Part shown: positions 1 through 64,000 of the stretch, in pieces | Layout: each line of letters opens with the position of its first letter | Numbering within the stretch: the stretch's first letter is position 1 | Assembly: GCA_946185535.1 (NCBI GenBank) | Contig: CAMHJX010000003.1 | Coordinates: 1 to 64,000 of the forward strand | DNA from: an uncultured Bacteroidales bacterium | GTDB lineage: Bacteria; Bacteroidota; Bacteroidia; Bacteroidales; F082 | Direction: 5' to 3' | Length of the DNA stretch: 64,000 bases | The notes under the pieces: generated by a model | What the model was told of the DNA's origin: nothing | What the model saw: the letters and a program-made list of their open reading frames with translations, nothing else | Database searches by the model: none | Made by a program: the position numbers and the translations under genes

Positions 1-38
1 CGTCTTCTCTATTCATGGCAAACAATATTTTTCATTTG

Positions 39-46
39 CAAAAATA
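39..46 (-). promoter_or_regulatory. -7 box of a gene leaving the left edge
   Basis: On the minus strand this reads TATTTTTG, the Bacteroidota -7 consensus TAnnTTTG. An ATG at 16-14 opens a frame that leaves the window after five codons, so a minus-strand gene probably starts here. Nothing about its product can be said. Confidence 0.35.
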
Positions 47-110
47 CACTTTTCTGTTTTTCATACAAAAGTGTGATGATCCATTGTTTAGTTTGGTTGC
101 TGCCAGTTAA

Positions 111-674
111 TTACTTCAGCTTCAACCCGTCCTTGAAGGCCTCGCCAACACGTTTCGAGACTTGATAATAGCCGTGCGTATAGGGGTCGAAAGTGATGGC
201 TTGCAGGGCTTCCACGTCCACTTTGCCGTCTTTCATCTTGTCGGCCTCGACGGAGGTTTGCAGCACCTTGCCGATGACACCAAGGCCCGTGTCGTCGCTT
301 TGGTATTCGATGAACTCACACTCCATGGCGATGGGCAGCTCGTTGATGATGGGGGCATCAACCAGATTGGACTTTGTAGCAGTGAGACCGCTTTTGGCAA
401 ATTTGTCTTTCTCGTTTTTGCCTGAGACCACGCCAAACCAGTCGGCTTCAACCATGTGGGGCGCATCGGCGATGTGGACCACAAAACCTTTGCGTTGTTT
501 GATGTTCTCCACGGTCTTGTGGGTTTCGGTCAGGTTGAGGGCTACGCGGTTGCGGTCGAGCATGGTGCCCCAGGCGGCGTTCATCACGTCGATTGTGCCA
601 TCTTCGTTGTAGGTAGCCACGAGCAAAACGGGCATCGGGAAAATGGCTTCTGTTACTTTAATGGGTTGTTTCAT
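111..674 (-). CDS. Flavin reductase-like (FMN-binding split barrel) protein
   Basis: A 187-residue soluble protein of the flavin reductase-like family. These proteins bind FMN in a split barrel and use NAD(P)H, often with an unknown final electron acceptor. The N-terminal PMPVLLVATYNEDGT strand followed by MNAAWGTML and LNLTETHKTVENIKQ is the typical FMN-phosphate-binding part, and EADWFGVVSGKNEKDKF is the usual central helix-loop. Length fits the family and no signal peptide is present. It is separated from the next gene upstream by about 45 bases and could share its transcript. A second, only distantly similar member lies at 47144-47689. The family is clear; the substrate is not. Confidence 0.85.
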   Translation of the reverse strand: MKQPIKVTEAIFPMPVLLVATYNEDGTIDVMNAAWGTMLDRNRVALNLTETHKTVENIKQRKGFVVHIADAPHMVEADWFGVVSGKNEKDKFAKSGLTATKSNLVDAPIINELPIAMECEFIEYQSDDTGLGVIGKVLQTSVEADKMKDGKVDVEALQAITFDPYTHGYYQVSKRVGEAFKDGLKLK

Positions 675-719
675 AATAAATTGAGAATTGATAATTTATA
701 ATTGACAATGGATTTGATA

Positions 720-1322
720 CTATTTCAAAGAGGGTTTTAATTCTATCTCAAAAATGCCGCGCTCCACGATGCGGTAATGCGGGTGATACGCCTCGTTATA
801 ACGGCTGCTATGATGCACGGCTTGGTTGTTTCTGGCGGCTTCGGTCAGCAGGGGAAGGTCGGTCTCAAAGTTTCCGATTTCCATCTTATTTGTCTGAATG
901 ATGCTCACGATGGCTTCCCATTTATCCAACCAACTGGCTGCCGGTTCTTGCCACAAATTGGCACTCCTTATGAAGGCATCTAAAAGTCGCTCGGCGGTAA
1001 TCAGGCTGTCGGCAATGGCAGAGAGGTACACACGGACGTAATAGCCTTGACTGCCCGTTGGCTCAAAATAAGGTGATTGTGTTTCACCCATTTCCGAGAG
1101 TTCAAGCATCAGATAATGTCTCGCCGTGGCCGTGTCGCTGATGATATGGCCTGGACCGAAATGCTCTTGGTAGAAACTCTTGTAGATGTCCTGCAAGTTG
1201 GATTCAGGATAAGTTGCTAACTGCCTCTCGATGGCCGAGCGCATCGCTACCGTGTCGATGGGTTGCCCGAAGAGGCTGAAGGAACAGGCTAAGGCTAATA
1301 TCAATAAGAGTTTTTTTATCAT
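720..1322 (-). CDS. Secreted protein of unknown function
   Basis: About 200 residues with a clear N-terminal signal peptide (KKLLLILALACSFSLFGQ), so it is probably periplasmic or exported. The start is the ATG at 1322; one codon upstream is TTG. The body has conserved-looking blocks, SFYQEHFGPGHI near residue 50 and YYVRVYLSAI near 95, then HSSRYNEAYHPHYRIVER close to the end, rich in His and Tyr. I recognise this as a family of hypothetical proteins seen in Bacteroidales but know no function for it. It stands between two small flavoprotein genes in the same direction, which does not by itself establish a link. Confidence 0.65.
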   Translation of the reverse strand: MIKKLLLILALACSFSLFGQPIDTVAMRSAIERQLATYPESNLQDIYKSFYQEHFGPGHIISDTATARHYLMLELSEMGETQSPYFEPTGSQGYYVRVYLSAIADSLITAERLLDAFIRSANLWQEPAASWLDKWEAIVSIIQTNKMEIGNFETDLPLLTEAARNNQAVHHSSRYNEAYHPHYRIVERGIFEIELKPSLK

Positions 1323-1429
1323 CAAGAATTTCAGAATTTTAGAATTCCCATTTTGCTGATCATTTGAATTTTATCGAATTTGAGACTATAATTGCAAGCA
1401 ATTATAAGAAGTTGTCTTTAACAGCTTTC

Positions 1430-2080
1430 TCATCTTGATTTTATAATCGTTTCCGCCATCCGTTTTCCAGCTTCGAAGGCCTTTTGCAGGTCTTCTTCCC
1501 AATGCTCCTCACGGTACTTGCGTTTGGCTTCCTCCGAGAATCCTCCCAACTCGAAATTGGCGTAGTTCTTCACTTGGTAGGTGTTGTTGGCAAACAGTTT
1601 TTCTGGTTGTCCGAGGGCTTTGGCGATGCAAGGCTCCATCGTGCCGTAGCCATTGCAGTTGCTGCCTCCCACACCACCGTTTTGCGTTTCCACTAACACC
1701 ACAGGCATCCGTTTCGGGGCAGTGATGCTGTAGTCGTTGTAGGAGAGCCAAGGGAAGGCCAAACGCTCCAAGAAAGCCCGCATTTGGCCAGTAATCTCCC
1801 CAAAATAGTTGGGCGAACCTAAAACTAGGCCATCGACTTGCGCGATTTCTTCCAAGACAGGAGTCAAGGCATCCTTGTATTTGCACACCTGCGAAGCTTT
1901 GCCCTTGATTTTGCAGGCCATGCACGACATGCAGCCTTTGTAGTCGAGGGCATAGAGGCGAATGGTCTTCACCTCGATTTCGTTGCTGACGGAACTGGCT
2001 CCTTCAGCGAATTTCTTGAGCATGGAGGCCGTGTTGAATGTTGCTCGCGGTCCTCCGTCGATGATGATGATTTTTTTCAT
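1430..2080 (-). CDS. Flavodoxin-fold NAD(P)H-dependent FMN reductase, iron-sulfur flavoprotein type
   Basis: A 216-residue protein with a flavodoxin-like fold. It starts with KKIIIIDGGPRATFNTASML, the FMN-phosphate loop, and has DGLVLGSPNYFGEITGQMRAF, the isoalloxazine loop, near residues 90-115. Between them a Cys cluster, CMSCMACKIKG...CKYKD, is typical of the iron-sulfur flavoprotein subgroup, which may carry a 4Fe-4S cluster. It likely shuttles electrons in the cytoplasm of an anaerobe. A good -7 box lies just upstream (2106-2113), so it probably begins its own transcript. Confidence 0.85.
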   Translation of the reverse strand: MKKIIIIDGGPRATFNTASMLKKFAEGASSVSNEIEVKTIRLYALDYKGCMSCMACKIKGKASQVCKYKDALTPVLEEIAQVDGLVLGSPNYFGEITGQMRAFLERLAFPWLSYNDYSITAPKRMPVVLVETQNGGVGGSNCNGYGTMEPCIAKALGQPEKLFANNTYQVKNYANFELGGFSEEAKRKYREEHWEEDLQKAFEAGKRMAETIIKSR

Positions 2081-2105
2081 TTATGATGTGGTATTTGTGA
2101 AAATG

Positions 2106-2113
2106 CAAAGATA
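2106..2113 (-). promoter_or_regulatory. -7 box for the flavodoxin-type gene
   Basis: Minus-strand TATCTTTG, 26 bases before the ATG at 2080; matches TAnnTTTG. No convincing -33 box was seen. Confidence 0.5.
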
Positions 2114-2193
2114 GGGAATTTTGTCAAAATATTATACTCTCAACAGTAAAGGCCAGGTGGAGGGGATATCGTTACATCAGAGGTAAGTGCCAT

Positions 2194-2757
2194 TCAAAGA
2201 TCATCCTCAATTGTCTTAATAACCCTCGCTGGCACGCCACCGACCAAAGTGTTGTCAGGAACGTCTTTGTTAATCACGGCGCCAGCAGCAACCACCACGT
2301 TGTTGCCAATTGTCACACCGGGAAGGATGGTGACGTTGCCGCCAATCCACACGTCGTTGCCGATGCGCACGGGCTTGGCCAAGGCGTGATACTCCCTGCG
2401 ACCTTTGGGCGAAAGCGGATGCCCGACGGTGGTAATCAGCGTGTTCGGGCCAATCATCACATGGTTACCGATATAGACCTCGCGAATGTCGAGGATGGTG
2501 AGGTTGTGGTTGCCGGTGAAGTCGTCGCCGACGAAAATGTTCTTGCCTCGGTCGCAATTGAAGGTCTTGGCAATCCACACGCGCTCCCCCACCCCACCCA
2601 GCATCTGCTGCAGGTGGCGGTACTGTGCCAAATAGTCGCGCCCGTCGATGGCATTGAAAATCTCGCATTGCCGAATGGCCTCGGTCTTGAGGGCAATCAG
2701 TTCCTCATCGGCATACGAGTACTCTATTCCTGCATTACATTTTTCTAAGTTGGTCAT
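2194..2757 (-). CDS. Maltose/galactoside O-acetyltransferase-like hexapeptide-repeat enzyme
   Basis: A 187-residue left-handed beta-helix acetyltransferase that would move acetyl from acetyl-CoA to a sugar hydroxyl. The N-terminal CNAGIEYSYADEELIALKTEA helix is the maltose acetyltransferase (Mac) domain. The hexapeptide repeats follow from about residue 75: NIFVGDDFTGNHNLTILD, then VMIGPNTLITTVGHPLSP with the catalytic His, and VWIGGNVTILPGVTIGNNVVVAAGAVI. The tail is VPDNTLVGGVPARVIK. Length matches Maa/LacA. It sits 9 bases downstream of the DUF1905-like gene start side and is transcribed in the same direction. The true acceptor sugar is unknown. Confidence 0.88.
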   Translation of the reverse strand: MTNLEKCNAGIEYSYADEELIALKTEAIRQCEIFNAIDGRDYLAQYRHLQQMLGGVGERVWIAKTFNCDRGKNIFVGDDFTGNHNLTILDIREVYIGNHVMIGPNTLITTVGHPLSPKGRREYHALAKPVRIGNDVWIGGNVTILPGVTIGNNVVVAAGAVINKDVPDNTLVGGVPARVIKTIEDDL

Positions 2758-2766
2758 AGAGTCGTG

Positions 2767-3039
2767 TTATTTTCTTTCGCAAAATGTCACATGCACCATG
2801 TCGCCAAAAGTCTTGCCTATTTGTTTGCGGATGTCCTTCCGCAGGCCGATGATGAAGCAAGGCGTTCCCATCTTGACAATCTGCCCGTCGTATGGCACGC
2901 CGTCGAAGGTGGCATGGACCGCCAGCCTACCTTTGCCAAAGAGCGCCTTGATGTCGAAAGGAACCTCAACGTATGCGGCATCCATATCTTCGTTTTGGAT
3001 GATGATGGCATCGAATTCGTATTGTTGGCTATCTGCCAT
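2767..3039 (-). CDS. DUF1905-like small protein
   Basis: A 90-residue protein that fits the DUF1905 pattern: [23 protein letters not shown], then [23 protein letters not shown], then [24 protein letters not shown]. This small beta-barrel domain is often fused to a YdeI-type domain, which is absent here. The function is not known. It is just upstream of the acetyltransferase gene on the same strand with a 9-base gap, so the two are probably co-transcribed. Confidence 0.75.
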
Positions 3040-3063
3040 GTTGATAAAACTATATATTGTTGA

Positions 3064-3168
3064 TCACTTCACCGTTACCTTCATGGTCTCAGTGCCCTTC
3101 GTGGTTTCAACCTTGATGAAGTACACACCTGCGCCTTGGCGACAAAAATACGAAAAAGCTTCATTCAT
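3064..3168 (-). pseudogene. 34-codon orphan T9SS sorting-tail remnant
   Basis: A short open frame whose last 22 residues, AGVYFIKVETTKGTETMKVT plus VK, are the end of a type IX secretion type A sorting domain (GxYxxK core). Its ATG overlaps the thioesterase stop codon as ATGA, so it might be translated by coupling, but there is no cargo domain and no signal peptide. I read it as what is left of a longer exported protein. Confidence 0.5.
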
Positions 3169-3869
3169 TTCGTAAACTCCACAATAGCACTCGCCTCGCT
3201 TCCAATGGCTAATTCGATGATGAAGCCGTTTTCTATCTCAAAAACTGTTGGAACGAGTACATCGCCAAACTTCGCCGCCACACGGTATTCCACGCGAAGG
3301 CCTTTTACAACAAAATCCTCGGGCAGCAGTTCCATCGCCATGCGGATGTAGTTGGCATTGTTGACATGGCGGTTGTAGTCGATGTCGGCGCGCATTACTT
3401 GAATGGGCGCGAAGGCCTCTCCCCCACCCTTTGGCAAGATGATGCGGCGGTCTTTGTAGTTCATCTCCAGCTGCGGCTCGATGAGCAGAGAGTTGGCCAC
3501 GGCATCGTCCACGCGCTTCAGCTTGCCTTTGGCTTTGTCGACAAAGGCACCCATGCTCCAAGTACGGTAGCAAGGCTTGCCTTCGGCATCATAGATAAAG
3601 GTGTTGCGGAAACCGAACATGGGCTTCATGCCATACACCGAGGTGGTCACGGTCAGTTCTTCCTTGAAATCGGGCACGCGCATGATCTCCACCTGCCTTG
3701 AAGCAAGCAGTTGCGCCATATTTTCACGGGCGAAGTATTCCTTTACTTGTGGCTCGCTGTCGATCCACATCTCCGAACAATCCTGCATCATCTGTAGGGC
3801 GGAAAACAGCTTGAGTTTGCCCTCGCTGTCGCAGGTGCTGGTGGTTACTTTGTAATTCAGGCTGTACAT
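3165..3869 (-). CDS. Acyl-ACP thioesterase (FatA-like)
   Basis: A 234-residue double hot-dog thioesterase that releases free fatty acids from acyl carrier protein. The N-terminal half has YKVTTSTCDSEGKLKLFSAL and the ASRQVEIMRVPDFKEELTV block. The second half has the MRADIDYNRHVNNANYIRMA motif, carrying the Asn and His typical of acyl-ACP thioesterases. The start at 3869 (MYSLNYKV) is preferred to a longer frame because a -7 box lies at 3886-3893 and the extra residues look non-coding. It is divergent from the region that follows and unrelated in function to the neighbouring acetyltransferase. Confidence 0.85.
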   Translation of the reverse strand: MYSLNYKVTTSTCDSEGKLKLFSALQMMQDCSEMWIDSEPQVKEYFARENMAQLLASRQVEIMRVPDFKEELTVTTSVYGMKPMFGFRNTFIYDAEGKPCYRTWSMGAFVDKAKGKLKRVDDAVANSLLIEPQLEMNYKDRRIILPKGGGEAFAPIQVMRADIDYNRHVNNANYIRMAMELLPEDFVVKGLRVEYRVAAKFGDVLVPTVFEIENGFIIELAIGSEASAIVEFTK

Positions 3870-3885
3870 AAATTCTAATTTTCGG

Positions 3886-3893
3886 CAAAGGTA
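3886..3893 (-). promoter_or_regulatory. -7 box for the thioesterase gene
   Basis: Minus-strand TACCTTTG, 17 bases before the chosen ATG at 3869. Its position supports the shorter start. Confidence 0.5.
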
Positions 3894-3954
3894 CGTTTTT
3901 TTGCCCACAAGGACAATAATTCCAGAACTAATCAGTTATTCTAAGCACATAGCC

Positions 3955-4389
3955 ATGATTGACTTTTTCCGAAAATACTTTTCTGTCGTCGCCCTCATCC
4001 TGATGGGTCTCTTCCTTCTTGACCTTACCAACACGGATCAAGAGGACATGTTTGTAATGGGACAAACTGAAATCCTGTCCATTATGTCGTTTGACGGTGA
4101 TGAGTTTGATGAAGACGAGGATTCGGAGTTTTTGTTCAATATTCCATCGGAAGGGTTTCATAGCAGATGCGAGCTATGCCCAATTTTAACCTTAGGCGCT
4201 GAACAAGATGAAAATCTATGCTCTGCGGCTTTGCGCCTCGGACAGGTGAGGCGTTATGCCCCTAGGAAAAACTTGGCTGACAGCCATAACTATATCGTCA
4301 CGAAAAACATAAAAGATGGTGCGGACTTCGGCTCGAACCATCTTTTTTTATCCCATAATTCATTTATTTATCAACTAAAATCTAACTAA
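3955..4389 (+). CDS. Possible small membrane protein, doubtful
   Basis: An open frame that starts MIDFFRKYFSVVALILMGLFLL, a plausible signal anchor, followed by an acidic stretch (DGDEFDEDEDSE) and a Cys pair (SRCELC). It resembles no family I know. The last third runs through a perfect 10-base-stem hairpin at 4311-4346 that looks like a terminator, and the stop is only one base before the next ATG. Either the gene ends earlier than drawn through a frame error, or the frame is chance. Confidence 0.3.
   Translation: MIDFFRKYFSVVALILMGLFLLDLTNTDQEDMFVMGQTEILSIMSFDGDEFDEDEDSEFLFNIPSEGFHSRCELCPILTLGAEQDENLCSAALRLGQVRRYAPRKNLADSHNYIVTKNIKDGADFGSNHLFLSHNSFIYQLKSN
4311..4348 (+). terminator. Rho-independent-type hairpin
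   Basis: AAAAGATGGT pairs perfectly with ACCATCTTTT across a 16-base loop and ends in a run of T. It lies 43 bases before the PepSY-like lipoprotein ATG, so it could also act as an attenuator in that leader. Confidence 0.55.
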
Positions 4390-4390
4390 A

Positions 4391-5623
4391 ATGAAGAAAT
4401 TAGCATTGTTTGCAGCATGCATCGCACTGTCTTTCGCAGTGTCATCATGCACAAAAGAAACGCCTACAGGAGGTAACAACAACAACAACAACCAATGGGA
4501 GGCCGAAGGGAACGGCGCTCCCGTCAATGCGATTGACATTGCCACGGACATTGTCACGTTTGTCAACACACATTTCCCTGAAGCAAGCATCCTCAGCTGT
4601 AACCAGACCGAGCACTATTACCGAGTGATTCTAAGCGACAACACCAAGGTGTATTTTACCCAAGCGTTTGAATGGGTTGAGGTTAACTGCGAACATTCAT
4701 CTATCTATGGTGCTGTGCCTGCGACGCTTATCCCCGAGCAGATTGCAGCCTATGTTACCGCCAACTATCCCAATCAACACATTGATGAAATCGAAAGGGA
4801 AAACAATGGCTGGGAGATTGAACTCAGCAATGATGTTGAACTTAAGTTTGATGCCAACTTCAATGTCGTCAACAATGGCGGAAATGGTGGTGGAAGCAAT
4901 ACTGAATACCCAGACATCAACACTTTTGTAAGTACTTATTTCTCTCAAACTGAAATCCTTAGCATCAAAGCGGAAGACGACGAATACGAAGTGGAACTTG
5001 CCGATGGTACCGAGATTTCTTTCAATCTCAACTTCGAATGGACTCACATCGACTGTGAAGAGTCCTCCATTTACAATGCCGTACCCACAGAACTCGTTCC
5101 CGAACAGATTACTACCTATGTAAACACGAACTTCCCGAACCAACAGATCGAACAAATCGAGAGAGAACATTATGGTTGGGAGATTGAACTCAAGAATGGA
5201 CAGGAAATCAAGTTCGACACCAACTTCAACGTCATCGGAAACGGCGGCGGAAATGGCGGCGGAACTCCTTCTGACTATGCAGAAATCAACACTTTTGTGG
5301 AGACTTATTTCCCTCAAGTTGGCATCCTCAAGGTTGAGGTGGATGAGCATGAATATGAGGTGAAGCTGACCGACGGCACTGAAATCACCTTCAACCTCGC
5401 CTTCGAATGGAAGAGCATCGACTGCGACGAATCGAGTGTTTATGGCATCATTCCTACCGAACTCGTCCCCGAACAGATTTCTGCCTACGTTGCCACAAAT
5501 TACCCCAACCAGCATATTGACAAAATCGAAAAGAAAGCAAACGGTTGGGAAATTGAGTTAAGCAACGGAGTTGAAATTGAATTTGATAGCAACTTCAATG
5601 TAATCCATATCGACAACAAATAA
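4391..5623 (+). CDS. Lipoprotein with three tandem PepSY-like (DUF2874-type) domains
   Basis: A 410-residue exported lipoprotein; the signal peptide ends at the lipobox AVSSC near residue 20. After an Asn-rich linker come three homologous blocks of about 100 residues (roughly 45-150, 165-275 and 290-405). Each contains an FxxxYFP-type start, a WxxIDCxESSxYxxxPxELxPEQI centre and an NGWEIELxNGxEIxFDxNFNV end, and they are separated by Gly-rich linkers such as GGNGGG. This matches the putative beta-lactamase-inhibitor-like PepSY-like fold common in Bacteroidales lipoproteins. The blocks are clearly internal duplications. Probable location is the outer membrane or surface; the ligand is unknown. 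Confidence 0.85.
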   Translation: MKKLALFAACIALSFAVSSCTKETPTGGNNNNNNQWEAEGNGAPVNAIDIATDIVTFVNTHFPEASILSCNQTEHYYRVILSDNTKVYFTQAFEWVEVNCEHSSIYGAVPATLIPEQIAAYVTANYPNQHIDEIERENNGWEIELSNDVELKFDANFNVVNNGGNGGGSNTEYPDINTFVSTYFSQTEILSIKAEDDEYEVELADGTEISFNLNFEWTHIDCEESSIYNAVPTELVPEQITTYVNTNFPNQQIEQIEREHYGWEIELKNGQEIKFDTNFNVIGNGGGNGGGTPSDYAEINTFVETYFPQVGILKVEVDEHEYEVKLTDGTEITFNLAFEWKSIDCDESSVYGIIPTELVPEQISAYVATNYPNQHIDKIEKKANGWEIELSNGVEIEFDSNFNVIHIDNK

Positions 5624-5646
5624 GAAGTCAATTTTTTCTTCATAAC

Positions 5647-5680
5647 GAAAGCGGTCAGTGAGCCATCGTTGGCCGCTTTC
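5647..5680. terminator. Hairpin after the PepSY-like gene
   Basis: GAAAGCGGTC pairs with GGCCGCTTTC over a 14-base loop, 24 bases past the stop at 5623 and just before the Na/Pi transporter ATG. Confidence 0.5.
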
Positions 5681-5694
5681 ACAAATTTGCGCCT

Positions 5695-7365
5695 ATGCTC
5701 ATCGTTATCGCAATTTTAACCCTAATCGCAGGCATCGGGGTGTTTTTGGTGGCCTGCAAAATGTTGAGTTCCAGTCTTGAAAGTGCAAGCAGTGCGGGCT
5801 TGAAGCGGCTGTTTGCCAAGATGGGAAATAACAAATGGCTCGGCGTGGGTGTCGGCACAGTAGGCACGGCAGCCATCCAAAGCTCGGGCGCGGTGACGGT
5901 GATGGTCATCGGCTTCGTGAACGTGGGCATCATGTCGCTCGCACAGGCCGCCACGGTCATCTATGGCGCCAACATCGGTACCACGGTCACCGCGCAACTG
6001 GTGGCCTTGGGCATGTTTGGCGGCAACGGCATCTCCACGACAGTGCTCTTCTCGGCCTTGGCCGGCATTGGTGCCTTTGTGATGATGTTCTCGAAACGTG
6101 ACAAGTGGAAACAAACCGGAAGCATCCTGGCGGGCTTCGGCTTGCTGTTTGTTGGTCTCGGCATCATGTCGGGCGCCATGTCGGAGTTTGCCGCCTTGGA
6201 TTCGGTGAAACGGTTTTTGGCTACCATCAGTAACCCCTTGCTGATCGTCTTCATCGGCGCTTTGCTGACGGCCATCATACAGTCGTCATCGGTGCTGACG
6301 TCCATCGCCATCACCATGGTCGTGGCGGGACTGCTCTCGCTCGACCAGGGTATCTATCTCACGATGGGTTCCAACATCGGCTCATGCGTGGTGGCGATTC
6401 TGGCGGGCATGACCAGTGGCCGAAACGCCAAACGCACTGCCCTTATCCATTTGTTTTTCAATGTAATGGGTGTTACTCTGTTTTTGCTTATCGCCTTGGT
6501 TCTTCATCTTTTCACCCAAGGAGATTGGGGCTTTGGAAGGATGTTTGAGGCCATGTTCCCACACGCCCCGCAAGTGCAGTTGGCCATGTTCCATACCGTT
6601 TTCAATGTCTGCACCACCTTGGTAGCACTGCCGCTGACCAATGGTTTGGTACGCTTGGTATGCCGCATTATACCTGACCATGGCGATGAGCTTCACGACG
6701 ACAAGTTTCATCTGCATTTTCTTGACGACTCCATGTTGGTGACACCCGCTTTGGCGGTCAGGCAGTTGAAGACTGAAGTCGAAAACATGGGTGCGTTGGC
6801 CCACGACAACTTCTGCCGAGCCATCCATATCGTCACCACATTGGATTTCAGCGATTTGGAAAAGTTCAAAAAGACCGAAAACGAGCTTAATTTCCTGAAT
6901 AGCGAGTTGACCCGTTATGTGGCGGTGCTTTCAGCAAAAGCGCTTAGCCAAACGGATAGTAAGTACCTCAGTTGCAGCGTGAAAAGCGTGAGCGACCTGG
7001 AGCGCATCGGCGACTATGCCGAAAACATCGTGGAATATGCGGAAAGCCTGCAAACCCAAAATGAAACATTCTCTGCGCCTGCAGTGCTGGAAATCAAGGA
7101 GATGGAGCGGAAGATCACGGCACTCTACCACGAAGTCATGAAAGCCTACCACGACCTTGACTTTAAGGCGCTCGAATATGCCTATCAGATTGAGGAACAG
7201 ATTGATAGCTTCACGGAGACCATGGAATCGCAGCACATCCAGCGGCTTGTGGCGGGACAATGCACCCCGCAAGTTGGTGCGGAATACATCTCACTGGCGC
7301 AAAACGCCGAGCGCGTGGCCGACCATTTCATCAATGTGGGCAAGAGTATTAGGAGTTTTGCGTAG
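5695..7365 (+). CDS. Na/Pi cotransporter family protein with PhoU-like C-terminal domain
   Basis: A 556-residue membrane protein. Two inverted Na/Pi-cotransporter repeats each carry the QSS signature: GTAAIQSSGAVTVMVIGF near residue 60 and AIIQSSSVLTSIAI near 195. Eight or more hydrophobic segments cover residues 1-320. From about 345 to 556 a soluble helical domain follows with PhoU-like ERIGDYAENIVEYAES and NAERVADHFINVGKSI motifs. It would import phosphate with sodium across the inner membrane, with the PhoU-like part as a regulatory domain. Length is normal for this fusion type. It starts right after a hairpin terminator, so it may use a promoter inside that short gap. Confidence 0.92.
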   Translation: MLIVIAILTLIAGIGVFLVACKMLSSSLESASSAGLKRLFAKMGNNKWLGVGVGTVGTAAIQSSGAVTVMVIGFVNVGIMSLAQAATVIYGANIGTTVTAQLVALGMFGGNGISTTVLFSALAGIGAFVMMFSKRDKWKQTGSILAGFGLLFVGLGIMSGAMSEFAALDSVKRFLATISNPLLIVFIGALLTAIIQSSSVLTSIAITMVVAGLLSLDQGIYLTMGSNIGSCVVAILAGMTSGRNAKRTALIHLFFNVMGVTLFLLIALVLHLFTQGDWGFGRMFEAMFPHAPQVQLAMFHTVFNVCTTLVALPLTNGLVRLVCRIIPDHGDELHDDKFHLHFLDDSMLVTPALAVRQLKTEVENMGALAHDNFCRAIHIVTTLDFSDLEKFKKTENELNFLNSELTRYVAVLSAKALSQTDSKYLSCSVKSVSDLERIGDYAENIVEYAESLQTQNETFSAPAVLEIKEMERKITALYHEVMKAYHDLDFKALEYAYQIEEQIDSFTETMESQHIQRLVAGQCTPQVGAEYISLAQNAERVADHFINVGKSIRSFA

Positions 7366-7434
7366 TGTTTAATATAGCAACCCAAACGTCCACAGCGGAA
7401 TTGAAATGCCATGGCCGTACTCGATGTCGTCTAT

Positions 7435-7520
7435 ATGCACTAAAAAAGTGCAATACTTTTAGTTTTGTGCACTAAAAAAAGTGCAATATTTTTGATTTTA
7501 TGCACTAAAAAAAGTGCATT
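7435..7520. repeat. Three short palindromic repeats TGCACTAAAAAA(A)GTGCA
   Basis: Three near-identical units, at about 7436-7451, 7468-7484 and 7501-7517, are spaced 32-33 bases apart. Each has TGCACT and AGTGCA half-sites around a short A-run, so each is a palindrome with a helical-turn spacing. They lie between the Na/Pi gene stop and the end of a minus-strand gene. They may be operator sites or remains of a repeat element. Confidence 0.6.
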
Positions 7521-7533
7521 ATTGGGTTTGTTT

Positions 7534-7776
7534 CTAGACGTAATCAGCTATCATCTCACAAACAGGATCTTCCCTAATAATCTTCGGAGCTGACTTTCCA
7601 GCCAATACCAACACTTTCTTGCCATTACGATAGATGTGGAGCTGTCTGGAGCGAACCACGGCAGTCAGTCCCTCGTCATCTAGCATGGCCATCCATAGAC
7701 GATGGTATTCGCCATTCTTATCGAACAGTTTCTTCTGCAAATGGGAACACATATTTGCGGTGTCGATGGTCATCAT
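7534..7776 (-). CDS. Small hypothetical protein (80 aa)
   Basis: An 80-residue frame with no signal peptide or membrane segment. It begins MMTIDTANMCSHLQKKLFDK and contains a strand-rich middle, VVRSRQLHIYRNGKKVLVLAG. I do not recognise the family. It directly follows the secreted protein gene at 7786-8622 with a 9-base gap, so it is probably the second gene of that transcript. Confidence 0.5.
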   Translation of the reverse strand: MMTIDTANMCSHLQKKLFDKNGEYHRLWMAMLDDEGLTAVVRSRQLHIYRNGKKVLVLAGKSAPKIIREDPVCEMIADYV

Positions 7777-7785
7777 TGGGTTTCT

Positions 7786-8622
7786 TTACTTGCCTAATGG
7801 ATACGGAATCGTCCATCCTTCGATTCCTTTAGCGCTGTATTCTCCGTTGATGAACAAGACCCTCCAGGGATGGTAGGCCTTCAATGATTCGGCCATCTCA
7901 GCGGCAAGAAGCAGGTTGTCCTTGGGCTTGATTACTTTCACTTCGCATTCCACCAGATTGCCTTGGGCGTCAACACGAGCCCGTTGGATACCGAAAACAA
8001 TGCGCTCTTCGTTGTCCAGCTCGGGATAACGCTCAATATTCAGGGGAAACATTTCGCGCAATTCTTCATTGTTAGCGAGATTGAACTTGTCGAACGAAAA
8101 ACCGTCCACGACATGATTATGGTATTCTTTTCGCCCTGTTATTTTCCCCTTTTCGATGTTGAGCATCATTTCTTCCTCGTAGTTTCGCTCAAACGCGTCG
8201 TGCCAGTAATAAACCACCTTTCCTGTGGCCACGCGAATCTCTCTCGTAAGCCAACTGGCTATGATGCGGTCTCCGGCCACATAATTTTTGAATACACGTA
8301 GTAATGTGTCGGAGGGGATCGACACGCCTCTCAACTTTTGGGTTTCCGAATCGTAGTTATCGCATTTTACACTATCCAGACAAAGTTGATCCTGCTGAAT
8401 GCTCCAATAGGCGGTGTAGCCATCCCAATTCGAAGAGACAACGGGCCGATCTTCCGGCAACACATCTATCAATTCATGGTAAAGCGCAGCGTCTAAATCA
8501 ATAGGCTTACCTAGTAATTTCCAACGAGCACCGTCTATAAAGATCACATCGCCAGTTTGACCCGTGGCATGGACGACCAGGGCCAAAAACAAGAACGATA
8601 CAAACAAAAAGATCCTTTTCAT
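7786..8622 (-). CDS. Secreted protein with a TonB-C-like terminal domain
   Basis: About 278 residues; the chosen start MKRIFLFVSFLFLALVVHA is a signal peptide, and the ten residues upstream in frame are probably not translated because a -7 box is at 8650. The C-terminal 75 residues (IVFGIQRARVDAQGNLVECE ... ESLKAYHPWRVLFINGE) look like the beta-alpha-beta pattern of a TonB C-terminal domain, as found in many Bacteroidota periplasmic proteins. The N-terminal 190 residues are unfamiliar. It is probably periplasmic. The TonB-C reading is by eye and moderate in strength. Confidence 0.65.
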   Translation of the reverse strand: MKRIFLFVSFLFLALVVHATGQTGDVIFIDGARWKLLGKPIDLDAALYHELIDVLPEDRPVVSSNWDGYTAYWSIQQDQLCLDSVKCDNYDSETQKLRGVSIPSDTLLRVFKNYVAGDRIIASWLTREIRVATGKVVYYWHDAFERNYEEEMMLNIEKGKITGRKEYHNHVVDGFSFDKFNLANNEELREMFPLNIERYPELDNEERIVFGIQRARVDAQGNLVECEVKVIKPKDNLLLAAEMAESLKAYHPWRVLFINGEYSAKGIEGWTIPYPLGK

Positions 8623-8649
8623 AGTGTTAGCAGTTTCTTTTATAACTTG

Positions 8650-8657
8650 CAAAGATA
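8650..8657 (-). promoter_or_regulatory. -7 box for the TonB-C-like gene
   Basis: Minus-strand TATCTTTG located 28 bases before the ATG at 8622. Confidence 0.5.
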
Positions 8658-8662
8658 CTGGT

Positions 8663-9988
8663 TTATTTCGCTCGTGTCAATCTTTTCAGCGACACCAACA
8701 CCAGCGGAATGCTAATCATCAACGTCATTACCTCGGCAATAGGCATGCTGAGCCAGATGCCTTTTTGGCCGATGATGGGGGTGAGCAAAAACATGGGAAT
8801 CAGCACGAAGACGATGCTTCGGCAGAGGGCGATGACCACCGACTCCAAAGGTCGCTCGATGGCGGTGTGGAAACTGCAAGCCACAATGTTGACGAACGAC
8901 ACCAGATAATGCAGCGTGACGTAGGTGGTCGCGACGGTGGTCAGCGTCTGCAACTCTAGGTCGCCGTTGCTGAAGGCACTCGCGATGCCGTGTTTGAAAA
9001 CCAACACGAGCAGATATACTCCAATGCCGATGCCGCCACCGAGAAGCAAGGCATTGGCCAACAGCGATTTGACTCTTCTGTGGTTTTGGGCGCCGACGCT
9101 ATACGACATCAAGGGGTACATGGCTTGCGACAGCCCGAAAATCGACATGTTGACGATGAAGTTGAGGTAACAAACGATGGTGAAGGCCGCCACGCCCTTA
9201 GTGCCAATCTCACGCATCAGCACGAGGTTGAAGATATAGGTGGTGACCGCGGCCGAAACCGAGGTCAGCATCTCTGATGAGCCGTTGAAAAACATCTTCT
9301 TGATTTCCTTGCGTCCGCCCATCATCTTGCCGAATCGGACAAACCGAAACAGCACCAAAGCTGCCGTGGTGTTGGCGATGCAGGTGGCTATCGCGGCTCC
9401 GGCCACACCCCAGCCGAAACGCAGTACGAAGAAATAGTCCAGGATGATGTTCACCACACAGCAGATGACGCCGCTGACAAACACCCAGTTGGGCTTCCCG
9501 TTGAGGCGGGTGAAGGCCTCCGTGAAGTTGGGGATGCAGTAAAAGATGAAGCCGCAACCGATGACGCCAAGGTATTGTCGTACAAAAGGATATACTTCAT
9601 CGTTGCTGCCGAGGAAATAGCACAAAGGCTTGAGGAAGATGCCAACCAGAACGGACAGTAACGCAATGGTGACTAACAAGGTGACAAAGGTTAGCGAAGT
9701 ATAGCCTTTCGCCAGTGATTCGTCGCCCCGTCCTTTGGCGATGCCTGTGATGACGATGCCACCTGAAATAATCATGATGGACACGCTCAGCATCGAGCTG
9801 ATGAGCGGCATGGCGATGTTGACGGCGGCAAGACCCAGCGCACCCACGCCACGGCCTACGAAAAGCCCGTCGATGATGGTCTGCAAGCCCACGATGAGCA
9901 TCCCTATGATGCTCGGCAAGGCATATCTGGCAAATTCTTTGAAACTGACGCTGATAAGTGCTTTGGTTCTGGAAGGAAGGCTGTTCAT
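8663..9988 (-). CDS. MATE-family multidrug efflux transporter
   Basis: A 441-residue protein with about twelve hydrophobic segments. The first block, YALPSIIGMLIVGLQTIIDGL followed by FVGRGVGALGLAAVNIAMP, is the MATE N-terminal signature, and the mirrored half begins near residue 235 (SSEMLTSVSAAVTTYIFNLV). It would exchange drugs or metabolites for Na+ or H+ across the inner membrane. Length is typical and the frame is intact. A -7 box at 10055-10062 suggests it has its own promoter. The substrate cannot be inferred. Confidence 0.9.
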   Translation of the reverse strand: MNSLPSRTKALISVSFKEFARYALPSIIGMLIVGLQTIIDGLFVGRGVGALGLAAVNIAMPLISSMLSVSIMIISGGIVITGIAKGRGDESLAKGYTSLTFVTLLVTIALLSVLVGIFLKPLCYFLGSNDEVYPFVRQYLGVIGCGFIFYCIPNFTEAFTRLNGKPNWVFVSGVICCVVNIILDYFFVLRFGWGVAGAAIATCIANTTAALVLFRFVRFGKMMGGRKEIKKMFFNGSSEMLTSVSAAVTTYIFNLVLMREIGTKGVAAFTIVCYLNFIVNMSIFGLSQAMYPLMSYSVGAQNHRRVKSLLANALLLGGGIGIGVYLLVLVFKHGIASAFSNGDLELQTLTTVATTYVTLHYLVSFVNIVACSFHTAIERPLESVVIALCRSIVFVLIPMFLLTPIIGQKGIWLSMPIAEVMTLMISIPLVLVSLKRLTRAK

Positions 9989-10054
9989 TTCATATCCTGA
10001 AGCTTAAACGAGGGCTGCAAGACTATCTCGGCGACTCCTTCTGATAAGCGGCTG

Positions 10055-10062
10055 CAAAAATA
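10055..10062 (-). promoter_or_regulatory. -7 box for the MATE gene
   Basis: Minus-strand TATTTTTG, 67 bases before the ATG at 9988. Confidence 0.45.
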
Positions 10063-10072
10063 GGGAAAAAAG

Positions 10073-11131
10073 CTATTGAAGCAACTCAGCAAGCATCGCA
10101 TCTATTTCGTTGAGTTCGCCACGTGCAATGACCTCTCCGCTTTGACAGTCAATCAGCAGCGTGGTCGGATAGCCTCGAAGGGCGTAATCTTGCCTGACTT
10201 TGCTGTTCTCTTTTCTTCCTCCGCTACCTTCGCATACGTTGACCCACGCAAATTGGTTTTTGGCGAGGAAAGTCTCCCAATTCTTGCGATTGGCATCCAC
10301 TGAGAGACCGTAGATTTCCAGTCCTTTCTCGTGGTATTGGGTGTAAATCGCTTTCAATTGAGGCATGGCTTCCAAGCATCCGGTACACCAAGTAGCCCAA
10401 AAATCGACAAGGACATAGCGGTTGTTGGGGTCGTTCACCACCGAACTCAGACTGACCGGTTTGCCATTCACGTCGGGATATTCCATGTCGATGAATAGAG
10501 GAACGATATCACTTCCTTCCGTCCGGGGTTCAGTTTTGATGCGTTGCGTCAATTCTTTCCTCAATTCGTCGATATAAGGCAATGCCGCCAATTCGGGCGA
10601 CAAACGATCCAGAACATCCAATGCTTGGACGGATGACTTGCACCAATATTCGACCTTTGCCAATGCCAATGCCCCTGTTTGCTCGGCATTAAGCACGGAG
10701 TCCTTTATGGCTTGGGCGGCTTCTTGATTCCCACTACGGCTAAGCGTATAATATTTGTAATCAATTTCGTTGGAAGGGGTTCCTTTGGCACCAGTTTCGA
10801 GGTCCTCCTCATCGTTGGCATCCACTTCGACGAGAATCGTCCCTGGCTCCAAAATGAAGTCCTTCAATTGCATGCCTTCTTGTACGTAAAGATACCCATG
10901 GGTGGGCGACGAAACATCAGGGTGAATCTCAAAGGCACCTTTTTTAACAGATCCTGTGCCTACAACCTCCCAATGGTTGAACTTATCCAGCAATTCGAGT
11001 TTTGTTCCGTCATCGAGGCCCTTCACGGTCCCCTTGACGGTGCAATAATCTGATTGTTTTTGATTGGAATGGCATGCGCTGAAGCCAATTATTAGCGATA
11101 ATGCAATAGAAAAGAGTAGTCTTGTTTTCAT
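10073..11131 (-). CDS. TlpA/ResA-like thioredoxin lipoprotein with DUF4369-type N-terminus
   Basis: A 352-residue lipoprotein: signal peptide MKTRLLFSIALSLIIGF and lipobox FSAC. Residues about 30-120 resemble the DUF4369 beta domain (CTVKGTVKGLDDGTKLELLD). After a helical linker, residues about 210-350 form a TlpA-type thioredoxin domain with VLVDFWATWCTGCLEAMPQL, so the WCxxC active site is present. It probably reduces or isomerises disulfides in the envelope. The start at 11131 is preferred; six residues upstream are in frame. A -7 box is at 11193-11200. It ends 18 bases from the upstream-most MATE promoter region. Confidence 0.88.
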   Translation of the reverse strand: MKTRLLFSIALSLIIGFSACHSNQKQSDYCTVKGTVKGLDDGTKLELLDKFNHWEVVGTGSVKKGAFEIHPDVSSPTHGYLYVQEGMQLKDFILEPGTILVEVDANDEEDLETGAKGTPSNEIDYKYYTLSRSGNQEAAQAIKDSVLNAEQTGALALAKVEYWCKSSVQALDVLDRLSPELAALPYIDELRKELTQRIKTEPRTEGSDIVPLFIDMEYPDVNGKPVSLSSVVNDPNNRYVLVDFWATWCTGCLEAMPQLKAIYTQYHEKGLEIYGLSVDANRKNWETFLAKNQFAWVNVCEGSGGRKENSKVRQDYALRGYPTTLLIDCQSGEVIARGELNEIDAMLAELLQ

Positions 11132-11192
11132 ATTAGTTTTATTCATCAAGTAGATTTTTCAGTAAGACGAAGAAAAGCGGATTTTGTTACAG

Positions 11193-11200
11193 CAAAAGTA
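11193..11200 (-). promoter_or_regulatory. -7 box for the TlpA-like gene
   Basis: Minus-strand TACTTTTG, 62 bases before the ATG at 11131. Confidence 0.45.
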
Positions 11201-11278
11201 AAAAAATCGGGCTGAGGGTTTTATAGGTTTAATATGATGGAGGAAAAAATGGAAAAACATCATTTAATCAAAAAAATA

Positions 11279-11286
11279 TATCTTTG
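11279..11286 (+). promoter_or_regulatory. -7 box for the small Cys protein and TonB receptor
   Basis: TATCTTTG lies 22 bases before the ATG at 11308, fixing the start of that small gene and probably driving the receptor gene behind it. Confidence 0.55.
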
Positions 11287-11307
11287 CCCCGTCGAAAGTT
11301 TGAAAAA

Positions 11308-11622
11308 ATGAAGCGATACAAATCCAAGATAGCGTTATTCCTATTGGCAATCTATCTGCCGATGTGGTTGCTGTCGTCGTTTCATGTCCATGCTTATCCA
11401 TTGGATAATGCCGAAGCCACTGCGGAACAGCATTCTTCAATAATGGATGAAGACGGGTGCCTACTTTGTCAATTCCAGCAGCTTGCATACGAGGAATCTC
11501 CACAAGTGGTGGTGTCGGTCATCCTGCCGGAAACTAAGGTGGAATCCAATCCGATGGTTCTAGATGTCGTTTCGGCTTTCGGACAAACCTTGTCATCGCG
11601 CGCCCCTCCTGTCTTGTTGTAA
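11308..11622 (+). CDS. Small secreted His/Cys protein preceding a TonB receptor
   Basis: A 104-residue protein with signal sequence KSKIALFLLAIYLPMWLL. Just after it come HVHAYP and, further on, EQHSSIMDEDGCLLCQFQQ, so a His pair and a CxxC pair face each other as possible metal ligands. The very end, SSRAPPVLL, is a conserved-looking tail that I associate with small proteins placed before iron or metal TonB receptors in Bacteroidota. It is about 120 bases ahead of the TonB receptor gene and shares its promoter. A role in metal handling, similar in layout to DUF2946 proteins, is inference. Confidence 0.6.
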   Translation: MKRYKSKIALFLLAIYLPMWLLSSFHVHAYPLDNAEATAEQHSSIMDEDGCLLCQFQQLAYEESPQVVVSVILPETKVESNPMVLDVVSAFGQTLSSRAPPVLL

Positions 11623-11625
11623 ATC

Positions 11626-11697
11626 GACACGAGACAATAGACTTCAAGACGCGAGACAACATAATGTCCCGTGTCCCGCGTCTCATAGTCTCGCGTC
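11626..11697. promoter_or_regulatory. Complex dyad region before the TonB receptor gene
   Basis: A 10-base perfect inverted repeat, GACGCGAGAC (11648-11657) and GTCTCGCGTC (11688-11697), encloses more copies of the same half-site: GACACGAGAC at 11626 and GTCCCGTGTC and GTCCCGCGTC around 11667-11682. It could be an mRNA hairpin between the two genes or a multi-site operator. Confidence 0.5.
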
Positions 11698-11745
11698 AAA
11701 ACAGCTAAATCAACTCATTTATTCACTTTTTACAACAAGACTAAA

Positions 11746-13839
11746 ATGAAAAAAACATTATTTATAGCCTTGTCATTGGCGTATGTATTGCCGATGACGG
11801 CTCAGAGTTTGCCTGACTCTACCGATATGTTTTTCAGGCATTTGGAATTAAAGGAAGTGACGGTGACGGGTGCCGTGGGCGACATGAGAATGAAAGAGAC
11901 GCCCATGCCGATTATGATGCTTCAAGCCAAGGAACTGCATCAGCTGTCGTCCTCGAATCTGATTGACGCCATCGCCAAGCAGCCGGGCGTGTCGCAAATC
12001 ACCACGGGTAGCGGCATCTCGAAACCCGTCATCCGTGGACTGGGCTACAACCGCATTGTGGTTGTCAACGACGGTATCCGACAAGAAGGACAGCAGTGGG
12101 GCGACGAACATGGCATTGAAATCGATGCCAACGAGGTAGGCGCGGTGGAAATCCTGAAAGGCCCCGCCAGCCTCATGTATGGCTCCGATGCCATGGGTGG
12201 CGTGTTGGTGTTCAAAAGTATGCCTACAATGCCCGAGGGTAGCATAAAAGGCAAGGTAAATGCTGAATATCAAACCAATAACGGCTTGATAGGCGCATCT
12301 TTCAATCTTGCTGGCAACCAGAAAGGCTTTACTTGGGATGCCCGATTCAGCGAAAAACACGCCCATGCCTACAAGAACCGTTTTGACGGCTATGTGCCTA
12401 ACTCCCAATTCGGTGAGCGTGCCTTCTCGCTCAAAGCGGGACTGATGCGCAACTGGGGCTTCACCAACCTGAAATTCGGGTATTACAACCTCACCCCGAG
12501 CATCGTTGAAGGCGAGCGCGACACGGTGACGGGCGAATTGCTCTCAGAAGATGGAAACTTGCTGTCGTATCGCCACGGTCTACCTTATCAGCGGGTGTAT
12601 CACTACAAAGCGGTTTCCGAAAGTTTTGTCAACCTGTCTTCTGGACACTTGAAGGTGATTGTGGGCTATCAGCAGAACCGTCGCAAGGAGTTTGAGGAGT
12701 CGGCGGACGAATGTGGCCTTTATCTGCAACTGCACACGCTGAACTATGATGTCCGCTATGTCTCGGAAGAGAGAGCGGGCTGGAAGTTTTCGACGGGATT
12801 GAATGGCATGGGGCAGAAGTCCATCAATCTTGGCGAGGAATACCTTATCCCAGATTATGCCTTGTTCGATGCAGGCGTGTATGCAACGGCATCCAAAGTA
12901 TTGGGTCGTTGGAATCTCAGCGGCGGACTCCGCTTCGACTACCGTTATTTGGCCGCAAAGGGTCTGATCGAGGACAACGAGGTGCGTTTTGAGGACTTCA
13001 CGCGACATTTTCAAGGCGTTACGGGTAGCTTGGGGGCGACGTGCGAAGTCACGGAAAGGCTGGATCTGAAATTCAATCTTGCCCGAGGCTACCGTGCCCC
13101 CAACATCAGCGAGTTGGCCTCCAATGGCGAACACGAAGGCTCATTGAGGTATGAAATTGGAAACCATAACTTTAAGCCTGAATACAGCTTACAGGCCGAC
13201 TTGGGCCTCAATTATGCCACGCGCTATTTTGAGTTGAATGCCGCTGTGTTTGCCAACCACATCACCAACTACATCTATCTGCATCGTATCGACAGCATCA
13301 TTGAGCCCGACCTGATGACTTTCGCCTATGCGCAGGGTGAGGCAATGCTGATGGGTCTTGAAGCGGGTGTGGATATCCATCCGTTCCATGCTCTTCATAT
13401 TGGTGCAGCGTTTTCATACGTCAACGCTCAGTTGTTGCACCAGCCTGAAGAGATGCGTTGTCTCCCGATGACGCCCGCACCACGCCTTTCGGCTGACGTG
13501 AAATACGAACTCACACACGATGGCAAGGTGTTCAACAACGCCTATCTTGCTGCCCGTTTGGATTGGTGTCTGAGGCAAGACCATTATTATGCAGCCTACG
13601 ATACCGAGACAGCCACGCCATCCTACCTTTTGTTAGGACTATCGGCCGGAACTGAAATCTTGATTAAAGGCAAGAAAGTCGCCGAACTGACCTTGATTGT
13701 CGACAACCTCACGGATGTGTGCTACCAAGACCATTTGAGCCGCTTGAAATATGCAGATTGGAATGTCGTGACTGGACGGCAAGGCGTGTTCAACATGGGA
13801 CGCAATGTCGTTTTCAAGTTGACGGTGCCCATTGGGTGA
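11746..13839 (+). CDS. TonB-dependent outer-membrane receptor, likely metal or metal-chelate uptake
   Basis: A 697-residue receptor. The signal peptide is MKKTLFIALSLAYVLPMTAQ. The plug domain spans roughly residues 40-155: VTGAVGDMRMKETPMPIMML, then LIDAIAKQPGVSQITTGSGI, then VIRGLGYNRIVVVNDGIRQE, ending in VEILKGPASLMYGSDAMGGV. The barrel follows and ends with an aromatic beta-strand (NMGRNVVFKLTVPIG). The segment GQQWGDEHGIEIDAN in the plug resembles ZnuD-like or copper/heme receptors more than polysaccharide SusC proteins, and there is no SusD partner. The preceding small His/Cys protein strengthens a metal role. Substrate is inferred only. Confidence 0.9.
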   Translation: MKKTLFIALSLAYVLPMTAQSLPDSTDMFFRHLELKEVTVTGAVGDMRMKETPMPIMMLQAKELHQLSSSNLIDAIAKQPGVSQITTGSGISKPVIRGLGYNRIVVVNDGIRQEGQQWGDEHGIEIDANEVGAVEILKGPASLMYGSDAMGGVLVFKSMPTMPEGSIKGKVNAEYQTNNGLIGASFNLAGNQKGFTWDARFSEKHAHAYKNRFDGYVPNSQFGERAFSLKAGLMRNWGFTNLKFGYYNLTPSIVEGERDTVTGELLSEDGNLLSYRHGLPYQRVYHYKAVSESFVNLSSGHLKVIVGYQQNRRKEFEESADECGLYLQLHTLNYDVRYVSEERAGWKFSTGLNGMGQKSINLGEEYLIPDYALFDAGVYATASKVLGRWNLSGGLRFDYRYLAAKGLIEDNEVRFEDFTRHFQGVTGSLGATCEVTERLDLKFNLARGYRAPNISELASNGEHEGSLRYEIGNHNFKPEYSLQADLGLNYATRYFELNAAVFANHITNYIYLHRIDSIIEPDLMTFAYAQGEAMLMGLEAGVDIHPFHALHIGAAFSYVNAQLLHQPEEMRCLPMTPAPRLSADVKYELTHDGKVFNNAYLAARLDWCLRQDHYYAAYDTETATPSYLLLGLSAGTEILIKGKKVAELTLIVDNLTDVCYQDHLSRLKYADWNVVTGRQGVFNMGRNVVFKLTVPIG

Positions 13840-13972
13840 TTTCAGGCACGAAATGCGGTCCTTTTCACCTTTTTTCGATGATGATTAATGGTCGAAAAAA
13901 TCACTATTTCTTGGGATTGTAGCGATAGGGCAAGCGTCGGATTTTTGCAGCTGAATCAAAGACAACAAAACC

Positions 13973-14599
13973 ATGGGATTACTTAGCAAGATTTTCAGCA
14001 ATACGCGCAAGCCTGAAGGCTTCTTCGGCAAGATGATGGTGAACGGGATGAACGGCGGCGGTCACGCCCAGATGGCCAACTGGGCCTTGTCGTCGGTGCA
14101 AATCAAAGAAGACGACCAGATCTTGGATATCGGCTGTGGTGGTGGCGCCAACATCGCTCGGTTGCTACAACGCGCCCCGAAAGGCGTGGTGCAAGGCATC
14201 GACTATTCGACTGTGTCGGTGGCAAAGTCTTCCAAAGTGAACGCCAAAGCCATCGCGGAAGGGCGTTGCAAGGTGCAGGAGGCCAGTGTGGTCAAACTGC
14301 CTTTCGGAGAGAGCGTTTTCGATCTCGTCACCGCCTTCGAGACCATCTATTTCTGGCCCGACATCGAGCATTGCTTTAATGAGGTGAAAAGGGTGCTCAA
14401 ACCCGGTGGACAATTTGTCATCGTCAACGAGTCGGACGGCTCGGGCCCGATGGATGCCAAATGGGAAAGCCTTATCGAAGGAATGCACACCTACAAACCG
14501 GAGGAAATCAGGCTACATCTATCAAATGCAGGCTTCAAGGGCATCGACATCCGGAAAGACGAAGCCAAACACTGGCTGATGGTGACGGCGGAGAAATAA
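13973..14599 (+). CDS. Class I SAM-dependent methyltransferase
   Basis: A 208-residue cytoplasmic methyltransferase. The SAM-binding motif I is ILDIGCGGGANIARLL near residue 50, followed by GIDYSTVSVAKSSK (motif II) and FDLVTAFETIYFWPDIEHC with VLKPGGQFVIVNESDG (motifs post I to III). It lies between the TonB receptor and a convergent ZIP transporter; no evidence ties it to metal uptake. The substrate is unknown, small-molecule or quinone-like methylation being possible. Confidence 0.88.
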   Translation: MGLLSKIFSNTRKPEGFFGKMMVNGMNGGGHAQMANWALSSVQIKEDDQILDIGCGGGANIARLLQRAPKGVVQGIDYSTVSVAKSSKVNAKAIAEGRCKVQEASVVKLPFGESVFDLVTAFETIYFWPDIEHCFNEVKRVLKPGGQFVIVNESDGSGPMDAKWESLIEGMHTYKPEEIRLHLSNAGFKGIDIRKDEAKHWLMVTAEK

Positions 14600-14612
14600 G
14601 CACAAAAGGCGA

Positions 14613-15389
14613 TTACCCCATCACCACATCCAAAACCATCATCAGCACAAAACCAATGGCAAAACCAATGGTGCTGAGGTTGGAATGCTCGCCCGATGAA
14701 GCCTCGGGAATCAGTTCCTCGACGACCACGTAGCACATGGCACCAGCGGCGAAGGCGAGCATGTAGGGTAGGATAGGGGTGAGCCATGCGGCCAGCAACA
14801 CTACAGCTAGACCGCCCAGCGGTTCAACCACTCCACTTAGGCTTCCTATAAGGAAAGACTTTGCCTTGCTATTGCCCTCGGCACACATGGGCATGGAGAT
14901 GATGGCTCCTTCGGGGATGTTTTGGATGGCGATGCCAAGCGAAACAGCCACGGCACTGGCCAAACTAACACTTTCGGCACCTTGCGACGCAGCGGCAAAC
15001 ACCACGCCCACCGCCATGCCCTCGGGCAGGTTGTGGATGGTGACGGCCAAAGCCAACATCGCTGTGCGGGAAAGCTTGGAACGCGGCCCCTCGGGCTTAT
15101 CAGTGCCTAGGTGCAGGTGAGGCGTGAGTTCGTCCAAAAGCAGCAAGAAACCGACACCCGCAAGGAAACCTATTGCAGCAGGCAATACAGCCCAATGGCC
15201 GCTTCCCGACCGCATCTCAATAGCAGGGATGAGCAACGACCACACCGAAGCGGCAATCATCACACCCGATGCAAAGCCCAACAGCGACTTCTGCAACCTC
15301 GGCGACATGTCTTTCTTCATGAAAAAGACGAAGGCCGCACCGAGCATGGTGCCCAACAAAGGAATCAATAAACCGATAGCCGTGCCCAT
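14613..15389 (-). CDS. ZIP-family divalent metal transporter
   Basis: A 258-residue inner-membrane protein with eight hydrophobic segments. The ZIP signature lies in the fourth and fifth: TIHNLPEGMAVGVVFAA and GIAIQNIPEGAIISMPM, giving the paired HNxPEG and QNxPEG metal-binding sites. It should import zinc or another divalent cation. The gene is convergent with the methyltransferase and only 13 bases away. A -7 box at 15416-15423 lies 27 bases before its ATG. Confidence 0.92.
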   Translation of the reverse strand: MGTAIGLLIPLLGTMLGAAFVFFMKKDMSPRLQKSLLGFASGVMIAASVWSLLIPAIEMRSGSGHWAVLPAAIGFLAGVGFLLLLDELTPHLHLGTDKPEGPRSKLSRTAMLALAVTIHNLPEGMAVGVVFAAASQGAESVSLASAVAVSLGIAIQNIPEGAIISMPMCAEGNSKAKSFLIGSLSGVVEPLGGLAVVLLAAWLTPILPYMLAFAAGAMCYVVVEELIPEASSGEHSNLSTIGFAIGFVLMMVLDVVMG

Positions 15390-15415
15390 AATAGTAGTAA
15401 TAACAGTTTAGACTG

Positions 15416-15423
15416 CAAAAGTA
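15416..15423 (-). promoter_or_regulatory. -7 box for the ZIP gene
   Basis: Minus-strand TACTTTTG, 27 bases before the ATG at 15389 and just downstream of the hairpin at 15455-15485. Confidence 0.5.
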
Positions 15424-15454
15424 GGCTTTTTTCGGTAATCTGAAAAAACAAAAT

Positions 15455-15485
15455 CGCCGCAAAAGCCAAGAAAACCCTTGCGGCG
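15455..15485. terminator. GC-rich hairpin, family CCGCCGCAA/TTGCGGCGG
   Basis: CGCCGCAA pairs with TTGCGGCG. The same stem is found at 23712-23764 and 51621-51656. Here and at 51.6 kb it is followed on the upstream side by the 3' end of a ferredoxin gene. Confidence 0.6.
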
Positions 15486-15491
15486 GTTGGA

Positions 15492-15530
15492 ATGTTAGAA
15501 CTTGCTTCTTCAATGGCACCCACTGGGCAC
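15492..15530 (-). pseudogene. Ferredoxin 3'-end remnant
   Basis: Read on the minus strand this encodes CPVGAIEEA, the C-terminal cluster-binding end of a 4Fe-4S ferredoxin, then a garbled tail. Nothing upstream of CPVGAI remains. It is nearly the same DNA as 51663-51716. Confidence 0.6.
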
Positions 15531-15664
15531 ATCAGACACTATTTTCCGTATTTGCTGCCTCGCCACTTCATCGAGCATCACGACATTGGCTTCTATGCCT
15601 CCGAGTTATGCATCACCACCACCTATCTCTCACGCATCGTCCGTCAAGTGTCGGGCGAAAAAAG
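15529..15664 (+). pseudogene. AraC-family regulator fragment (first HTH half)
   Basis: The frame reads HFIEHHDIGFYASELCITTT followed by YLSRIVRQVSGEK, which is the start of an AraC DNA-binding domain including its first helix-turn-helix. It lacks the N-terminal sensor domain and the second HTH, and on the right it runs into the 3' end of the Fic gene on the opposite strand. It cannot make a working regulator. Confidence 0.65.
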
Positions 15665-17140
15665 CTATGGCTTTAAGAACTTTAATTTCGCATTGTCAGG
15701 GTCTTCGAAAGCATTGCAGCTTTTCAAATATGACAAAAGGTCGTCGAATGAGCGGCCATATAGCGTTTGGCCGAAATGGTGCATCTTTTCCATCACTTTG
15801 ATGTAAGTTGCGGGATCCCCTTGGCGGCTCAGCTTGCGTAGCGACAGCAGATAATCTTCACGATACACGGTTGGCACTATAATTTTGGCTTCGCCAGCGC
15901 GGAACAATTCAGCGTTCATCATCACTCGGGCGGTACGTCCGTTACCATCGTTGAAGGGATGCGTCTCGCTGATGAGGAACATCATGTATATGGCTTTGGC
16001 CAACGGCGAGGTCAGCGCAGCATAGTAATCGAATCCGACTTCCAGTGTTCCTTGAACCAGTTTGACATCGACAAACTCGGTGTTTCCCGCACGGTTGTTC
16101 ACCTGCTTGAATTGTCCAGGGTTAAGGTCGGGGCGGCCTGAAAGCAGTATGGCATGACGACGGCGCAGAATGTCAATCAATTCCTGTGGAGTTTTCGGAT
16201 AACGCTGCATCTCGCTTCGGTTCGATACCAGCTGGAACGTGCCCAAGATATCATGCGAATCCTCGCTTCTGTTCGCTATCGGAATGCCTGTCTCGACAAT
16301 CCGCTTGGTTTCATCTACCTCGAATTCCGTTCCCTCGATGTAATTGGAGAAATAACTCTCGAAAAATGCGATGTCGCGGTATTCGTTTTCCGACTGCGGC
16401 TGTATGGGGCGTGAAACGAAGTGCTGCTCCTGCAAAGCGTCATAGAGGGTCTCGAACAGCCGTTTCCTGTTTTCGTCGTATCTCAAACCCACCGACAGAG
16501 CTTTTGCGTAGGTGGTTGCGAGTGCGGTTGTATCATGTGTCGCCAGCAATGCCGAAATCAGCACATTGATTTTTTTGAACTCCTTATCCATGCCAAGTCT
16601 TTCGGCGGTTTCGCGCAAGGTGTCGCGATATGAGTACAAACCCGCTTCGCCGCTGGCAATCAGCACGCTGACAAGTTTCTTTTCTATCACATCGACAGGC
16701 AGCACCTTCGAATCCCCGTCAGTCCTGCGCGACTCCTGCATGTTCTCAAGCATCCAGCGGTGTTCGCTTGCAATAAACATCTGACCGAACACAATATCGT
16801 CCTTGTCATTTCCTGGGCCTTTGCCCACAACAATCACTACGCCAGGCAAGTCGGTCACCTTTTTGTTGAAAGATCCTGTCAAGAAGAAATAGCCGTTAGC
16901 TGTCAAACGCATCTCACGCGCACTTCGGTGGCTGATAATCGTTCCTGGGAAACGCCACATAAGGATATTCATAATATTGCGCCTGACGATACTCTCCGGG
17001 CTGTCAATCAGGTTTGTCGTATAGAGACGTGGCGCTATCTTGCGCAATTTCTCCTGTTTTATGAGGCGGGCGATAGCGTGCGACACATCCGGGTCGGACG
17101 ATGCAAAAACAATTTCCTTATCCAAATCCAGTTCTTTCAT
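15665..17140 (-). CDS. Fic-domain AMPylase with AbiEi-like winged-helix N-terminus (class II)
   Basis: A 491-residue protein. Residues about 1-140 have an AbiEi-antitoxin-like winged helix (AIARLIKQEKLRKIAPRLYT). The Fic core lies at about 250-440, with the catalytic loop HPFNDGNGRTAR near residue 390, so the AMP-transfer His and the phosphate-binding Gly-Asn-Gly-Arg are intact. A class II inhibitory helix motif (S/T)xxxE(G/N) is present just before the core as SNYIEG near residue 272, which would block ATP until released. It would modify target proteins with AMP in the cytoplasm. No separate antitoxin gene is adjacent. A -7 box is at 17165-17172. Confidence 0.88.
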   Translation of the reverse strand: MKELDLDKEIVFASSDPDVSHAIARLIKQEKLRKIAPRLYTTNLIDSPESIVRRNIMNILMWRFPGTIISHRSAREMRLTANGYFFLTGSFNKKVTDLPGVVIVVGKGPGNDKDDIVFGQMFIASEHRWMLENMQESRRTDGDSKVLPVDVIEKKLVSVLIASGEAGLYSYRDTLRETAERLGMDKEFKKINVLISALLATHDTTALATTYAKALSVGLRYDENRKRLFETLYDALQEQHFVSRPIQPQSENEYRDIAFFESYFSNYIEGTEFEVDETKRIVETGIPIANRSEDSHDILGTFQLVSNRSEMQRYPKTPQELIDILRRRHAILLSGRPDLNPGQFKQVNNRAGNTEFVDVKLVQGTLEVGFDYYAALTSPLAKAIYMMFLISETHPFNDGNGRTARVMMNAELFRAGEAKIIVPTVYREDYLLSLRKLSRQGDPATYIKVMEKMHHFGQTLYGRSFDDLLSYLKSCNAFEDPDNAKLKFLKP

Positions 17141-17164
17141 ACAAATTTTCTATAATTGCAGATG

Positions 17165-17172
17165 CAAAAATA
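17165..17172 (-). promoter_or_regulatory. -7 box for the Fic gene
   Basis: Minus-strand TATTTTTG, 25 bases before the ATG at 17140. Confidence 0.45.
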
Positions 17173-17217
17173 CAAATTTTGTCGAATAATGTATGAAAAA
17201 CTACAAATTTTAGCGAT

Positions 17218-17457
17218 TTATTCCTTCGCCACCACCCGAGCCGCATGCTTTTTCCCTTCAATATCCGCAATCCGCAGCAAATAAACCCCTTCTGGCAAAC
17301 CACTAACATTGATTTCATTCGTCCCCCGCACGGTCTTAACCCACTGCCCAAGGGCATTGTACACCTCCACTTCGGTAGCCTCAACGCCTTCTATCGTCAC
17401 CTTTTCCTTTGCCAGATTGGGATAAATGAATAATTCAGAATCCTTGGTTTCACTCAT
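17218..17457 (-). pseudogene. Orphan T9SS type A sorting domain (79 codons)
   Basis: The frame consists of almost nothing but a type IX sorting domain: LFIYPNLAKEKVTIEG, then VEVYNALGQWVKTVRGTNE, then LPEGVYLLRIADIEGK. There is no signal peptide or cargo. It is strikingly close to the tail of the Asp-box protein ending at 20244 (VEVYNALGQxVKT and RGTNEI are shared), 3 kb away. It is probably the surviving 3' end of a deleted paralogue, although an ATG is present. Confidence 0.6.
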
Positions 17458-17698
17458 AATCAGTTCATAAGCACGATAGCACGAAAATACGCATACCGAA
17501 AAAAAGCCAAAGAAAGCCTCAAACCACCGCTTGTCGTCGATAGAGCGGCCAAGGCTCTCAATGGCTTATATTGTTCAATGAGAAAACACTCTAAAAATCC
17601 TCTCCGCTTTCTCCAGCCCAAAGACTTTCACCAACTTCTGGAAAATCACATACTTGATATCTACCCTATTGCGCTTGCTCTTCACGCCATCATTGTTC
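17458..17698. other. Gene-free gap with a possible 40-codon remnant
   Basis: On the minus strand a frame after the barrel gene stop encodes RVDIKYVIFQKLVKVFGLEK and ends at 17578. It has no good start and I do not recognise it; it may be the end of a lost gene. No other structure was found in the gap. Confidence 0.3.
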
Positions 17699-20029
17699 TT
17701 ACAAACGCTCTCTCTCCTCCTCACTCACCGATCTTGAATCAAGTCTCACTTTCGATTGGCCAAACTTGTAGGAGACATTCAGCATGATGTTCCTTCCGTC
17801 GCTGTCGAAGAAGACCAACGAATTGCCGCGTAGGACACTTTGTTGCCAATAGAGCATGGAGTTGAATATGTCATTGGCACTCAGTCGTACGGTCAGGTTG
17901 TTGTTGAGGAAACTCTTCTCCAAACTGGCCGAGAGGTCCCACAGTTCTTTCACGGTGACACCTTCCGATGGATAAGGCGTTCCGTAATAGAAATTCAGGT
18001 TGAACTTCACATCGTAAGGCAAAGTCAGCATATTGCCGACGGAAAGCATGGCGTAGTTCCTGTTGTTCTGTTTCAGTATGCCATCTTCTTCCTTTTCGTA
18101 ATAGTTCCTGCCGAAATAGACGGAACTGTAAAGATACCACCACTTGGTGACATTCCCGTTCCACGCGATGGAGCCGAACAAACTTTGCGTATGGTCTCCG
18201 TTTCTGTAACGCACTTCTCCAAAATCAAGATTACCAGCACTCTGATAATGCTCCCAATAAATGGGATTGATTTCGTAATTGTAGCCGAAACGCACCGAAA
18301 GCGAGATGGGGAAACTGGCAAAAACCTGTGCCGAATGGATGTGGGTGTTAATCAAGTTGGGATTGCCCATCGTATTGACCAAGGAATCGATGTACATGCT
18401 GGGGTTCAAGGCATCCAACGAAGGGCGGACGATGCGCTTCGAGTAAGACGCACCTACCGCATAGCCCGGGGTTGGTTTGTATTGTATAGTGGCATTCGGG
18501 AAAAGGCCGAAATTATTGTAATCTACTTGGGGAACATCGTTCAAGGAATTATGACGGTCAACATATTCAGCCCGCAGTCCGGCGGTGGCCGACCACTTGT
18601 CGGAGAAATTGTGCGCGACGCTTGCGTAGGCGGTGGCGTTCGACTCGTCGGAATGGTAGTGCTGCAAGAGGTTGTTTGTTCCTGTCAGGTCAACATGGTT
18701 GTCGGTTTGGATTAGCGAGTATTTCGCTCCTGCTGCAAGTGTGGTCTTGCCGTTTCGGAGCGGCAGGGTGTAGTCGGCCTTGCCCACATAAATGCCCGTG
18801 TTTCCATAACCTTTGTTAAGGTTCAGAATGCCGTGGCTTTCACTTCCGTCAACGATGTTGCGGAAAGCGTCCTCGTCATTATAACGGTTGTAGGTGTAGT
18901 CCAAGGTCACATTGAGGTTTTGGCCGAGGCTGTCGATGTCGTAGTTGAAAAACAGCGTGTTATTGCTCCGCAACCCCTTGTCATGGGTGCTGGTCACGGT
19001 CTTGAAATCCGTGTGGCCAGGCCCTTCAAAATGGGTCTTTTGCTCGCGCAGACTCGTCCCGTTGCCCAGGTTGTTGATGCTCTGCAAGCCGATGGTCATT
19101 TTCGGGGTCAGGGCGTATTCCAGCATCAGTTTCGCGTTGTGGCCTTGGTTTTGCGAGAGGTTGTAGGCGCGGTGCTCAATCATCGAGTAGCCCATCACAT
19201 CCTCGTTGTTGATGGTGTGCGTGTTCCGTCCGTTGAAACCGTAATAGAGATTGGCCGAGAACTTGTTTTTCGACAAGGTGACATCGGTAAAGGCACTTTC
19301 GCTCCAACGCCGTGCCTTGGTCAGCGTGCCGCCGATGCGCACCGAAAAATCATCGTTGCGCCGTATGGTGACGATTTTCACGATGGCGGTGGCGTCGGCC
19401 TCGTATTGTGAAGAAGGATTGTGGATAATTTCGATGGACTTGATGTTTTGCGGGTTCAGGTTATAGACCTCATCCATCGAATACACGCGCCGGTTGTTGA
19501 TGTAAACGATGGGCGACCCTTGCCCTATAACGGAGAGGTTGTTCTGTCCATCTACCAACAGACCTGGTGTTTTGCGCAGCATGTCGATGCCGTCCGCGCT
19601 CGATGATAGCAAGGTGCTTTCCACTCCAACCACAGTCCTATCTGGCAGACTGGTGATTTCGGGTCGCTTGGCCGCAATGGTCACCTCTTTTAATTGCGAT
19701 GATGCGACGCTCATTTTCAGTGTTCCCAAATTGCCTTTCGGTTGGCTGACGAACTTCGTTTCATAGCCCACGAAACTGATTTTCAGCAGGTCGCAAGTCA
19801 ATTCGAGCGTGAATCGGCCATCATTATCAGTAGTCACACCACCGAGGAAAGTGCTGTCGGGCAGTTGCATCGCTACGACGGTAGCGTAAGGAATGGGCGC
19901 GTCGGTTTCATCCACCACGCGGCCGTTGATGTTTTGCGCCTTCGCACCAAGTACTGCCGTTAAAATGAGCAGTGCGGTCAAAAATGATTTCTTCATCATT
20001 TTGGGTTTCATTGTTCTGTTGTGTATCAT
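17699..20029 (-). CDS. TonB-dependent-type outer-membrane beta-barrel protein with carboxypeptidase-like N-domain
   Basis: A 776-residue outer-membrane protein. The signal peptide is in KKSFLTALLILTAVLGAKAQ; in-frame ATGs at 20029, 20011 and 19996 are all possible starts. Residues about 32-105 are a CarboxypepD_reg-like domain (INGRVVDETDAPIPYATVVA). A plug-like region follows (GIDMLRKTPGLLVDGQNNLS, then VYINNRRVYSMDEVYNLNP), and the rest is an outer-membrane barrel of the type called OMP_b-brl_3. There is no SusD partner, so it is not a standard glycan system. It may be a peptide or siderophore receptor or an assembly factor. It lies between an orphan T9SS tail and a T9SS cargo gene. Confidence 0.85.
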   Translation of the reverse strand: MIHNRTMKPKMMKKSFLTALLILTAVLGAKAQNINGRVVDETDAPIPYATVVAMQLPDSTFLGGVTTDNDGRFTLELTCDLLKISFVGYETKFVSQPKGNLGTLKMSVASSQLKEVTIAAKRPEITSLPDRTVVGVESTLLSSSADGIDMLRKTPGLLVDGQNNLSVIGQGSPIVYINNRRVYSMDEVYNLNPQNIKSIEIIHNPSSQYEADATAIVKIVTIRRNDDFSVRIGGTLTKARRWSESAFTDVTLSKNKFSANLYYGFNGRNTHTINNEDVMGYSMIEHRAYNLSQNQGHNAKLMLEYALTPKMTIGLQSINNLGNGTSLREQKTHFEGPGHTDFKTVTSTHDKGLRSNNTLFFNYDIDSLGQNLNVTLDYTYNRYNDEDAFRNIVDGSESHGILNLNKGYGNTGIYVGKADYTLPLRNGKTTLAAGAKYSLIQTDNHVDLTGTNNLLQHYHSDESNATAYASVAHNFSDKWSATAGLRAEYVDRHNSLNDVPQVDYNNFGLFPNATIQYKPTPGYAVGASYSKRIVRPSLDALNPSMYIDSLVNTMGNPNLINTHIHSAQVFASFPISLSVRFGYNYEINPIYWEHYQSAGNLDFGEVRYRNGDHTQSLFGSIAWNGNVTKWWYLYSSVYFGRNYYEKEEDGILKQNNRNYAMLSVGNMLTLPYDVKFNLNFYYGTPYPSEGVTVKELWDLSASLEKSFLNNNLTVRLSANDIFNSMLYWQQSVLRGNSLVFFDSDGRNIMLNVSYKFGQSKVRLDSRSVSEEERERL

Positions 20030-20243
20030 AATACTATATTTTAATGTTCATTCTTGCGGTCGCAATCCTCATGCCGTTATTATAAGCACCTAAATATCAA
20101 CAATCTGTAAATAACAATCATTCTCAAACTGTCAAATTCTTTTACACCGTTGTAAAGTTTCTTTACAGTCTCATCTGTCTTATTTGTCCTATAAGTCCCA
20201 CTTCGTAAGCACGTTAGCGCGATAGTACAAATAACGAAAAAGC

Positions 20244-21707
20244 CTATCTACTCACCGCCACCTTAGCCGTAAGCACTTTTCCTTCTGCATCCGCAATCCG
20301 CACCAAATAAACGCCCTGTGGCAACTCCGCCACAGTTATTTCATTCGTGCCTCGCATAGTCTTCACCACTTGCCCAAGCGCATTATAAACTTGTACTTCA
20401 ACAACTTCAACGCCATCAATGTAAATAGTTTGGAAAGCAGGATTGGGCCATAGTGTAAAGGATTTCCCTTCCGTCTCATCCACAGCGTCAATGCTGACAA
20501 AATTCGCCGTTAGCTGTCCGCCTCTTGCTATCATGTGAACACATTCTTGTTCTTTTGAAATGGTATCGCCGTCTTGGTTAGTCCAGCCGACAAACTGGTA
20601 GTTTGCATTTGCTGAAGCAGAAAGATGGGCAAACTCACCAAAATTATAGATCCCTGAACCTACAACCGTGCCACCGTTTTCGGGACAAGCAACAACATCT
20701 ATTTCAAACTCCTCATACACCGACTTGCGGCTGCGGTAGATTTGATTGTCGTATTGTCCAAAAGCATACAAATAACCATCATTGGAAAGATGCAACTTGC
20801 TTATCAATTTGTTTGGCATCCCCAAATCGAGACAATCCCATGTTTCGCCATCATCCGCAGAGCGGAAAACGCCCCAAGGCATTCCCCAAGAATCGCAATA
20901 CATATTGGCATACAATACATCGTTATTGTCAACGGCTATCGACTGAACGCATTGGGATGGCAAAAACGATTGCCATGTCACCCCGAAATCACTTGACCGA
21001 AAAAGACCTGGTGTTTGCAATTCCGGATTGGTTATGCAGCCCACATAAATTACATCTTTTGAATTATTGGCCAAACAAACCATGCTCTCATCGATCAATC
21101 CTATGTTTTCCCACGTTTCGCCATTGTCGGTCGATTGGAGCAAGCCCCCTTCGCCCATGGCAAGATGGTCGAAAACGGAAGCCAGTATAGTGCCGTTGTT
21201 AAGTTTCAGCAGGTCTGTCACCTCACAAATTAGGCTATGGTCCACATAGACATTGGTCCACGTCGAATCCCAATCCGTTGATTTGTAGACACCTTCCCAT
21301 GTGCCTAAAAGCAAGGAGTTGTCGGAAGTCACACCTATTGAGACACCGTTCGTAGTGGTAGGAACGGGCAGTGCCTTCCATTCGGTGCTGCCGGCTTCTC
21401 TTTTTTGCAAAGGATGTCCACCATAATTTGTTCCAGCCAGCAAAGTGCCGTCCGTATGCTCATATAGGCGTAGTATTCCGCTGTTTTCCAATCCGATGAG
21501 GCTCCATGTTGCTCCACCGTCGGAAGAACTGTACACGCCCGTTGCGCCTACAATAATGTTCCCTTCGGCATCCTCTATGAGCGAGAAAATACCTGTTGTT
21601 GGTGGGTCAATATCCATCCAAAAGTCATCTACTGTTTGTGCTTGCATCGTCACCCCTCCCGCCATCAGCAGGAGCACAAGCAGGGTGTAAAATCTTGTCG
21701 TTTTCAT
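20244..21707 (-). CDS. T9SS-exported Asp-box (BNR) beta-propeller protein
   Basis: A 487-residue exported protein. After signal peptide TTRFYTLLVLLLMAGGVTMQ it has at least five Asp-box motifs of the SxDxGxTW type: SSDGGATWSLIG, STDWDSTWTNV, STDNGETWENIG, SSDFGVTWQSF and SADDGETWDCL, spread over residues 60-300, so it is a sialidase-like propeller without visible sialidase catalytic residues. Residues about 330-395 resemble a bacterial beta-repeat (YQFVGWTNQDGDTIS). The last 75 residues are a T9SS type A sorting domain (LWPNPAFQTIYIDGVEV through KVAVSR). It is expected on the cell surface or secreted. A -7 box is at 21734-21741. Confidence 0.88.
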   Translation of the reverse strand: MKTTRFYTLLVLLLMAGGVTMQAQTVDDFWMDIDPPTTGIFSLIEDAEGNIIVGATGVYSSSDGGATWSLIGLENSGILRLYEHTDGTLLAGTNYGGHPLQKREAGSTEWKALPVPTTTNGVSIGVTSDNSLLLGTWEGVYKSTDWDSTWTNVYVDHSLICEVTDLLKLNNGTILASVFDHLAMGEGGLLQSTDNGETWENIGLIDESMVCLANNSKDVIYVGCITNPELQTPGLFRSSDFGVTWQSFLPSQCVQSIAVDNNDVLYANMYCDSWGMPWGVFRSADDGETWDCLDLGMPNKLISKLHLSNDGYLYAFGQYDNQIYRSRKSVYEEFEIDVVACPENGGTVVGSGIYNFGEFAHLSASANANYQFVGWTNQDGDTISKEQECVHMIARGGQLTANFVSIDAVDETEGKSFTLWPNPAFQTIYIDGVEVVEVQVYNALGQVVKTMRGTNEITVAELPQGVYLVRIADAEGKVLTAKVAVSR

Positions 21708-21733
21708 ATTCGTTAGCTTTTAGAATTTTTCGG

Positions 21734-21741
21734 CAAAACTA
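21734..21741 (-). promoter_or_regulatory. -7 box for the Asp-box protein gene
   Basis: Minus-strand TAGTTTTG, 27 bases before the ATG at 21707. Confidence 0.5.
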
Positions 21742-21813
21742 CACCAAGCCCCAGCGCATGGCAAGCAAAACCATGTACGGGTTTGTACGGGTTTTTCGCT
21801 ATCGTACCGATAA

Positions 21814-23640
21814 TCAATTAGATGTGGATTCCTCCGCGAAGCCTCGGAGAGTGACCGAAAGAGGCTCTTCAGCGCCGAAAATGGCTTTCATTTTGCGGCC
21901 TCGGTCGTTCACGGTGGTGTAAGCCCGCTGCATCAGGGCAGAGATGTCGGCGTCAGAAAGGCCAAGCAGATAGAGGCAGCAATAGTCGAGGTCGTTCTTG
22001 GTGAGGTTGGGATAGGCTTTGGCTAACCTGACGGTGAACAGATTGAAATGGCGGTCGGCGGCATCGCGCAACGCCATCACCTGTTCCTTGCTTAAGGCGG
22101 CGTCCTTATAAAGTTTGCAGTCCATCTGCGCCTTGAACTGTCCTTCATGCACCCGCTCCATGATGAGGCGGCAGATAGGCTCATCGGTGAACGATTCAGC
22201 CTGTTGGGGCTTCGCGTTCACCTCCTCCTGCCGTTTGATTTGGTCCTTTAGCTCCCTCACCTCCTGGTTGCTCTTTTTCAACCGTCCCGACATCGACGCT
22301 TTTTCCAAACGATGGGCTTCCCTTTCGGCTTCCAATTTTTGGCTTTCCAACCGGTGCGCTTCACGCTCAACCTCTATCTGCTGGTTGGCTTTTTCATGTT
22401 GCTCTTTCATCTTGCGCCTGTGGAGCAGCCAAGCCGTAAGAGCGGCCAACACCGCAAGGATGCCTGTTGCCACTATCATCCTGTTTCTTTGGACACGGAT
22501 TTTCCCCTGCCTTTCAGCATCGGCCCGTTCCTGTTCCCATTGTAGATGCTGCTGAAACAACTCGTTAAGTTGCGAGACCTGTGCATTGCTTTCCCCTTCC
22601 GATACGGTGTTTCCCGCAATATACATCGAAAACTGGGCGGCTTTCAATGTGTCTCCCTGATTTTGGAATATCTCGTAAAGATATCGCGCCGCAATCCTTT
22701 GTCTGGCAGCATCCTCCATATTCTCAAACACAGGCGTTAAATAAACTAACGCTGAATCATATTGTACCTCCTCACTATAAATACTGCCAATAGTCAAATA
22801 GCGATTCAATTTCTCTGTTTCATCTGTGGTTTGAATTGCCATACGCCTCAGATCATTCACCGAAGGCTCAACCCCTTTACCCATTTGATAATACAGAAAA
22901 GCCCTGGCTGAAATCAAATCCCTGAAAACCAAATTGTTCGTATCGGGCAATTGTTTCAGTGCCTCATCGAAATAATATGCTGCACTATCATATTCTTTCA
23001 ATTTACCAAACTGCTTTCCTAATTGAAGGAGTGTGTTGGCAATCTTGTCTGGCGAAGCCTGGGCAATTCTATCATAATCCAAGCTTTTCTTACAGCAATA
23101 GATGGCAGGCTCCTGCATGAATTGTGCGGAAAACAAATCCCCAAGGCGGTTATAGGTCAAAGTCATAAACCGTGCCTTGTGTCCCACCAAAACCTTCTCC
23201 TCAAAATGTCCTTCCATCATCCGTAAGGCATTGAGGTATTCCCCGCAGGCCTCAATAAGGCTGTCGCGCTCATAATACCCCACACCATTAATATAATGCG
23301 CCCGTGCCGCCAAAAACCCGTCATCGATGGAATCAAAATAATCCACCGCCTTCAGCAGATCCTTTCGGTTACTCTGTCTATAATAATTCTTATACAGCAG
23401 CTCCGAAATCAGCACCTGGCAGTAATGCCCGTCAAACTCATCCAGACTATCCGCTGCCGCACTTGAAGCAAACTCCTGAAGCATCGCAAAAGCACTATCC
23501 GGCTGCTGCCACATCAGGCTGTCAATCTCCGCCAATACAGGAGACGACGGCGTTTCAATAGATTCAACGACCTTGGTAGGGTGGTCGCAGGCTACCGTTA
23601 ACGCCAACAACAGGATTCCTATGTAAAACCAACGTTTCAC
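21814..23640 (-). CDS. TPR-containing membrane regulator with C-terminal HTH-like domain
   Basis: A 608-residue protein starting at a GTG. The N-terminal segment KRWFYIGILLLALTVAC is a lipoprotein-type signal. Residues 40-380 are helical TPR-like repeats (AIYCCKKSLDYDRIA, YDSAAYYFDEALKQLP). A membrane segment follows near 390 (MIVATGILAVLAALTAWLL), then a coiled coil with a doubled EREAHRLE unit. The last 70 residues, NLTKNDLDYCCLYLLGLSDA and then a helix ending KAIFG, resemble a LuxR-type HTH. This is a common Bacteroidales arrangement with an outer sensor part and an inner DNA-binding part. Target genes are unknown; the T9SS protein downstream is one candidate. Confidence 0.8.
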   Translation of the reverse strand: MKRWFYIGILLLALTVACDHPTKVVESIETPSSPVLAEIDSLMWQQPDSAFAMLQEFASSAAADSLDEFDGHYCQVLISELLYKNYYRQSNRKDLLKAVDYFDSIDDGFLAARAHYINGVGYYERDSLIEACGEYLNALRMMEGHFEEKVLVGHKARFMTLTYNRLGDLFSAQFMQEPAIYCCKKSLDYDRIAQASPDKIANTLLQLGKQFGKLKEYDSAAYYFDEALKQLPDTNNLVFRDLISARAFLYYQMGKGVEPSVNDLRRMAIQTTDETEKLNRYLTIGSIYSEEVQYDSALVYLTPVFENMEDAARQRIAARYLYEIFQNQGDTLKAAQFSMYIAGNTVSEGESNAQVSQLNELFQQHLQWEQERADAERQGKIRVQRNRMIVATGILAVLAALTAWLLHRRKMKEQHEKANQQIEVEREAHRLESQKLEAEREAHRLEKASMSGRLKKSNQEVRELKDQIKRQEEVNAKPQQAESFTDEPICRLIMERVHEGQFKAQMDCKLYKDAALSKEQVMALRDAADRHFNLFTVRLAKAYPNLTKNDLDYCCLYLLGLSDADISALMQRAYTTVNDRGRKMKAIFGAEEPLSVTLRGFAEESTSN

Positions 23641-23644
23641 GCTG

Positions 23645-23652
23645 CAAAATTA
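23645..23652 (-). promoter_or_regulatory. -7 box only 5 bases before a GTG start
   Basis: Minus-strand TAATTTTG ends 5 bases before the GTG at 23640. With normal spacing, transcription would begin at or next to the start codon, so the TPR regulator mRNA may be leaderless. A stop codon in frame just upstream excludes a longer protein. Confidence 0.45.
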
Positions 23653-23711
23653 ATCAAAATCCATCAAAAAAACAAATTGCATCCTATTCCCATCATTGCA
23701 GCCAAACAAAC

Positions 23712-23764
23712 ACCGCCGCAAAGGAGATCGCGGGTCTCCGCCCGCGATGAGGCCTTGCGGCGGT
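23712..23764. terminator. Nested double hairpin, GC-rich family
   Basis: The outer stem ACCGCCGCAAAGG pairs with CCTTGCGGCGGT. Its loop is itself a perfect hairpin, ATCGCGGG with CCCGCGAT. It follows the YecH-like gene on the minus strand and is a probable terminator of the ferredoxin operon. Confidence 0.65.
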
Positions 23765-23785
23765 AATCCCAATCGTTTTGGATTA

Positions 23786-24013
23786 TTAGTGTTCGCAAAC
23801 CTTGCCGACATCCGCCGTGAAACCGTCGTCCGTCGGCTTGAACTTGCCGTGTTCCTTCAGGAAGTCGATCAGTTCCTGTGCCGTCAGGTTCTCTGCGCTG
23901 CACGTGTAGAAACGTTCCTCAGTACCAAACTTCTCGATGATGGCCTCCAATAGGTTTTTCTCCGAATAACTATGTCCCTGCATCATGGCAAGGACTTCGT
24001 GTCCGTGTGTCAT
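23786..24013 (-). CDS. YecH-like (DUF2492) small metal-binding protein
   Basis: A 75-residue protein opening MTHGHEVLAMMQGHSYS, the HGHEVL signature of the YecH/DUF2492 family, with FGTEERFYTCSAENLTAQEL in the middle and a C-terminal CEH. The His and Cys residues could bind a metal ion. It is the last gene of a four-gene operon (DUF2249, DUF1858, ferredoxin, this gene) with a 12-base gap to the ferredoxin. Its placement in a probable nitrosative-stress operon is the main clue to its role. Confidence 0.8.
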   Translation of the reverse strand: MTHGHEVLAMMQGHSYSEKNLLEAIIEKFGTEERFYTCSAENLTAQELIDFLKEHGKFKPTDDGFTADVGKVCEH

Positions 24014-24025
24014 ATCTTTTAGATT

Positions 24026-24208
24026 TTACGCTTCTTCAATGGCTCCCACAGGGCAGCCTTCTTTGGCTTCGGCGGCTGAAGCCATTGCCGACTCTGGAAC
24101 TTCGACTTCAATGGCGACAGCCACGTCACCTTGGATGCTGAACACTTCGGGGCAGGTGGACTCGCAAAGCCCACAGCCGATGCAACTGTCATTTACTTTG
24201 TACTTCAT
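24026..24208 (-). CDS. 4Fe-4S ferredoxin (60 aa)
   Basis: A small single-cluster-type ferredoxin. The cluster ligands are in CIGCGLCESTCP near residue 9 and in GCPVGAIEEA at the very end, with an acidic, Val-rich middle. The second site keeps only one Cys, so one 4Fe-4S cluster is expected. It lies 14 bases behind the DUF1858 gene and probably feeds electrons to redox enzymes of the same regulon, for example Hcp. The 3' end of this gene type is found as a remnant at 15492-15530 and 51663-51716. Confidence 0.92.
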   Translation of the reverse strand: MKYKVNDSCIGCGLCESTCPEVFSIQGDVAVAIEVEVPESAMASAAEAKEGCPVGAIEEA

Positions 24209-24222
24209 GATGTTCCTTTCTG

Positions 24223-24450
24223 TTATTGGTTTATGTGTTGGTTAATCAATCCTTTGATTCTCTCGATGATGGCCTCCACTTCCATGCCCGATTTCTTGCT
24301 CATTTCGGCGATGGTAGCTTTGCCCAACATGATTTTGCCAACGGGCGTGTTGAGCATCTTGAACTTCTCGTTCACTTTTGCCATTTCCATCTTCAGCCAA
24401 GGATATTGGGCGATGAGGTCGGCTAAACGGGTGTCTTTCGTGATTTCCAT
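24223..24450 (-). CDS. DUF1858 domain protein
   Basis: A 75-residue protein with the DUF1858 pattern: ITKDTRLADLIAQYPWLKME at the start and LGKATIAEMSKKSGMEVEAI near residue 45, ending in a helix. DUF1858 often occurs next to hybrid cluster proteins and DUF2249 proteins and is linked to nitrosative stress. It is cytoplasmic with no signal peptide. It follows the DUF2249 gene after 36 bases that hold a perfect GGACGCAT palindrome. Confidence 0.82.
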   Translation of the reverse strand: MEITKDTRLADLIAQYPWLKMEMAKVNEKFKMLNTPVGKIMLGKATIAEMSKKSGMEVEAIIERIKGLINQHINQ

Positions 24451-24469
24451 ATTATTGCGTTTTTGTTAC

Positions 24470-24486
24470 GGACGCATTATGCGTCC
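24470..24486. repeat. Perfect palindrome GGACGCAT-T-ATGCGTCC
   Basis: A 17-base palindrome inside the gap between the DUF1858 and DUF2249 genes. It may be an mRNA hairpin within the operon. Similar GGACGCATAATGCGTCC-type strings are, from memory, widespread intergenic repeats. Confidence 0.5.
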
Positions 24487-25173
24487 CTACATTAGTTTTA
24501 TGTCGGGATTTTTCTCCGTGAACTTTTCTTTCAGCACCTCGATGATTTCGGCGCGGCTGTTGCCTTTCTTCTCCATCTGTTTGATGGTCTTATAGGCTTG
24601 AAACAGCGTGGAAGGCCCGATTTCCGAACTGAAATAACCGATGCCTTGGTTCCAAGCCAGCAGTTCAAACACATCGTCCAAAGCGGCGGAATCGAGGCCG
24701 TGGATGTAGGCCTTCACCAGCTCGCGGGTGGCTTGGCGCATACGACCTGCTCCGACGGCATTGGCCAGCGAGAGCAACAGACGTGTCTCGTATGGCAGAT
24801 GACGGCGGCTGTCGTTCCAGGTCAAGTCCCAGAAGTTGACGGCGGTCTGTGCCAAATCATCATCGATCAAGGCCATGTTAGTGAGAGCGTAAGGGCGCAT
24901 CGGGATGTCTTTCTCGGCCTGTTTCATCTGGGCGCGGTAGAAGTAAGTGTGGTATTCGGCCTCGGCCAACTTTTCAGTATAATGCTCGAAGCCAAGGTCT
25001 TCAAGCACCTCATAAAGCGGAATTGGCTCAAAACTTTGGATGATTTCCATACCTTCGCCAACGGCCATCTTCGCAGCCTGCATTTTCAGTCCAGGGAAAA
25101 AGTTGCCCTGCACGCCGCGTACATCAATCTTATTGAAATTCACGGTTTTGTCTTTCCAATCGTTGTAACTCAT
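24487..25173 (-). CDS. DUF2249-like protein with carboxymuconolactone-decarboxylase-like C-terminus
   Basis: A 228-residue protein. The first 80 residues fit DUF2249, a TusA-like fold: VRGVQGNFFPGLKMQAAKMA, then EGMEIIQSFEPIPLYEVLED. The helical C-terminal half (ETRLLLSLANAVGAGRMRQA, then YIHGLDSAALDDVFELLAWN) looks like the AhpD/CMD fold but lacks an evident CxxC active-site pair. It is the first gene of the ferredoxin operon. A -7 box at 25205-25212 and a palindromic operator at 25235-25248 precede it. Confidence 0.72.
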   Translation of the reverse strand: MSYNDWKDKTVNFNKIDVRGVQGNFFPGLKMQAAKMAVGEGMEIIQSFEPIPLYEVLEDLGFEHYTEKLAEAEYHTYFYRAQMKQAEKDIPMRPYALTNMALIDDDLAQTAVNFWDLTWNDSRRHLPYETRLLLSLANAVGAGRMRQATRELVKAYIHGLDSAALDDVFELLAWNQGIGYFSSEIGPSTLFQAYKTIKQMEKKGNSRAEIIEVLKEKFTEKNPDIKLM

Positions 25174-25204
25174 AGTTGTGTCTCCTTTCTTTGGTTTGAT
25201 GGTA

Positions 25205-25212
25205 CAAAAGTA
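25205..25212 (-). promoter_or_regulatory. -7 box of the DUF2249-ferredoxin operon
   Basis: Minus-strand TACTTTTG, 32 bases before the ATG at 25173. The palindrome at 25235-25248 begins 23 bases upstream, the spacing also seen at hcp. Confidence 0.6.
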
Positions 25213-25234
25213 GTTTCTTCCATTGCGGCAAACC

Positions 25235-25248
25235 GTAACAAATGTTAC
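25235..25248. promoter_or_regulatory. Crp/Fnr-type operator GTAACAAATGTTAC (copy 1)
   Basis: A palindrome with half-sites GTAACA and TGTTAC, lying between the divergent ferredoxin operon and Crp/Fnr gene. The same 14 bases occur before hcp at 27622-27635. The centre lies about 33 bases upstream of the -7 box centre, roughly position -40, as for class II activation. Confidence 0.75.
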
Positions 25249-25266
25249 ATCAGGCGCTTTTTTCCG

Positions 25267-25274
25267 TATTTTTG
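25267..25274 (+). promoter_or_regulatory. -7 box for the Crp/Fnr regulator
   Basis: TATTTTTG 19 bases after the operator and 18 bases before the ATG at 25293, so the regulator could control itself from the same site. Confidence 0.5.
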
Positions 25275-25292
25275 CGCTGAAAAAATACTATT

Positions 25293-25898
25293 ATGGAAGA
25301 ACTGAAACGTATCAAACTCTTTGCAGGATGCAGCGATGAATCCTTGGAGCGTCTGCTAGAAAGCCCTTGTCGCCGACAGGATTATCCCGCTGGAAGGCGG
25401 ATGCTCAACCCAGGTGACCCATGTCGTGCGCTGATGGTGCTTGTCGAAGGTCAAGCCGAGGCACGAATGATGGGTGAGGAAGGACGCGAGGTGCTCGTCG
25501 ACCACCTGAAAGCCCCAATGTTGCTGGCTCCAGCGTTTCTGTTTGCCAACAATAATGTTGTCCCTGTGGAAGTCACCGCCCTCACCGATTGCGCCGTGTG
25601 GCACATCAACCGTGAGGCGTTTTTCGAGTTTATGCAGCAGGAGCCGACCGTATTGCGCACCTTCCTTGAAATCCTCTCCGAGCGAGGCCGTTTCCTGAGC
25701 CGAAAGATGCGCACCTTCGCCGTCAACAGTCTTCGCAACCGCGTCATCGAATACCTCGAAGCCAACGGCAGCATCACCTCAGTGGCCGCCGCTGCTGAAC
25801 AACTTGGCGCAACAAGACCCTCGCTCAGCCGCGTGCTTTCGGAAATGGTGAGCGAGGGCCTTATCACAAAAGATGGGAAAGGCTACAAGAAGTGTTAA
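25293..25898 (+). CDS. Crp/Fnr-family transcription regulator (HcpR-like by context)
   Basis: A 201-residue regulator. Residues 5-120 form a cyclic-nucleotide-binding-type barrel ([20 protein letters not shown], then [20 protein letters not shown]) and residues 145-200 a winged helix ([20 protein letters not shown], then [14 protein letters not shown]). The Fnr N-terminal four-Cys cluster is absent. It is divergent from the ferredoxin operon and convergent with hcp, its last codons overlapping the hcp end. Identical palindromes before both units suggest it controls them in response to NO or redox state, like HcpR of Bacteroidota. The effector is inferred. Confidence 0.88.
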
Positions 25899-27556
25899 AT
25901 TCCAAACATTCTCATATCTTCCTTCACTGTACTAATCCCGCCAATGCCGAAGTTTTCGACCAAGACTTTGGCCACATTGGGTGAAAGGAAAGCAGGCAAG
26001 GTCGGGCCAAGGTGGATGTTCTTCACACCGAGGCTGAGCAGGGCTAATAGCACGATGACGGCCTTCTGTTCGTACCAGGCGATGTTATAGGCGATGGGCA
26101 GTTGGTTTACGTCGTCCAAGCCGAACACTTCCTTCAGTTTCAATGCGATGAGTGCCAGCGAATAACTGTCGTTGCACTGTCCCGCATCAAGCACGCGCGG
26201 AATGCCATTGATGTCGCCCAAACCAAGTTTGTTGTATTTGTACTTGGCGCAACCTGCCGTGAGGATGACGCAATCCTTGGGCAAGGCCTTGGCAAATTCG
26301 GTGTAGTATTCGCGGCTCTTCATACGACCGTCGCAGCCCGCCATCACCACAAACTTACGGATGGCACCGCTTTTCACGGCCTCTACTACCTTGTCGGCAA
26401 GGGCAAACACCTGTTCGTGGGCAAAACCGCCTATAATCTTGCCCGTCTCAATCTCTTTAGGGGCTTGGCAGGTCTTGGCCAAAGCGATAATTTCACTGAA
26501 ATCCTTTTTGCCGTTGGCATCAGCGGGGATATGCTTCCAACCTGGGAAACCCGTGGTGTTGGTGGTGAAAACGCGGTCTTTGTATGTGGCATTGGCCGCA
26601 GGCGGCACGATGCAGTTGGTGGTGAACAGAATGGGGCCGTTGAAGGCTTCAAACTCCTCGCGTTGTTTCCACCAAGCGTTGCCGTAGTTGCCTTTCAAGT
26701 GGCTGTATTTCTTGAGTTTGGGGTAATAATGTGCAGGTAACATCTCGCTATGGGTGTAGATGTCGATGCCAGCGTCCTTGCTTTGTTCCAAAAGTTGCTC
26801 AATGTCGTTGAGGTCGTGGCCGCTGATGAGGATGCCCGGACGGTTGCCCACGCCAATATTCACCTCGGTGATTTCTGGGTTGCCGTAAGCGGTCGTATTG
26901 GCTTTGTCGAGCAGGGCCATCGCCTTCACGCCCCATTCGCCTGTTTTCAGGACAAGAGCGGTGAGTTCGTTGGCATCGTTGCAGGTCACCAATTGGCCAA
27001 GGGTTTGCAGGATGAACTCATTGATGTCGCCATCGACTTGACCAAGGCGGGCGGCGTGTTCCAAGTAGGCGGCCATACCTTTGAGGCCGTACATGGTCAA
27101 CTCCTTCAACGAGCGGATGTCCTCGTTGGTTTCGGCAAGCACGCCGACGGTTAGGGCTTTCTCGTCATATTGCTCGCGCGGGCAATTCCATTCCAATACA
27201 TCAAGTTTCGGGAGCACGATGCCTTTCTTGTTGGTCACACGGTCTTTGAACATTTCGCGCAATTCCAAGCCTTTATCGATACGGGCGTAGATGCTCTCTG
27301 CGTCGAAGTTGGCGTTGGTGATGGTCGAAAACAGTGCGTCGTTCACGAAGGCGTGGATACTCTTGCGGAAGTCGCAATAATCGTGTCCGCACCCGTGCTG
27401 GTGATGGTTGGCGATGACGCCCAATCCTTTAAGGACATAGATTAAAAGGTCTTGTGCATGAGCTACTTGCGGAGTCTTTCCGCACACTCCAGAAATCTTG
27501 CAGCCGGTGCATCCGGCGGTTTCCTGACATTGGAAACAAAACATTTTCTCGTTCAT
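25895..27556 (-). CDS. hcp: Hydroxylamine reductase / hybrid cluster protein
   Basis: A 553-residue Hcp. The start at 27556 gives [19 protein letters not shown], with the N-terminal cluster ligands in a Cx2Cx8Cx5C pattern; a longer frame upstream is rejected because the -7 box and operator lie there. The hybrid cluster region includes [12 protein letters not shown] near residue 60, then [13 protein letters not shown] and AGCAKYKYN towards the C-terminus. Hcp proteins reduce hydroxylamine in vitro and NO in vivo, under anaerobic nitrosative stress. Promoter and operator are shared in type with the ferredoxin operon. Length fits class I. Confidence 0.95.
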
Positions 27557-27591
27557 AGTCTTGCGTGTTGAATAAGTTGTGAAATTTGCCG

Positions 27592-27599
27592 CAAAACTA
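27592..27599 (-). promoter_or_regulatory. -7 box for hcp
   Basis: Minus-strand TAGTTTTG, 36 bases before the ATG at 27556. Confidence 0.6.
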
Positions 27600-27621
27600 C
27601 ATACGAGGAACGACTTGGAGC

Positions 27622-27635
27622 GTAACAAATGTTAC
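27622..27635. promoter_or_regulatory. Crp/Fnr-type operator GTAACAAATGTTAC (copy 2)
   Basis: Identical in all 14 bases to 25235-25248, and starting 23 bases from the hcp -7 box, exactly as in copy 1. This identity and spacing make a shared activator very likely. Confidence 0.78.
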
Positions 27636-27665
27636 AGTGAAAAACAAAAATCCGTAAATCAGGTC

Positions 27666-28295
27666 TCAAACTGTAGCGAGCAAGTATGCTTTGTTCTCGT
27701 TTAATCGAAACTCTTTCTTATAGATATATGTGGTATAGCCAGGAGCGTACGAGTCATAGACCTCGCTGAGAAACTGACCTACCAGTGTGAAACCATGCTG
27801 AGGGTAGTATTCGTGGGTGCAACTGGTGTCGGTCCAAAGGTAAAGATTTTTCAGTTCTCTGCGCTGGAACTCATCCATCATAGCCTGCAGCAACTGCTTT
27901 CCACAGCCTTTCTGATTACTGATGAAGAGCGATAGTTTCACCTCGCCGTCATTCATGCACTGCACCGTTTTCCCGTCAACCTCCAGCATATAGTCGGCCA
28001 AAAGACGGAAGCGTTCACGCTCATGGTCGGTCATCTGTGCTTCAATGTTCTCGCGCCATTGATAGACATCTGCCTTGTCGTCATGGAAGTTGGCAAACAG
28101 CACCCCATGAATCACGCCATCATCGCCCACGGCCTTCAAGGCAAGCGAGGGATTGCTATAGTTATAGCGAAGGATATACTCTGCCACTGCATCGATAAAC
28201 CACTGCCGTTCGTCGGCATAAAAATCGCCCCATGCACCAGCAGCCAGTGGTGCTGCTTTAGCAAAGTCATCATTCGTGAATTTCTCTATTTTCAT
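27666..28295 (-). CDS. GNAT-family N-acetyltransferase
   Basis: A 209-residue protein with a C-terminal GNAT core: EVKLSLFISNQKGCGKQLLQ (the beta4-alpha3 acetyl-CoA loop, QKGCGK in place of Q/RxxGxG/A), then NLYLWTDTSCTHEYYPQHGF. Residues 1-110 form a strand-helix N-terminal part with AAGAWGDFYADERQWFIDAV. The substrate is unknown. It lies just upstream of hcp on the same strand but beyond the operator, so it is not part of the hcp transcript. Confidence 0.82.
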   Translation of the reverse strand: MKIEKFTNDDFAKAAPLAAGAWGDFYADERQWFIDAVAEYILRYNYSNPSLALKAVGDDGVIHGVLFANFHDDKADVYQWRENIEAQMTDHERERFRLLADYMLEVDGKTVQCMNDGEVKLSLFISNQKGCGKQLLQAMMDEFQRRELKNLYLWTDTSCTHEYYPQHGFTLVGQFLSEVYDSYAPGYTTYIYKKEFRLNENKAYLLATV

Positions 28296-28349
28296 TTCTA
28301 TTATTGCCTCATGCTTTATTAAGTTATGTAATACTCTGAAAATTGGAAT

Positions 28350-28679
28350 TTATCTGGCAACAACAATAGTGAACAGCACCAGATCCTCTGTCCCAGTATT
28401 GATTATACTGTGTTCCGATCCTTTAGGGCAAATATGCAGGACGCCGGGGCGCAGTTCTTCTTCTACACCATCGCAGATGGCTCTGCCAATACCTGACAAG
28501 ATATAGTTCATATCATCGCCGGATGTCTGCCTGTGCATTCCGATGCTCCCGCCCGAATGGATTGTTGTGGGAATGATACGGTATTTTTCATCGTTGTACA
28601 TCCGCACGGTCATCAGCCCTGTTCCCCCGTTCATACCAGGGAATGCTAGTTCTTCTATCTTGTTAAAATCAATAATCAT
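28350..28679 (-). CDS. Small cupin-domain protein
   Basis: A 109-residue single-domain cupin. Cupin motif 1 reads IHSGGSIGMHRQTSGDDMNYIL, here split as IHSGGSIGMH and DDMNYILSG, and motif 2 reads RPGVLHICPKGSEHSIINTG. The His residues of both motifs are present, so a metal site is likely. The start is the ATG at 28679; the earlier in-frame codon is TTG. A -7 box is at 28723-28730. The function cannot be told from the fold. Confidence 0.82.
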   Translation of the reverse strand: MIIDFNKIEELAFPGMNGGTGLMTVRMYNDEKYRIIPTTIHSGGSIGMHRQTSGDDMNYILSGIGRAICDGVEEELRPGVLHICPKGSEHSIINTGTEDLVLFTIVVAR

Positions 28680-28722
28680 AAGTTCCAATAAATTCCGATT
28701 TGTCTGTTTCGCAATTCGGCTG

Positions 28723-28730
28723 CAAAGGTA
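28723..28730 (-). promoter_or_regulatory. -7 box for the cupin gene
   Basis: Minus-strand TACCTTTG, 44 bases before the ATG. The region around it (28690-28780) is repeated near 55590-55685. Confidence 0.5.
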
Positions 28731-28782
28731 ATAAAAACAATCCTGAAACGGGCGAAATCTACTTGCTGTTCCTCTTGAACGA

Positions 28783-28824
28783 AAAATACCGCAATCCAGT
28801 CAAAGGCTTGGATTGCGGTATTTT
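28783..28824. terminator. Conserved-hairpin family, copy A
   Basis: AAAATACCGCAATCCA pairs perfectly over 16 bases with TGGATTGCGGTATTTT. It lies between the coiled-coil gene stop and the cupin promoter. Its loop carries the family signature AAGCCTTTG in reverse orientation relative to the other copies. Confidence 0.75.
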
Positions 28825-28843
28825 GAGGATTGTTTTAAAGAAG

Positions 28844-29155
28844 TTACCGTTTGTCCTGAACACCGTATTTAATCCAATCGGGTTGCATATAGCGTTGCTT
28901 GACAGCTTTGCGGAAAGCGAACATCTGTTCCTTCAGTTCTGCCAAAAGTTCGCGATTTTCGCGCCCTTTTTCATTGACTTCACGACGCAAGGCATCCACT
29001 TCTTCATCTTTTTGGCGCAAGGCTTGCAGTGCCTCTTCCAGCTTCTTGATTCCTTCGGCATTGATACCGATTTGCTTTACCTCATTGAGGTGGTTCTTCA
29101 GACCGGAAGCAAGCACTTCGGCCTTCTTGATTTCTTTTGTGATTGTTACTGACAT
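28844..29155 (-). CDS. Coiled-coil hypothetical protein
   Basis: A 103-residue, highly charged protein dominated by a heptad-rich coiled coil at about residues 35-85 (LEEALQALRQKDEEVDALRR, then EVNEKGRENRELLAELKEQM). There is no signal peptide. It ends KAVKQRYMQPDWIKYGVQDKR. I do not recognise the family. It is followed by a strong hairpin terminator and stands alone. Confidence 0.65.
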   Translation of the reverse strand: MSVTITKEIKKAEVLASGLKNHLNEVKQIGINAEGIKKLEEALQALRQKDEEVDALRREVNEKGRENRELLAELKEQMFAFRKAVKQRYMQPDWIKYGVQDKR

Positions 29156-29244
29156 AATATTACTTTTTGGGTTAATAAAATAATTGTTGCTCTTTTCAAA
29201 GATTTGAAAACGAGATTGTTGAATAAAAGACTAAATTTTTTTGA

Positions 29245-30408
29245 TTACTTCGGAAGCATTTGTCCCTTCCTCGTGAGAATGGCCTGAAGCAGATAAACGA
29301 CTGCGATGATTGCGCCTATCATATACGGTGACAGATGGGCCACCGCTGCGATAGGTGAGACGATAAGAGGAGAGAGGAACTGCCCCAAATAAAGTGCCGT
29401 GGAAAGCAGAGGCATCACGGTGGTGGCGGCTTCCTTGCCCGCTTTCACGCTGCCGATGGTGTTCAGGTAGGGAACGCCGATGCCGTTGGCAATGCCGATG
29501 AGTGCCGAGCCAAGCAAAACAAGTGACAATGAAGTCCCTCCGGCAAGGCATAAATACCCCGCCATGAAGCCGATGGGGGCAGCGTATTTCATCTGTGCGG
29601 CAAAGCGTTTCATCATTGCGCCAAAAACCAAGCCTACCAGGAAAGCCACCACATCCAAACCCATCATCACCAAGGTGATTCCCGTCACCGAAAGCATCCC
29701 AGAGGCCGTCAGCGCGAAATTGGTGGGGTAGATGAAGAAAAGGATCATCACTAAGAACATTCCCACGACCGATGGATGGAATTTCTTTAGTAAGTTTAGA
29801 GTTGAGGGTTTAGAGTTTAGAGTTGTTGGGTCTTTTTTCATCAGGCTTTCGTTGGGCAGGAAAAGCATAACGAGCACCACGGCGATGAGGCCAAGCAGAT
29901 AAACCAAGAAGGCGTAGTTCCAACTGACTGCCGCCAACATTCCCGCGAGGAAAGTGGCCACCACGCCGCCCATCTGGTTCATGGCGGCGGCAAGACCCAT
30001 CAGGCGGGCTTGCTCCTCGGGAGGGAAATAGTAGGCCAAAAGACCCGTGGAAAGCGGCATAATCATGCCCACACTCACGCCTAACAAGGCCCTGAGTACC
30101 AGCAAAACAACGATGTTATCGGCGAAAAAGGCCCCGCTTCCTGCCACCACATAAAGCAGCAGGCCGCAAAGGGCGATAGTGCGGGTGCGCATCACGCAGC
30201 AGAGCATCGGGAAACAGAGGTTGGTGAGGATGATGAACAGCGCGGGCATGCTCACCACAAACTGGATGAGTAGAGGATTGGCGTCAGCGAAATGGGCGTT
30301 GATGGCGTTCAAGGCAGGTGCGACGGCGGCTCCCGCCATCACGGTCAACAGCGACATCGAAAGGATGGTCGCAACAAGAATCTTTGGATTTGATGAATCT
30401 CTCTTCAT
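29245..30408 (-). CDS. MFS transporter carrying an in-frame repeat insertion
   Basis: A 387-residue major facilitator with about twelve membrane segments, in the drug:H+ or sugar-efflux style (MPALFIILTNLCFPMLCCVM, then GVSVGMIMPLSTGLLAYYFP). The start is the ATG at 30408. In the central loop near residue 195 the peptide TTLNSKPSTLNL is encoded by a short repeat (29793-29827) that is also found in the macrodomain gene. Since it sits in the loop between halves, the transporter may tolerate it. A -7 box is at 30507-30514 and a conserved hairpin lies just upstream of that. The substrate is unknown. Confidence 0.87.
   Translation of the reverse strand: MKRDSSNPKILVATILSMSLLTVMAGAAVAPALNAINAHFADANPLLIQFVVSMPALFIILTNLCFPMLCCVMRTRTIALCGLLLYVVAGSGAFFADNIVVLLVLRALLGVSVGMIMPLSTGLLAYYFPPEEQARLMGLAAAMNQMGGVVATFLAGMLAAVSWNYAFLVYLLGLIAVVLVMLFLPNESLMKKDPTTLNSKPSTLNLLKKFHPSVVGMFLVMILFFIYPTNFALTASGMLSVTGITLVMMGLDVVAFLVGLVFGAMMKRFAAQMKYAAPIGFMAGYLCLAGGTSLSLVLLGSALIGIANGIGVPYLNTIGSVKAGKEAATTVMPLLSTALYLGQFLSPLIVSPIAAVAHLSPYMIGAIIAVVYLLQAILTRKGQMLPK
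29793..29827. repeat. Intragenic repeat unit agtttagagttgagggttta type
   Basis: A simple, AT-rich repeat built of TTTAGAG and GTTGAGGG words. It lies in frame inside the MFS gene and recurs inside the macrodomain gene (41326-41390) and, inverted and looser, at 44339-44407. Confidence 0.75.
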
Positions 30409-30506
30409 TCGTAAGAATCTATTCAATTAAACATGTGTCCAACTGGCATAGTTCTTACAGATTCACCCTATGATTCGGCTACCGACACGCTCGCCGAATT
30501 CGGGTG

Positions 30507-30514
30507 CAAAAGTA
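30507..30514 (-). promoter_or_regulatory. -7 box for the MFS gene
   Basis: Minus-strand TACTTTTG, 99 bases before the ATG at 30408. Confidence 0.4.
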
Positions 30515-30556
30515 CGAAAAATCGAGGAAAGGGTGTTCTCGCTTGAATGAAAAAAA

Positions 30557-30592
30557 AATCCCCAGTTCAAGCCTTTGCCTGAATTGCGGATT
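30557..30592. terminator. Conserved-hairpin family, copy C
   Basis: AATCCCCAGTTCAAG pairs imperfectly with CTGAATTGCGGATT; the loop is the family signature AAGCCTTTG. It closes the toxin island on its left side, between the NADAR-like gene stop and the MFS promoter. Confidence 0.6.
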
Positions 30593-30633
30593 ATTATGGC
30601 GTTTTTGCTGAGAAATCAACAAATATCAATTGT

Positions 30634-31434
30634 TTAGAACAAAGACAATTGGCCGTTTCGAATATCCTTAATAATACTCTTCCAACCATCACGTTTCTTT
30701 CCATTTAATTCCAAAATCAGTTTCATATCAGGTTTGGACATCGCTTCTATTTCTGAAACATAAGAGCCATGCTTTTTTGCATTGTATTTTGGATGCTTCT
30801 TTATGGATTCAATTATTTCTTCTTTGGATAAAGTTGCATTACTTGGTCTATCGGCAGCCTCATACATGATTCTATTCTCAATTGTTGGATATTTTCCTTC
30901 AAGATATAGTTTTACAAGACCAGCGTGAGATAAAGGTTTTGAATAGTCAACCACATTGCAATTTGTGTTGTAATCGAGAAACACAATGTCTTTCTCCTGC
31001 AAACGCTCTTTAATTCTTTGAAGCGTGTGTTGAACTGATGGCACATTCTCCAACATATATAAATAAGTTGGTAGATATATCAACCAACGCGCATCAGCAT
31101 AGTTCAATATTTTATCTCCATATTGATGTCCTAAAGGCTTTCCATACTTACGCACAGTCCGTTTTATGTCTTTCATAGTGTCGTTTCGCAAAGTTGCATA
31201 GTCCACTCCGTAACCTTCAAACACTTTCAAACCTTGCCAAACGGCCTCAACACAAGCCGCCTTAATATTGGGCATCCCAGGCACAGGGATGTTGCCATGA
31301 GGATAAAAAGGACTCAACAAACGGAGTATCTCGTATTCCGAGGTTGATGTGATGTCAAAAATTGAAGCATTAGGATATTTCATCCGGATGTTATCAATCT
31401 TGCTTTTCTTATTTGCTACATATATTTTCATCAT
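30634..31434 (-). CDS. NADAR-like (DUF6939-type) protein, probable antitoxin of the DarT-like gene
   Basis: A 266-residue cytoplasmic protein. SPFYPHGNIPVPG near residue 40, then AVWQGLKVFEGYGVD near 68, RKYGKPLGHQYGDKIL near 95 and VFLDYNTNCNVVD near 150 match, in order, the blocks of NADAR-type ADP-ribose glycohydrolases (substrate loop, core Lys helix, GR/G loop and the late strand). The family name DUF6939 is from memory. It overlaps the stop of the DarT-like gene as ATGA and follows it. NADAR partners of DarT1 remove ADP-ribose from DNA, so an antitoxin role is likely but inferred. Confidence 0.72.
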   Translation of the reverse strand: MMKIYVANKKSKIDNIRMKYPNASIFDITSTSEYEILRLLSPFYPHGNIPVPGMPNIKAACVEAVWQGLKVFEGYGVDYATLRNDTMKDIKRTVRKYGKPLGHQYGDKILNYADARWLIYLPTYLYMLENVPSVQHTLQRIKERLQEKDIVFLDYNTNCNVVDYSKPLSHAGLVKLYLEGKYPTIENRIMYEAADRPSNATLSKEEIIESIKKHPKYNAKKHGSYVSEIEAMSKPDMKLILELNGKKRDGWKSIIKDIRNGQLSLF

Positions 31435-33161
31435 AATGGTAACGGAGAATCAAGGTTAATAATATATTTTGCTGGAATAAAAGTTTTTACCATTACTTCG
31501 GCTTGATGAGGTTTGAAATCATCGTCGTCCCGACTAACATAGTTCCTTTTCACGGCATCAAAATTCACCATTCTTAAATCCGAAATACTTCCACCATGAT
31601 GATGGTTGTTGTCGGTAGCATTTATATCGGAAAAAAGAGAATCTTTCCATGTTGCAACTTCAATATCAATTTTTAGTAAAACAAGGTCAATGCCATTTTG
31701 TTGATGTTTAAAAATCATTGGATGGTCATCGCAAAAAGACAGTCTAACATAATCTTGCAATCCATGACGCACATCTAATTGTTGTCCAAAACCTTCGCCT
31801 CCAAGAAATGGTACCGTGATATTTTTCTGTTTCAAACTCCACCATGAATAAAGACCACCATACTGTTTTATAAGTGCAATATTGTCCCTTGCTGTAAAAT
31901 GATAGAAACACTTAATACCATTGTTTCGCAAAAGACTAATAATAGCATCTTTGTCCGGTTTGTATTTTTCCAGTTCTGCTTTTCTTTTTTCTTCCTCCTC
32001 TCTTTCTCTTTTTTGTCGCTCTTCCTCTTCTTGTCGTTTCTGTCTCTCCTCCATTATCAGCTTCATCATTTCTTCTCTTTCATAGCCTTTGAGAAAACTG
32101 ATATAAGTAATAAGAGGTCGATTCTTTTTGTTCTTTTCTATGATGTTTTTGCAGACTTCCTTCAAATGGTCATTGTCAGTCTGCATTTCAACGATTACAA
32201 TATGTCTGTTTTTCAGTTCTGGATAATTATCATAATTTATCTCTGTCCCATCAAGCAAGGCATCTGTAACAGGGTCGCATATTTCCACATTGTTTGGCAG
32301 ATCGTAAAGCGATGCGCCATCGCAAGTATAATAATGATAGTGCAAACTCTCAATACTCCACTCTGGATTGTTAGCACACAAATAAATAGAAACAGGATAA
32401 TCATTACTGAGTTGCTCAATGAAATGCCTAATTTTCTCATAAACTGAAGACAGATAGTATCTTGATATGTTTCTAAATTCATTGAGATTATTTGTGTTCT
32501 CTTTTACACGCTCAAAGTCAACATAGTCCAAATCGGTCTCCAAACAATATGAACCTGCAAATGATTGCCAAACTTTATAATTGCCATCAATGCTTTTCCC
32601 TTCATCGTTTGTCTTTTTAAATGGCACTTGATATGGATAACATCCAAAATTTGGCATAGTTATATCAACAAGGTCTCGACACTTCTTTGTAAACTCCTTT
32701 TGTTCTTCTTCCCAAGCGTTAAATTCCTGCGCTATTTTAATAAATGTATCGTAGTCCTCTATCTTGTACTTGTTTGAAATAATAATCTCCTTTGTTGTAT
32801 TAGGATTAAGCCGCCTCCATTTCTTTAATCCTTCTGAAAATGATTTTTCAATCTCTTTGTACTGAATATCTATTTCTCGTCTTTTTCGCTCTTGCTCTTG
32901 TAACTTCTTTTCTTCTTCGTTCCATGTTTCAGGTGAACGTTTGGCTATCTTCCACAAATCAAATATTTTATCACTATAAGAAGAAATATGATTTTTATCT
33001 ATAAAATTACGGTATGCTAAAGGGAATTGATTCCGTATTTTTTCTACTTTTTTCTCAAAAGGTCTTGGAATGGATACGATTAAATAGATAATTAAGCCCC
33101 ATAGACCTATGTTTATGATTATCCCAAGTATGCAGTATAAAATGATTCGTGTTATTTCCAT
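31431..33161 (-). CDS. Membrane-anchored DarT-like DNA ADP-ribosyltransferase
   Basis: A 576-residue protein much longer than usual DarT (about 200). It starts with a membrane segment (IILYCILGIIINIGLWGLII), followed by about 360 residues of unfamiliar, partly coiled-coil sequence ending in a Glu/Arg-rich helix (EEERQKREREEEEKRK). The last 150 residues are DarT-like: FYHFTARDNIALIKQYGGLY (NAD-binding His-Phe-Thr), DYVRLSFCDDHPMIF (Arg of the NAD site) and QAEVMVKTFIPAKYI (catalytic Glu). It would ADP-ribosylate DNA. The start at 33161 is chosen because residues upstream look non-coding; ATGs at 33239 and 33248 are in frame. AT-rich, possibly acquired. Confidence 0.75.
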   Translation of the reverse strand: MEITRIILYCILGIIINIGLWGLIIYLIVSIPRPFEKKVEKIRNQFPLAYRNFIDKNHISSYSDKIFDLWKIAKRSPETWNEEEKKLQEQERKRREIDIQYKEIEKSFSEGLKKWRRLNPNTTKEIIISNKYKIEDYDTFIKIAQEFNAWEEEQKEFTKKCRDLVDITMPNFGCYPYQVPFKKTNDEGKSIDGNYKVWQSFAGSYCLETDLDYVDFERVKENTNNLNEFRNISRYYLSSVYEKIRHFIEQLSNDYPVSIYLCANNPEWSIESLHYHYYTCDGASLYDLPNNVEICDPVTDALLDGTEINYDNYPELKNRHIVIVEMQTDNDHLKEVCKNIIEKNKKNRPLITYISFLKGYEREEMMKLIMEERQKRQEEEERQKREREEEEKRKAELEKYKPDKDAIISLLRNNGIKCFYHFTARDNIALIKQYGGLYSWWSLKQKNITVPFLGGEGFGQQLDVRHGLQDYVRLSFCDDHPMIFKHQQNGIDLVLLKIDIEVATWKDSLFSDINATDNNHHHGGSISDLRMVNFDAVKRNYVSRDDDDFKPHQAEVMVKTFIPAKYIINLDSPLPL

Positions 33162-33245
33162 CAGCCTTGCGTTTTGGCGTTTGGCATCTATCGGATTTCG
33201 GGTTTTTCTTTCAGCCAAAAGAAACGTGGACTTTGACATTATCCA

Positions 33246-33366
33246 CATTCTGAGGCCGTGAGAATTGCCCGATACACCAGATAAGCCAAAAGCCCACGCT
33301 TAGCGCAGGCATTTACTGACTTATTCATCGGTGTATCTCCTCTAAAATTTCTCACGTTTCAGAATG
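33246..33366 (-). ncRNA. Nested inverted-repeat element, copy 1
   Basis: A 121-base element with three nested stems. The outer arms are CATTCTGA and TCAGAATG, extended by GTGAGAA with TTCTCAC. The middle stem is GATACACC with GGTGTATC, next to a short AATAAG/CTTAT-type pairing. The centre is GCCCACGCTTAGCGCAGGC. A second copy with different arms but the same plan is at 60958-61081. It lies upstream of the DarT-like gene and could be a structured leader RNA or a DNA element. Which strand is active is unknown. Confidence 0.6.
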
Positions 33367-33477
33367 ATACCGAATAAATAGCAAACGCTATGATTTATAA
33401 TATGTTATTTAAATTCTTTTACTTTGTTTTGATTGTGTATTAATATTTTGTTTGGTTACTTCTTTTGTTTTTTGTAT

Positions 33478-33867
33478 TTATTGCACTGCAAGCAACTCGT
33501 ATGGATTGGCCACAGTTCGCCTACCGAATCGGCGTAACAGCGTGACAATATCCTCTTGCGGTGTGTCTTTGTCTAATTGTAGTTGGGCATTACTTGGTAT
33601 CCTTGAAGCAAAGAACGGCCACAACTCCTTTGCAGAATATTCTTTCTCTTTTGACGGAAAGTTAGCCAATGGCAAGATTCGGTTTTGCATCTTAAACTCT
33701 TCGCTATAGTTAAAATACCATATTCCTTCAGAATAAAGAAGCGTGCCTACAAACAACCTGCCGAGATTCACGTGGAATGTCGCATCGTTGTCGGGAGTAA
33801 GCACCATTTCGTTTTGGCTTTCCGACCAAAACAAACGTGCAAGTACTTTTTTGAACTTTTGTGTCAT
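33478..33867 (-). CDS. HipA N-terminal-domain protein (HipS-like)
   Basis: A 129-residue protein that matches only the N-terminal subdomain of HipA: ARLFWSESQNEMVLTPDNDA, GTLLYSEGIWYFNYSEEF, LPLANFPSKEKEYSAKELW and FFASRIPSNAQLQ. In tripartite HipBST systems the equivalent HipS is a stand-alone protein that counteracts the kinase. It overlaps the kinase gene by four bases (ATGA) and follows it. No HipB-type HTH gene is nearby. Confidence 0.78.
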   Translation of the reverse strand: MTQKFKKVLARLFWSESQNEMVLTPDNDATFHVNLGRLFVGTLLYSEGIWYFNYSEEFKMQNRILPLANFPSKEKEYSAKELWPFFASRIPSNAQLQLDKDTPQEDIVTLLRRFGRRTVANPYELLAVQ

Positions 33868-34874
33868 AATAACCTCCTTAATTCATTAAAACGGTATTCT
33901 AAACATTTACAAATCATCATAATTCGATTTTTGGTCATAAGAGTGCAAAAGTTGTGCCTAACCTCTGCAATCATCTGCCCTAACAAGGATAGAGTCAACA
34001 ATTCTCTGATTTCCTCACGTGAAACATAGAACTGATTCGTGTATATTTTCTCAAAGAGTTTGAAGTGATTAAGTTTCTTCTCTCCTTCCCAACCTATCTT
34101 TGGTCGTGATTCTTGGCAATATTTTCTAATATGTGCATCCGTGGTTTTATTGATTTCAACTATATCGTTCACCTTGTTTTCGGAATAGTTCCAAAACAAA
34201 CCTCGTGCCGTATCATAAACTGGTGAAAAATAAGGTTGGAAACTGCCATCGATAGGCCTAACAACACCCCAGTTGAAGAAATGACGGTCATTGTTGCCTA
34301 CAAAGGCATCAAAAATGACAAGCATCGACAATTTGTGCATAATATCGTCTTTCTGGTACGGAAACATATTCGTGACAGCACTATCAACAAACTGAAGTGT
34401 AAACCATTCGCTTGTCAGTTTCTGCTTGTCAACTTCTTCCACAAAAATTGGAGATTCTTCATTCAGATAACCAGCTAAAATGTCGGCACCATGCACTAAT
34501 TCCTCTTTGTTAGGATTAAGAAAATAGCGACTGAGAAATCGTAATTGCCCGCCCATCATAGCTATACGCGACTCTGCCATATTCAAACCAAATATCATTC
34601 CCAACTTATTCAATAACAATTCTGTAATTGACTCTATAGGATACCATTTGTGTCCAGTCTTAGCAATATATCGAATCCAATTATTCTTGTTGGTTTTATG
34701 CTTTTGGCCAAGTAGTTGGTGGTCGTATATTCCAACGAATTTCTTGGGCGCATCTCCATCAACTGTTACCGAATCATCCACAAAATAGTTACTGCGTTTC
34801 AAGACAGGAACGCCTCGTACATCCAAATGATGTGCGTCAGTAAAATTCTCTATTTTGTGAATAGGTATTTTCAA
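33864..34874 (-). CDS. HipA-like serine/threonine kinase (HipT-like), split from its N-domain
   Basis: A 336-residue kinase that starts at a TTG, since a stop lies just upstream in frame. It carries the HipA catalytic loop FVGNNDRHFFNWG (Asn-Asp-Arg-His) near residue 210 and the metal loop SPVYDTARGLFWNY near 240, with a Lys/Glu-containing N-lobe (WIRYIAKTGHKWYPIESITE). The usual HipA N-terminal domain is missing and is encoded separately just downstream. It would phosphorylate an aminoacyl-tRNA synthetase or another target. The kinase-first gene order and absence of a HipB make it unusual. A -7 box is at 34896-34903. Confidence 0.8.
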   Translation of the reverse strand: MKIPIHKIENFTDAHHLDVRGVPVLKRSNYFVDDSVTVDGDAPKKFVGIYDHQLLGQKHKTNKNNWIRYIAKTGHKWYPIESITELLLNKLGMIFGLNMAESRIAMMGGQLRFLSRYFLNPNKEELVHGADILAGYLNEESPIFVEEVDKQKLTSEWFTLQFVDSAVTNMFPYQKDDIMHKLSMLVIFDAFVGNNDRHFFNWGVVRPIDGSFQPYFSPVYDTARGLFWNYSENKVNDIVEINKTTDAHIRKYCQESRPKIGWEGEKKLNHFKLFEKIYTNQFYVSREEIRELLTLSLLGQMIAEVRHNFCTLMTKNRIMMICKCLEYRFNELRRLL

Positions 34875-34895
34875 TGTTTTCTATTTTAGTCGGTG

Positions 34896-34903
34896 CAAAA
34901 TTA
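34896..34903 (-). promoter_or_regulatory. -7 box for the split HipA operon
   Basis: Minus-strand TAATTTTG, 22 bases before the TTG start at 34874, which supports that unusual start. Confidence 0.55.
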
Positions 34904-35023
34904 CTAAAATAATTGAAATAAGCGAATTTGACTATGCGCATATGATATCAAGAGTTCGTGTGTTTTGGTCGAAAAACAGAATTTTTTCGAGAATGAGGCA
35001 ATTTTGAGGATGCCTTGTACAAA

Positions 35024-35058
35024 AAACCGCAAGCAAGCCTTTGCCTAAATTGCGAGTT
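35024..35058. terminator. Conserved-hairpin family, copy E (degenerate)
   Basis: AACCGCAA and TTGCGAGTT flank the family signature AAGCCTTTGCCT. Stem pairing is weaker than in other copies. It closes the toxin island on its right side, just past the efflux operon stop. Confidence 0.5.
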
Positions 35059-35070
35059 CAGTCGGTAAGA

Positions 35071-36630
35071 CTACTTCCTCGAAAACACCTTATAAGCCCG
35101 ATGCAAGGTAGGCAATGTGTTCTTGATTTGGGGCTGATAATGGCTGGCCATCAGAAGGATAAGGGTGATGATGCCAATTAACGCTGCCAAGCCGTAAAGG
35201 TTACGAAGACTCAGCATCATAGCGTTTTCGACCACTTCGTTGGTGATGCTGCCGTAGTCATGGCTTCGGAACGAGATGGGGTTCACTTGTGAGCCTAAAC
35301 CACTGAGATTCTTCGCCATCTCCATTTTGAAAAGATGTCCGCACAAGGCACTGCCCACCGCCGAGCCTGGACCAATACGCACAAAACCGAGGATGGTCAG
35401 CACCTGGAAACGATGCTGCAAAGGCACCACGCCTTCCACGTATGTGGTCAGGACGATGAAAATCATCACATGGCCAACCCCGTAAAGGAACATTGGGAGG
35501 TAAAACAATCGAATTGGCGTTTGCGGCGATATGGCAAAAGTCATCAGCAAGACATAAAGTGTGATGCAACCTATACTAATGAAAGTCAATAGTTTGTAAT
35601 TGAAATGCCAGCGATCGATGGTTTGCACGGAGAAGAAACCGCCGAAAAGGATGCCCGCCAAAACCCACCATTTCAGGTTGGCGATGCTCAATGTGTCATA
35701 ATGCAGCACTTCCTCAGTGAAGATGTGGTGCAACACGCTTTCGGTACTCATCAGCAGGGCAGCGACAAAGAAAAGCAACAGGATGTTCCACAGGTTGCGG
35801 TAACGGAAAGCGGGATACTCCAAATAGGGATGCCGATAGTGGAACATTCTGTAAACCAGCACGGAGAGCGCAACGAGCATCACACCAATAGCGATATGGG
35901 TGTAGGGCGAGCGGAACCATTGGATTTGGTCGCCGTAAACGAAGATAAAGGTGAACGCACCCAAAACGATGCCCCAAAGGAACATGCCGATCCAACTGAT
36001 GCCATAAAGCCGATTGAGCGGCATGAGGCGGATGTCTTTCATCAGCACGAAAACCATCAAGGTCACAAGGAGTTGCAAGCCCATCATTAGGTAGTTCATG
36101 TATTGCCAAGGCAGGCCATAAACGACATGGTTGGCCACGATGCCCGATAGTTCGATGCCGCCAAAGACGACAGTGAACACGATGGCCAAAAAAGGCGCGA
36201 AATTATAGCGCGGCGACACCTTCATCATCACCGAGGAGAAGCACTCGAAAGATCCCCAAAGTTTCAGGAAGCCGAAAATAAAGTTAGTGACCGCCAGAAT
36301 CGGCATGAAGGTGGTGTTCAGGCAGATGATGTTGCACAACACCATGCCTAACGATACGATGAGCAAAATCTGCTTGGTGGTGAAGCGGAACTTAAACCGA
36401 AACAGCACTGGAAAGGTCACGGTGACGCCAATCATGCCGCAGAAACCGCAGAATAGCACATCGTTGGGCGTGAGCGAAGTGGTGGCGGAAATCGGTCCCG
36501 AAAGGCCCATGAAGAGCGCGTCCGACATCTGGAAGACAAGCGGAAAGAACAGCGTAATCCAGAAACGGAGTTTTTCGGGGACAAAGTCCTTGTACATGGG
36601 CATGGAGAAGCCCTGTTGTTGTCCAGCCAT
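35071..36630 (-). CDS. EmrB-like 14-TM major facilitator (DHA2 type)
   Basis: A 519-residue inner-membrane protein with about fourteen hydrophobic segments, beginning near residue 20 (LRFWITLFFPLVFQMSDALF). It lacks a strong classical DHA2 motif C by eye, so it is a divergent member. It is the third gene of a TolC, HlyD, MFS operon with the gene start abutting the HlyD stop, the layout of EmrAB-TolC pumps. The complex would carry drugs or lipophilic compounds from the inner membrane across the outer membrane. Confidence 0.85.
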   Translation of the reverse strand: MAGQQQGFSMPMYKDFVPEKLRFWITLFFPLVFQMSDALFMGLSGPISATTSLTPNDVLFCGFCGMIGVTVTFPVLFRFKFRFTTKQILLIVSLGMVLCNIICLNTTFMPILAVTNFIFGFLKLWGSFECFSSVMMKVSPRYNFAPFLAIVFTVVFGGIELSGIVANHVVYGLPWQYMNYLMMGLQLLVTLMVFVLMKDIRLMPLNRLYGISWIGMFLWGIVLGAFTFIFVYGDQIQWFRSPYTHIAIGVMLVALSVLVYRMFHYRHPYLEYPAFRYRNLWNILLLFFVAALLMSTESVLHHIFTEEVLHYDTLSIANLKWWVLAGILFGGFFSVQTIDRWHFNYKLLTFISIGCITLYVLLMTFAISPQTPIRLFYLPMFLYGVGHVMIFIVLTTYVEGVVPLQHRFQVLTILGFVRIGPGSAVGSALCGHLFKMEMAKNLSGLGSQVNPISFRSHDYGSITNEVVENAMMLSLRNLYGLAALIGIITLILLMASHYQPQIKNTLPTLHRAYKVFSRK

Positions 36631-37665
36631 TTAGTTCTCTATTTCACATTCAACATTGAGTCCGGCACGCAGTTGTTTCATGGCCTCGGCATTGTTGTCG
36701 GCATCGAAGGCGATCTTGACGGGAATGCGCTGCTCTGTCTTGACGAAGTTGCCCGTTGAATTGTCTTGCGGCACAATGGAATAACGGGCACCAGTGGCAT
36801 TGGAGATGGCCGTCACGGTGCCGTGGAACGTCTGGTTGGGAAGGGCATCGACAGTGATTTTCATTTTTGAACCGACATTGAGGTGGCGCAGTTGTTTCTC
36901 GCGGTAGTTGGCGATGACCCAGCAGTCTTCGTCGCTGACGATGCTGATGAGGTTCATCCCGGGTTGGATGAGTTCGCCCTCATGGATGGTCTTTGGCGAA
37001 GTGTAGCCGTCGCAAGGCGCGGTGATGACGGTATAGGAAAGGTCGAGTTCGGCGAGGTCGAGCGCGGCCTCGGCGATGGCGATGCCCGCATCGTTTTGGT
37101 CGAGGCGTTGGGTCTGTTCGCTCTTGACGAGGCGGGTGCTTTGCTGCTGTTGCTTCATGGTCTCGTAGCTGGCTTTCATGGCCTCGTATTGCGTTTTCAC
37201 ACCTTCGAATTCGGCCTTGGTGACGGTCTCGCTTTCGTAAAGATTCTTGTAGCGAAGGTAGTCGGCTTCGGCCTTTTGCAGGCGGATTTCCATCTCGCGC
37301 AGATTTGCATCGCTGACAGCGATATTGTTTTGGGTGGTGCGGATGCTGGTGTTCATGGCAGCCTTGCCGACAGTGGCGTTTTTGTAGTTGGCCCGTGCCT
37401 GCGCCAATTGCAGGCGAAACTCTGCGTCTTCAATCAGGACTAAGGTATCGCCTTTCTTGACGTGCTGGAACTCGTCGAAACGGATCTCCTTGATGAAGCC
37501 AGGCACCTTGCTGCTGACGGGCGCAATGTGCTGATACACTTGGGCATTGTTGGTATATGTGGTCTTCGTGACATGCCAAAACTGGGCGCAGACCCACACG
37601 ATGCCTGCAATGAGTAGTGCGACAACGATGATGTTGGCAACGATTTTTTTGGTTTGTTTCTTCAT
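36631..37665 (-). CDS. HlyD/EmrA-like membrane fusion protein
   Basis: A 344-residue periplasmic adaptor. One N-terminal membrane anchor (ANIIVVALLIAGIVWVCAQF) is followed by a barrel/lipoyl half (HIAPVSSKVPGFIKEIRFDE), a long helical hairpin (LQKAEADYLRYKNLYESETV, then KAEFEGVKTQYEAMKASYET), and the second lipoyl part (LDLAELDLSYTVITAPCDGY). Barrel motifs DALPNQTFHGTVTAISNATG finish it. It joins the MFS pump encoded by the next gene to the TolC-type channel encoded 4 bases upstream. Confidence 0.93.
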   Translation of the reverse strand: MKKQTKKIVANIIVVALLIAGIVWVCAQFWHVTKTTYTNNAQVYQHIAPVSSKVPGFIKEIRFDEFQHVKKGDTLVLIEDAEFRLQLAQARANYKNATVGKAAMNTSIRTTQNNIAVSDANLREMEIRLQKAEADYLRYKNLYESETVTKAEFEGVKTQYEAMKASYETMKQQQQSTRLVKSEQTQRLDQNDAGIAIAEAALDLAELDLSYTVITAPCDGYTSPKTIHEGELIQPGMNLISIVSDEDCWVIANYREKQLRHLNVGSKMKITVDALPNQTFHGTVTAISNATGARYSIVPQDNSTGNFVKTEQRIPVKIAFDADNNAEAMKQLRAGLNVECEIEN

Positions 37666-37668
37666 GGC

Positions 37669-38976
37669 TTAGAGTTTTCCGGTTAAATAATTGAGGTTGA
37701 GGTAATAATAAATGATGCTGATTTTCGCGTTGACCCATTCCAACTCGGCGGAGAGTTTGCTGTTGGAGGCATCGAGCATGTCGGTGAGGCGAGCCAAGTC
37801 GTTGTCGTAGCGGTTGCTCGTCATGCGGTAGTTTTCATTGGCCAAAACCAAGGTTTTCTCACAGATTTCCAAGTCTTTGATTGCCTCCTGATATTTCATG
37901 AACACCGCATGGATGCCGTTGTCGATGCCCTCGGCCACCACGGATTTCTCTTCTTGGCTTCGCCGCGTCTCCAAGTTGGCCTTTCGGATGCTGTGGGTGC
38001 TTTTGTATAGTGCCGAGAGGTCGTATTGCAGGCCCAAACCGACAAACCAATAGTTGAAGTTGTTGTTGAGCACAGGCACTTCGATGAGGATTGGGCCGTC
38101 CAAGTGGTCTTCTGCGACGAGGGCAAGTTTGGGCCGTCGTGCCGACTTCGCGAGTGATGCTTTCTCTTCGTTCATGCGAATAACGAGGTCGAGTTGCTGA
38201 AGGGTTGGCGAGGATGCAATGGCGTTATTATGCCAATCGCTTTCCGAAAGCATGGGTAAAGTGTTTGCTATCAAAGTGGTATCGGGTTCGATTTCGGTAG
38301 ATGTTTCCAACCCGATGGCTTGTGTTAGTTGATAATTAAGAATGTCTTTTGCATTGTTGAGGCGGGTGCGTTGCATTTTGAGGTTTTCGAGTTGCAACTC
38401 ATAGCGCGTGAGGTCGTTTTTCAACGCCATGCCTTGCTCATGGCGGTTTTGGAGGTCTTCGAGCACCTTTTCCACGAGGACTATATTTTGTTCAAAGACA
38501 CGCAGTTGGTTGTTGAGTTTGTAGATGTCCAAATAATAGCCTGCCAGCAGAAAATGTATCTCCTGTCGTTTCTGTTCGTGCTGCAATTGGGCCATCTGGA
38601 CACCCAAGTCGGCTAATGCAATGCCGCTGTTGAGGGCACCGCCGGCATAGATGACCTGCGCCACCTGAAGGCTGAAGTTGTTGCCAAAATGCGGCATGTC
38701 GATGGGCATCCCGTTGCTGAAGTCCCGGTCCCAGAGGTAGCCGTTGCCGATGTAGGAGGCCGAAAGCGAGGTCTTGACGTCGGGCAGGCGACCGCTTTGC
38801 GCCGAAAGCAGGCCTTCTTGTGCGACTTGGATTCCGATACTACTGGTTTTCAATACTTTGTTGTTCTCATCGGCGAGGCGAAACAACTCTTCAAGCGTCA
38901 TGCTTCGTTTCTGTGCCTGTGCCGAAACACACAGCGCGAGCGACAGAAACATCACTGCGTAATGTCTGATTCTCAT
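37669..38976 (-). CDS. TolC-family outer-membrane efflux protein
   Basis: A 435-residue outer-membrane channel with signal peptide RHYAVMFLSLALCVSAQAQ and two long helical hairpin repeats (LQHEQKRQEIHFLLAGYYLD and, in the second half, LDASNSKLSAELEWVNAKIS). It is the first gene of the pump operon, with an internal LEELFRLADENNKVLKTSSIG start of the barrel-helix part typical of Bacteroidota TolC proteins. A -7 box at 39129-39136 lies about 150 bases upstream. No dedicated regulator gene is adjacent. Confidence 0.92.
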   Translation of the reverse strand: MRIRHYAVMFLSLALCVSAQAQKRSMTLEELFRLADENNKVLKTSSIGIQVAQEGLLSAQSGRLPDVKTSLSASYIGNGYLWDRDFSNGMPIDMPHFGNNFSLQVAQVIYAGGALNSGIALADLGVQMAQLQHEQKRQEIHFLLAGYYLDIYKLNNQLRVFEQNIVLVEKVLEDLQNRHEQGMALKNDLTRYELQLENLKMQRTRLNNAKDILNYQLTQAIGLETSTEIEPDTTLIANTLPMLSESDWHNNAIASSPTLQQLDLVIRMNEEKASLAKSARRPKLALVAEDHLDGPILIEVPVLNNNFNYWFVGLGLQYDLSALYKSTHSIRKANLETRRSQEEKSVVAEGIDNGIHAVFMKYQEAIKDLEICEKTLVLANENYRMTSNRYDNDLARLTDMLDASNSKLSAELEWVNAKISIIYYYLNLNYLTGKL

Positions 38977-39128
38977 AAAACGATAAATAAAGGTTATTGC
39001 ATGGATTTTTGTCCTGTTTTTACCTAAGATTAAACAACTAAAATTCTGGATTTCAGCTGGTAACAGGATTTACATGCCTAAAGGCAAAACGCGTTCATTA
39101 TACGCCAAAAACTCCATTTTTCGGGTTG

Positions 39129-39136
39129 CAAAAGTA
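39129..39136 (-). promoter_or_regulatory. -7 box for the efflux operon
   Basis: Minus-strand TACTTTTG, just downstream of hairpin copy D. The leader to the ATG at 38976 would be about 145 bases. Confidence 0.4.
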
Positions 39137-39175
39137 CGGAAAATTGAAGAAAGGATGTTCCCTCTTGAGCGAAAA

Positions 39176-39213
39176 AAATCCGCAACCCAAACCCCTGCCC
39201 GAATTGCGGATTT
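39176..39213. terminator. Conserved-hairpin family, copy D
   Basis: AAATCCGCAA pairs with TTGCGGATTT. The left flank GTTCCCTCTTGAGCGAAAAA is shared with copies A to C. The hairpin lies at the truncated end of the cation antiporter gene. Confidence 0.7.
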
Positions 39214-39583
39214 GAGTCATTATGCCCGCAATAATGGTCAGAGGAAGCTCAATACGCACTGTCTCCTTTTTCGCGACAATTGGAAAGACCAAAGCAGAAC
39301 AACCGAGGATGACCAAGGTGTTGATGATGTTTGAGCCGAGTACATTGGTAATGGCCAAATCGGTTGAATGAGTTAAAACAGAGGTCATGTTAACGATGAA
39401 CTCTGGCATGGATGTGCCGAACGCCACCACTGTAAGGCCAATCATAAGATCTGACACGCCCAACCGCTTTGCCAGGTCGGAAGCTCCGTCCACCAGCCAG
39501 TCCGCTCCTTTGACCAAAATCGCCAGTCCCCCAGCAAAGCAAATAACCAAAAACCATATTGTTGATAACAAATGTGTGAACAT
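39180..39583 (-). pseudogene. Truncated calcium/sodium antiporter (first third only)
   Basis: The ATG at 39583 opens a CaCA-family exchanger: GGLAILVKGADWLVDGASDL, then GLTVVAFGTSMPEFIVNMTS, which is the first alpha repeat, then LPLTIIAGIMTQ. Family members are about 310-370 residues with a second, inverted repeat; here homology ends near residue 120 where the conserved hairpin begins, and the frame then runs through the hairpin to a chance stop at 39098. Without the second alpha repeat it cannot form the ion site. Confidence 0.75.
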
Positions 39584-39595
39584 AATCAAGTTGTA

Positions 39596-39814
39596 CTAAG
39601 GTTTTGAAACATTTGCTTTGACAGCAGACTGAGGCGCAATTCCAAAAGCCTCGAGAGCGCACTCAAGCTCTGCCTGATTGTCACTGAGAAGCATGAGCCG
39701 GTCGCCCACATGGAGATGCAAGGCAGGCACGCCGAAACGGCTGCCCGCCTTGCCTGCCAAGATGCTGGCAAAGAATAGGATTGACAGAATCAGTAAAACG
39801 AATTCTATTTGCAT
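39596..39814 (-). pseudogene. Internally deleted potassium/proton antiporter (NhaP2/CvrA-like)
   Basis: A 72-codon frame that joins the two ends of a much longer protein. The first 32 residues, LLILSILFFASILAGKAGSR and then FGVPAL, are the N-terminus of an NhaP2-type K+/H+ antiporter. From residue 33, HVGDRLMLLSDNQAELECAL and then EAFGI, it is the extreme C-terminal TrkA-C-type domain. About 400 or more codons between them are missing, with the frame kept. Confidence 0.7.
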
Positions 39815-39820
39815 GAGTCC

Positions 39821-40201
39821 TTATCCCTCTGGTTTCAATTCTTTCAAAACACTAAGAAACGCCTCCGCATCAGCACCTTTGTAAACAGTGATGTCGGAAT
39901 TCGGCTTGAATTCGTAATCTGAGTAACGAAAGATTTGAACTGCTGCAAATTGTTGGTCTTTAGTGTAAAGCACGAACAATTCGATAGGGCTAAGTGTCTT
40001 GCAATGCAGATTCTTTATATCGTTGAAATGATGCTTTTCAAGACATGCTCTCAAGTCGTCGTAGTCGTCGGCGATGAAGTAATACATTTTTTTGCTTACC
40101 GCCATCTGCGTGGGCATATAGTGCCAGCGGCGGAAGAAGCCTTTGCGTTCCAATTCAGGGAGTTCGTGGTTTTTGAGGTTCTTATAATTTGTTGTTTCCA
40201 T
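39821..40201 (-). CDS. Hypothetical cytoplasmic protein (126 aa)
   Basis: A soluble protein without signal peptide. The start MKMETTN-side ATG at 40201 (METTNYKNLKNHELPELERK) is preferred to a longer frame reading through simple-repeat DNA. It contains RRWHYMPTQMAVSKKMYYFI and LSPIELFVLYTKDQQFAAVQ. I do not recognise the family. It could be a small enzyme-inhibitor or immunity-like protein, but nothing here shows that. Confidence 0.55.
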   Translation of the reverse strand: METTNYKNLKNHELPELERKGFFRRWHYMPTQMAVSKKMYYFIADDYDDLRACLEKHHFNDIKNLHCKTLSPIELFVLYTKDQQFAAVQIFRYSDYEFKPNSDITVYKGADAEAFLSVLKELKPEG

Positions 40202-40318
40202 TTTATCGTTGTTGAATTGTTGATTGTTTAATTGTTTGATTGTTGGGATGTGCATACAATCATCCCGTTAGGTGCGAAATGCACCTAAAAAGGGGAAAAC
40301 GAAAAAACAGGAAACGGT

Positions 40319-40702
40319 CTAAATCAGGATACGTCTCAACCGGAACACATGGTATTCCTTCGGGAACGCAACTAACTGGGTGACAGAATGATGAATTAAC
40401 CTTGAAACAGCAGGCTTGTGCGTCGAAAGCAACACCTGCCTGATGCTGACATTACTGACGGTTCGGGTGCGGTTGGGCAAGACTCGCACACTGAAACCAG
40501 GCGAGCAAACCGTGCTTTCCTGTTGCACGGCATGACGGGTCTCGGCGGCAGCATTGTAAAGATTCATCATGTTGGCTTCCATAGAGTCAACAAAGACAAC
40601 ATCGTCCGACTTTGAGTACTCGATTCCCATTGAAACTGACTGGTTTACACACCCATTCAGGCTCGCAAGGAAGAAGAACAATATGGTGGCTAAAAAGCGC
40701 AT
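40319..40702 (-). CDS. Hypothetical lipoprotein (127 aa)
   Basis: A short exported protein: RFLATILFFFLASLNGC is a signal with lipobox SLNGC. The mature part has no recognisable domain and becomes Arg- and Val-rich (VRVLPNRTRTVSNVSIRQVL). A -7 box is at 40725-40732, supporting expression. It follows the seven-gene HxlR/ACGX set but has its own promoter. Confidence 0.5.
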   Translation of the reverse strand: MRFLATILFFFLASLNGCVNQSVSMGIEYSKSDDVVFVDSMEANMMNLYNAAAETRHAVQQESTVCSPGFSVRVLPNRTRTVSNVSIRQVLLSTHKPAVSRLIHHSVTQLVAFPKEYHVFRLRRILI

Positions 40703-40724
40703 GGATGCGATTTTTTAGAAGATG

Positions 40725-40732
40725 CAAAGATA
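40725..40732 (-). promoter_or_regulatory. -7 box for the 40.3 kb lipoprotein
   Basis: Minus-strand TATCTTTG, 23 bases before the ATG at 40702. Confidence 0.5.
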
Positions 40733-40792
40733 GTGATAATTCTAATTCAACACCCAAAATATCCTCGGAAAGGAAGGTCCCGATGGATGTTT

Positions 40793-41602
40793 CTATAAAA
40801 CCCGCTGATAAATCTCCATGTCTACATCCTTGAACACATTGAAAACCACCTGTTTGGCACTGCAATCGGGATGCTCGGTCAAGTAATCTTTGACGGTTCG
40901 CACGGCGATTTCGGCGGCCATTTGGTTCGGAAAACGGAACTCGCCTGTGGAGATACAGCAGAAGGCGATGCTTTCAAGATGATTTTCATCGGCACAAGCC
41001 ATGATGCTTCGGTAGCATGAAGCCAGTTGTTCCTTTTGGAATTCCGTCGGGATGCCGTTGGGGATGATAGGTCCCACCGTATGAATGACATACTTACACG
41101 GCAGATTATAGGCCCTCGTGATTTTGGCCTGCCCCGTCGGCTCCTCGTGACCCTGTTGGAGCATCAGTTGGTGACATTCCTCGCGTAACTGCACACCTGC
41201 TGCGGAATGAATCGCATTGTCGATGCACTTGTGCAAAGGATGGAAGCAGCCCATCATCTGGCTGTTGGCCGCATTGACGATGGCGTCTACCTTTAATCGG
41301 GTTATGTCGCCTTGCCAAATTGTATAGTTTAGAGTTGAGGGTTTAGAGTTTAGAGTAGTTGAAAGTGGATAGTTTAAAGTTGATAGTTTAGTTAGGTCAA
41401 CAATTCCTTTTTCCTGTAATTGCGTCTGCAGTTCCTCGTCCTGCAAACGCAGAAATTCCTCGCTGACGGGTTTCGGCCAACGCACATTGCGCAAGGCACG
41501 GAACAGGTCGCGCTTGCCTTGCAAATCCGATGGAATCTCCATCTCGGAATATTGCGGGTCTTCTTTCAGAAGGTAATCAATCAAATAATCTAAACGATTC
41601 AT
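40793..41602 (-). CDS. Zinc-type macrodomain protein, ADP-ribosyl hydrolase (SirTM-linked)
   Basis: A 269-residue protein. Residues about 95-265 are a macrodomain: WQGDITRLKVDAIVNAANSQ, then GCFHPLHKCIDNAIHSAAGV and LREECHQLM. The Cys/His pattern GCFxPxHxCIDN is that of the zinc-containing macrodomains linked to class M sirtuins, which remove ADP-ribose from proteins. The substrate loop ISTGEFRFPN is intact. The linker near residues 75-92 contains LSTTLNSKPSTLN, encoded by the same short repeat as in the MFS gene. It is 38-47 bases behind the sirtuin gene and so co-transcribed with it. Confidence 0.88.
   Translation of the reverse strand: MNRLDYLIDYLLKEDPQYSEMEIPSDLQGKRDLFRALRNVRWPKPVSEEFLRLQDEELQTQLQEKGIVDLTKLSTLNYPLSTTLNSKPSTLNYTIWQGDITRLKVDAIVNAANSQMMGCFHPLHKCIDNAIHSAAGVQLREECHQLMLQQGHEEPTGQAKITRAYNLPCKYVIHTVGPIIPNGIPTEFQKEQLASCYRSIMACADENHLESIAFCCISTGEFRFPNQMAAEIAVRTVKDYLTEHPDCSAKQVVFNVFKDVDMEIYQRVL
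41326..41390. repeat. Intragenic repeat in the macrodomain gene
   Basis: The same AT-rich repeat as at 29793-29827, extended with further GTTTAAAGTTGATAG words. It encodes the STLN/TLNSKP stretch in the linker before the macrodomain, in frame. Confidence 0.75.
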
Positions 41603-41649
41603 CTTCAACAATTCAACAGTTCAACAAATCGAAGATTCAACGTAGTTAA

Positions 41650-42483
41650 TCAACGATTCAACAATTCTTCTAGTATTTCCCCAATATCCCCATCAATAAC
41701 AATCGACCTGTCTTTGATTTGTTCCACGGTGAACGCCTCGCCGAGGTTGATGGTGGCGTAGGTCGCCTCGGGGTTTTTGTATGTCATTTGCATGAACGGC
41801 AGTTTGATGATGGTCGGGGTGTTACTGCCTATGCCGAGGTCCCAATACAACACCTTTCCGTGTTGGTGGCTGTTCACGAAATCGAGGTAACGCTGTGCAG
41901 CCTTGTGCCAGCCTTCGTCCTCCACAAAGGTGTCATCGGCACGCAGGTTGACCTTCATGGGGCCGCCACAGACGGGACAATGGGGAATCAGTTCGGTCGG
42001 TATTTTCATATCGTTTTGTGTCGCAACCAGTTTCCTGATGGTTTCCTCGTTGTCGTAGGTCTTTTGGTGACAAGGTTTCGCACATTGGAACAACCCATAA
42101 TCGCCTTGGGTGTAGAATAGCCTTTGTTTGTCGAAGCCTACCTTTTGAAATTGGTGGTCGACATTGGTGGTGATGACGAAATAGTCCTTGCCCTTCACTA
42201 GTTTCAGGAGGTTGTCGTAAACGGGTTTCGGGGCGGGCACATAGCGGTTGTGGTAAATGTGTCGGCTCCAGTAGGCCCAATGTTCCTCCTCGGTCGGGAA
42301 CTGGTGGAATCCCGCCGTGTACATGTCGGTGAAGCCGTATTTCTCGATGAAATCGGAAAAATACTTTTGGAAGCGTTCGCCATTATAGTTGAAGCCTGCC
42401 GAGGTGGAGAGGCCTGCGCCAGCGCCAATCACGATGGCATCGGCCTTTTGCAGAGTCTGCTGAAGTTTCTGAATGCTATCCAT
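41650..42483 (-). CDS. SirTM-class sirtuin, probable protein ADP-ribosyltransferase
   Basis: A 277-residue sirtuin. IGAGAGLSTSAGFNYNGERF starts the NAD site and TTNVDHQFQKVGFD is the Asn/Asp loop. Where deacetylase sirtuins have the catalytic His motif LHG, this has FYTQGDYG, with Gln, as in class M sirtuins that transfer ADP-ribose rather than deacylate. Zinc Cys pairs are CAKPC and CPVC. The ATG at 42483 overlaps the end of the nitroreductase gene. The usual GcvH-L and LplA2 partners of SirTM operons are not here, so the protein target is unknown. Confidence 0.86.
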   Translation of the reverse strand: MDSIQKLQQTLQKADAIVIGAGAGLSTSAGFNYNGERFQKYFSDFIEKYGFTDMYTAGFHQFPTEEEHWAYWSRHIYHNRYVPAPKPVYDNLLKLVKGKDYFVITTNVDHQFQKVGFDKQRLFYTQGDYGLFQCAKPCHQKTYDNEETIRKLVATQNDMKIPTELIPHCPVCGGPMKVNLRADDTFVEDEGWHKAAQRYLDFVNSHQHGKVLYWDLGIGSNTPTIIKLPFMQMTYKNPEATYATINLGEAFTVEQIKDRSIVIDGDIGEILEELLNR

Positions 42484-43366
42484 TTGATTTGTTGTTGTCT
42501 TTGCTATACCTATGGATTTTATTCGACCTATCCTTCTGTGTGCCACGGGCATAGACGATGTCAGGGTAGCCAAAGCCGACGATGAGACCCGTGTAGTGGT
42601 CGGTGGGGATGTTGAGCATCTTGCGGGCTTCGGGTACCAACTCGTTGAGCACCTCGCTCGGGTAGCTCATGATAGCCGTGCCCAAGCCGAAAGCGTTGGC
42701 TAAAAGCTCAAAATAGGCTGTTGCGATGATGCAGTTGGCCTTGGCGTCTTCGGCCCATTTGCCGCTGCATTTCTCATGGGCGATGAAAAGATGAGGTGCA
42801 CCACAAAACAGCATGTCACCTTCGCGAACAGTCTCTTCGCTCTCTTTCATCTTGCCGTAGAAGAATGGGCTGAAGCTATGCGTGTAAATGCCACGTTTGG
42901 CCAAACTTTCCATCTTGTCGTAAGCCACCTGCCAAATCTCGTCCACACGCTTTTTGTCATCGATGACAGTGTATTCCACATTACAGGAGTTGCCGCCCGT
43001 AGGGGCGTTCTCCATCGCGGAAAGGATACGGTCAAGGATGACTGGATCGACGTTGTCGTCCATGAAGCGGCGGCACGAGCGGCGGTATTTCACCAAGCGT
43101 TCCATCTGCTCGCCTATGTTCTTGTCGGGTTTTGGTGTCGAGGTTTCTGGCTTTTTGCCAAAGATGGAGATGGCGCCTTCGGGGCATACTGCTAGACAGT
43201 GCTCGCAACGCCAGCAGCCGCGCCAACCGTAGCGTTCGAAAGGCTGCATCACGGGCAAGCCATTCTGCATTTTCAGCACCATGCCGGTGCATACATTCAC
43301 GCATTGGCCGCAACCGATGCATTTGTTTCTGTCAACCTCGAAATGAGTGGTGAATTCTATGGCCAT
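42476..43366 (-). CDS. Nitroreductase with N-terminal ferredoxin domain
   Basis: A 296-residue protein. Residues 1-75 are a two-cluster ferredoxin (CIGCGQCVNVCTG, then CWRCEHCLAVCPEG), and residues 90-290 are an FMN-dependent nitroreductase (VKYRRSCRRFMDDNVDPVIL, then ENAPTGGNSCNVEYTVID, then ELLANAFGLGTAIMSYPSE). It likely reduces nitro, quinone or enone compounds using ferredoxin electrons. It starts 2 bases after the oxidoreductase gene stop and overlaps the sirtuin gene. Confidence 0.92.
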   Translation of the reverse strand: MAIEFTTHFEVDRNKCIGCGQCVNVCTGMVLKMQNGLPVMQPFERYGWRGCWRCEHCLAVCPEGAISIFGKKPETSTPKPDKNIGEQMERLVKYRRSCRRFMDDNVDPVILDRILSAMENAPTGGNSCNVEYTVIDDKKRVDEIWQVAYDKMESLAKRGIYTHSFSPFFYGKMKESEETVREGDMLFCGAPHLFIAHEKCSGKWAEDAKANCIIATAYFELLANAFGLGTAIMSYPSEVLNELVPEARKMLNIPTDHYTGLIVGFGYPDIVYARGTQKDRSNKIHRYSKDNNKSNG

Positions 43367-43368
43367 AG

Positions 43369-44334
43369 TTATTCCATTGTTATCACAATCTTGCCGCCTG
43401 CACCACCTTTCTCCAAGAGGGTGTGCGCTTCCGCGATTTCATCCATCCGGAACACTTTGGCGTACAGCGGCTTGATGTGCTGCTCGTTAATCAAACGGAA
43501 AAGCGAGTCGATTATTTCCTGTTTCGGAAAATTGCTGAAAAACCCGCTGAGAAACACGCCATTGGGAATGTATTTGATAGGGTCGAAATGCTCCACGGTG
43601 AAGACATTGCCCAAGATGCCTGTGTTACACACATAGCCTGGACGACTGACACAGCGCAGACTGTCCTGCAAGGTGGCGGGGCCTACTAGTTCCAAAACCT
43701 TGTTTGGACGCATATCGTTGGGCAGTCTTTCCGACAAATGGCCGTCATCAATGCAGCAGAAGTCTGCCCCGATGGTTTTCAGACGGTCGAAGTCCTTTTC
43801 CTTGCGGCAAGCCGCAATCACCTTGGCACCCAATGCTTTACCGAGTTGGATGGCGGCCTGTCCGACGGTGCTGGTGGCACCACGTACCAACAATATGTCG
43901 CCTTCGTTAAGCAAAAGGCACTCCGTCAGCGAGCCGTAAGCCGTGAAATAGGTTTCTGGAATGGCAGCCAACGAGACCCAGTCCAAGTCGGTCTCCACTT
44001 TGAAGACATTGGTAGCGGGCAGCAGCGCATACTCGGCATAACTACCGTTGAACGAGCGGCCCATACCTCCCATCAGCGCAATGACTTTGTCTCCTTTCGA
44101 AAAATGGCTGTCGGAAGGGTCGGCAATCTCCCCCACGCACTCGATGCCAGGAACGATGGGCTTCTGGATGTAGTCGTTCTCGATTTCGAACATCCGCAGT
44201 AGGGCTTCGGAGTGGTTCAGTCCAGCGGCGTGAATCTTCACCAACACCCAACCCGAACGCACTTTGGGAACAGGTATTTCAGAGGCTTTCATTTCCTCCG
44301 CCGAGCAACGATGATCTAATTGTATTGCTTTCAT
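43369..44334 (-). CDS. Zinc-type alcohol dehydrogenase / NADPH:quinone reductase-like protein
   Basis: A 321-residue medium-chain dehydrogenase/reductase. The GroES-like N-terminal part reads VKIHAAGLNHSEALLRMFEI and the Rossmann part has ILLVRGATSTVGQAAIQLGK near residue 145. The structural zinc Cys set and typical catalytic zinc ligands of ADHs are not obvious, so it is closer to the quinone oxidoreductase (zeta-crystallin) branch. The ATG at 44334 is chosen over six extra codons. It is separated from the radical SAM gene by 60 bases holding a simple repeat, and its stop is 2 bases before the nitroreductase start. Confidence 0.88.
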   Translation of the reverse strand: MKAIQLDHRCSAEEMKASEIPVPKVRSGWVLVKIHAAGLNHSEALLRMFEIENDYIQKPIVPGIECVGEIADPSDSHFSKGDKVIALMGGMGRSFNGSYAEYALLPATNVFKVETDLDWVSLAAIPETYFTAYGSLTECLLLNEGDILLVRGATSTVGQAAIQLGKALGAKVIAACRKEKDFDRLKTIGADFCCIDDGHLSERLPNDMRPNKVLELVGPATLQDSLRCVSRPGYVCNTGILGNVFTVEHFDPIKYIPNGVFLSGFFSNFPKQEIIDSLFRLINEQHIKPLYAKVFRMDEIAEAHTLLEKGGAGGKIVITME

Positions 44335-44338
44335 TATC

Positions 44339-44407
44339 ATTGAAACTTTCAACTATTAACTCTAAACTCATAACTGACTCTAAACTCTACACTCTCAACT
44401 CTCAACT
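44339..44407. repeat. Simple repeat ACTCTAAACTC/CTCAACTCT words
   Basis: The gap between the radical SAM stop and the next ATG consists of AACTCTAAACTCATAACTGA-type words. This is the reverse-complement word set of the intragenic repeats in the MFS and macrodomain genes. Confidence 0.6.
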
Positions 44408-45426
44408 AACTTCCAGCATTGCGGGTCAGCAGCAAAGAAATCATGCGTGTAACCATACGCCACTGCGGGACAACCTCGGCAGAACCGCAGCAACTCACAT
44501 TTTCCGCATTTCTCAAACTTCTCATATTGGCGGTAATAGTCCATTTGCGGCGAAGTCCACAAATCGTAAAGCGGTGTCTCGAAAACATTGCCCACCTTGC
44601 TTTCAAAGCGGCGGCAGGCCATCACATCACCGTTGGGCAAAATAGTGAAATGTCCGTGACCACAGTTGCAGCCGTCATAAACAGTATCGTCGTCCAAGTT
44701 TTCCGGAATATTGAACTCGCCAATTTCATATAGATACAGCCCCCAAAGATGGTCTTTCAGGTTAAAGGTGGTTTTGCAACTGTCTCCATAGTCCATGTAC
44801 TTTTTCCAGCAGGTATCCAGCACCTGGCGGTACTGTTGCGGCGTAAGGTGTGCGCTCTTTTCCAAACTTGTGGGACAGTATCGCGCAAAGGCGAACACGT
44901 CAGCCTCGTACTTCACCACAGTATCGATGATTTCTGGCATCTGGTCGGCATTCACGCCCGAGACAGTAGTCATAATGGCCACACGGATGCCATTGCGGTG
45001 CAGCACCTCGATTTTCTCCAAAGTAGTGTCGAACGAGCCAGGCTTGCGCATGAAGTCGTGCGTCTCACGGTTGCCGTCGATGGAGAGCTGGTATTTCTCA
45101 CAACCGTAAAACTTCAACTTTTGGCAGTTCTCATCGGTCAAGTGAAACGGATTGCCCAGAATGGTAAACGGGATTTCCTTCGCTTTCAGCATCCCAAGGA
45201 TGTCCCATACTTGCGGGTGCAAAAGAGGATCGCCTCCCGTGACATAGAAGTACGGAAGGCGACCGCCCATCTTTTCGCACATTTCCACGCAGCTGTCAAT
45301 CACCTTCTTTGCCCGCTCCACGCTGACCGAAAGCAAATCGGGATGGCCTTCGGAAAAAATGTAACAGTGCTTGCAACGTTGGTCGCAATAGTCAGTGATG
45401 TGCCACTGGAATGAGAAATACTGCAT
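44395..45426 (-). CDS. Radical SAM/SPASM-type maturase of the ACGX peptide system
   Basis: A 343-residue radical SAM enzyme. The 4Fe-4S motif is CDQRCKHCYIFSEG near residue 14 (Cx3Cx2C), followed by FYVTGGDPLLHPQVWDILG. The C-terminal part carries the auxiliary-cluster Cys set of a SPASM-type domain: CNCGHGHFTILPNGDVMAC, then KCGKCELLRFCRGCPAVAYG. It lies 8 bases after a small peptide gene made of ACGSACG repeats, the arrangement of the annotated ACGX radical SAM system, so it probably modifies the Cys or adjacent residues of that peptide. The chemistry is not known. Confidence 0.88.
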   Translation of the reverse strand: MQYFSFQWHITDYCDQRCKHCYIFSEGHPDLLSVSVERAKKVIDSCVEMCEKMGGRLPYFYVTGGDPLLHPQVWDILGMLKAKEIPFTILGNPFHLTDENCQKLKFYGCEKYQLSIDGNRETHDFMRKPGSFDTTLEKIEVLHRNGIRVAIMTTVSGVNADQMPEIIDTVVKYEADVFAFARYCPTSLEKSAHLTPQQYRQVLDTCWKKYMDYGDSCKTTFNLKDHLWGLYLYEIGEFNIPENLDDDTVYDGCNCGHGHFTILPNGDVMACRRFESKVGNVFETPLYDLWTSPQMDYYRQYEKFEKCGKCELLRFCRGCPAVAYGYTHDFFAADPQCWKLVES

Positions 45427-45434
45427 GTTTCGGC

Positions 45435-45629
45435 TTATTTCGCACCGCAGGCGCTACCGCAAGCACTCGGTTTTTCCTCTTTCTTGGGCTCGGCGGCACC
45501 ACAGGCACTGCCACAGGCCGAAGGCTTTTCTTCTTTCTTGGGTTCAGCTGCGCCACAGGCACTGCCGCAAGCGCTCGAACTTCTCATAGCGAACGAGGCC
45601 ACGAAGCCTCCAAATTCTGATCTCTTCAT
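45435..45629 (-). CDS. ACGX-repeat RiPP precursor peptide
   Basis: A 64-residue peptide. A short leader (MKRSEFGGFVASFAMRSS) is followed by two full repeats of SACGSACGAAEPKKEEKP and a terminal SACGSACGAK, giving six Cys all in ACG triplets. Charged Lys/Glu spacers separate the Cys groups. It is placed between an HxlR regulator (26 bases upstream) and its putative maturase (8 bases downstream). It is most likely a ribosomal peptide modified at the ACG sites; no protease or exporter gene is adjacent. Confidence 0.85.
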   Translation of the reverse strand: MKRSEFGGFVASFAMRSSSACGSACGAAEPKKEEKPSACGSACGAAEPKKEEKPSACGSACGAK

Positions 45630-45655
45630 CGTTGTTTGAGTTTTAGTTGGACAAT

Positions 45656-46033
45656 CTATTTACTTGGCTTTGAATGATTCTTACGGTCGGTGATAATGTC
45701 GCTGAAATGCTCCAGTCCCCATGTCAGCAGCGCATCCAAATGAGGCATGAGACTCTTTCCGCGTTCGCTGAGTCGATATTCCACTCGTGGCGGAACTTCT
45801 GTGAACACCTCGCGACTGATAATGCCATCGTCTTCAAGATGGCGTAGCGTTGAGGTCAGCATTTTTTGTGAGATGTCTGGGATTTGTCGCCACAAGTCCT
45901 TGAATCTCAGTACTTCCTTCTGTTCCAAGGTGTAAAGCACCAACAACGACCATTTGTCAGTGATATGCGAAATCACGTTGCGTATCGGACAATCGGGAAA
46001 GGTGGCGTTTTGTATTTCTCTTTTGTTGTTCAT
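45656..46033 (-). CDS. HxlR-family transcription regulator of the ACGX operon
   Basis: A 125-residue winged-helix regulator with the HxlR pattern CPIRNVISHITDKWSLLVLY, then RFKDLWRQIPDISQKMLTST, LRHLEDDGIISREVFTEVPP and VEYRLSERGKSL. The N-terminal Cys (FPDCPI, residue 15) is the position that senses electrophiles or oxidants in YodB/HypR-type members. It heads the seven-gene set and probably regulates it. A -7 box at 46053-46060 and an ACTTAC/GTAAGT dyad at 46085-46121 lie upstream. Confidence 0.9.
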   Translation of the reverse strand: MNNKREIQNATFPDCPIRNVISHITDKWSLLVLYTLEQKEVLRFKDLWRQIPDISQKMLTSTLRHLEDDGIISREVFTEVPPRVEYRLSERGKSLMPHLDALLTWGLEHFSDIITDRKNHSKPSK

Positions 46034-46052
46034 TGTTTCTGGATTAACGAGG

Positions 46053-46060
46053 CAAAAATA
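46053..46060 (-). promoter_or_regulatory. -7 box of the HxlR/ACGX/SirTM operon
   Basis: Minus-strand TATTTTTG, 20 bases before the ATG at 46033. Confidence 0.5.
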
Positions 46061-46084
46061 TAGAAAAAATTCTAATTTTCAATC

Positions 46085-46121
46085 ACTTACCTTTTGTCAA
46101 TACACAAACCTTTTTGTAAGT
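46085..46121. promoter_or_regulatory. Candidate HxlR operator
   Basis: ACTTAC (46085-46090) and GTAAGT (46116-46121) form an inverted pair separated by 25 bases, each followed inward by a similar CTTTT/TTTTTG stretch. Sites of HxlR-family members often use ACTTAC-type half-sites. It lies 25-60 bases upstream of the -7 box. Confidence 0.4.
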
Positions 46122-46158
46122 ATTGCTGAAAAACAATAAGTTAATACAAGAAGAAAAT

Positions 46159-46495
46159 TCACTTCCCCGCTAGCCAGCACCCCGCCGCCATAACGAGCGT
46201 GGCAACGATGAAAATCCAGCCAATAGGCTCACCTAAGATGACCACCGAGAGGAAGGCTCCGATGAAGGGCGCCAAAGCGTAGTAGGTGCTTGTCTTGGCA
46301 GCACCGATGCCACGTTGGGCAAGGGTGTAAAAGAAGATGCTCAACCCGTATGCCACAAAACCGAGCATCAAGAGGATGACCAAATGTCTCCACATCGGGA
46401 ATGCTTCACCTAACGACAATGCTCTGCACAAGGCACCCAAACCCGAACCGAAGCCTTTCACCGTCACAATTTCCATCGGGTCTTCGTGGGTTTCA
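46159..46495 (-). pseudogene. EamA/DMT transporter C-terminal fragment
   Basis: The frame encodes the last 110 residues of a drug/metabolite transporter (ILLMLGFVAYGLSIFFYTLA, then AKTSTYYALAPFIGAFLSVV and AATLVMAAGCWLAGK-like end). The first six or so membrane helices are missing; upstream of ETHEDPMEIV the frame is only the antisense of an AraC fragment. Confidence 0.7.
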
Positions 46496-46791
46496 TGCAA
46501 TCGCTTGCACAACACTTTGCCGAACGCCGAACCGTGACCTCGTATGCGGCTGAAGCGGCACTCACGGTGCGACACTTTTCGTCGCTTATCCGCCAGCATA
46601 CGGGAAACACCCCGATGCAATGGATCCATTTGTTCACTGTCGGTCAGGCCAAGCACCTGCTGATGAACTCCAACCTTCAGATTAAGGAAATAGCAGACAG
46701 ACTCGGTTTTCCCGAACAATTCACATTCAGGAAATATTTCAAGACGCATACTGGCATTTCGCCAAGCGAGTATCGGAAACGGAGTGCGTAA
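46495..46791 (+). pseudogene. AraC-family regulator C-terminal fragment
   Basis: The frame reads LIRQHTGNTPMQWIHLFTVG, then QIKEIADRLGFPEQFTFRKY and FKTHTGISPSEYRK, a complete AraC two-HTH DNA-binding domain of about 95 residues with no sensor domain. It meets the EamA fragment head to head at about 46495, so both were probably cut by one deletion. Confidence 0.65.
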
Positions 46792-46795
46792 AAGC

Positions 46796-46933
46796 CTAAA
46801 GCCCCATCAGCATGACCCGTTCCTCTTTCTTGAAGCCGAAACTTTCATAGAATGAGGGTAAAACCCCGTCGCAGGCGGTAATCAGATGAAAGCCCACCAT
46901 GCCTTGTGCTTTCATGTCGTCCAAGCATTTATT
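46796..46933 (-). pseudogene. GNAT acetyltransferase 3'-end fragment
   Basis: About 44 codons ending MLMGL: CLDDMKAQGMVGFHLITACD, then GVLPSFYESFGFKKEE. This is close to the end of the GNAT at 51166-51609 (CLADLKAQGIVGFHLITAHD, GVLPAFHEKFDFKKEE). The upstream two thirds are absent. It runs up to the poly-A/T tract before the 46959 promoter. Confidence 0.7.
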
Positions 46934-46958
46934 AGGTTGGCAAAAAAAAACAAATTTT

Positions 46959-46966
46959 TATCTTTG
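46959..46966 (+). promoter_or_regulatory. -7 box upstream of the 47.1 kb flavin reductase
   Basis: TATCTTTG following a T-rich stretch, 178 bases before the ATG at 47144; the leader holds no recognised riboswitch. Confidence 0.4.
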
Positions 46967-47143
46967 CAGCCGAAAATCCACGCCGACGGCAATCCCGCCT
47001 ACCCGGAACGAGAACCATGGCAGCCCATGAACTTCATTCGATAAGTGAGCCATGAAAAAAAAGATAGGAAGCTAAGATTGAATATACGCCAATAGACAGA
47101 TAAATCGGAATCTATCAGACATAATACATAATAAGATAAGGTT

Positions 47144-47689
47144 ATGACAAAGAATCCACTCGACATCACCGAGAGAGCCAGCGACATACTTCGTGCTCTC
47201 AAAAAAGGAGTGCTTGTCACGGCAAAGGCTGGCGACAAGGTTAACAGTATGGTCATTGAATGGGGCACTCTTGGCTTCAACTGGGGGAAGCCCGTTTTCG
47301 TGTGCTATGTCCGCCAAAGTCGCTTTACACGCGAACTTCTCGACTGTAATCCTGAGTTCACTATCAATATGCCTGTAGGCGACTACGACAAGCGCATCAT
47401 CCGCGTATGTGGCGGAAAGAGCGGTCGCGACATCGACAAGGTGAAAGAACTAGGGCTGACGCTTGTTGAAGGCAGCAAGGTAAGTGTACCAGCCATTGCA
47501 GAGATGCCGCTCACATTGGAGTGCAAGGTTATCTACCGTCAGGAGGAGGACAACCGACTACTACCGGAAACGATACGCAGCAGGTTCTATCCGCCACTTT
47601 CTGAAGTGCGCAACCACGACACCGACAAGGACAATCATATCATTTACTTTGGAGAAATAGTAGATGCATACGTTGTAGAGGATAAATAA
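47144..47689 (+). CDS. Flavin reductase-like protein
   Basis: A 181-residue split-barrel flavoprotein: GVLVTAKAGDKVNSMVIEWG at the FMN-phosphate site, then FVCYVRQSRFTRELLDCNPE, FTINMP and CGGKSGRDIDKVKELGL. It belongs to the same broad family as the 111-674 gene but is only distantly similar to it. It is followed after 104 bases by a hydrolase gene in the same direction. Substrate unknown. Confidence 0.85.
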   Translation: MTKNPLDITERASDILRALKKGVLVTAKAGDKVNSMVIEWGTLGFNWGKPVFVCYVRQSRFTRELLDCNPEFTINMPVGDYDKRIIRVCGGKSGRDIDKVKELGLTLVEGSKVSVPAIAEMPLTLECKVIYRQEEDNRLLPETIRSRFYPPLSEVRNHDTDKDNHIIYFGEIVDAYVVEDK

Positions 47690-47793
47690 AAGAGACAAGT
47701 AAACTCCAATTTAGGTAACAAAAGTATAATTATCATTCACTTAAAAGGTCTTGGCAGAGACCAGAGCCGTGACTCGAAACACTCCGAGGTAAT

Positions 47794-48735
47794 ATGAAGA
47801 AAGTAATGTTTTTATTAGCGGTAGGAGTGATGTGCCTGACTGCCTGTGTCCAGAAGAAAACTGATGAACATGGTCCCCGCCAAGGTGGCCACATGGAAAT
47901 CAACAAGGATTCTGACAGCACATTTGTTTCGCTGAAGAATGAGACGTTGAAGAAGTTCAAACAATTGACTTTCAACGATGAACAGACGGGAAAGACGATG
48001 GAGTACAACCTGCTGGTTCCCGAAGGCTATGACGGGACGGCAAGCTATCCGTTAGTGCTCTTCATGGCCGATGCCAGCACCGTGGGCAAGGAGGTGACGG
48101 CTCCGCTCACACAAGGTTATGGCGCCTTGGAGTTCGCCTCCGACAGGGATCAGCAACTCCATCCTTCGTTTGTGCTGGTGCCGCAATACACCGACTGGGC
48201 CGTGCAGGACGACTGGAGCACCACCGACGAGGTGGAGATGACCATCCGCCTGCTTGAATCCGTCTGTAAGGAATACAATGTGGATACCAACTGCCTCTAT
48301 ACCACTGGCCAGTCGATGGGCGGCATGATGTCGTTCTACTTCAACATCACCCATCCCGACCTCTTTGCCGCCTCACTCTTCGTCAGCAGCCAGTGGGACA
48401 CCTCGAAGATGCAGGACTTCGGCAAGAAGCATTTCTTCTACATCGTGGCCGGCGGCGACCAGAAGGCTTCGGGAGGCATGAGAGACCTGGCAGCAGTACT
48501 GCAGGAAAACGAGGCAAGGGTTGACTCCGCAAGTTGGAGTGCAAAACTGCCTTCATCAGAACAGGAGAAGTTGGCGGAGGAACTCATCGCCCGTGGCGGC
48601 AACATCAACTTCATCAAATGGGAGACTGGCAGTGTTCTGCCTGAAACGGGTCGTGCCATGGAGCACATGGCCTCGTTCGACTACGGCTACAAGATTGACG
48701 CCGTCAGGGACTGGCTGTTCAAGCAGAGTAAGTAA
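47794..48735 (+). CDS. Alpha/beta-hydrolase lipoprotein (predicted peptidase/esterase type)
   Basis: A 313-residue lipoprotein: signal KVMFLLAVGVMCLTAC with lipobox LTAC. The hydrolase domain covers residues about 55-310: MEYNLLVPEGYDGTASYPLV (first strands), then LYTTGQSMGGMMSFYFN with the nucleophile Ser in GQSMGG, DWAVQDDW, and a late MEHMASFDYGYK His. It resembles the COG4099 predicted peptidase/polyhydroxybutyrate depolymerase-like group. It would act in the envelope on esters or peptides. Confidence 0.85.
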   Translation: MKKVMFLLAVGVMCLTACVQKKTDEHGPRQGGHMEINKDSDSTFVSLKNETLKKFKQLTFNDEQTGKTMEYNLLVPEGYDGTASYPLVLFMADASTVGKEVTAPLTQGYGALEFASDRDQQLHPSFVLVPQYTDWAVQDDWSTTDEVEMTIRLLESVCKEYNVDTNCLYTTGQSMGGMMSFYFNITHPDLFAASLFVSSQWDTSKMQDFGKKHFFYIVAGGDQKASGGMRDLAAVLQENEARVDSASWSAKLPSSEQEKLAEELIARGGNINFIKWETGSVLPETGRAMEHMASFDYGYKIDAVRDWLFKQSK

Positions 48736-49061
48736 TCACGGCATGTATTAAAAGCCGAGGGCGTAACCTGTATTGGCTACGCCTCCACTCCCAAAAATAC
48801 ATTGGTACGAATATAGAAGAAAAGTAGTGCTTTGGCGGATGCCAAAGTAGTTCGGTTAGTTTTATTTCAAAAAGGAAACGGGAATGTCGCCGTGCGAGTT
48901 TCGGGAAAAGGCCTGATGAATTCTATGGATTTTTGTCCTACAAATCCACTTCTGTACGACTTTTTGCCATAAAAAAAGTACTTTTTGAAAGAATTCGGAT
49001 TGGGCGGTTTACATAGTTTTGCAGAAATTTGTAATTAACAAAAAGTCAAATTCTTAAACTT
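48736..49061. other. Gene-free interval with weak terminator and promoter
   Basis: Past the hydrolase stop a weak hairpin, GGCGTA with TACGCC (48760-48783), could be a terminator. The right end holds the promoter of the next gene: TTTTTG at 48982-48987 as a -33-type box and TAGTTTTG at 49014-49021. I saw nothing in the 200 bases between. Confidence 0.45.
49014..49021 (+). promoter_or_regulatory. -7 box for the T9SS/Omp28-like gene
   Basis: TAGTTTTG with a TTTTTG -33-type box 26 bases upstream; the ATG is at 49062. One of the best promoter matches in the window. Confidence 0.6.
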
Positions 49062-51080
49062 ATGAAAAAATCCTTACTTTTCGCTATTGCAATGCTTGTT
49101 TGCGCATCGGCTTTCTCACAAATGAGAACAACTTTCATCAACGAACATTTTGACGGTTCGTCCATGCCATCTGGTTGGTATGTCGCGGGCGATGGTTTAG
49201 ACAATTGGATTGTCTACAACTCAAGCCAAGCGGGAGGTCAAGCCAACGAGCTCGTGTTCATGTGGTATCCCATCTTTGAAGGGACTTCGCGATTGGTGAT
49301 GCCCGCCGTCGACCTGACGGGTGTTTCAAGTGTCATGGTGTCGATGAAATACGCCCTTGATAACAACAGCGGGACATGCACCATCGGCATCGCAACCTCT
49401 TCTGATGGTGGAGACACGTGGAACGACGGCTGGTCGCAATCCTTCGATGCCGATGTGCAGTCATCCGTCAACGAATTGATTAGCACGCCCGACATGGGCA
49501 ATGCCAATGTGCTTTTCTGCCTTTATTTCACTGGTGACAGCTATAATATTTTTGACTGGTTTTTCGATGACATAGAAATCTATTCCGTCGAGAATACCGA
49601 CCTTTCGTTGCAGTCCATCGACATGAATCCCATGGCGATTGCGGGTGACAGATACGTCACTTGCACCATTGCAAACAAAGGGATTAGCACGATAAACGAG
49701 GTTACGATGAGCTATCATTTTTCGGGAACGGAAAGGGTTGAGGAAGTTTTTGACGTGACACTGCTCCCTTCCGACTCAACCCAACTGACTTTTGCGCAGC
49801 CCACAAATCTTTATCCAGGCTCCTATCCTCTCGCTGTGAGCATTGAAACCGTCAATGGGGTGGCCGACGACGACCCGCTCAACAATACGCTCTCAAAAGA
49901 CATCAACGTTATCCGAGCAGGGGTGCAACGCATTCCTATGATCGAACATTTCTCCAGCTCGACGTGCAACCCTTGCGTCAATGTGAACACGCAGATGCAG
50001 TTTCTGACCGACAACAACCCTGGCAAATTCACCTATACAAAATACCAGATGAATTGGCCAGGCTCGGGCGACCCGTATTTTACTGAAGAATGTGCTACAC
50101 GAAGCTTTTATTATGCCATTGCAGGAGTTCCGCAGTTGACGATGGACGGGGTGCTTATGGAACCCTCGATGCCCATCTCGCAAATCCAATTGGACAACGA
50201 ATACAACATGCCTGCTGATACCGAGGTCAAGGGCTCCTTTAGCGTAAACGGCAACACGATTACAGCCAAGGTCGATTTCATGTCGATAGAGGGTGTCAGT
50301 GCCAAGGTCTTCGTCTCTGTCAATGAAAAGGTGACTTACGACAACGCCATGACCAACGGAGAAACCGAATTCCACCATGTTTTCATGAAGTTCTTGACCG
50401 ACGATGAAGGCGACGAAATCGACATTGCGGCGGGCGAATTCCAACACGTTGAGTTCACATGTGACTTGTCGTCGACCCATATCGAGGAGATGAGCGACCT
50501 CGAAGTAGCTGCTTGGATCCAATACGAAACCAATCACAGAATCGTGAACAGCAGGTATTTGTATGCGTATTCTGACACACATCCTTATCCTGTGAGGAAC
50601 TTGACTTTCACAAAAACAAACGAGGGTTCGTTCAAAGCCCAATGGGAGGCCCCGGAAGGAAACCATGCGCTTAGTTATAATGTTTATTTGGCAGGTGAAT
50701 GCATAGCCAACACGACCGCACTTGACTACGAAATCAATGCGAATAAGGGTATTCACGTGCTTGCTGTTGAAGCCGTTTATGCAAACGACATGACATCGGT
50801 CAAAATGTTTAGAATTTACGACCCAACCGAGTCTGTAAATGAACAACAAAGCGTGGCTTATGACATTTATCCTAACCCAAACAAAGGCCAGTTCAACATC
50901 GTCCTTCCTGAAAAGGAATGCGAAATCGTTGTGGCCAACAGCGTCGGACAAACGGTGCATCGATGCAAGGCTCGTGGCTTGACTACGCTTCATTTGGAGG
51001 ACCTCAACAGTGGCATTTACTTTGTAAACGTGAAATCAGACCAAGTGGTGACGACGATGAAATTCGTGAAGGAACTATAA
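49062..51080 (+). CDS. T9SS-exported protein with Omp28-like thioredoxin domain
   Basis: A 672-residue exported protein. Signal peptide KKSLLFAIAMLVCASAFSQ is followed by a cleaved-adhesin/choice-of-anchor J-type domain at about 25-175 (INEHFDGSSMPSGWYVAGDG, then WFFDDIEIYSVEN) and a CARDB-like domain at 180-280. An Omp28-like thioredoxin-fold domain spans 285-400: IPMIEHFSSSTCNPCVNVNT with CNPC at the active-site position, then IAGVPQLTMDGVL with the cis-Pro. The C-terminal 75 residues are a T9SS type A sorting domain (YDIYPNPNKGQFNIVLPEKE, then SGIYFVNVKSDQ). It should sit on the cell surface. Confidence 0.9.
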   Translation: MKKSLLFAIAMLVCASAFSQMRTTFINEHFDGSSMPSGWYVAGDGLDNWIVYNSSQAGGQANELVFMWYPIFEGTSRLVMPAVDLTGVSSVMVSMKYALDNNSGTCTIGIATSSDGGDTWNDGWSQSFDADVQSSVNELISTPDMGNANVLFCLYFTGDSYNIFDWFFDDIEIYSVENTDLSLQSIDMNPMAIAGDRYVTCTIANKGISTINEVTMSYHFSGTERVEEVFDVTLLPSDSTQLTFAQPTNLYPGSYPLAVSIETVNGVADDDPLNNTLSKDINVIRAGVQRIPMIEHFSSSTCNPCVNVNTQMQFLTDNNPGKFTYTKYQMNWPGSGDPYFTEECATRSFYYAIAGVPQLTMDGVLMEPSMPISQIQLDNEYNMPADTEVKGSFSVNGNTITAKVDFMSIEGVSAKVFVSVNEKVTYDNAMTNGETEFHHVFMKFLTDDEGDEIDIAAGEFQHVEFTCDLSSTHIEEMSDLEVAAWIQYETNHRIVNSRYLYAYSDTHPYPVRNLTFTKTNEGSFKAQWEAPEGNHALSYNVYLAGECIANTTALDYEINANKGIHVLAVEAVYANDMTSVKMFRIYDPTESVNEQQSVAYDIYPNPNKGQFNIVLPEKECEIVVANSVGQTVHRCKARGLTTLHLEDLNSGIYFVNVKSDQVVTTMKFVKEL

Positions 51081-51142
51081 TGATGAAAAAGAATTATTGT
51101 CCTTGTGATGGCACAAATGTTCAAATGTTCACAACAAACCAG

Positions 51143-51150
51143 TATCTTTG
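51143..51150 (+). promoter_or_regulatory. -7 box for the interrupted GNAT gene
   Basis: TATCTTTG 16 bases before the ATG at 51166, so the broken gene still has a promoter. Confidence 0.45.
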
Positions 51151-51165
51151 CAGAAAATATCCATT

Positions 51166-51609
51166 ATGCAAAACTTCATCATCAGCCCCATCACTATTGA
51201 GCATTTGAACCATTATGGTGCTATCTATGCGGCAGCGTTCTCAGGCGAGCCGTGGAACGACGACTGGTCGGTGAAAGACGCTACCATTCATGTTCGTTAA
51301 CTGCTTGAAAGCCAACAATATTACGGACTTGAGTGCATTGTAGACGGAGAAGTGGCAGGCTTCATCTTGGGCACTTCCATGCTGTTCCAATATGGCCGCA
51401 CCTTCGAGATCAACGACCTCGCCGTGGCACCTCAATACCAACGGCAAGGCATCGCCTCTCGTTTGCTTGAACAATGCCTCGCCGACCTCAAGGCGCAAGG
51501 AATAGTGGGTTTCCATTTGATTACCGCCCACGATGGTGTCCTACCCGCTTTCCATGAAAAATTCGACTTCAAGAAAGAAGAGCTGGTGATGCTGATGGGG
51601 ATGGAATAA
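51166..51609 (+). pseudogene. GNAT acetyltransferase with one in-frame stop
   Basis: The ATG opens FIISPITIEHLNHYGAIYAA; after 44 codons there is a TAA at 51298-51300, and the same frame continues at once with LLESQQYYGLECIVDGEVAG and the GNAT core LAVAPQYQRQGIASRLLEQC to a normal end. No frameshift is needed. The stop could come from one base change of a Gln, Lys or Glu codon, or be a sequencing error. A 3' fragment of a paralogue lies at 46796-46933. Confidence 0.8.
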
Positions 51610-51620
51610 ACGATGTGAAA

Positions 51621-51656
51621 AACCGCCGCAAAGGTCTAGAAAACCTTGCGGCGGTT
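51621..51656. terminator. GC-rich hairpin (CCGCCGCAA family)
   Basis: AACCGCCGCAAAGG pairs with CCTTGCGGCGGTT. It follows the GNAT stop by 12 bases and, on the other strand, the ferredoxin 3' remnant, so it can serve both directions. Confidence 0.7.
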
Positions 51657-51662
51657 AAATTG

Positions 51663-51716
51663 TTAGAACTTTGTGTTAGCTTCTTCAATGGCACCCACAG
51701 GGCAGCCTTTTTTACT
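51663..51716 (-). pseudogene. Ferredoxin 3'-end remnant (second copy)
   Basis: On the minus strand it reads KKGCPVGAIEEANTKF and a TAA stop, the C-terminal cluster end of a 4Fe-4S ferredoxin. Only about 16 codons are left. With the adjoining hairpin it is a duplicate of 15455-15530. Confidence 0.65.
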
Positions 51717-51753
51717 AAATCGAGCATTGATTTTCGCCAAATAGCAAACTTAA

Positions 51754-51786
51754 AAAGAGCATCGGGGGTTTTGGCCGATGCTCTTT
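51754..51786 (-). terminator. Terminator of ftsH
   Basis: AAAGAGCATCGG pairs perfectly with CCGATGCTCTTT, 48 bases past the ftsH stop. Confidence 0.7.
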
Positions 51787-51833
51787 GATCAAAGCCTATG
51801 TCCAAGGTTCACTTTGCCAACATATACCAATGG

Positions 51834-53738
51834 CTATTTCTCCAAGATCTTCATAAACTCTTCTCCAGTTATGGTTTCGCGTTCAAGCAGATACTCGGCC
51901 ACTTCATGCATTTTGTCGATTCTCGAGCTGATGATGCCTGCGGCTTTGTCTTTGGCATCGGCTATAAGCTGCTGCACTTCGGTATCAATATCAGCAGCGG
52001 TTTTGTCGCTGCATGCTAAAGAGGCGTTTCCGCCAAGATAGGCATTGCCTTGGGTTTCCAAAGCCATCATGCCATAACGATCACTCATGCCATAACGTGT
52101 AATCATGGAGCGAGCCAATTGAGTTGCTTGTTCAATGTCATTGCTGGCGCCAGTGGTGCAAGTGTTGCAAATGATTTCTTCAGCGACACGTCCGCCAGTG
52201 AGGGTAGCCAATTTGTTCAGCAAATACTGGCGACTATATAAGAAATGTTCGCCTTCATCGACCTGCATCGTATAGCCTAGTGCCCCTGAAGTACGAGGGA
52301 TAATAGTGATTTTGTGTACTGGGGCCGAGTTGGTTTGGGCTGCCGCCACCATGGCATGCCCCACTTCGTGATAGGCTATGATTCTTTTTTCTTCAGGCGA
52401 AATGACGGCATTCTTACGTTGTTCACCTGCCATAACGGTTTCCACGCTCTCTTCGATGTCTTCCGTGGTAACGGCATTTTTGCCCTGACGGACGGCACGA
52501 AGAGCGGCTTCGTTGACGATGTTGGCCAAATCGGCACCCGACGAACCCGCTGTGGCACGGGCGACCACATCAAGATCGACTACTTCATGCTGAACGTTCT
52601 TCAAGTGTACATTGATGATGGCCTTGCGACCTTCGAGGTCGGGGAGCTCCATTTGTATCCTACGGTCGAATCGACCTGGTCGTAACAATGCCTTGTCGAG
52701 GCTATCGGGACGGTTGGTGGCGGCAAGAATGATAACGCCTTTGTCGCCATCGAAGCCATCCATCTCGGTTAGTAGTTGGTTAAGCGTCTGTTCGCGCTCG
52801 TCGTTGGCACCACCATAACGGCCTTCACGGCTTTTGCCGATGGCATCGATTTCGTCAATGAAAATGATACAGGGTGCTTTTTTTGATGCTTCATTGAACA
52901 GGTCGCGCACCTTGGCGGCTCCCATGCCCACAAACATCTGAACGAATTCCGAACCCGACATAGAGAAGAACGGAACGCCAGCTTCGCCTGCCACGGCACG
53001 AGCGATGAGGGTCTTTCCAGTTCCAGGAGGACCAACAAGCAAGGCTCCTTTGGGTAGTTTGGCACCCAAGGCCGTGTATTTCTTCGGATTGTGCAGAAAA
53101 TCAACCATTTCTTGGAGAGATGCTTTGGCCTCGTCTTGTCCTGCCACATCGTCGAATCGGGTTTTTACGTCAGTGTCGGCATAGACCTTAGCTCCACTTT
53201 GACCAAACGACATGAAATTGCCCATGCCCAATCCGCCTGCCGATTTGCCGCCTTTGGCCATTCGCTTCATGATGGCCCTATAGAAAATCCAGAAGAAAAG
53301 GCCCGGCAGAATCCACCACATGAGGAATTGTGCGATAGGCGACCGCTGATTCTCGATTTTCTTTACAAAATGTATTTTGCCATCATCGTTTGGGCTATCA
53401 GCCGCCAGCAGACGGTCAACCAAGTTGGGATCATCAACGGCACCTGTGCTATATATCTGTTTATCAGTAGAATATACAATGCGACTATCTTGAATGACCA
53501 CCTCTGTTATCGAGTCCTGCTCCACCTTTGAGACGAAAGTGCCATAATCGGTCTCGATGACGTGTTTGCGCATGAATGCTGGTGAGATGATGACATTCAG
53601 GAAGAGAAGGAACAACATGGCGAAAACCAATCCCCAAAGCCAAGGACCGCCTCCGTTGGCCGACCTCGTTGGCCGGTTGTTGTCGTCGTTTGAGCCTTTC
53701 TGTTGTTGTCCGTTATCTGGAAATTCAACGTAATTCAT
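51834..53738 (-). CDS. ftsH: ATP-dependent zinc metalloprotease FtsH
   Basis: A 634-residue membrane protease that degrades membrane and regulatory proteins. Two N-terminal membrane segments ([20 protein letters not shown] and [20 protein letters not shown]) flank a periplasmic domain. The AAA+ module has Walker A GPPGTGKT, Walker [12 protein letters not shown] and the [21 protein letters not shown]. The zinc site is HEVGHAM (HExxH) near residue 420. The start at 53738 is chosen over ten extra residues because the AraC gene ends at 53761. A Gly-rich N-terminus (SANGGGPW) is typical of Bacteroidota FtsH. Confidence 0.97.
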
Positions 53739-53760
53739 AGTTCTGATTTTAAATTTATGA

Positions 53761-54645
53761 TTAAACAATATTTTTGGTGTTGTCTTTTGTGGTTGAATTG
53801 TTTCGGAGTGTTTGTCGGTATTCAGTAACCGTCATGCCGAAACCACGTTTCACATACTTGCAGAAGAAACTCAGATTGCTAAAGCCAAGCTTCACACCAA
53901 TTTCCTTAGTGGTAAAGTCGGTATGCTGTAGTAATCGTCTGATTTCTTGGAGGGTAAATTCATCAATCAACTCTGAAGCTGAGCGCCCACTGACCTCTTT
54001 GCATACTGTGGTGAGGTATTTCGGTGTTATGGACAATTCGTTAGCAAACCATTTCACTTCACGATGCGCTCCATTGGACTGTTGTAGTAACATGATAAAT
54101 CGACGAAAAATCACCTCTTTCTGCGCCGGTTTTTTGCTTGACGAATTTGTCGGGATTAGTTCTTCAAGCCATGACAGGATCTCCAAAATGCCTGCTTGCA
54201 ACAATATGTTCTTGATTTTCTCGCGTGTCGGAGTAATTTCACACGAGCCGTAAATTTGGTTCAGTTCGGCAAAAACGTTAATGAGCGTTGTCTGCCTTTC
54301 TGTCAAATGCAAAATGGGATGAGCAAATAGATACTGGGTCTTTTCCCACCAAAGATTATCTTCCCTAAAACACAAGAAGGCCATTTCGTCAAGCGCTTGG
54401 GCGACAAATCCAATGAGGCGACAATGGAAGTCAGGTGTGCGCATGTAATGGCCAATAATGAAGTGCGGGTGACAAAATAGCAGGTCGCCTTCCTTTAGCT
54501 CGAAATGCTCATGGTTGAGGTCGATTTGCATCTTCCCGGCCGCGCAAAACAACATCATGGCGTACCCCTCACTCTCATTCCTTCTCAAAAGGAAATCTTC
54601 CAAATCTTCAGAGAATATTATTGTGTTATTTTCTGACATGTTCAT
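53761..54645 (-). CDS. AraC-family transcription regulator
   Basis: A 294-residue regulator with an N-terminal cupin-like sensor (DLNHEHFELKEGDLLFCHPH) and two HTH motifs at the C-terminus: ANELSITPKYLTTVCKEVSG and TKEIGVKLGFSNLSFFCKYV. Starts at 54645 or 54639 are both possible. It ends 22 bases before ftsH in the same direction, but this may be chance. The inducer and targets are unknown. Confidence 0.9.
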   Translation of the reverse strand: MNMSENNTIIFSEDLEDFLLRRNESEGYAMMLFCAAGKMQIDLNHEHFELKEGDLLFCHPHFIIGHYMRTPDFHCRLIGFVAQALDEMAFLCFREDNLWWEKTQYLFAHPILHLTERQTTLINVFAELNQIYGSCEITPTREKIKNILLQAGILEILSWLEELIPTNSSSKKPAQKEVIFRRFIMLLQQSNGAHREVKWFANELSITPKYLTTVCKEVSGRSASELIDEFTLQEIRRLLQHTDFTTKEIGVKLGFSNLSFFCKYVKRGFGMTVTEYRQTLRNNSTTKDNTKNIV

Positions 54646-54808
54646 TGCTTTCAATGGGTAAAATTACGTATTCTTTCGCAAATGGAACATCATTTCCCAA
54701 AAATACGAGTAGAATAGGAAATACAGACAATGATTAGGGATTATCGGAACACTGACACACTTCCCATCTGGCATATCCTTTGAACGAAAGAAAACCAAAA
54801 ATACCATT

Positions 54809-55447
54809 ATGTCATTACTTGTCATCACACATAGACAGAAGGATTTTTGGGTGCGAATACCCTATCAAGTCATTGTCAACGGACGTCTTGTGGGAACTAT
54901 GAACACGCCTCAGGCACGGCTTCGATTGCCCGCTGGCTACTATACCATAACAATTCGGTCAGGAAGCTATGTGCCCATCGGCAAAAAAGGCAAAACACTC
55001 GATTTGACACTCTCATCGACGGCACCAGTTCAAGTGAGCGAATACGGATACACGTGCCTTGATTTCAAGAATAAGGAACGTTGGTGGAACACGCTGTTTA
55101 ATATCGATCTAATTCTCTGGCTCACTAGTGTGTTCCTCCGCATTCCTAACCCATGGAATATTGTTTATCATGTGGTTTCAGAGGGCTTCTTCCTCATTTG
55201 GATTATTCGTTTGCTGATAGTGCGTCGTCGCTATTATTCCATGGAAAGCTATTTCACCTCAGAGCCTCCAGAGGCCGTCTATCCCAAGAAAACCAGGATG
55301 GAGAGATATGTCGAGGAGCATCAAGATGAAATCCAGGCCCGCCAAAGGAAAATCTACGATTGGCAGCAAGATCGTTCACTCAAGAGAATGCGTCGCCGCT
55401 ACAAATTTCAAGAGTGGTGGAAAAAGCATTTGAAACGAAGATGTTGA
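54809..55447 (+). CDS. PEGA-like/membrane hypothetical protein
   Basis: A 212-residue protein. Residues 1-85 have a PEGA-like beta-sandwich pattern (YQVIVNGRLVGTMNTPQARL, then LPAGYYTITIRSGSYVP) and two membrane segments follow near 95-140 (IDLILWLTSVFLRI, then VSEGFFLIWIIRLLIV). The tail is highly basic (KKTRMERYVEEHQDEI, then RSLKRMRRRYKFQEW). No signal peptide. I do not know its role. Confidence 0.65.
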   Translation: MSLLVITHRQKDFWVRIPYQVIVNGRLVGTMNTPQARLRLPAGYYTITIRSGSYVPIGKKGKTLDLTLSSTAPVQVSEYGYTCLDFKNKERWWNTLFNIDLILWLTSVFLRIPNPWNIVYHVVSEGFFLIWIIRLLIVRRRYYSMESYFTSEPPEAVYPKKTRMERYVEEHQDEIQARQRKIYDWQQDRSLKRMRRRYKFQEWWKKHLKRRC

Positions 55448-55913
55448 AAGAGTTGGCGAATTATTCGCAAATCAGCTTGAAATGTAGCGCATAATAGCAA
55501 TGAATGGGTTTCACTCACCACCTTTCCTATTCCCCATGAAGCGAAAAGCAGAAGCATGAAGAATGGCAAAACACTTCGCTGAGTTAAATCTAAATTCCGA
55601 GTTTATCTGTTTCGTAATTCGACTGCAAAGATAATAAAAAACAATCCATCAACGGGCGAAATCTACTTGCTGTTCCCTTTGAACGGAAAAATCCGCAACC
55701 CAAACATTTGCCTGAATTGCGGATTTTTTAGATGACACGTCTTGTAAGAATATAACTGCCGCTCTATTGCCCTTGATAATTAGCGAAATAACTCCATCCA
55801 ATAGCCGAGCGATATTGCTCATTTTTCGGCAAGTATTTCAAGCGTCTCACGGGGCTTTCGCCGAGAGCTTTTCGCGAGGCAGAGCAATCAATTGAACATG
55901 CACTAACTATATA
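55448..55913. other. Gene-free interval with copied promoter-hairpin and remnant coding
   Basis: Positions 55588-55685 repeat the cupin promoter region (28690-28780), including a -7 box (CTGCAAAGATA on the plus strand), but no minus-strand gene follows it. Hairpin copy B comes next. From about 55740 to 55900 a minus-strand frame with ALGESPVRRLKYLPKNEQYR is broken by stops and looks like a lost gene of unknown type. Confidence 0.5.
55687..55728. terminator. Conserved-hairpin family, copy B
   Basis: AAAAATCCGCAA pairs perfectly over 12 bases with TTGCGGATTTTT. The loop has the family signature ending in TTTGCCTGAATTGCGG. Confidence 0.72.
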
Positions 55914-56111
55914 AGTTGTGTTATTTCTTTTTTGATATACGCATCCCTCCCAGATAGTTCCATATCCGCAGTCTCACGGTCAGCCTTGTCTATGATCGCT
56001 TTCATTTCGTCAATAGAAAGCAGATTTACAGCATTAGTATCCACATAGTCCACAGTTCAGTCCGCAGAGAGAAAAAAGTCCGTCTTTGCGTTCAAATCCT
56101 TTGACACTCAT
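55914..56111 (-). pseudogene. DUF3795-like gene with internal deletion
   Basis: The ATG at 56111 overlaps the radical SAM stop as ATGA and starts KGFERKDGLFSLCGLNCGLC, the beginning of a DUF3795-type Cys protein, then stops after two more codons. In another frame the region continues as VNLLSIDEMKAIIDKADRET with a normal end. The middle, with the other Cys motifs, is lost. It is the degenerate second gene of the radical SAM transcript. Confidence 0.55.
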
Positions 56112-56989
56112 AGCGATCTCTTATTTCTTCTGATTGCAGCCATAGCGTCCATATCGCCGTGTTCGATTTCGTGTTCGAGCGCAGCAACAATGCTGTCCTT
56201 GCGTTTCAGGAAGTTCGGACCAGTCAGGTTCTTGCCCGAAACGGTGTGATGTGTGATAAACCTGCAGTCGCAGGTCAGGTTCTCCACAAAGGTTTTCAAT
56301 TCAATGAGCATCTCCTTTTCGGAGAGTGGTGCGAATTCGCCCCTCTGTGCTTCTTCCAGTAACGGAGTCCCCGGAAACAGCGTCAGACCGCCCGTGCCGA
56401 CGAGCATCGGCTTGCACTGGCTGAATATCTTTGCGGAATTGACAGCGTGGTCATGGCTGTGTTCTTTGCCAGCCACACCGTTGAGAAAGCTCATCCAGAA
56501 GTCTATTCCTGCCTCGGTCAGCTTTCTGCATTGCTCTATAATATCGTTTGCATGATAGCCTTTGTGGATGCGCTCCAGGGTCCAGTCGTCGCCGCTCTCC
56601 ACGCCGAGCGAGATTTCCTTCAGGCCGATGTCGCGCAGGTTGCGCAGCTGCTCCACAGTCTTGTCTTTCAAGTCGGAGACGCGCGTGGCGGTGTACATAT
56701 ACTCCAAGTCGGGCAGGTATTTGCGGATGAGTTCGAGACGAGGCATCAGGTTGTCGTAGCTCATCACCAAGGGGTTGGCGCTGAGCAGTTGGATGGTTTT
56801 TGCGTGAGGGTCGGTGGCGGCAATCTCCTTGAGGTCTTGCTCAATCCACTCCATCGGCTGCATCCGGAAGGGGATGCCTTTATACATGGTGCAGAACTCG
56901 CAACGGTTGTGGGTGCAACTTTGTGTGATTTGAATCAACGGCCAAGTGGGCCAATAGGGATTACGATAAACAGGATCAGTAAAATGCAT
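56108..56989 (-). CDS. Radical SAM protein (Cx4Cx2C type)
   Basis: A 293-residue radical SAM enzyme. The cluster motif is CTHNRCEFCTMYKG near residue 26, with four rather than three residues between the first two Cys, as in a known subgroup of B12-free or Elp3-like proteins. Then come LLSANPLVMSYDNL, LKEISLGVESGDDWTLERIH and GGLTLFPGTPLLEEA. There is no further Cys-rich domain. It was probably co-transcribed with a DUF3795-type protein that is now decayed. Substrate unknown. A -7 box is at 57015-57022. Confidence 0.88.
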   Translation of the reverse strand: MHFTDPVYRNPYWPTWPLIQITQSCTHNRCEFCTMYKGIPFRMQPMEWIEQDLKEIAATDPHAKTIQLLSANPLVMSYDNLMPRLELIRKYLPDLEYMYTATRVSDLKDKTVEQLRNLRDIGLKEISLGVESGDDWTLERIHKGYHANDIIEQCRKLTEAGIDFWMSFLNGVAGKEHSHDHAVNSAKIFSQCKPMLVGTGGLTLFPGTPLLEEAQRGEFAPLSEKEMLIELKTFVENLTCDCRFITHHTVSGKNLTGPNFLKRKDSIVAALEHEIEHGDMDAMAAIRRNKRSL

Positions 56990-57014
56990 GGTGTTTCGTT
57001 TTTTAATTACGGTG

Positions 57015-57022
57015 CAAAATTA
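57015..57022 (-). promoter_or_regulatory. -7 box for the radical SAM gene
   Basis: Minus-strand TAATTTTG, 26 bases before the ATG at 56989. Confidence 0.5.
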
Positions 57023-57075
57023 CAGCCGTTTCCCGGAACCGCCATCGTTACTTACCTGTTGGTAGGTGGGATTGG

Positions 57076-57453
57076 TCATTTCTCCAGCATCAGTCGCCGG
57101 TGTTCCAAGCCCCATTCCGTCATGCGATAGACGATGACATAGAGCTGTTTGCCGTGGCCGGTGAGGTTGTATTCCACCCGCGGCGGGTAGCCATAGCACT
57201 CGTGTTTCTCTATGAGGCGGTCGTCGGCCATCTGGCGTAGCCTTTCGGTCAGCACCTTGTCGCTCAGTCCGTGGACAGCTGTCAAGATGTCCTTGAATCG
57301 TGTGTTGCCGCAGAGGATGGCGGTGAGGATCTCTACCGTCCACTTGCTGCGCAGCACATCCATCGTGTCGCCGATGGAAAGCACCTCGCGGCACAGCACC
57401 TGTGATTCTTTGGAGGCTATCTCGTTGAGGATGTTTTCAATGTCGTTCTGCAT
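57076..57453 (-). CDS. HxlR-family transcription regulator
   Basis: A 125-residue winged-helix regulator: CREVLSIGDTMDVLRSKWTV, then GNTRFKDILTAVHGLSDKVL, LRQMADDRLIEKHECYGYPP and VEYNLTGHGKQL. It is a divergent HxlR member, distinct from the one at 45656-46033, with its Cys at residue 21. It follows the TfoX-like gene by 20 bases and lies upstream of the radical SAM gene, either of which it may control. Confidence 0.88.
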   Translation of the reverse strand: MQNDIENILNEIASKESQVLCREVLSIGDTMDVLRSKWTVEILTAILCGNTRFKDILTAVHGLSDKVLTERLRQMADDRLIEKHECYGYPPRVEYNLTGHGKQLYVIVYRMTEWGLEHRRLMLEK

Positions 57454-57473
57454 AAAGGGTTAGTCTTTAACCA

Positions 57474-57791
57474 TCATTTCCTTTTCGGTTTCGCCAACGG
57501 CAGTTCCTTGCAAGTCGCTCGTACAAGTTCGGCAATATAATCGCGGTCGTCCACATCTTCGATGAAGAAATAGTCTTTTGCGCCATCGTAAGGTGGACGC
57601 ATCTCGATGCTGCGCAATAGCGAGCGGCCCGCCTCGGTCGGTTTCAGGTAGAAGCGGTTGTCGCAGATGAGGCCGAAGATGACGCCGTCGCAATAGATGC
57701 CGTAGTCGCCGAACATCTTTTTCACGGTAATCTCGCCCGCACCAGCACATTGGTCGGCGATGTATTGAACGAAGTCGGGATTGCTTGCCAT
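57474..57791 (-). CDS. TfoX/Sxy N-terminal domain protein
   Basis: A 105-residue single-domain protein of the TfoX-N type: VQYIADQCAGAGEITVKKMF, then GDYGIYCDGVIFGLICDNRF and YLKPTEAGRSLLRSIEMRPP. The start is the ATG at 57791, consistent with a -7 box at 57815-57822; a longer frame starts with TTG. Stand-alone TfoX-N proteins have no proven role in competence. It is probably co-transcribed with the HxlR gene behind it. Confidence 0.85.
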   Translation of the reverse strand: MASNPDFVQYIADQCAGAGEITVKKMFGDYGIYCDGVIFGLICDNRFYLKPTEAGRSLLRSIEMRPPYDGAKDYFFIEDVDDRDYIAELVRATCKELPLAKPKRK

Positions 57792-57814
57792 GGTGGGTAA
57801 TTCTTGTGATTGTG

Positions 57815-57822
57815 CAAAAGTA
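57815..57822 (-). promoter_or_regulatory. -7 box for the TfoX-like and HxlR genes
   Basis: Minus-strand TACTTTTG, 24 bases before the ATG at 57791. Confidence 0.5.
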
Positions 57823-57830
57823 TGAAAAAA

Positions 57831-57862
57831 TCCGCAAGTCAAGACTTTGTTTGAGTTGTGGA
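57831..57862. terminator. Conserved-hairpin family, copy F
   Basis: TCCGCAAGTCA pairs with TGAGTTGTGGA with one G-T position. It lies between the FISUMP lipoprotein stop and the TfoX promoter, the same placement as other copies. Confidence 0.55.
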
Positions 57863-57978
57863 ATATCTATTTTTCAGTATGTAATCTTTGACAACGGCAG
57901 AATTTTGTCAACAATCATACGAATAAAAAGGCCTCGCCTATTCGACGAAGCCTTATCATTATTGAAGTTTTATTAGTA

Positions 57979-59682
57979 TCAATCATATACAAGGCGTACC
58001 GACATACCCAAATGGCGGTGACCATATGAACAATAATAAGAGTTATAGTGTATTTCATTACCTATTCCGAGATTAGAATAGTTGAAAAACACATGATATG
58101 CATAGGAACTGTATGAAGCCGTCCAATAATAGCCACTAAAATCGGTAAAAACAGTTGTTCCAGAGCGTTCACTTGCACAAGGCAAAAATATCGCGCCATG
58201 AGTTTCAAAAATGTTTACCCAATCTGACATAACTATGGTGTTTGTGTTAAATCCAGTGTAACCACTATTAGTACCATCTAATGAATAATTTGAGACATTC
58301 CAGTCATCTGGGAGTATGATAACTCCTTCTACTCCATTAACCTTAGCTTTAGCGAAGCGAATGCCAGATGATGTCGTGCGATTATACATCAAAAAACTCC
58401 ATTCTTCATAAGTCAATGTGCGCCATCTATTAGCCACATTGCCTCCATTGGTTATCGGTTTGTTTCCCCAGTCGGCGAAATTACTATAATCGGAATCATA
58501 TGTAGAACTGTTAGTAGGATTGTTTCCTGTTCCCCAACCGAAAAGATCAATCCAACCGCTATATGTAGAAGATATATTGCTGTTATTGCTGCCAATATAG
58601 TCAAGCTGACTTTCAGCAAATCGCCATTTGTTGGTTGAAGCTCTATATTGAAGATTGCCTTGTGAGAACCAAACCTGCTTGGTGCCGCTAATGGAGAATT
58701 TACCGTTGACAGCACCTGTAGGAGGTTGCTCTTTGGTTTTGAACGATACTGGTTCGCCATAGGAAGTCCCCTTGTTATTAGTTGCGTATGCACACACATA
58801 ATAAGTGACATTTTGAGTCAACCCCGTTATATTACTTGTGAAACTGCCAGTATCTGTTCCTTCTGTAGTATGGCTATCGCTAACGGTTGGAGTTTGGTTT
58901 GTTTTTGACCAGCAAACCCCTCTCGCCGTAACCGTCAATCCACCGCTTGAGGTCACTTTTCCGCCGCAAGTAGCTGTTGAATAAGAGATATTTGTCACCT
59001 CATCAGTAATGACAGTGGGAGGACTATAATCTATTGTTTTAAATGCCACATCGTCGCCATAGGATGTACCTTTACTATTCACTGCGTATGCACGTACATG
59101 ATAGGTTGTGTTGGCGGATAACCCTGTGACATTGATTGAAAACTCACCTGTACCCGTTCCGTTGTTTAAATGAGAATCATTAGTGGTAGGATTCAAAGTG
59201 GTAGACCAGCAAACACCTCTTTCCGTCACTTCCGAACCTCCATCGCTATTCACGTAACCGCCACATGTGGCATGTGTATGACCAATGTCTGTAGGTTCAC
59301 TAGTCGTTATATCAGATTGTGCCATAGGAAGCGTGGTAAATGTCGCCTTGCCGCTGTAGGATATACCCGCATTATTTCGGGCAAAAGCGGAGCAATTATA
59401 AGTGGTGTTAGGTTCAAGACCTGTCAATCTGGTAGGAAATTCTCCTCCACCACTACCGCAGTACATCGTGTCCTGCTTGGCTTCACCTTGCTTTCCATAC
59501 ACAAAACCTCTATCGGTTACAGGTGAACTGCCTTCATCTGTCACCTCACCTGTCACATTAGCGGAAGTATAGGATACTGAAATTGCATTGTCATAGATTT
59601 TTACCGTAGGTGGAGTGCTTTTCTTACAGGCAACAAAGCATAACATTAAAGCTACAAGACCTATGAGTTTCAGTGTTTTCAT
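57979..59682 (-). CDS. Surface lipoprotein with fibronectin-like repeats and FISUMP domain
   Basis: A 567-residue lipoprotein: TLKLIGLVALMLCFVACKK carries the lipobox. Residues about 25-320 hold three to four fibronectin type III-like repeats with the shared core TGLxxNTTYxxxAYAxNxxGTSYG and RGVCWS. The last 230 residues are a FISUMP-type domain (FSQGNLQYRASTNKWRFAES, then WIDLFGWGTGNNPTNSS, then FLPCASERSGTTV and YWTASYSS). It is probably displayed on the outer membrane; such domains are common in fibrolytic and gut Bacteroidota. It follows the von Willebrand-like lipoprotein gene in the same transcript. Confidence 0.85.
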   Translation of the reverse strand: MKTLKLIGLVALMLCFVACKKSTPPTVKIYDNAISVSYTSANVTGEVTDEGSSPVTDRGFVYGKQGEAKQDTMYCGSGGGEFPTRLTGLEPNTTYNCSAFARNNAGISYSGKATFTTLPMAQSDITTSEPTDIGHTHATCGGYVNSDGGSEVTERGVCWSTTLNPTTNDSHLNNGTGTGEFSINVTGLSANTTYHVRAYAVNSKGTSYGDDVAFKTIDYSPPTVITDEVTNISYSTATCGGKVTSSGGLTVTARGVCWSKTNQTPTVSDSHTTEGTDTGSFTSNITGLTQNVTYYVCAYATNNKGTSYGEPVSFKTKEQPPTGAVNGKFSISGTKQVWFSQGNLQYRASTNKWRFAESQLDYIGSNNSNISSTYSGWIDLFGWGTGNNPTNSSTYDSDYSNFADWGNKPITNGGNVANRWRTLTYEEWSFLMYNRTTSSGIRFAKAKVNGVEGVIILPDDWNVSNYSLDGTNSGYTGFNTNTIVMSDWVNIFETHGAIFLPCASERSGTTVFTDFSGYYWTASYSSYAYHVFFNYSNLGIGNEIHYNSYYCSYGHRHLGMSVRLVYD

Positions 59683-59712
59683 GTTTGTTTTCATATCAAA
59701 AAGTGTTTTCAA

Positions 59713-60864
59713 TTACTTATTATTAGATGATGCCAAAGTGTGCACGAATTGCTTTGCCGCAGTCTGCATTCTTGAGAAATCATTACCCAATGAAGTCGTG
59801 CAGTCAAGCACCAACATAATCAAAGCACTATTCCTGTCTTCTTCCGTAACTATGGAATTTGCAGGAACAAACTCGGTCTCTCTTTCCCATATGCCATTGC
59901 TTGATTTATGCCAAAGCAGTACTTTATTCAGACTTGTTTGTGAAATAGGATTGCCCTGTAAGTCTTTTAAATCCTCAAATGGGAACCTGTAGAATCCGTT
60001 TTGTTTGTCGAAAGACTCTATAGAAGTACGCCCAGGTGTAAGCCCTCCGTAAGTGATATTATCCAAAATGCGGCTGTTGGAAGTGCGCTTATATGTAGCC
60101 GATATGTAACGGCTTGATTGCTGAGGATTTCCAGAAGCTGTAATATCAAAAGTGAAACGAATTTGAGTGCCTTCATCGTATCCTGGCGGAACATCCAGTT
60201 TGACATTCACGGAAGTTGAAGTCGAATACAAACTATCCGCAATCTGCTTGAACTTTTGCGTAACCTCGTTCATATTTGATACTTGGAATGCATTGCTGTT
60301 GCTACTTGCCAGTTTATTTAAATTGTCTTGAAATTCCACTTCATCATCAACGTCATTTCCTTTCAAGCCTATCGTGTAAGCAGCAACACTCTTGCCATGT
60401 ATTAACTCATTTACGATTTTATTATGCAAGGCAGTGCGGTAGGCAAGTTTGCTTCCATAGTTTTCTGGATTGGTTTCCGAATCACTCAATGAATAGTTGT
60501 CCAATCCATCGGTGAATGTAACCAGAGCCACATTTTTAAGTTTGGGCGGTTGTGGATACGCATTGAGTTTTTTGAGACCTTGGTAATCTGCATAGTAAAG
60601 CCCCGTCAAGTTGTCCGCATTTAGGTTTTCAATAAAACTCGTAAATTCCGACTCCGAAGAACTATTCAACAACTTGATTTCTTTTGTATAAAGGTTTCTG
60701 TTGAAACCAATGATACCCAGATAGATACCTTCGGTTGTTGGAGAAGATCCTCCACCATTTCCACCACTGTTGTTACCCCCGTTGTTTGGGTCTTTCGTAC
60801 ATCCAGTGACCATCATTGCTGCCATTAGCATTAAAGCCGCTGCTGCCTTCATGAACGTTTTCAT
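59713..60864 (-). CDS. Lipoprotein with von Willebrand A-like segments
   Basis: A 383-residue lipoprotein: MKAAAALMLMAAMMVTGC ends at the lipobox, then a Gly/Asn-rich linker. The middle, ALVTFTDGLDNYSLSDS, then VNELIHGKSVAAYTIGLKG and ASSNSNAFQVSNMNEVTQ, looks like the second half of a von Willebrand A domain. The expected first strand with DxSxS is absent there; a related string, LVLDCTTSLGNDFSRMQTAA, occurs instead at the C-terminus, so the domain may be permuted or there may be two partial ones. It heads a two-gene transcript with the FISUMP lipoprotein. The structured element at 60958-61081 lies in its leader. Confidence 0.75.
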   Translation of the reverse strand: MKTFMKAAAALMLMAAMMVTGCTKDPNNGGNNSGGNGGGSSPTTEGIYLGIIGFNRNLYTKEIKLLNSSSESEFTSFIENLNADNLTGLYYADYQGLKKLNAYPQPPKLKNVALVTFTDGLDNYSLSDSETNPENYGSKLAYRTALHNKIVNELIHGKSVAAYTIGLKGNDVDDEVEFQDNLNKLASSNSNAFQVSNMNEVTQKFKQIADSLYSTSTSVNVKLDVPPGYDEGTQIRFTFDITASGNPQQSSRYISATYKRTSNSRILDNITYGGLTPGRTSIESFDKQNGFYRFPFEDLKDLQGNPISQTSLNKVLLWHKSSNGIWERETEFVPANSIVTEEDRNSALIMLVLDCTTSLGNDFSRMQTAAKQFVHTLASSNNK

Positions 60865-60957
60865 TTTCTTGTGATTTTAGTTGTTATTACTTGTTTGATT
60901 GATTAGTTCCTGTTTCCAAACAAGCACAAAAAAAGCGTGAAACTTCCTTGTTTCCCG

Positions 60958-61081
60958 CTCTACTAGGTGTTTGGCGTAACCCGATTCACACAAGAAATAA
61001 GTCCATGCTCACGCTACGCGCGAGCATTTAGACTAAAACTTTGTGAATCTTCGTGTAAAAATCGCCAAATCTTTAGTAGAG
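60958..61081 (-). ncRNA. Nested inverted-repeat element, copy 2
   Basis: A 124-base element with the same plan as 33246-33366. The outer arms are CTCTACTA and TAGTAGAG, continued by TTGGCG with CGCCAA. The middle stem is GATTCACA with TGTGAATC, then a short pairing next to AAATAAG. The centre is GCTCACGCTACGCGCGAGC. Relative to copy 1, both middle-stem differences and the C-G to T-A pair of the central stem are compensated on the other arm. It would be in the leader of the von Willebrand-like lipoprotein mRNA. Confidence 0.65.
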
Positions 61082-61190
61082 AAGAATTCAGTTTTAATGC
61101 TGTTATTTATGTCGTTTCATTTCACGCAATTCTGCGCTTTTATTGCATATTCGTTTCGTTTTATGGGTTACTATTTGTGTTTTATCGGGG

Positions 61191-61198
61191 CAAAGATA
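61191..61198 (-). promoter_or_regulatory. -7 box upstream of element copy 2
   Basis: Minus-strand TATCTTTG. Transcription from here would pass through the structured element and into the lipoprotein gene at 60864, giving a leader of about 320 bases. Confidence 0.5.
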
Positions 61199-61256
61199 GA
61201 CAATTTTCAAAAGGTGCAAGGGATTGGGTATGTTTTTTTCAAATGGGAAGAAAATA

Positions 61257-61288
61257 TCCGCAAGTCAAATTTTTACCTGAATTGCGGA
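61257..61288. terminator. Conserved-hairpin family, copy G
   Basis: TCCGCAAGTCA pairs with TGAATTGCGGA across a short T/A-rich loop. It lies between the PIN remnant stop and the 61191 promoter. Confidence 0.62.
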
Positions 61289-61342
61289 ATCTTTCTTTGT
61301 TTATTTCATTTTTATTGTTTTGATATTCAATTATTTAATATA

Positions 61343-61587
61343 TCAAAACTCTCTTTCAACAGCATTAAACTCATCCAAAGTCAGAATCTTTAACTTTGGG
61401 TAAGGAAACGATTTGAGTCGGTTGAAATGATTGTCTTCGGTAACGATGTAGTCAGCGCTTGCGGCAATGGCGCAATCCACAAACTTATTGTCGTCTTTGT
61501 CAATGTCAGACAGTAAATGGAAATGGAAGTAGGATTCTTGAAAATGGGCTGAACAAGGCAATTCGTGTCAAGTACAACGTAACGCAT
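61343..61587 (-). pseudogene. PIN-domain toxin, internally deleted and frameshifted
   Basis: The ATG at 61587 opens MRYVVLDTNCLVQ, the first strand of a PIN ribonuclease with its Asp. Homology then stops. In the other frame the end of the same family follows: FHFHLLSDIDKDDNKFVDCA, then SADYIVTEDNHFNRLKSFPY, carrying the late acidic residues. About 50-60 codons between the two parts are lost and the frame has changed, so the toxin is dead. Confidence 0.75.
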
Positions 61588-61811
61588 CAGTTCAAAGTGT
61601 CATTGTAAGGAGTACGCAAATGTTTTCCACGCAGTTCGTCCAACTTGGCTTGGTCGAACTTGCCCTCGTCCCACAGTTTGTCAATAGCCTTTTGCGCCAG
61701 TTCAGCAAAAAAGAGCGACAAAGTCAGTTTCAATGCGTCCAAATCTTCCTTTGTAGTGACATTGGCAGCCGCGTTCATCAGTTCCAATTGTGCCATTTCC
61801 GAGTAACTCAT
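61587..61811 (-). CDS. Antitoxin-like partner of the decayed PIN toxin
   Basis: A 74-residue helical protein with ATG at 61811 and a good ribosome-binding sequence (GGAAAGGAATT). It reads SYSEMAQLELMNAAANVTTK, then EDLDALKLTLSLFFAELAQK, ending HLRTPYNDTLN. Its stop overlaps the toxin ATG, the usual antitoxin-first layout. It remains intact although the toxin is broken. Confidence 0.68.
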   Translation of the reverse strand: MSYSEMAQLELMNAAANVTTKEDLDALKLTLSLFFAELAQKAIDKLWDEGKFDQAKLDELRGKHLRTPYNDTLN

Positions 61812-61897
61812 AATCAATTCCTTTCCATATATCGATGGCAAAGATAATCATTTTTTACCAATCAGCAGGTAAAGAGTCAAAAAAATGCGACACAAGC

Positions 61898-62176
61898 TTA
61901 ATTTGGCACCGAAATCAGCGGCACATCTAAAACGACAGAAATTCTTGCCAGAGTGGATAGCGTGAAGTTGTGACCGCCGCCAAGCCAGCGTGATACGGCA
62001 GCGGCAGAGGTGCCGAGGCGTTGGGCAAGCTCTTTCTGCGTCATGCCTTTGGCTTTCAGAGCATCTTCAATTTCGTCGGCAATATGGAAAGACCATTCCA
62101 TTTGCTGCCTTAAATCTTTTGGAGTCGCTGCCAATGCCTCATGGAAATGCTTTGCTCCTGATACATCTTGTTTCAT
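61898..62176 (-). CDS. XRE-family HTH protein
   Basis: A 92-residue DNA-binding protein with the HTH EDALKAKGMTQKELAQRLGT followed by SAAAVSRWLGGGHNFTLSTL. A 45-residue N-terminal extension (SGAKHFHEALAATPKDLRQQ) is seen in some HigA-type antitoxins. No HigB toxin is next to it. Its ATG overlaps the end of the truncated permease gene, a junction probably created by deletion. Confidence 0.82.
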   Translation of the reverse strand: MKQDVSGAKHFHEALAATPKDLRQQMEWSFHIADEIEDALKAKGMTQKELAQRLGTSAAAVSRWLGGGHNFTLSTLARISVVLDVPLISVPN

Positions 62177-62802
62177 AGGTCGTATTCTTTATCGTCAACA
62201 CCAATTATTTCTGTTTTCTCAATGCGCAGGAAGAAATCGTCGGGCACGAAAACCGTGATCAGTCCCGAGATGACCAAGCCCAGCACGAGCCATCGACCGA
62301 TGTCCTGGATCATGTCCACGAAGCCATATCGCAAAGCCTCCAGACACTTCTGCCAAAAACTGAGTTTCGGCTTGTCTTCAGCCTGCTTTTGTATGGCTTC
62401 GTTAGGCTCATTGCGCGTGGCCATAGTCACCATGCCACCACCAAACAAAGCCGTGACAAGCGCCGCCACAGGTCTCAGGATGGCGAAGGGAACGCCCAAC
62501 AGCGAAGCCGTGGCCAAAATGGAATCGACACCCGTTTGTGGCGTGGCAATCAGGAACGAGGTGGTGGCACCTTTCGAGGCCCCTTCTTTCCGCAACGACA
62601 TGGCCGTAGGGATCACGCCGCATGAGCAGAGGGGAAGCGGCACACCGAGAAGCGCCGCCCAAATGACGCTGCTGAAGCTGTTTTTGCCAAGATAACGCCG
62701 ATACAGGCTGGCTGGCACAAACGAGTGCAGCAACCCCGCAAAAGCGAATCCCAGCAGCAGATACGGCGACATCTCATTGACTAAAGCCCAAATTTCACGC
62801 AT
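62173..62802 (-). pseudogene. Permease (SO_0444/ArsP-like), N-terminal half only
   Basis: The frame starts normally and has WAALLGVPLPLCSCGVIPTA, then ATTSFLIATPQTGVDSILAT, the first-half signature of this metal/arsenical permease group. The family has about 330-450 residues with a mirrored second half; here homology ends near residue 190 (ITVFVPDDFFLR) and a short unrelated tail follows. It may still be expressed from the -7 box at 62829-62836, but transport by half a permease is doubtful. Confidence 0.72.
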
Positions 62803-62828
62803 GGTTGCAATCCTTCTATAATTGACTG

Positions 62829-62836
62829 CAAAGGTA
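62829..62836 (-). promoter_or_regulatory. -7 box for the permease and XRE genes
   Basis: Minus-strand TACCTTTG, 27 bases before the ATG at 62802. Confidence 0.5.
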
Positions 62837-62845
62837 CAAAAATGA

Positions 62846-63412
62846 TTAATTCAATGCTTCGGCAGACTTTTTCATCGCACGCTCGGCCAGTCGCATGGCG
62901 AGCATGGCGATGGGTATGGTCAATGCCATGACGACAATCAGCATTGGGAGGTTGTCGATGATGGGTTTCATCAGCTCGTCATAACCCACAGGCATCTCTT
63001 CGATAGCAGCGGCAAGCGAGCCTTCGGTGTCGGTCCACCAATGAAGGGTGTAGGCAAAAAACGAGAAAGCGAAGGGAACAAAGCTCCAGCGGACACCTTT
63101 CAGCGTGTCGTAGCCTTTCATCTTTCTGAGAATCTCGGCCAATGCGGTCAGAACAACCGTTCCAATGATGTAAGCCAGATCCGCTTCGCCCGCTATCAAG
63201 AACAGGACGAAGATGAAGCCGTTCAGGGCTGTTGCCGCCCCGAAGCCACGGATGAGGGTGCAGGTATAGAGGTAGATAAAGGCGGACACCAGCGGCAACA
63301 CTGCGCCGATATATGCATAGCATGCAGGGTGGATGGCGCCACTTGCAGCACCCAAAATGAACAAGGCCAAATAAGCGATGGCCATAAGGAAGACTTTTAA
63401 TACTGTTTTCAT
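62846..63412 (-). CDS. MptD-like ECF transporter S component
   Basis: A 188-residue membrane protein with five to six hydrophobic segments: MKTVLKVFLMAIAYLALFIL, then GAVLPLVSAFIYLYTCTLIR, then VPFAFSFFAYTLHWWTDTEG and VVMALTIPIAMLAMRLAERA. It resembles the MptD/Trep_Strep group of putative ECF substrate-binding components for a small, unknown vitamin or metabolite. No ATPase or T component is adjacent. The start is the ATG at 63412; the eleven residues before it in frame seem untranslated. Confidence 0.78.
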   Translation of the reverse strand: MKTVLKVFLMAIAYLALFILGAASGAIHPACYAYIGAVLPLVSAFIYLYTCTLIRGFGAATALNGFIFVLFLIAGEADLAYIIGTVVLTALAEILRKMKGYDTLKGVRWSFVPFAFSFFAYTLHWWTDTEGSLAAAIEEMPVGYDELMKPIIDNLPMLIVVMALTIPIAMLAMRLAERAMKKSAEALN

Positions 63413-63460
63413 AGGTTTAAGTAATTGTTCAAAATTATTCGACATTATTATAAGTTTCTT

Positions 63461-63535
63461 AGCTGTAAGCTATCAGCCGTCAGCTATCAGCTCGGTAGTA
63501 CCGTGGCTGACTGCTGATGGCTGATTGCTGACGGC
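63461..63535. repeat. GCTATCAGC-type direct and inverted repeats
   Basis: AGCTATCAGC occurs twice and the inverted forms GGCTGACTGCTGAT and GGCTGATTGCTGACGGC follow. GCCGTCAGC (63476-63484) and GCTGACGGC (63527-63535) form a perfect 9-base stem. It lies in the leader of the MptD-like gene. Confidence 0.65.
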
Positions 63536-63688
63536 CAAATTCTCTTGCCTTTTATGTAAACCAATTCTACCCATCTACTTTCTTTTAGTTGTTTGACACT
63601 GCAAAGTAATGGCCATTTCAAAAACCGCGAAATCCCAATTGATGGGTAATGTCAAGTGATCTTATCCCAAGTTTCGATGATTGAAGTC

Positions 63689-64000
63689 TCAATGCGCAAA
63701 AACAAACCCCCAATAGCATCTTACACCCTTAGGCATTTTGATGTTTGAAACAGGGATAAGCCTGTCAACCTTCAAAGTCAGGTGGACGGCTTCGGTAAGG
63801 GCATACTCCACGCCGATGTTGGGATTCACAAAGAAAAACGACTCATTATGCAGAAAGGCATTTGGTTCCGCTTCCCAGTCGTCAGCTGAGCCTTCAAACA
63901 TCAGCAGCGAAGAGGCTTTCCCTCCACCGATAGTGACACCCGCATAAGGTTGCCATCGCCCGAATTGCCAATAGACATCGGCCAGCAGTCCGCCCCAACT
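63689..64000 (-). CDS. Outer-membrane beta-barrel protein, 3' part
   Basis: The frame is open to the right edge, so the gene continues beyond the window. The visible 103 residues alternate as beta-strands: LLADVYWQFGRWQPYAGVTI, then ESFFFVNPNIGVEYALTEAV and HLTLKVDRLIPVS. The end, KMPKGVRCYWGFVFAH, is barrel-like but its final residue is not the usual Phe. It is probably an OmpW/OmpA-type small outer-membrane barrel. Confidence 0.65.
   Translation of the reverse strand, partial: SWGGLLADVYWQFGRWQPYAGVTIGGGKASSLLMFEGSADDWEAEPNAFLHNESFFFVNPNIGVEYALTEAVHLTLKVDRLIPVSNIKMPKGVRCYWGFVFAH

What the first reader, a model, noticed from the sequence alone, without database searches (positions are those of the whole stretch)
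40793..46060. Seven-gene operon joining an ACGX RiPP system to a SirTM sirtuin and macrodomain
HxlR regulator, ACGX-repeat peptide, radical SAM maturase, quinone-reductase-like enzyme, ferredoxin-nitroreductase, SirTM and zinc macrodomain lie in one direction with gaps of 26, 8, 60 and 2 bases, an overlap, then 47 bases. HxlR proteins with an N-terminal Cys sense electrophiles, SirTM/macrodomain pairs carry out reversible protein ADP-ribosylation and are tied to oxidative stress in Gram-positives, and the two middle enzymes reduce quinones and nitro compounds. A Cys-rich modified peptide could be a thiol-based scavenger or sensor in the same response. The usual SirTM partners GcvH-L and LplA2 are absent, so the ADP-ribosylation target is open and could be one of the operon's own products. 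I know of no described link between ACGX peptides and SirTM.
Basis: partly seen in the sequence, partly recalled or inferred. Interest (0 to 1): 0.82.

Follow-up and report, generated by a model that had tools for sequence, protein, structure and literature searches.

The report
Redox-stress operon pairing RiPP and SirTM
A gut-type bacterium carries one operon that joins a repeat-rich, probably enzyme-modified small peptide to an enzyme pair of the kind that adds and removes ADP-ribose on proteins, and the same two parts are found joined in unrelated bacteria, often with the same kind of stress-sensing regulator.

Summary
In detail: seven packed minus-strand genes at 40793-46033 (HxlR, ACGX peptide, ACGX radical SAM enzyme, quinone-reductase-like, ferredoxin-nitroreductase, SirTM, Zn-macrodomain). 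The ACGX/SirTM link is not private to this genome. In a clostridial order, 26 of 392 genomes carry the ACGX enzyme (27 places). SirTM lies within 5 kb downstream at 12 places, 13 if two contig ends belong together; about 0.2 was expected by chance, ignoring relatedness. Trees show the link made or lost repeatedly. In the window's genus a 36-base operator heads this operon and also ACGX-free operons of HxlR, another gene, SirTM and Macro. One such genome (L103) matches the window on both flanks, so the ACGX genes sit in an exchangeable slot. Against tidy co-regulation, two sister ACGX operons lack the operator, and so do four of four SirTM genes examined that lie apart from ACGX. GcvH, source of the known SirTM target, is missing from 15 of 16 clostridial genomes searched.

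Best reading: an HxlR-controlled redox/electrophile-stress module with a fixed ADP-ribosylation switch and a swappable effector, here a RiPP, perhaps with Cys-Asp/Glu thioethers. The SirTM target is open; the peptide is a minority candidate.

The parts
46086..46121 (-). putative HxlR operator, two boxes: ACTTAC-N5-GGTTTGTGTATTGAC-N4-GGTAAG
   Evidence: pattern found once in each of 21 of 99 genus genomes with up to 2 mismatches, none for the backward control pattern; 15 of the 21 sites head HxlR, 4 lie directly before SirTM, 2 run off contig ends; first seen by comparing upstream regions. HxlR binding not tested
46052..46082 (-). promoter-like elements (TTGAAA ... TATATTTTTGC), next to the operator
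   Evidence: read from sequence; a sigma-70-like match at 46082-46055 is listed (9 such matches in the region against a shuffle mean of 5.2); the Bacteroidales -33/-7 consensus is recalled, not from a call
45656..46033 (-). HxlR/DUF24-family regulator, 125 aa, Cys15 followed by P-I
   Evidence: PF01638 104 bits; Cys15 in 60 of 61 readable rows; C+2 is V or I in 61 of 63 rows
45435..45629 (-). ACGX-repeat precursor peptide, 64 aa, six Cys in three ACGSACG doublets with Glu/Lys/Pro-rich spacers
   Evidence: TIGR04341 40.8 bits over cut-off 28; repeats counted
44395..45426 (-). radical SAM/SPASM enzyme of the ACGX system, 343 aa
   Evidence: TIGR04340 556 bits over cut-off 400; C14, C18, C21 and the C-terminal Cys set invariant in an alignment of 18
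43369..44334 (-). quinone/enone oxidoreductase-like MDR protein, 321 aa
   Evidence: TIGR02824 170 bits, below its cut-off of 296.8; PF08240, PF13602, PF00107
42476..43366 (-). ferredoxin-type 4Fe-4S domains fused to nitroreductase, 296 aa
   Evidence: PF00881 72.8 bits and several Fer4 families
41650..42483 (-). SirTM (class M sirtuin), 277 aa
   Evidence: 5a3a E 8e-69, QG motif; Asn and Arg corresponding to SpySirTM Asn118 and Arg192 by hand count on the alignment
40793..41602 (-). Zn-macrodomain-type ADP-ribosyl hydrolase, 269 aa
   Evidence: NF003163 357 bits over cut-off 272; 8rsi E 5e-77 with Cys, His and Cys of the loop aligned
41320..41405 (-). in-frame low-complexity insert (STLN-type repeat) inside the macrodomain gene
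   Evidence: nucleotide alignments to several sister Macro genes break near here; same repeat words at about 29794-29822 and 44367-44406

Best explanation
This is a redox/electrophile-stress operon with a modular build. Shown by sequence: (1) HxlR and a double-box operator-like block next to a promoter-like site form the front, and the same front stands before ACGX-free operons. (2) A SirTM/Zn-macrodomain pair forms the back. (3) The middle differs between relatives: an MBL-like 262-aa protein, a cupin, a Nim-like flavoprotein, or, here, the ACGX peptide, radical SAM enzyme and flavo/Fe-S reductases. (4) ACGX and SirTM genes have become neighbours, or parted, several separate times. Inferred: thiol-reactive compounds (quinones, nitro-compounds, reactive aldehydes, NO) modify HxlR Cys15 and switch the operon on. 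The radical SAM enzyme then crosslinks the Cys of each CX3[D/E] (or CX2[D/E]) unit to the acidic side chain, leaving the first Cys of each doublet free. The quinone-reductase and ferredoxin-nitroreductase proteins reduce the offending compounds and/or recycle the peptide. SirTM and the macrodomain put ADP-ribose on, and take it off, a protein that in most of these organisms is not GcvH, as an on/off control of the response. Whether HxlR represses or activates is not settled.
For: Identity of the seven genes. ACGX-SirTM neighbourhoods in Bacteroidales and Clostridia with opposite gene orders, SirTM-Macro and Macro-SirTM. Clostridial order: 27 ACGX places in 26 of 392 genomes (one place below the family cut-off); SirTM downstream on the same strand within 5 kb at 12, 13 with the broken gene of G410; 9 negative with at least 4 kb downstream, 5 undecidable; about 0.2 expected within 9 kb on either side, relatedness ignored. 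Presence anywhere: SirTM in 18 of 26 ACGX genomes against 111 of 366 others, Fisher p 1e-4. Radical SAM tree: 8 changes of linkage, at least 6 forced by starred branches. SirTM tree: 16 changes, at least 8 forced. Operator pattern shared by this operon and ACGX-free SirTM operons in the genus. Same place, different middle: L103 (G024) matches the window upstream (45707-46190) and downstream (39638-40711) but holds a cupin gene; G031 matches downstream at 97-98.6% and holds the MBL-like gene; L107 matches upstream. Clostridial double box: 17 of 21 matches by HxlR in 69 loci, 827 kb, with a pattern fitted to those regions; the right-hand box alone is in 8 of 10 HxlR upstream regions of unlinked SirTM loci, and its backward control has no match. 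CX2-3[D/E] at 159 of 196 non-leading Cys. GcvH in 1 of 16 clostridial ACGX+SirTM genomes.
Against: Of the six ACGX genomes in the genus only this one shows the operator within 2 mismatches: G033 and G071 have HxlR but not the site, and for G112, G114 and G066 the stretch before HxlR is not on the contig. Of 12 Bacteroidales ACGX loci with HxlR upstream, 6 have the site (up to 2 mismatches) and 6 do not even at 4 mismatches. In four of four cases examined where ACGX and the SirTM copy lie apart (L119, L242, L244, L245) no such site is near SirTM. Most SirTM genes in the genus have no ACGX partner. Nothing here shows induction, modification or activity. The HxlR Cys is widely conserved in its family (recalled), so its presence is weak evidence of sensing. 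G472/L174 has stop codons inside both its radical SAM and SirTM genes. L161 and L165 have SirTM without a detected macrodomain. The clostridial order was picked through G123, itself a linked genome.
Confidence: 0.57

Rival explanations
1. The ACGX peptide itself is the SirTM target: the radical-SAM-modified, sulphur-rich peptide takes the place of lipoyl-GcvH-L, and ADP-ribose on its Asp/Glu (or Cys) switches it off until the Zn-macrodomain frees it.
For: In the known extended operon SirTM modifies the operon's own sulphur-carrier protein after a partner enzyme has modified that protein, and oxidoreductases accompany it (passages of PMC4518038 and PMC11490716). Here GcvH was found in 1 of 16 clostridial genomes; genes of the biotin/lipoate-ligase family number none to two per genome and none lies by SirTM. 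The peptide is the only carrier-like product of the operon, and Cys and acidic residues recur in its repeats. The link changed repeatedly on the trees.
Against: ACGX loci without SirTM keep the same acidic repeats. SirTM-Macro operons with a closely similar HxlR and the same operator lack ACGX, so SirTM has another target in those genomes.
Confidence: 0.2
2. The two halves share only a stress regulon: ACGX RiPP and SirTM/Macro act in separate branches, joined because the same kind of HxlR controls both.
For: Exchangeable middle slot and shared operator; an extra operator stands before a quinone-reductase gene in L161.
Against: Does not by itself explain why ACGX joins SirTMs of different lineages, though a shared regulator could; four of four SirTM genes examined that lie apart from ACGX lack the operator.
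Confidence: 0.45
3. The ACGX peptide is a secreted bacteriocin-like RiPP and SirTM/Macro are chance neighbours.
For: ACGX is a RiPP-type family; RiPPs are often antimicrobial (general knowledge).
Against: The recurrent neighbours that I named are HxlR, nitroreductase, PNPOx-ferredoxin, quinone reductase and DUF1848, with no exporter or protease among them; many other neighbours of the 32 genome-contig loci were not named. Chance is unlikely by the counts and trees.
Confidence: 0.05
4. The peptide is a metal- or cluster-binding Cys peptide made under redox stress, with the radical SAM enzyme setting its geometry.
For: CX3C doublets and Fe-S-rich partner proteins.
Against: The five methanogen peptides read have single Cys with CX2[D/E] and no CX3C doublets, so paired Cys is not general.
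Confidence: 0.15

Closest known systems
Extended SirTM operon of Staphylococcus/Streptococcus (GcvH-L, Macro, SirTM, LplA2, OYE, LLM)
   Same: SirTM with QG motif beside a Zn-macrodomain, accompanied by oxidoreductases, suspected oxidative-stress role (passages of PMC4518038 and PMC11490716)
   Different: no GcvH-L or LplA2; instead a RiPP-type precursor, a radical SAM enzyme and an HxlR regulator with an operator-like block
Minimal SirTM/Zn-Macro pair (e.g. Methanobrevibacter oralis, Enterococcus, Treponema in PMC11490716)
   Same: same two enzymes; targets stated as unknown in that paper (passages)
   Different: here behind HxlR, operator and an ACGX cassette
ACGX radical SAM/SPASM system (TIGR04340/TIGR04341)
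   Same: both models exceed their cut-offs
   Different: a link to HxlR, SirTM and macrodomain is not in the model names or descriptions shown; no paper found
PapB/freyrasin ranthipeptide system
   Same: CX3[D/E] repeats; PapB links Cys to Asp/Glu and tolerates 0-6 residues between (abstract and passages of PMC9413430)
   Different: ACGX enzyme scores 63 bits on the PapB model against a cut-off of 340; its radical SAM motif starts at residue 14, leaving no room for an N-terminal recognition domain
HxlR/DUF24 thiol sensors (YodB, HypR, HxlR of Bacillus; names partly recalled)
   Same: fold family and N-terminal Cys
   Different: V/I instead of Lys two residues after the Cys, so the Cys11-Lys13 formaldehyde bridge of B. 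subtilis HxlR (passages of PMC7835342) cannot form

Membership tests
SirTM (class M sirtuin) | QG in place of the catalytic HG | tested here: met
   window protein; 73 of 74 SirTM rows QG, one with an unreadable first residue
SirTM (class M sirtuin) | gene beside a Zn-type macrodomain | tested here: met
SirTM (class M sirtuin) | ADP-ribosyltransferase, no deacylase activity | not testable with these tools
   needs enzyme assay
Zn-macrodomain | zinc loop with Cys-His-Cys (which residues bind zinc is recalled; the paper passages say only three residues of the Zn-loop) and MacroD-like sequence | tested here: met
   MGCFHPLHKCIDN aligns with LGCFIPMHNCIDN of 8rsi; NF003163 over cut-off
Zn-macrodomain | removal of ADP-ribose from protein | not testable with these tools
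   needs enzyme assay
Extended SirTM operon | GcvH-L and LplA2 in the operon | tested here: not met
   neither among the seven genes; the genome has one GCV_H and one BPL/LplA/LipB-family gene, each on another contig
ACGX radical SAM system | TIGR04340 enzyme next to TIGR04341 peptide | tested here: met
   556 and 40.8 bits, both over cut-off
ACGX radical SAM system | peptide modified by the radical SAM enzyme | not testable with these tools
   needs co-expression and mass spectrometry
Ranthipeptides (PapB type) | CXn[D/E] motifs | tested here: inconclusive
   159 of 196 non-leading Cys in 55 peptides have D/E at +3 or +4; the motif alone does not prove thioethers
Ranthipeptides (PapB type) | PapB-family enzyme | tested here: not met
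   NF047865 63.2 bits against cut-off 340
HxlR/DUF24 thiol sensor | HxlR-family protein with N-terminal Cys | tested here: met
   PF01638 104 bits; Cys in 60 of 61 readable rows
HxlR/DUF24 thiol sensor | redox or electrophile response of that Cys | not testable with these tools
   needs DNA-binding and induction assays
B. subtilis HxlR formaldehyde sensor | Lys two residues after the Cys | tested here: not met
   V or I in 61 of 63 rows

The most novel reading that the evidence does not exclude
SirTM acts on the ACGX RiPP: a radical-SAM-modified, ribosomally made sulphur peptide replaces lipoylated GcvH-L as the reversibly ADP-ribosylated carrier in anaerobes that lack GcvH, which would be the first RiPP known under ADP-ribosyl control.
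Probability: 0.2. Interest if true: 0.88.

Novelty: new variant of a known kind. Interest (0 to 1): 0.7.

Why it matters
The 2024 Zn-macrodomain paper states that GcvH-L is the only known SirTM target and that targets of other SirTM/Zn-Macro systems are unknown (passage). This family of operons gives a concrete, recurrent partner set, mostly in organisms where no GcvH was found, and a short candidate list to test. It also gives ACGX peptides, on which my searches found no paper, a likely physiological setting (reactive-species stress beside an HxlR switch), and offers a defined operator-like site whose inducer can be searched for.

Tried and rejected
Chance neighbourhood: rejected by counts and trees; the Poisson figures ignore relatedness and serve only as a rough scale.

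GcvH elsewhere in the genome as hidden partner: unlikely in Clostridia (1 of 16 draft genomes); possible in the Bacteroidales, where each of the three genomes searched has one GCV_H gene on another contig. PF03099 also catches biotin ligases and cannot tell them from LplA.

SirTM-specific acid residues in the peptide: not found; loci without SirTM have the same acidic repeats.

Control in trans of a distant SirTM by the ACGX-operon HxlR: no operator near SirTM in the four cases examined (L119, L242, L244, L245); other ACGX genomes with a distant SirTM (such as G158, G414, G421) were not examined.

Formaldehyde-type HxlR: rejected by the missing Lys.

Structure prediction of the radical SAM enzyme: four attempts, queue full each time, so no model and no fold comparison was made. 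The padloc and phrogs libraries were not used. Unlinked SirTM loci were picked by hand from the listings, not at random. The clostridial double-box pattern was written after looking at the aligned regions (the output was cut); only the right-hand box had a backward control. The methanogen palindromes had no control.


Full report
OBSERVATION. The families are as named: HxlR (PF01638, 104 bits), ACGX precursor (TIGR04341, 40.8 bits, cut-off 28), ACGX radical SAM/SPASM enzyme (TIGR04340, 556 bits, cut-off 400), a PIG3-like MDR oxidoreductase (170 bits, below the family cut-off of 296.8), a ferredoxin-nitroreductase fusion (PF00881 plus Fer4 models), SirTM, and a protein-ADP-ribose hydrolase of the Zn-macrodomain type (NF003163, 357 bits, cut-off 272). 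SirTM aligns with S. pyogenes SirTM 5a3a at E 8e-69; QG replaces HG, and the Asn and Arg whose mutation sharply lowered SpySirTM activity align by hand count (passages of PMC4518038). The macrodomain aligns with 8rsi and 5kiv with Cys, His and Cys of its loop kept.

HOW WIDESPREAD. In the window's genus 6 of 99 genomes have the ACGX enzyme and 37 of 99 have a SirTM match, a few of them fragments. Five of the 6 ACGX genomes have SirTM against 32 of the other 93 (Fisher p 0.026). The two lie together in 3 of 6: this genome, G114, and G112, where two extra genes separate them. They lie apart in G033; G071 has no SirTM; contigs are broken in G066. One scan of genome contigs with the window enzyme gave 32 loci from Bacteroidales/Bacteroidetes, Clostridia and Methanobacteriales; a single-protein query favours close relatives. 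In the larger Bacteroidales order 5 of 393 genomes have the enzyme; the three outside the genus showed no SirTM in the stretch fetched, one of them (G755) having almost no downstream sequence.

THE CLOSTRIDIAL TEST. The order of G123 was searched because G123 carries a linked pair, so that genome itself is not independent evidence. Of 392 genomes drawn evenly from the order 26 have the ACGX enzyme, at 27 places, one of them (G333) below the family cut-off; at most five candidates per genome were scored, so this may be a lower bound. SirTM lies downstream on the same strand within 5 kb at 12 places: G123, G232, G387, G413, G391, G445, G450, G429, G465 (one of two copies), G279, G515, G472. A 13th, G410, has two parts of its enzyme gene on two contig ends, one of which continues into macrodomain and SirTM. 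Nine places with at least 4 kb downstream have none, and five have too little sequence. With random placement about 0.2 would be expected within 9 kb on either side (relatedness ignored). G445 and G450 lack a detected macrodomain at the place, and G472 has stop codons inside both genes, so it may be decayed or misassembled. SirTM is present anywhere in 18 of 26 ACGX genomes and 111 of 366 others (Fisher p 1e-4).

REPEATED ASSOCIATION. On a quick tree of 63 ACGX enzymes (23 linked to SirTM and/or macrodomain, 23 not, 17 undecidable) the link changes at least 8 times, at least 6 of them forced by starred branches. Two of the linked rows, L061 and L062, have only the macrodomain in the DNA held; L058 has the pair on the other strand; G410 was labelled by hand. 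On a quick tree of 74 SirTMs (22 linked, 41 unlinked, 11 undecidable) the link changes 16 times, at least 8 forced, and is hardly more clustered than shuffled labels (62 of 500 shuffles as low); the unlinked rows are hand-picked. The window SirTM sits among unlinked SirTMs of its own genus, while the clostridial linked ones lie on several other branches and nearly all have the opposite gene order. So the link has been made, lost or moved many times; the trees do not tell gain from loss.

THE SWITCH. Upstream of HxlR lies a conserved block, ACTWAC-N5-GGT-N2-GTRTATTGAC-N4-GGTAAG, next to the promoter-like site (46086-46121). It stands before the window and L048 operons (ACGX with SirTM), before L037 and L040-L042 (ACGX; of these only L042 has enough downstream sequence to say that SirTM is missing, and L037 keeps a SirTM remnant), and before SirTM operons without ACGX (L103, L106-L110). 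Over 99 genus genomes it occurs once in each of 21, and the backward control pattern never. Of these 21 sites 15 head HxlR, 4 stand directly before SirTM with no HxlR between, and 2 run off contig ends. Limits: of the six ACGX genomes in the genus only the window's shows the site; G033 and G071 have HxlR without it, and the stretch is not on the contig in G112, G114 and G066. Of 12 Bacteroidales ACGX loci with HxlR upstream 6 have the site with up to 2 mismatches and 6 (L038, L039, L043-L046) do not with 4; of the 20 fetched genus SirTM loci 8 have it with up to 2 mismatches and 2 more with 4. In Clostridia a related double box, AGTTAC-N5-GGTAACTA followed by AAAAAGTGCGTACTT, lies by HxlR. Its right-hand part was found in 19 of 36 HxlR upstream regions: 11 of 26 in ACGX loci and 8 of 10 in unlinked SirTM loci. 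In 69 loci (827 kb) 17 of 21 double-box matches lie by HxlR, 2 by ACGX genes, one before a separate quinone-reductase gene in L161 and one elsewhere; the pattern was fitted to these regions, and only the right-hand box was given a backward control, which had no match. GTWAC palindromes lie between HxlR and the ACGX genes in three of four methanogen loci looked at and before HxlR in the fourth, without a control. Against a general co-regulation: in G033, G316, G466 and one copy of G465, where the SirTM copy lies away from ACGX, no such site is near it.

THE EXCHANGEABLE SLOT. L103 (G024) matches the window upstream of and through most of HxlR (45707-46190, 86%) and again downstream of the operon (39638-40711, 89%), but between HxlR and SirTM it has a cupin gene. 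In G031 (L104) the stretch downstream (window 36998-40747, with two insertions in L104) is 97-98.6% identical, and the operon reads HxlR, a 262-aa MBL-like protein, SirTM, Macro; the contig begins inside HxlR. L107 shares the upstream flank to 46273 and has the MBL-like gene. That protein has no Pfam hit at E 1e-5, and its name comes from its look, not from a call. L036 has a Nim-like flavoprotein (155 bits, under its cut-off of 270) between quinone reductase and SirTM. The simplest reading is that the front (operator, HxlR) and back (SirTM, Macro) are kept and the middle is swapped.

THE PEPTIDE. In 55 ACGX peptides read by script (some cut by contig ends) there are 323 Cys. Of these, 127 are the first Cys of a CX3C doublet, and of the other 196, 159 have Asp or Glu at +3 or +4. 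The five methanogen peptides use CX2[D/E] at each Cys but one, which runs into Ns. PapB links Cys to Asp/Glu in CX3[D/E] and tolerates other spacings (abstract and passages of PMC9413430). Cys-Asp/Glu thioethers are therefore my preferred guess for the modification, but the enzyme is not PapB-like by score (63 bits, cut-off 340). The acid is kept with or without SirTM, which points to the radical SAM enzyme rather than SirTM as its reader.

WHAT THE SWITCH MIGHT SENSE. The HxlR Cys is present in 60 of 61 readable rows, with V or I rather than Lys two residues on in 61 of 63, so the Cys-Lys formaldehyde bridge known from B. subtilis (passages of PMC7835342) is out. The recurrent neighbours (nitroreductase, PNPOx-ferredoxin, quinone reductase, Nim-like) favour quinones, nitro-compounds or similar oxidising electrophiles. 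This is inference.

THE ADP-RIBOSYLATION TARGET. GcvH-L is the only target known, and other targets are stated as open in PMC11490716 (passage). GCV_H was found in 1 of 16 clostridial ACGX+SirTM genomes searched and once, on another contig, in each of the three Bacteroidales ones. These are draft genomes, the clostridial ones of unstated completeness, so single absences are weak, but 15 of 16 is hard to put down to gaps. Hence the target is probably something else in most of these organisms. The ACGX peptide is a candidate by analogy with lipoyl-GcvH-L, yet SirTM occurs without ACGX in most genus genomes that have it, so a common host protein is at least as likely.

LITERATURE. Searches for ACGX (28 papers, 20 listed, none on this peptide; 8 not seen), the TIGR04340/TIGR04341 names (none), SirTM with radical SAM (none), SirTM/HxlR/nitroreductase/Zn-Macro (5 papers, none joining SirTM to the others bar Zn-Macro), and macrodomain/sirtuin/RiPP/radical SAM (12 papers hold three terms, 10 listed, none of these with radical SAM) found no paper joining these (open-licence PMC only). 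Only passages of PMC4518038, PMC11490716, PMC9413430 and PMC7835342 were read, not whole papers.

VERDICT. Real, recurrent and, as far as these searches go, undescribed; a new variant of the SirTM/Zn-Macro operon rather than a new kind of system. The modular picture is well supported by sequence, the shared control in part. The chemistry and the ADP-ribosylation target are open.

Noticed in passing
window 41320-41405 and 44334-44406: The same low-complexity repeat words (AGTTTAGAGTT type) occur in-frame inside the macrodomain gene, in and beside the radical SAM/quinone-reductase gap, and at about 29794-29822.
   Followed up: partly
window 57103-57375 (minus): A second HxlR-family stretch (PF01638, 78.6 bits); the operator of this operon occurs once in the genome, not there.
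   Followed up: no
L067 3975-9655 (G112): A TPR protein and a 1260-aa protein with a cleaved-adhesin domain and a secretion C-terminal sorting domain lie between ferredoxin-nitroreductase and SirTM.
   Followed up: partly
L037 2883-2972: Only 30 residues of SirTM match after the quinone-reductase gene, like a remnant, in a close relative of the window operon.
   Followed up: no
L161 about 11107-11137: An extra copy of the clostridial operator stands before a separate quinone-reductase gene in an ACGX genome.
   Followed up: partly
L056 2384-3307, L065 9613-10536, L170 6098-7006, L060 11835-12710: DUF1848 sits between the ACGX genes and the macrodomain in several Clostridia, and DUF5131 follows SirTM in one; both are named as domains of unknown function.
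   Followed up: partly
L050-L054, L059: Methanogen loci carry ACGX enzymes, an HxlR-like gene in several, and no SirTM in the DNA fetched; the peptides read (L050-L054) have single Cys with CX2[E/D].
   Followed up: partly
L161, L165: SirTM next to ACGX without a detected macrodomain, so the eraser may be elsewhere or lost.
   Followed up: no
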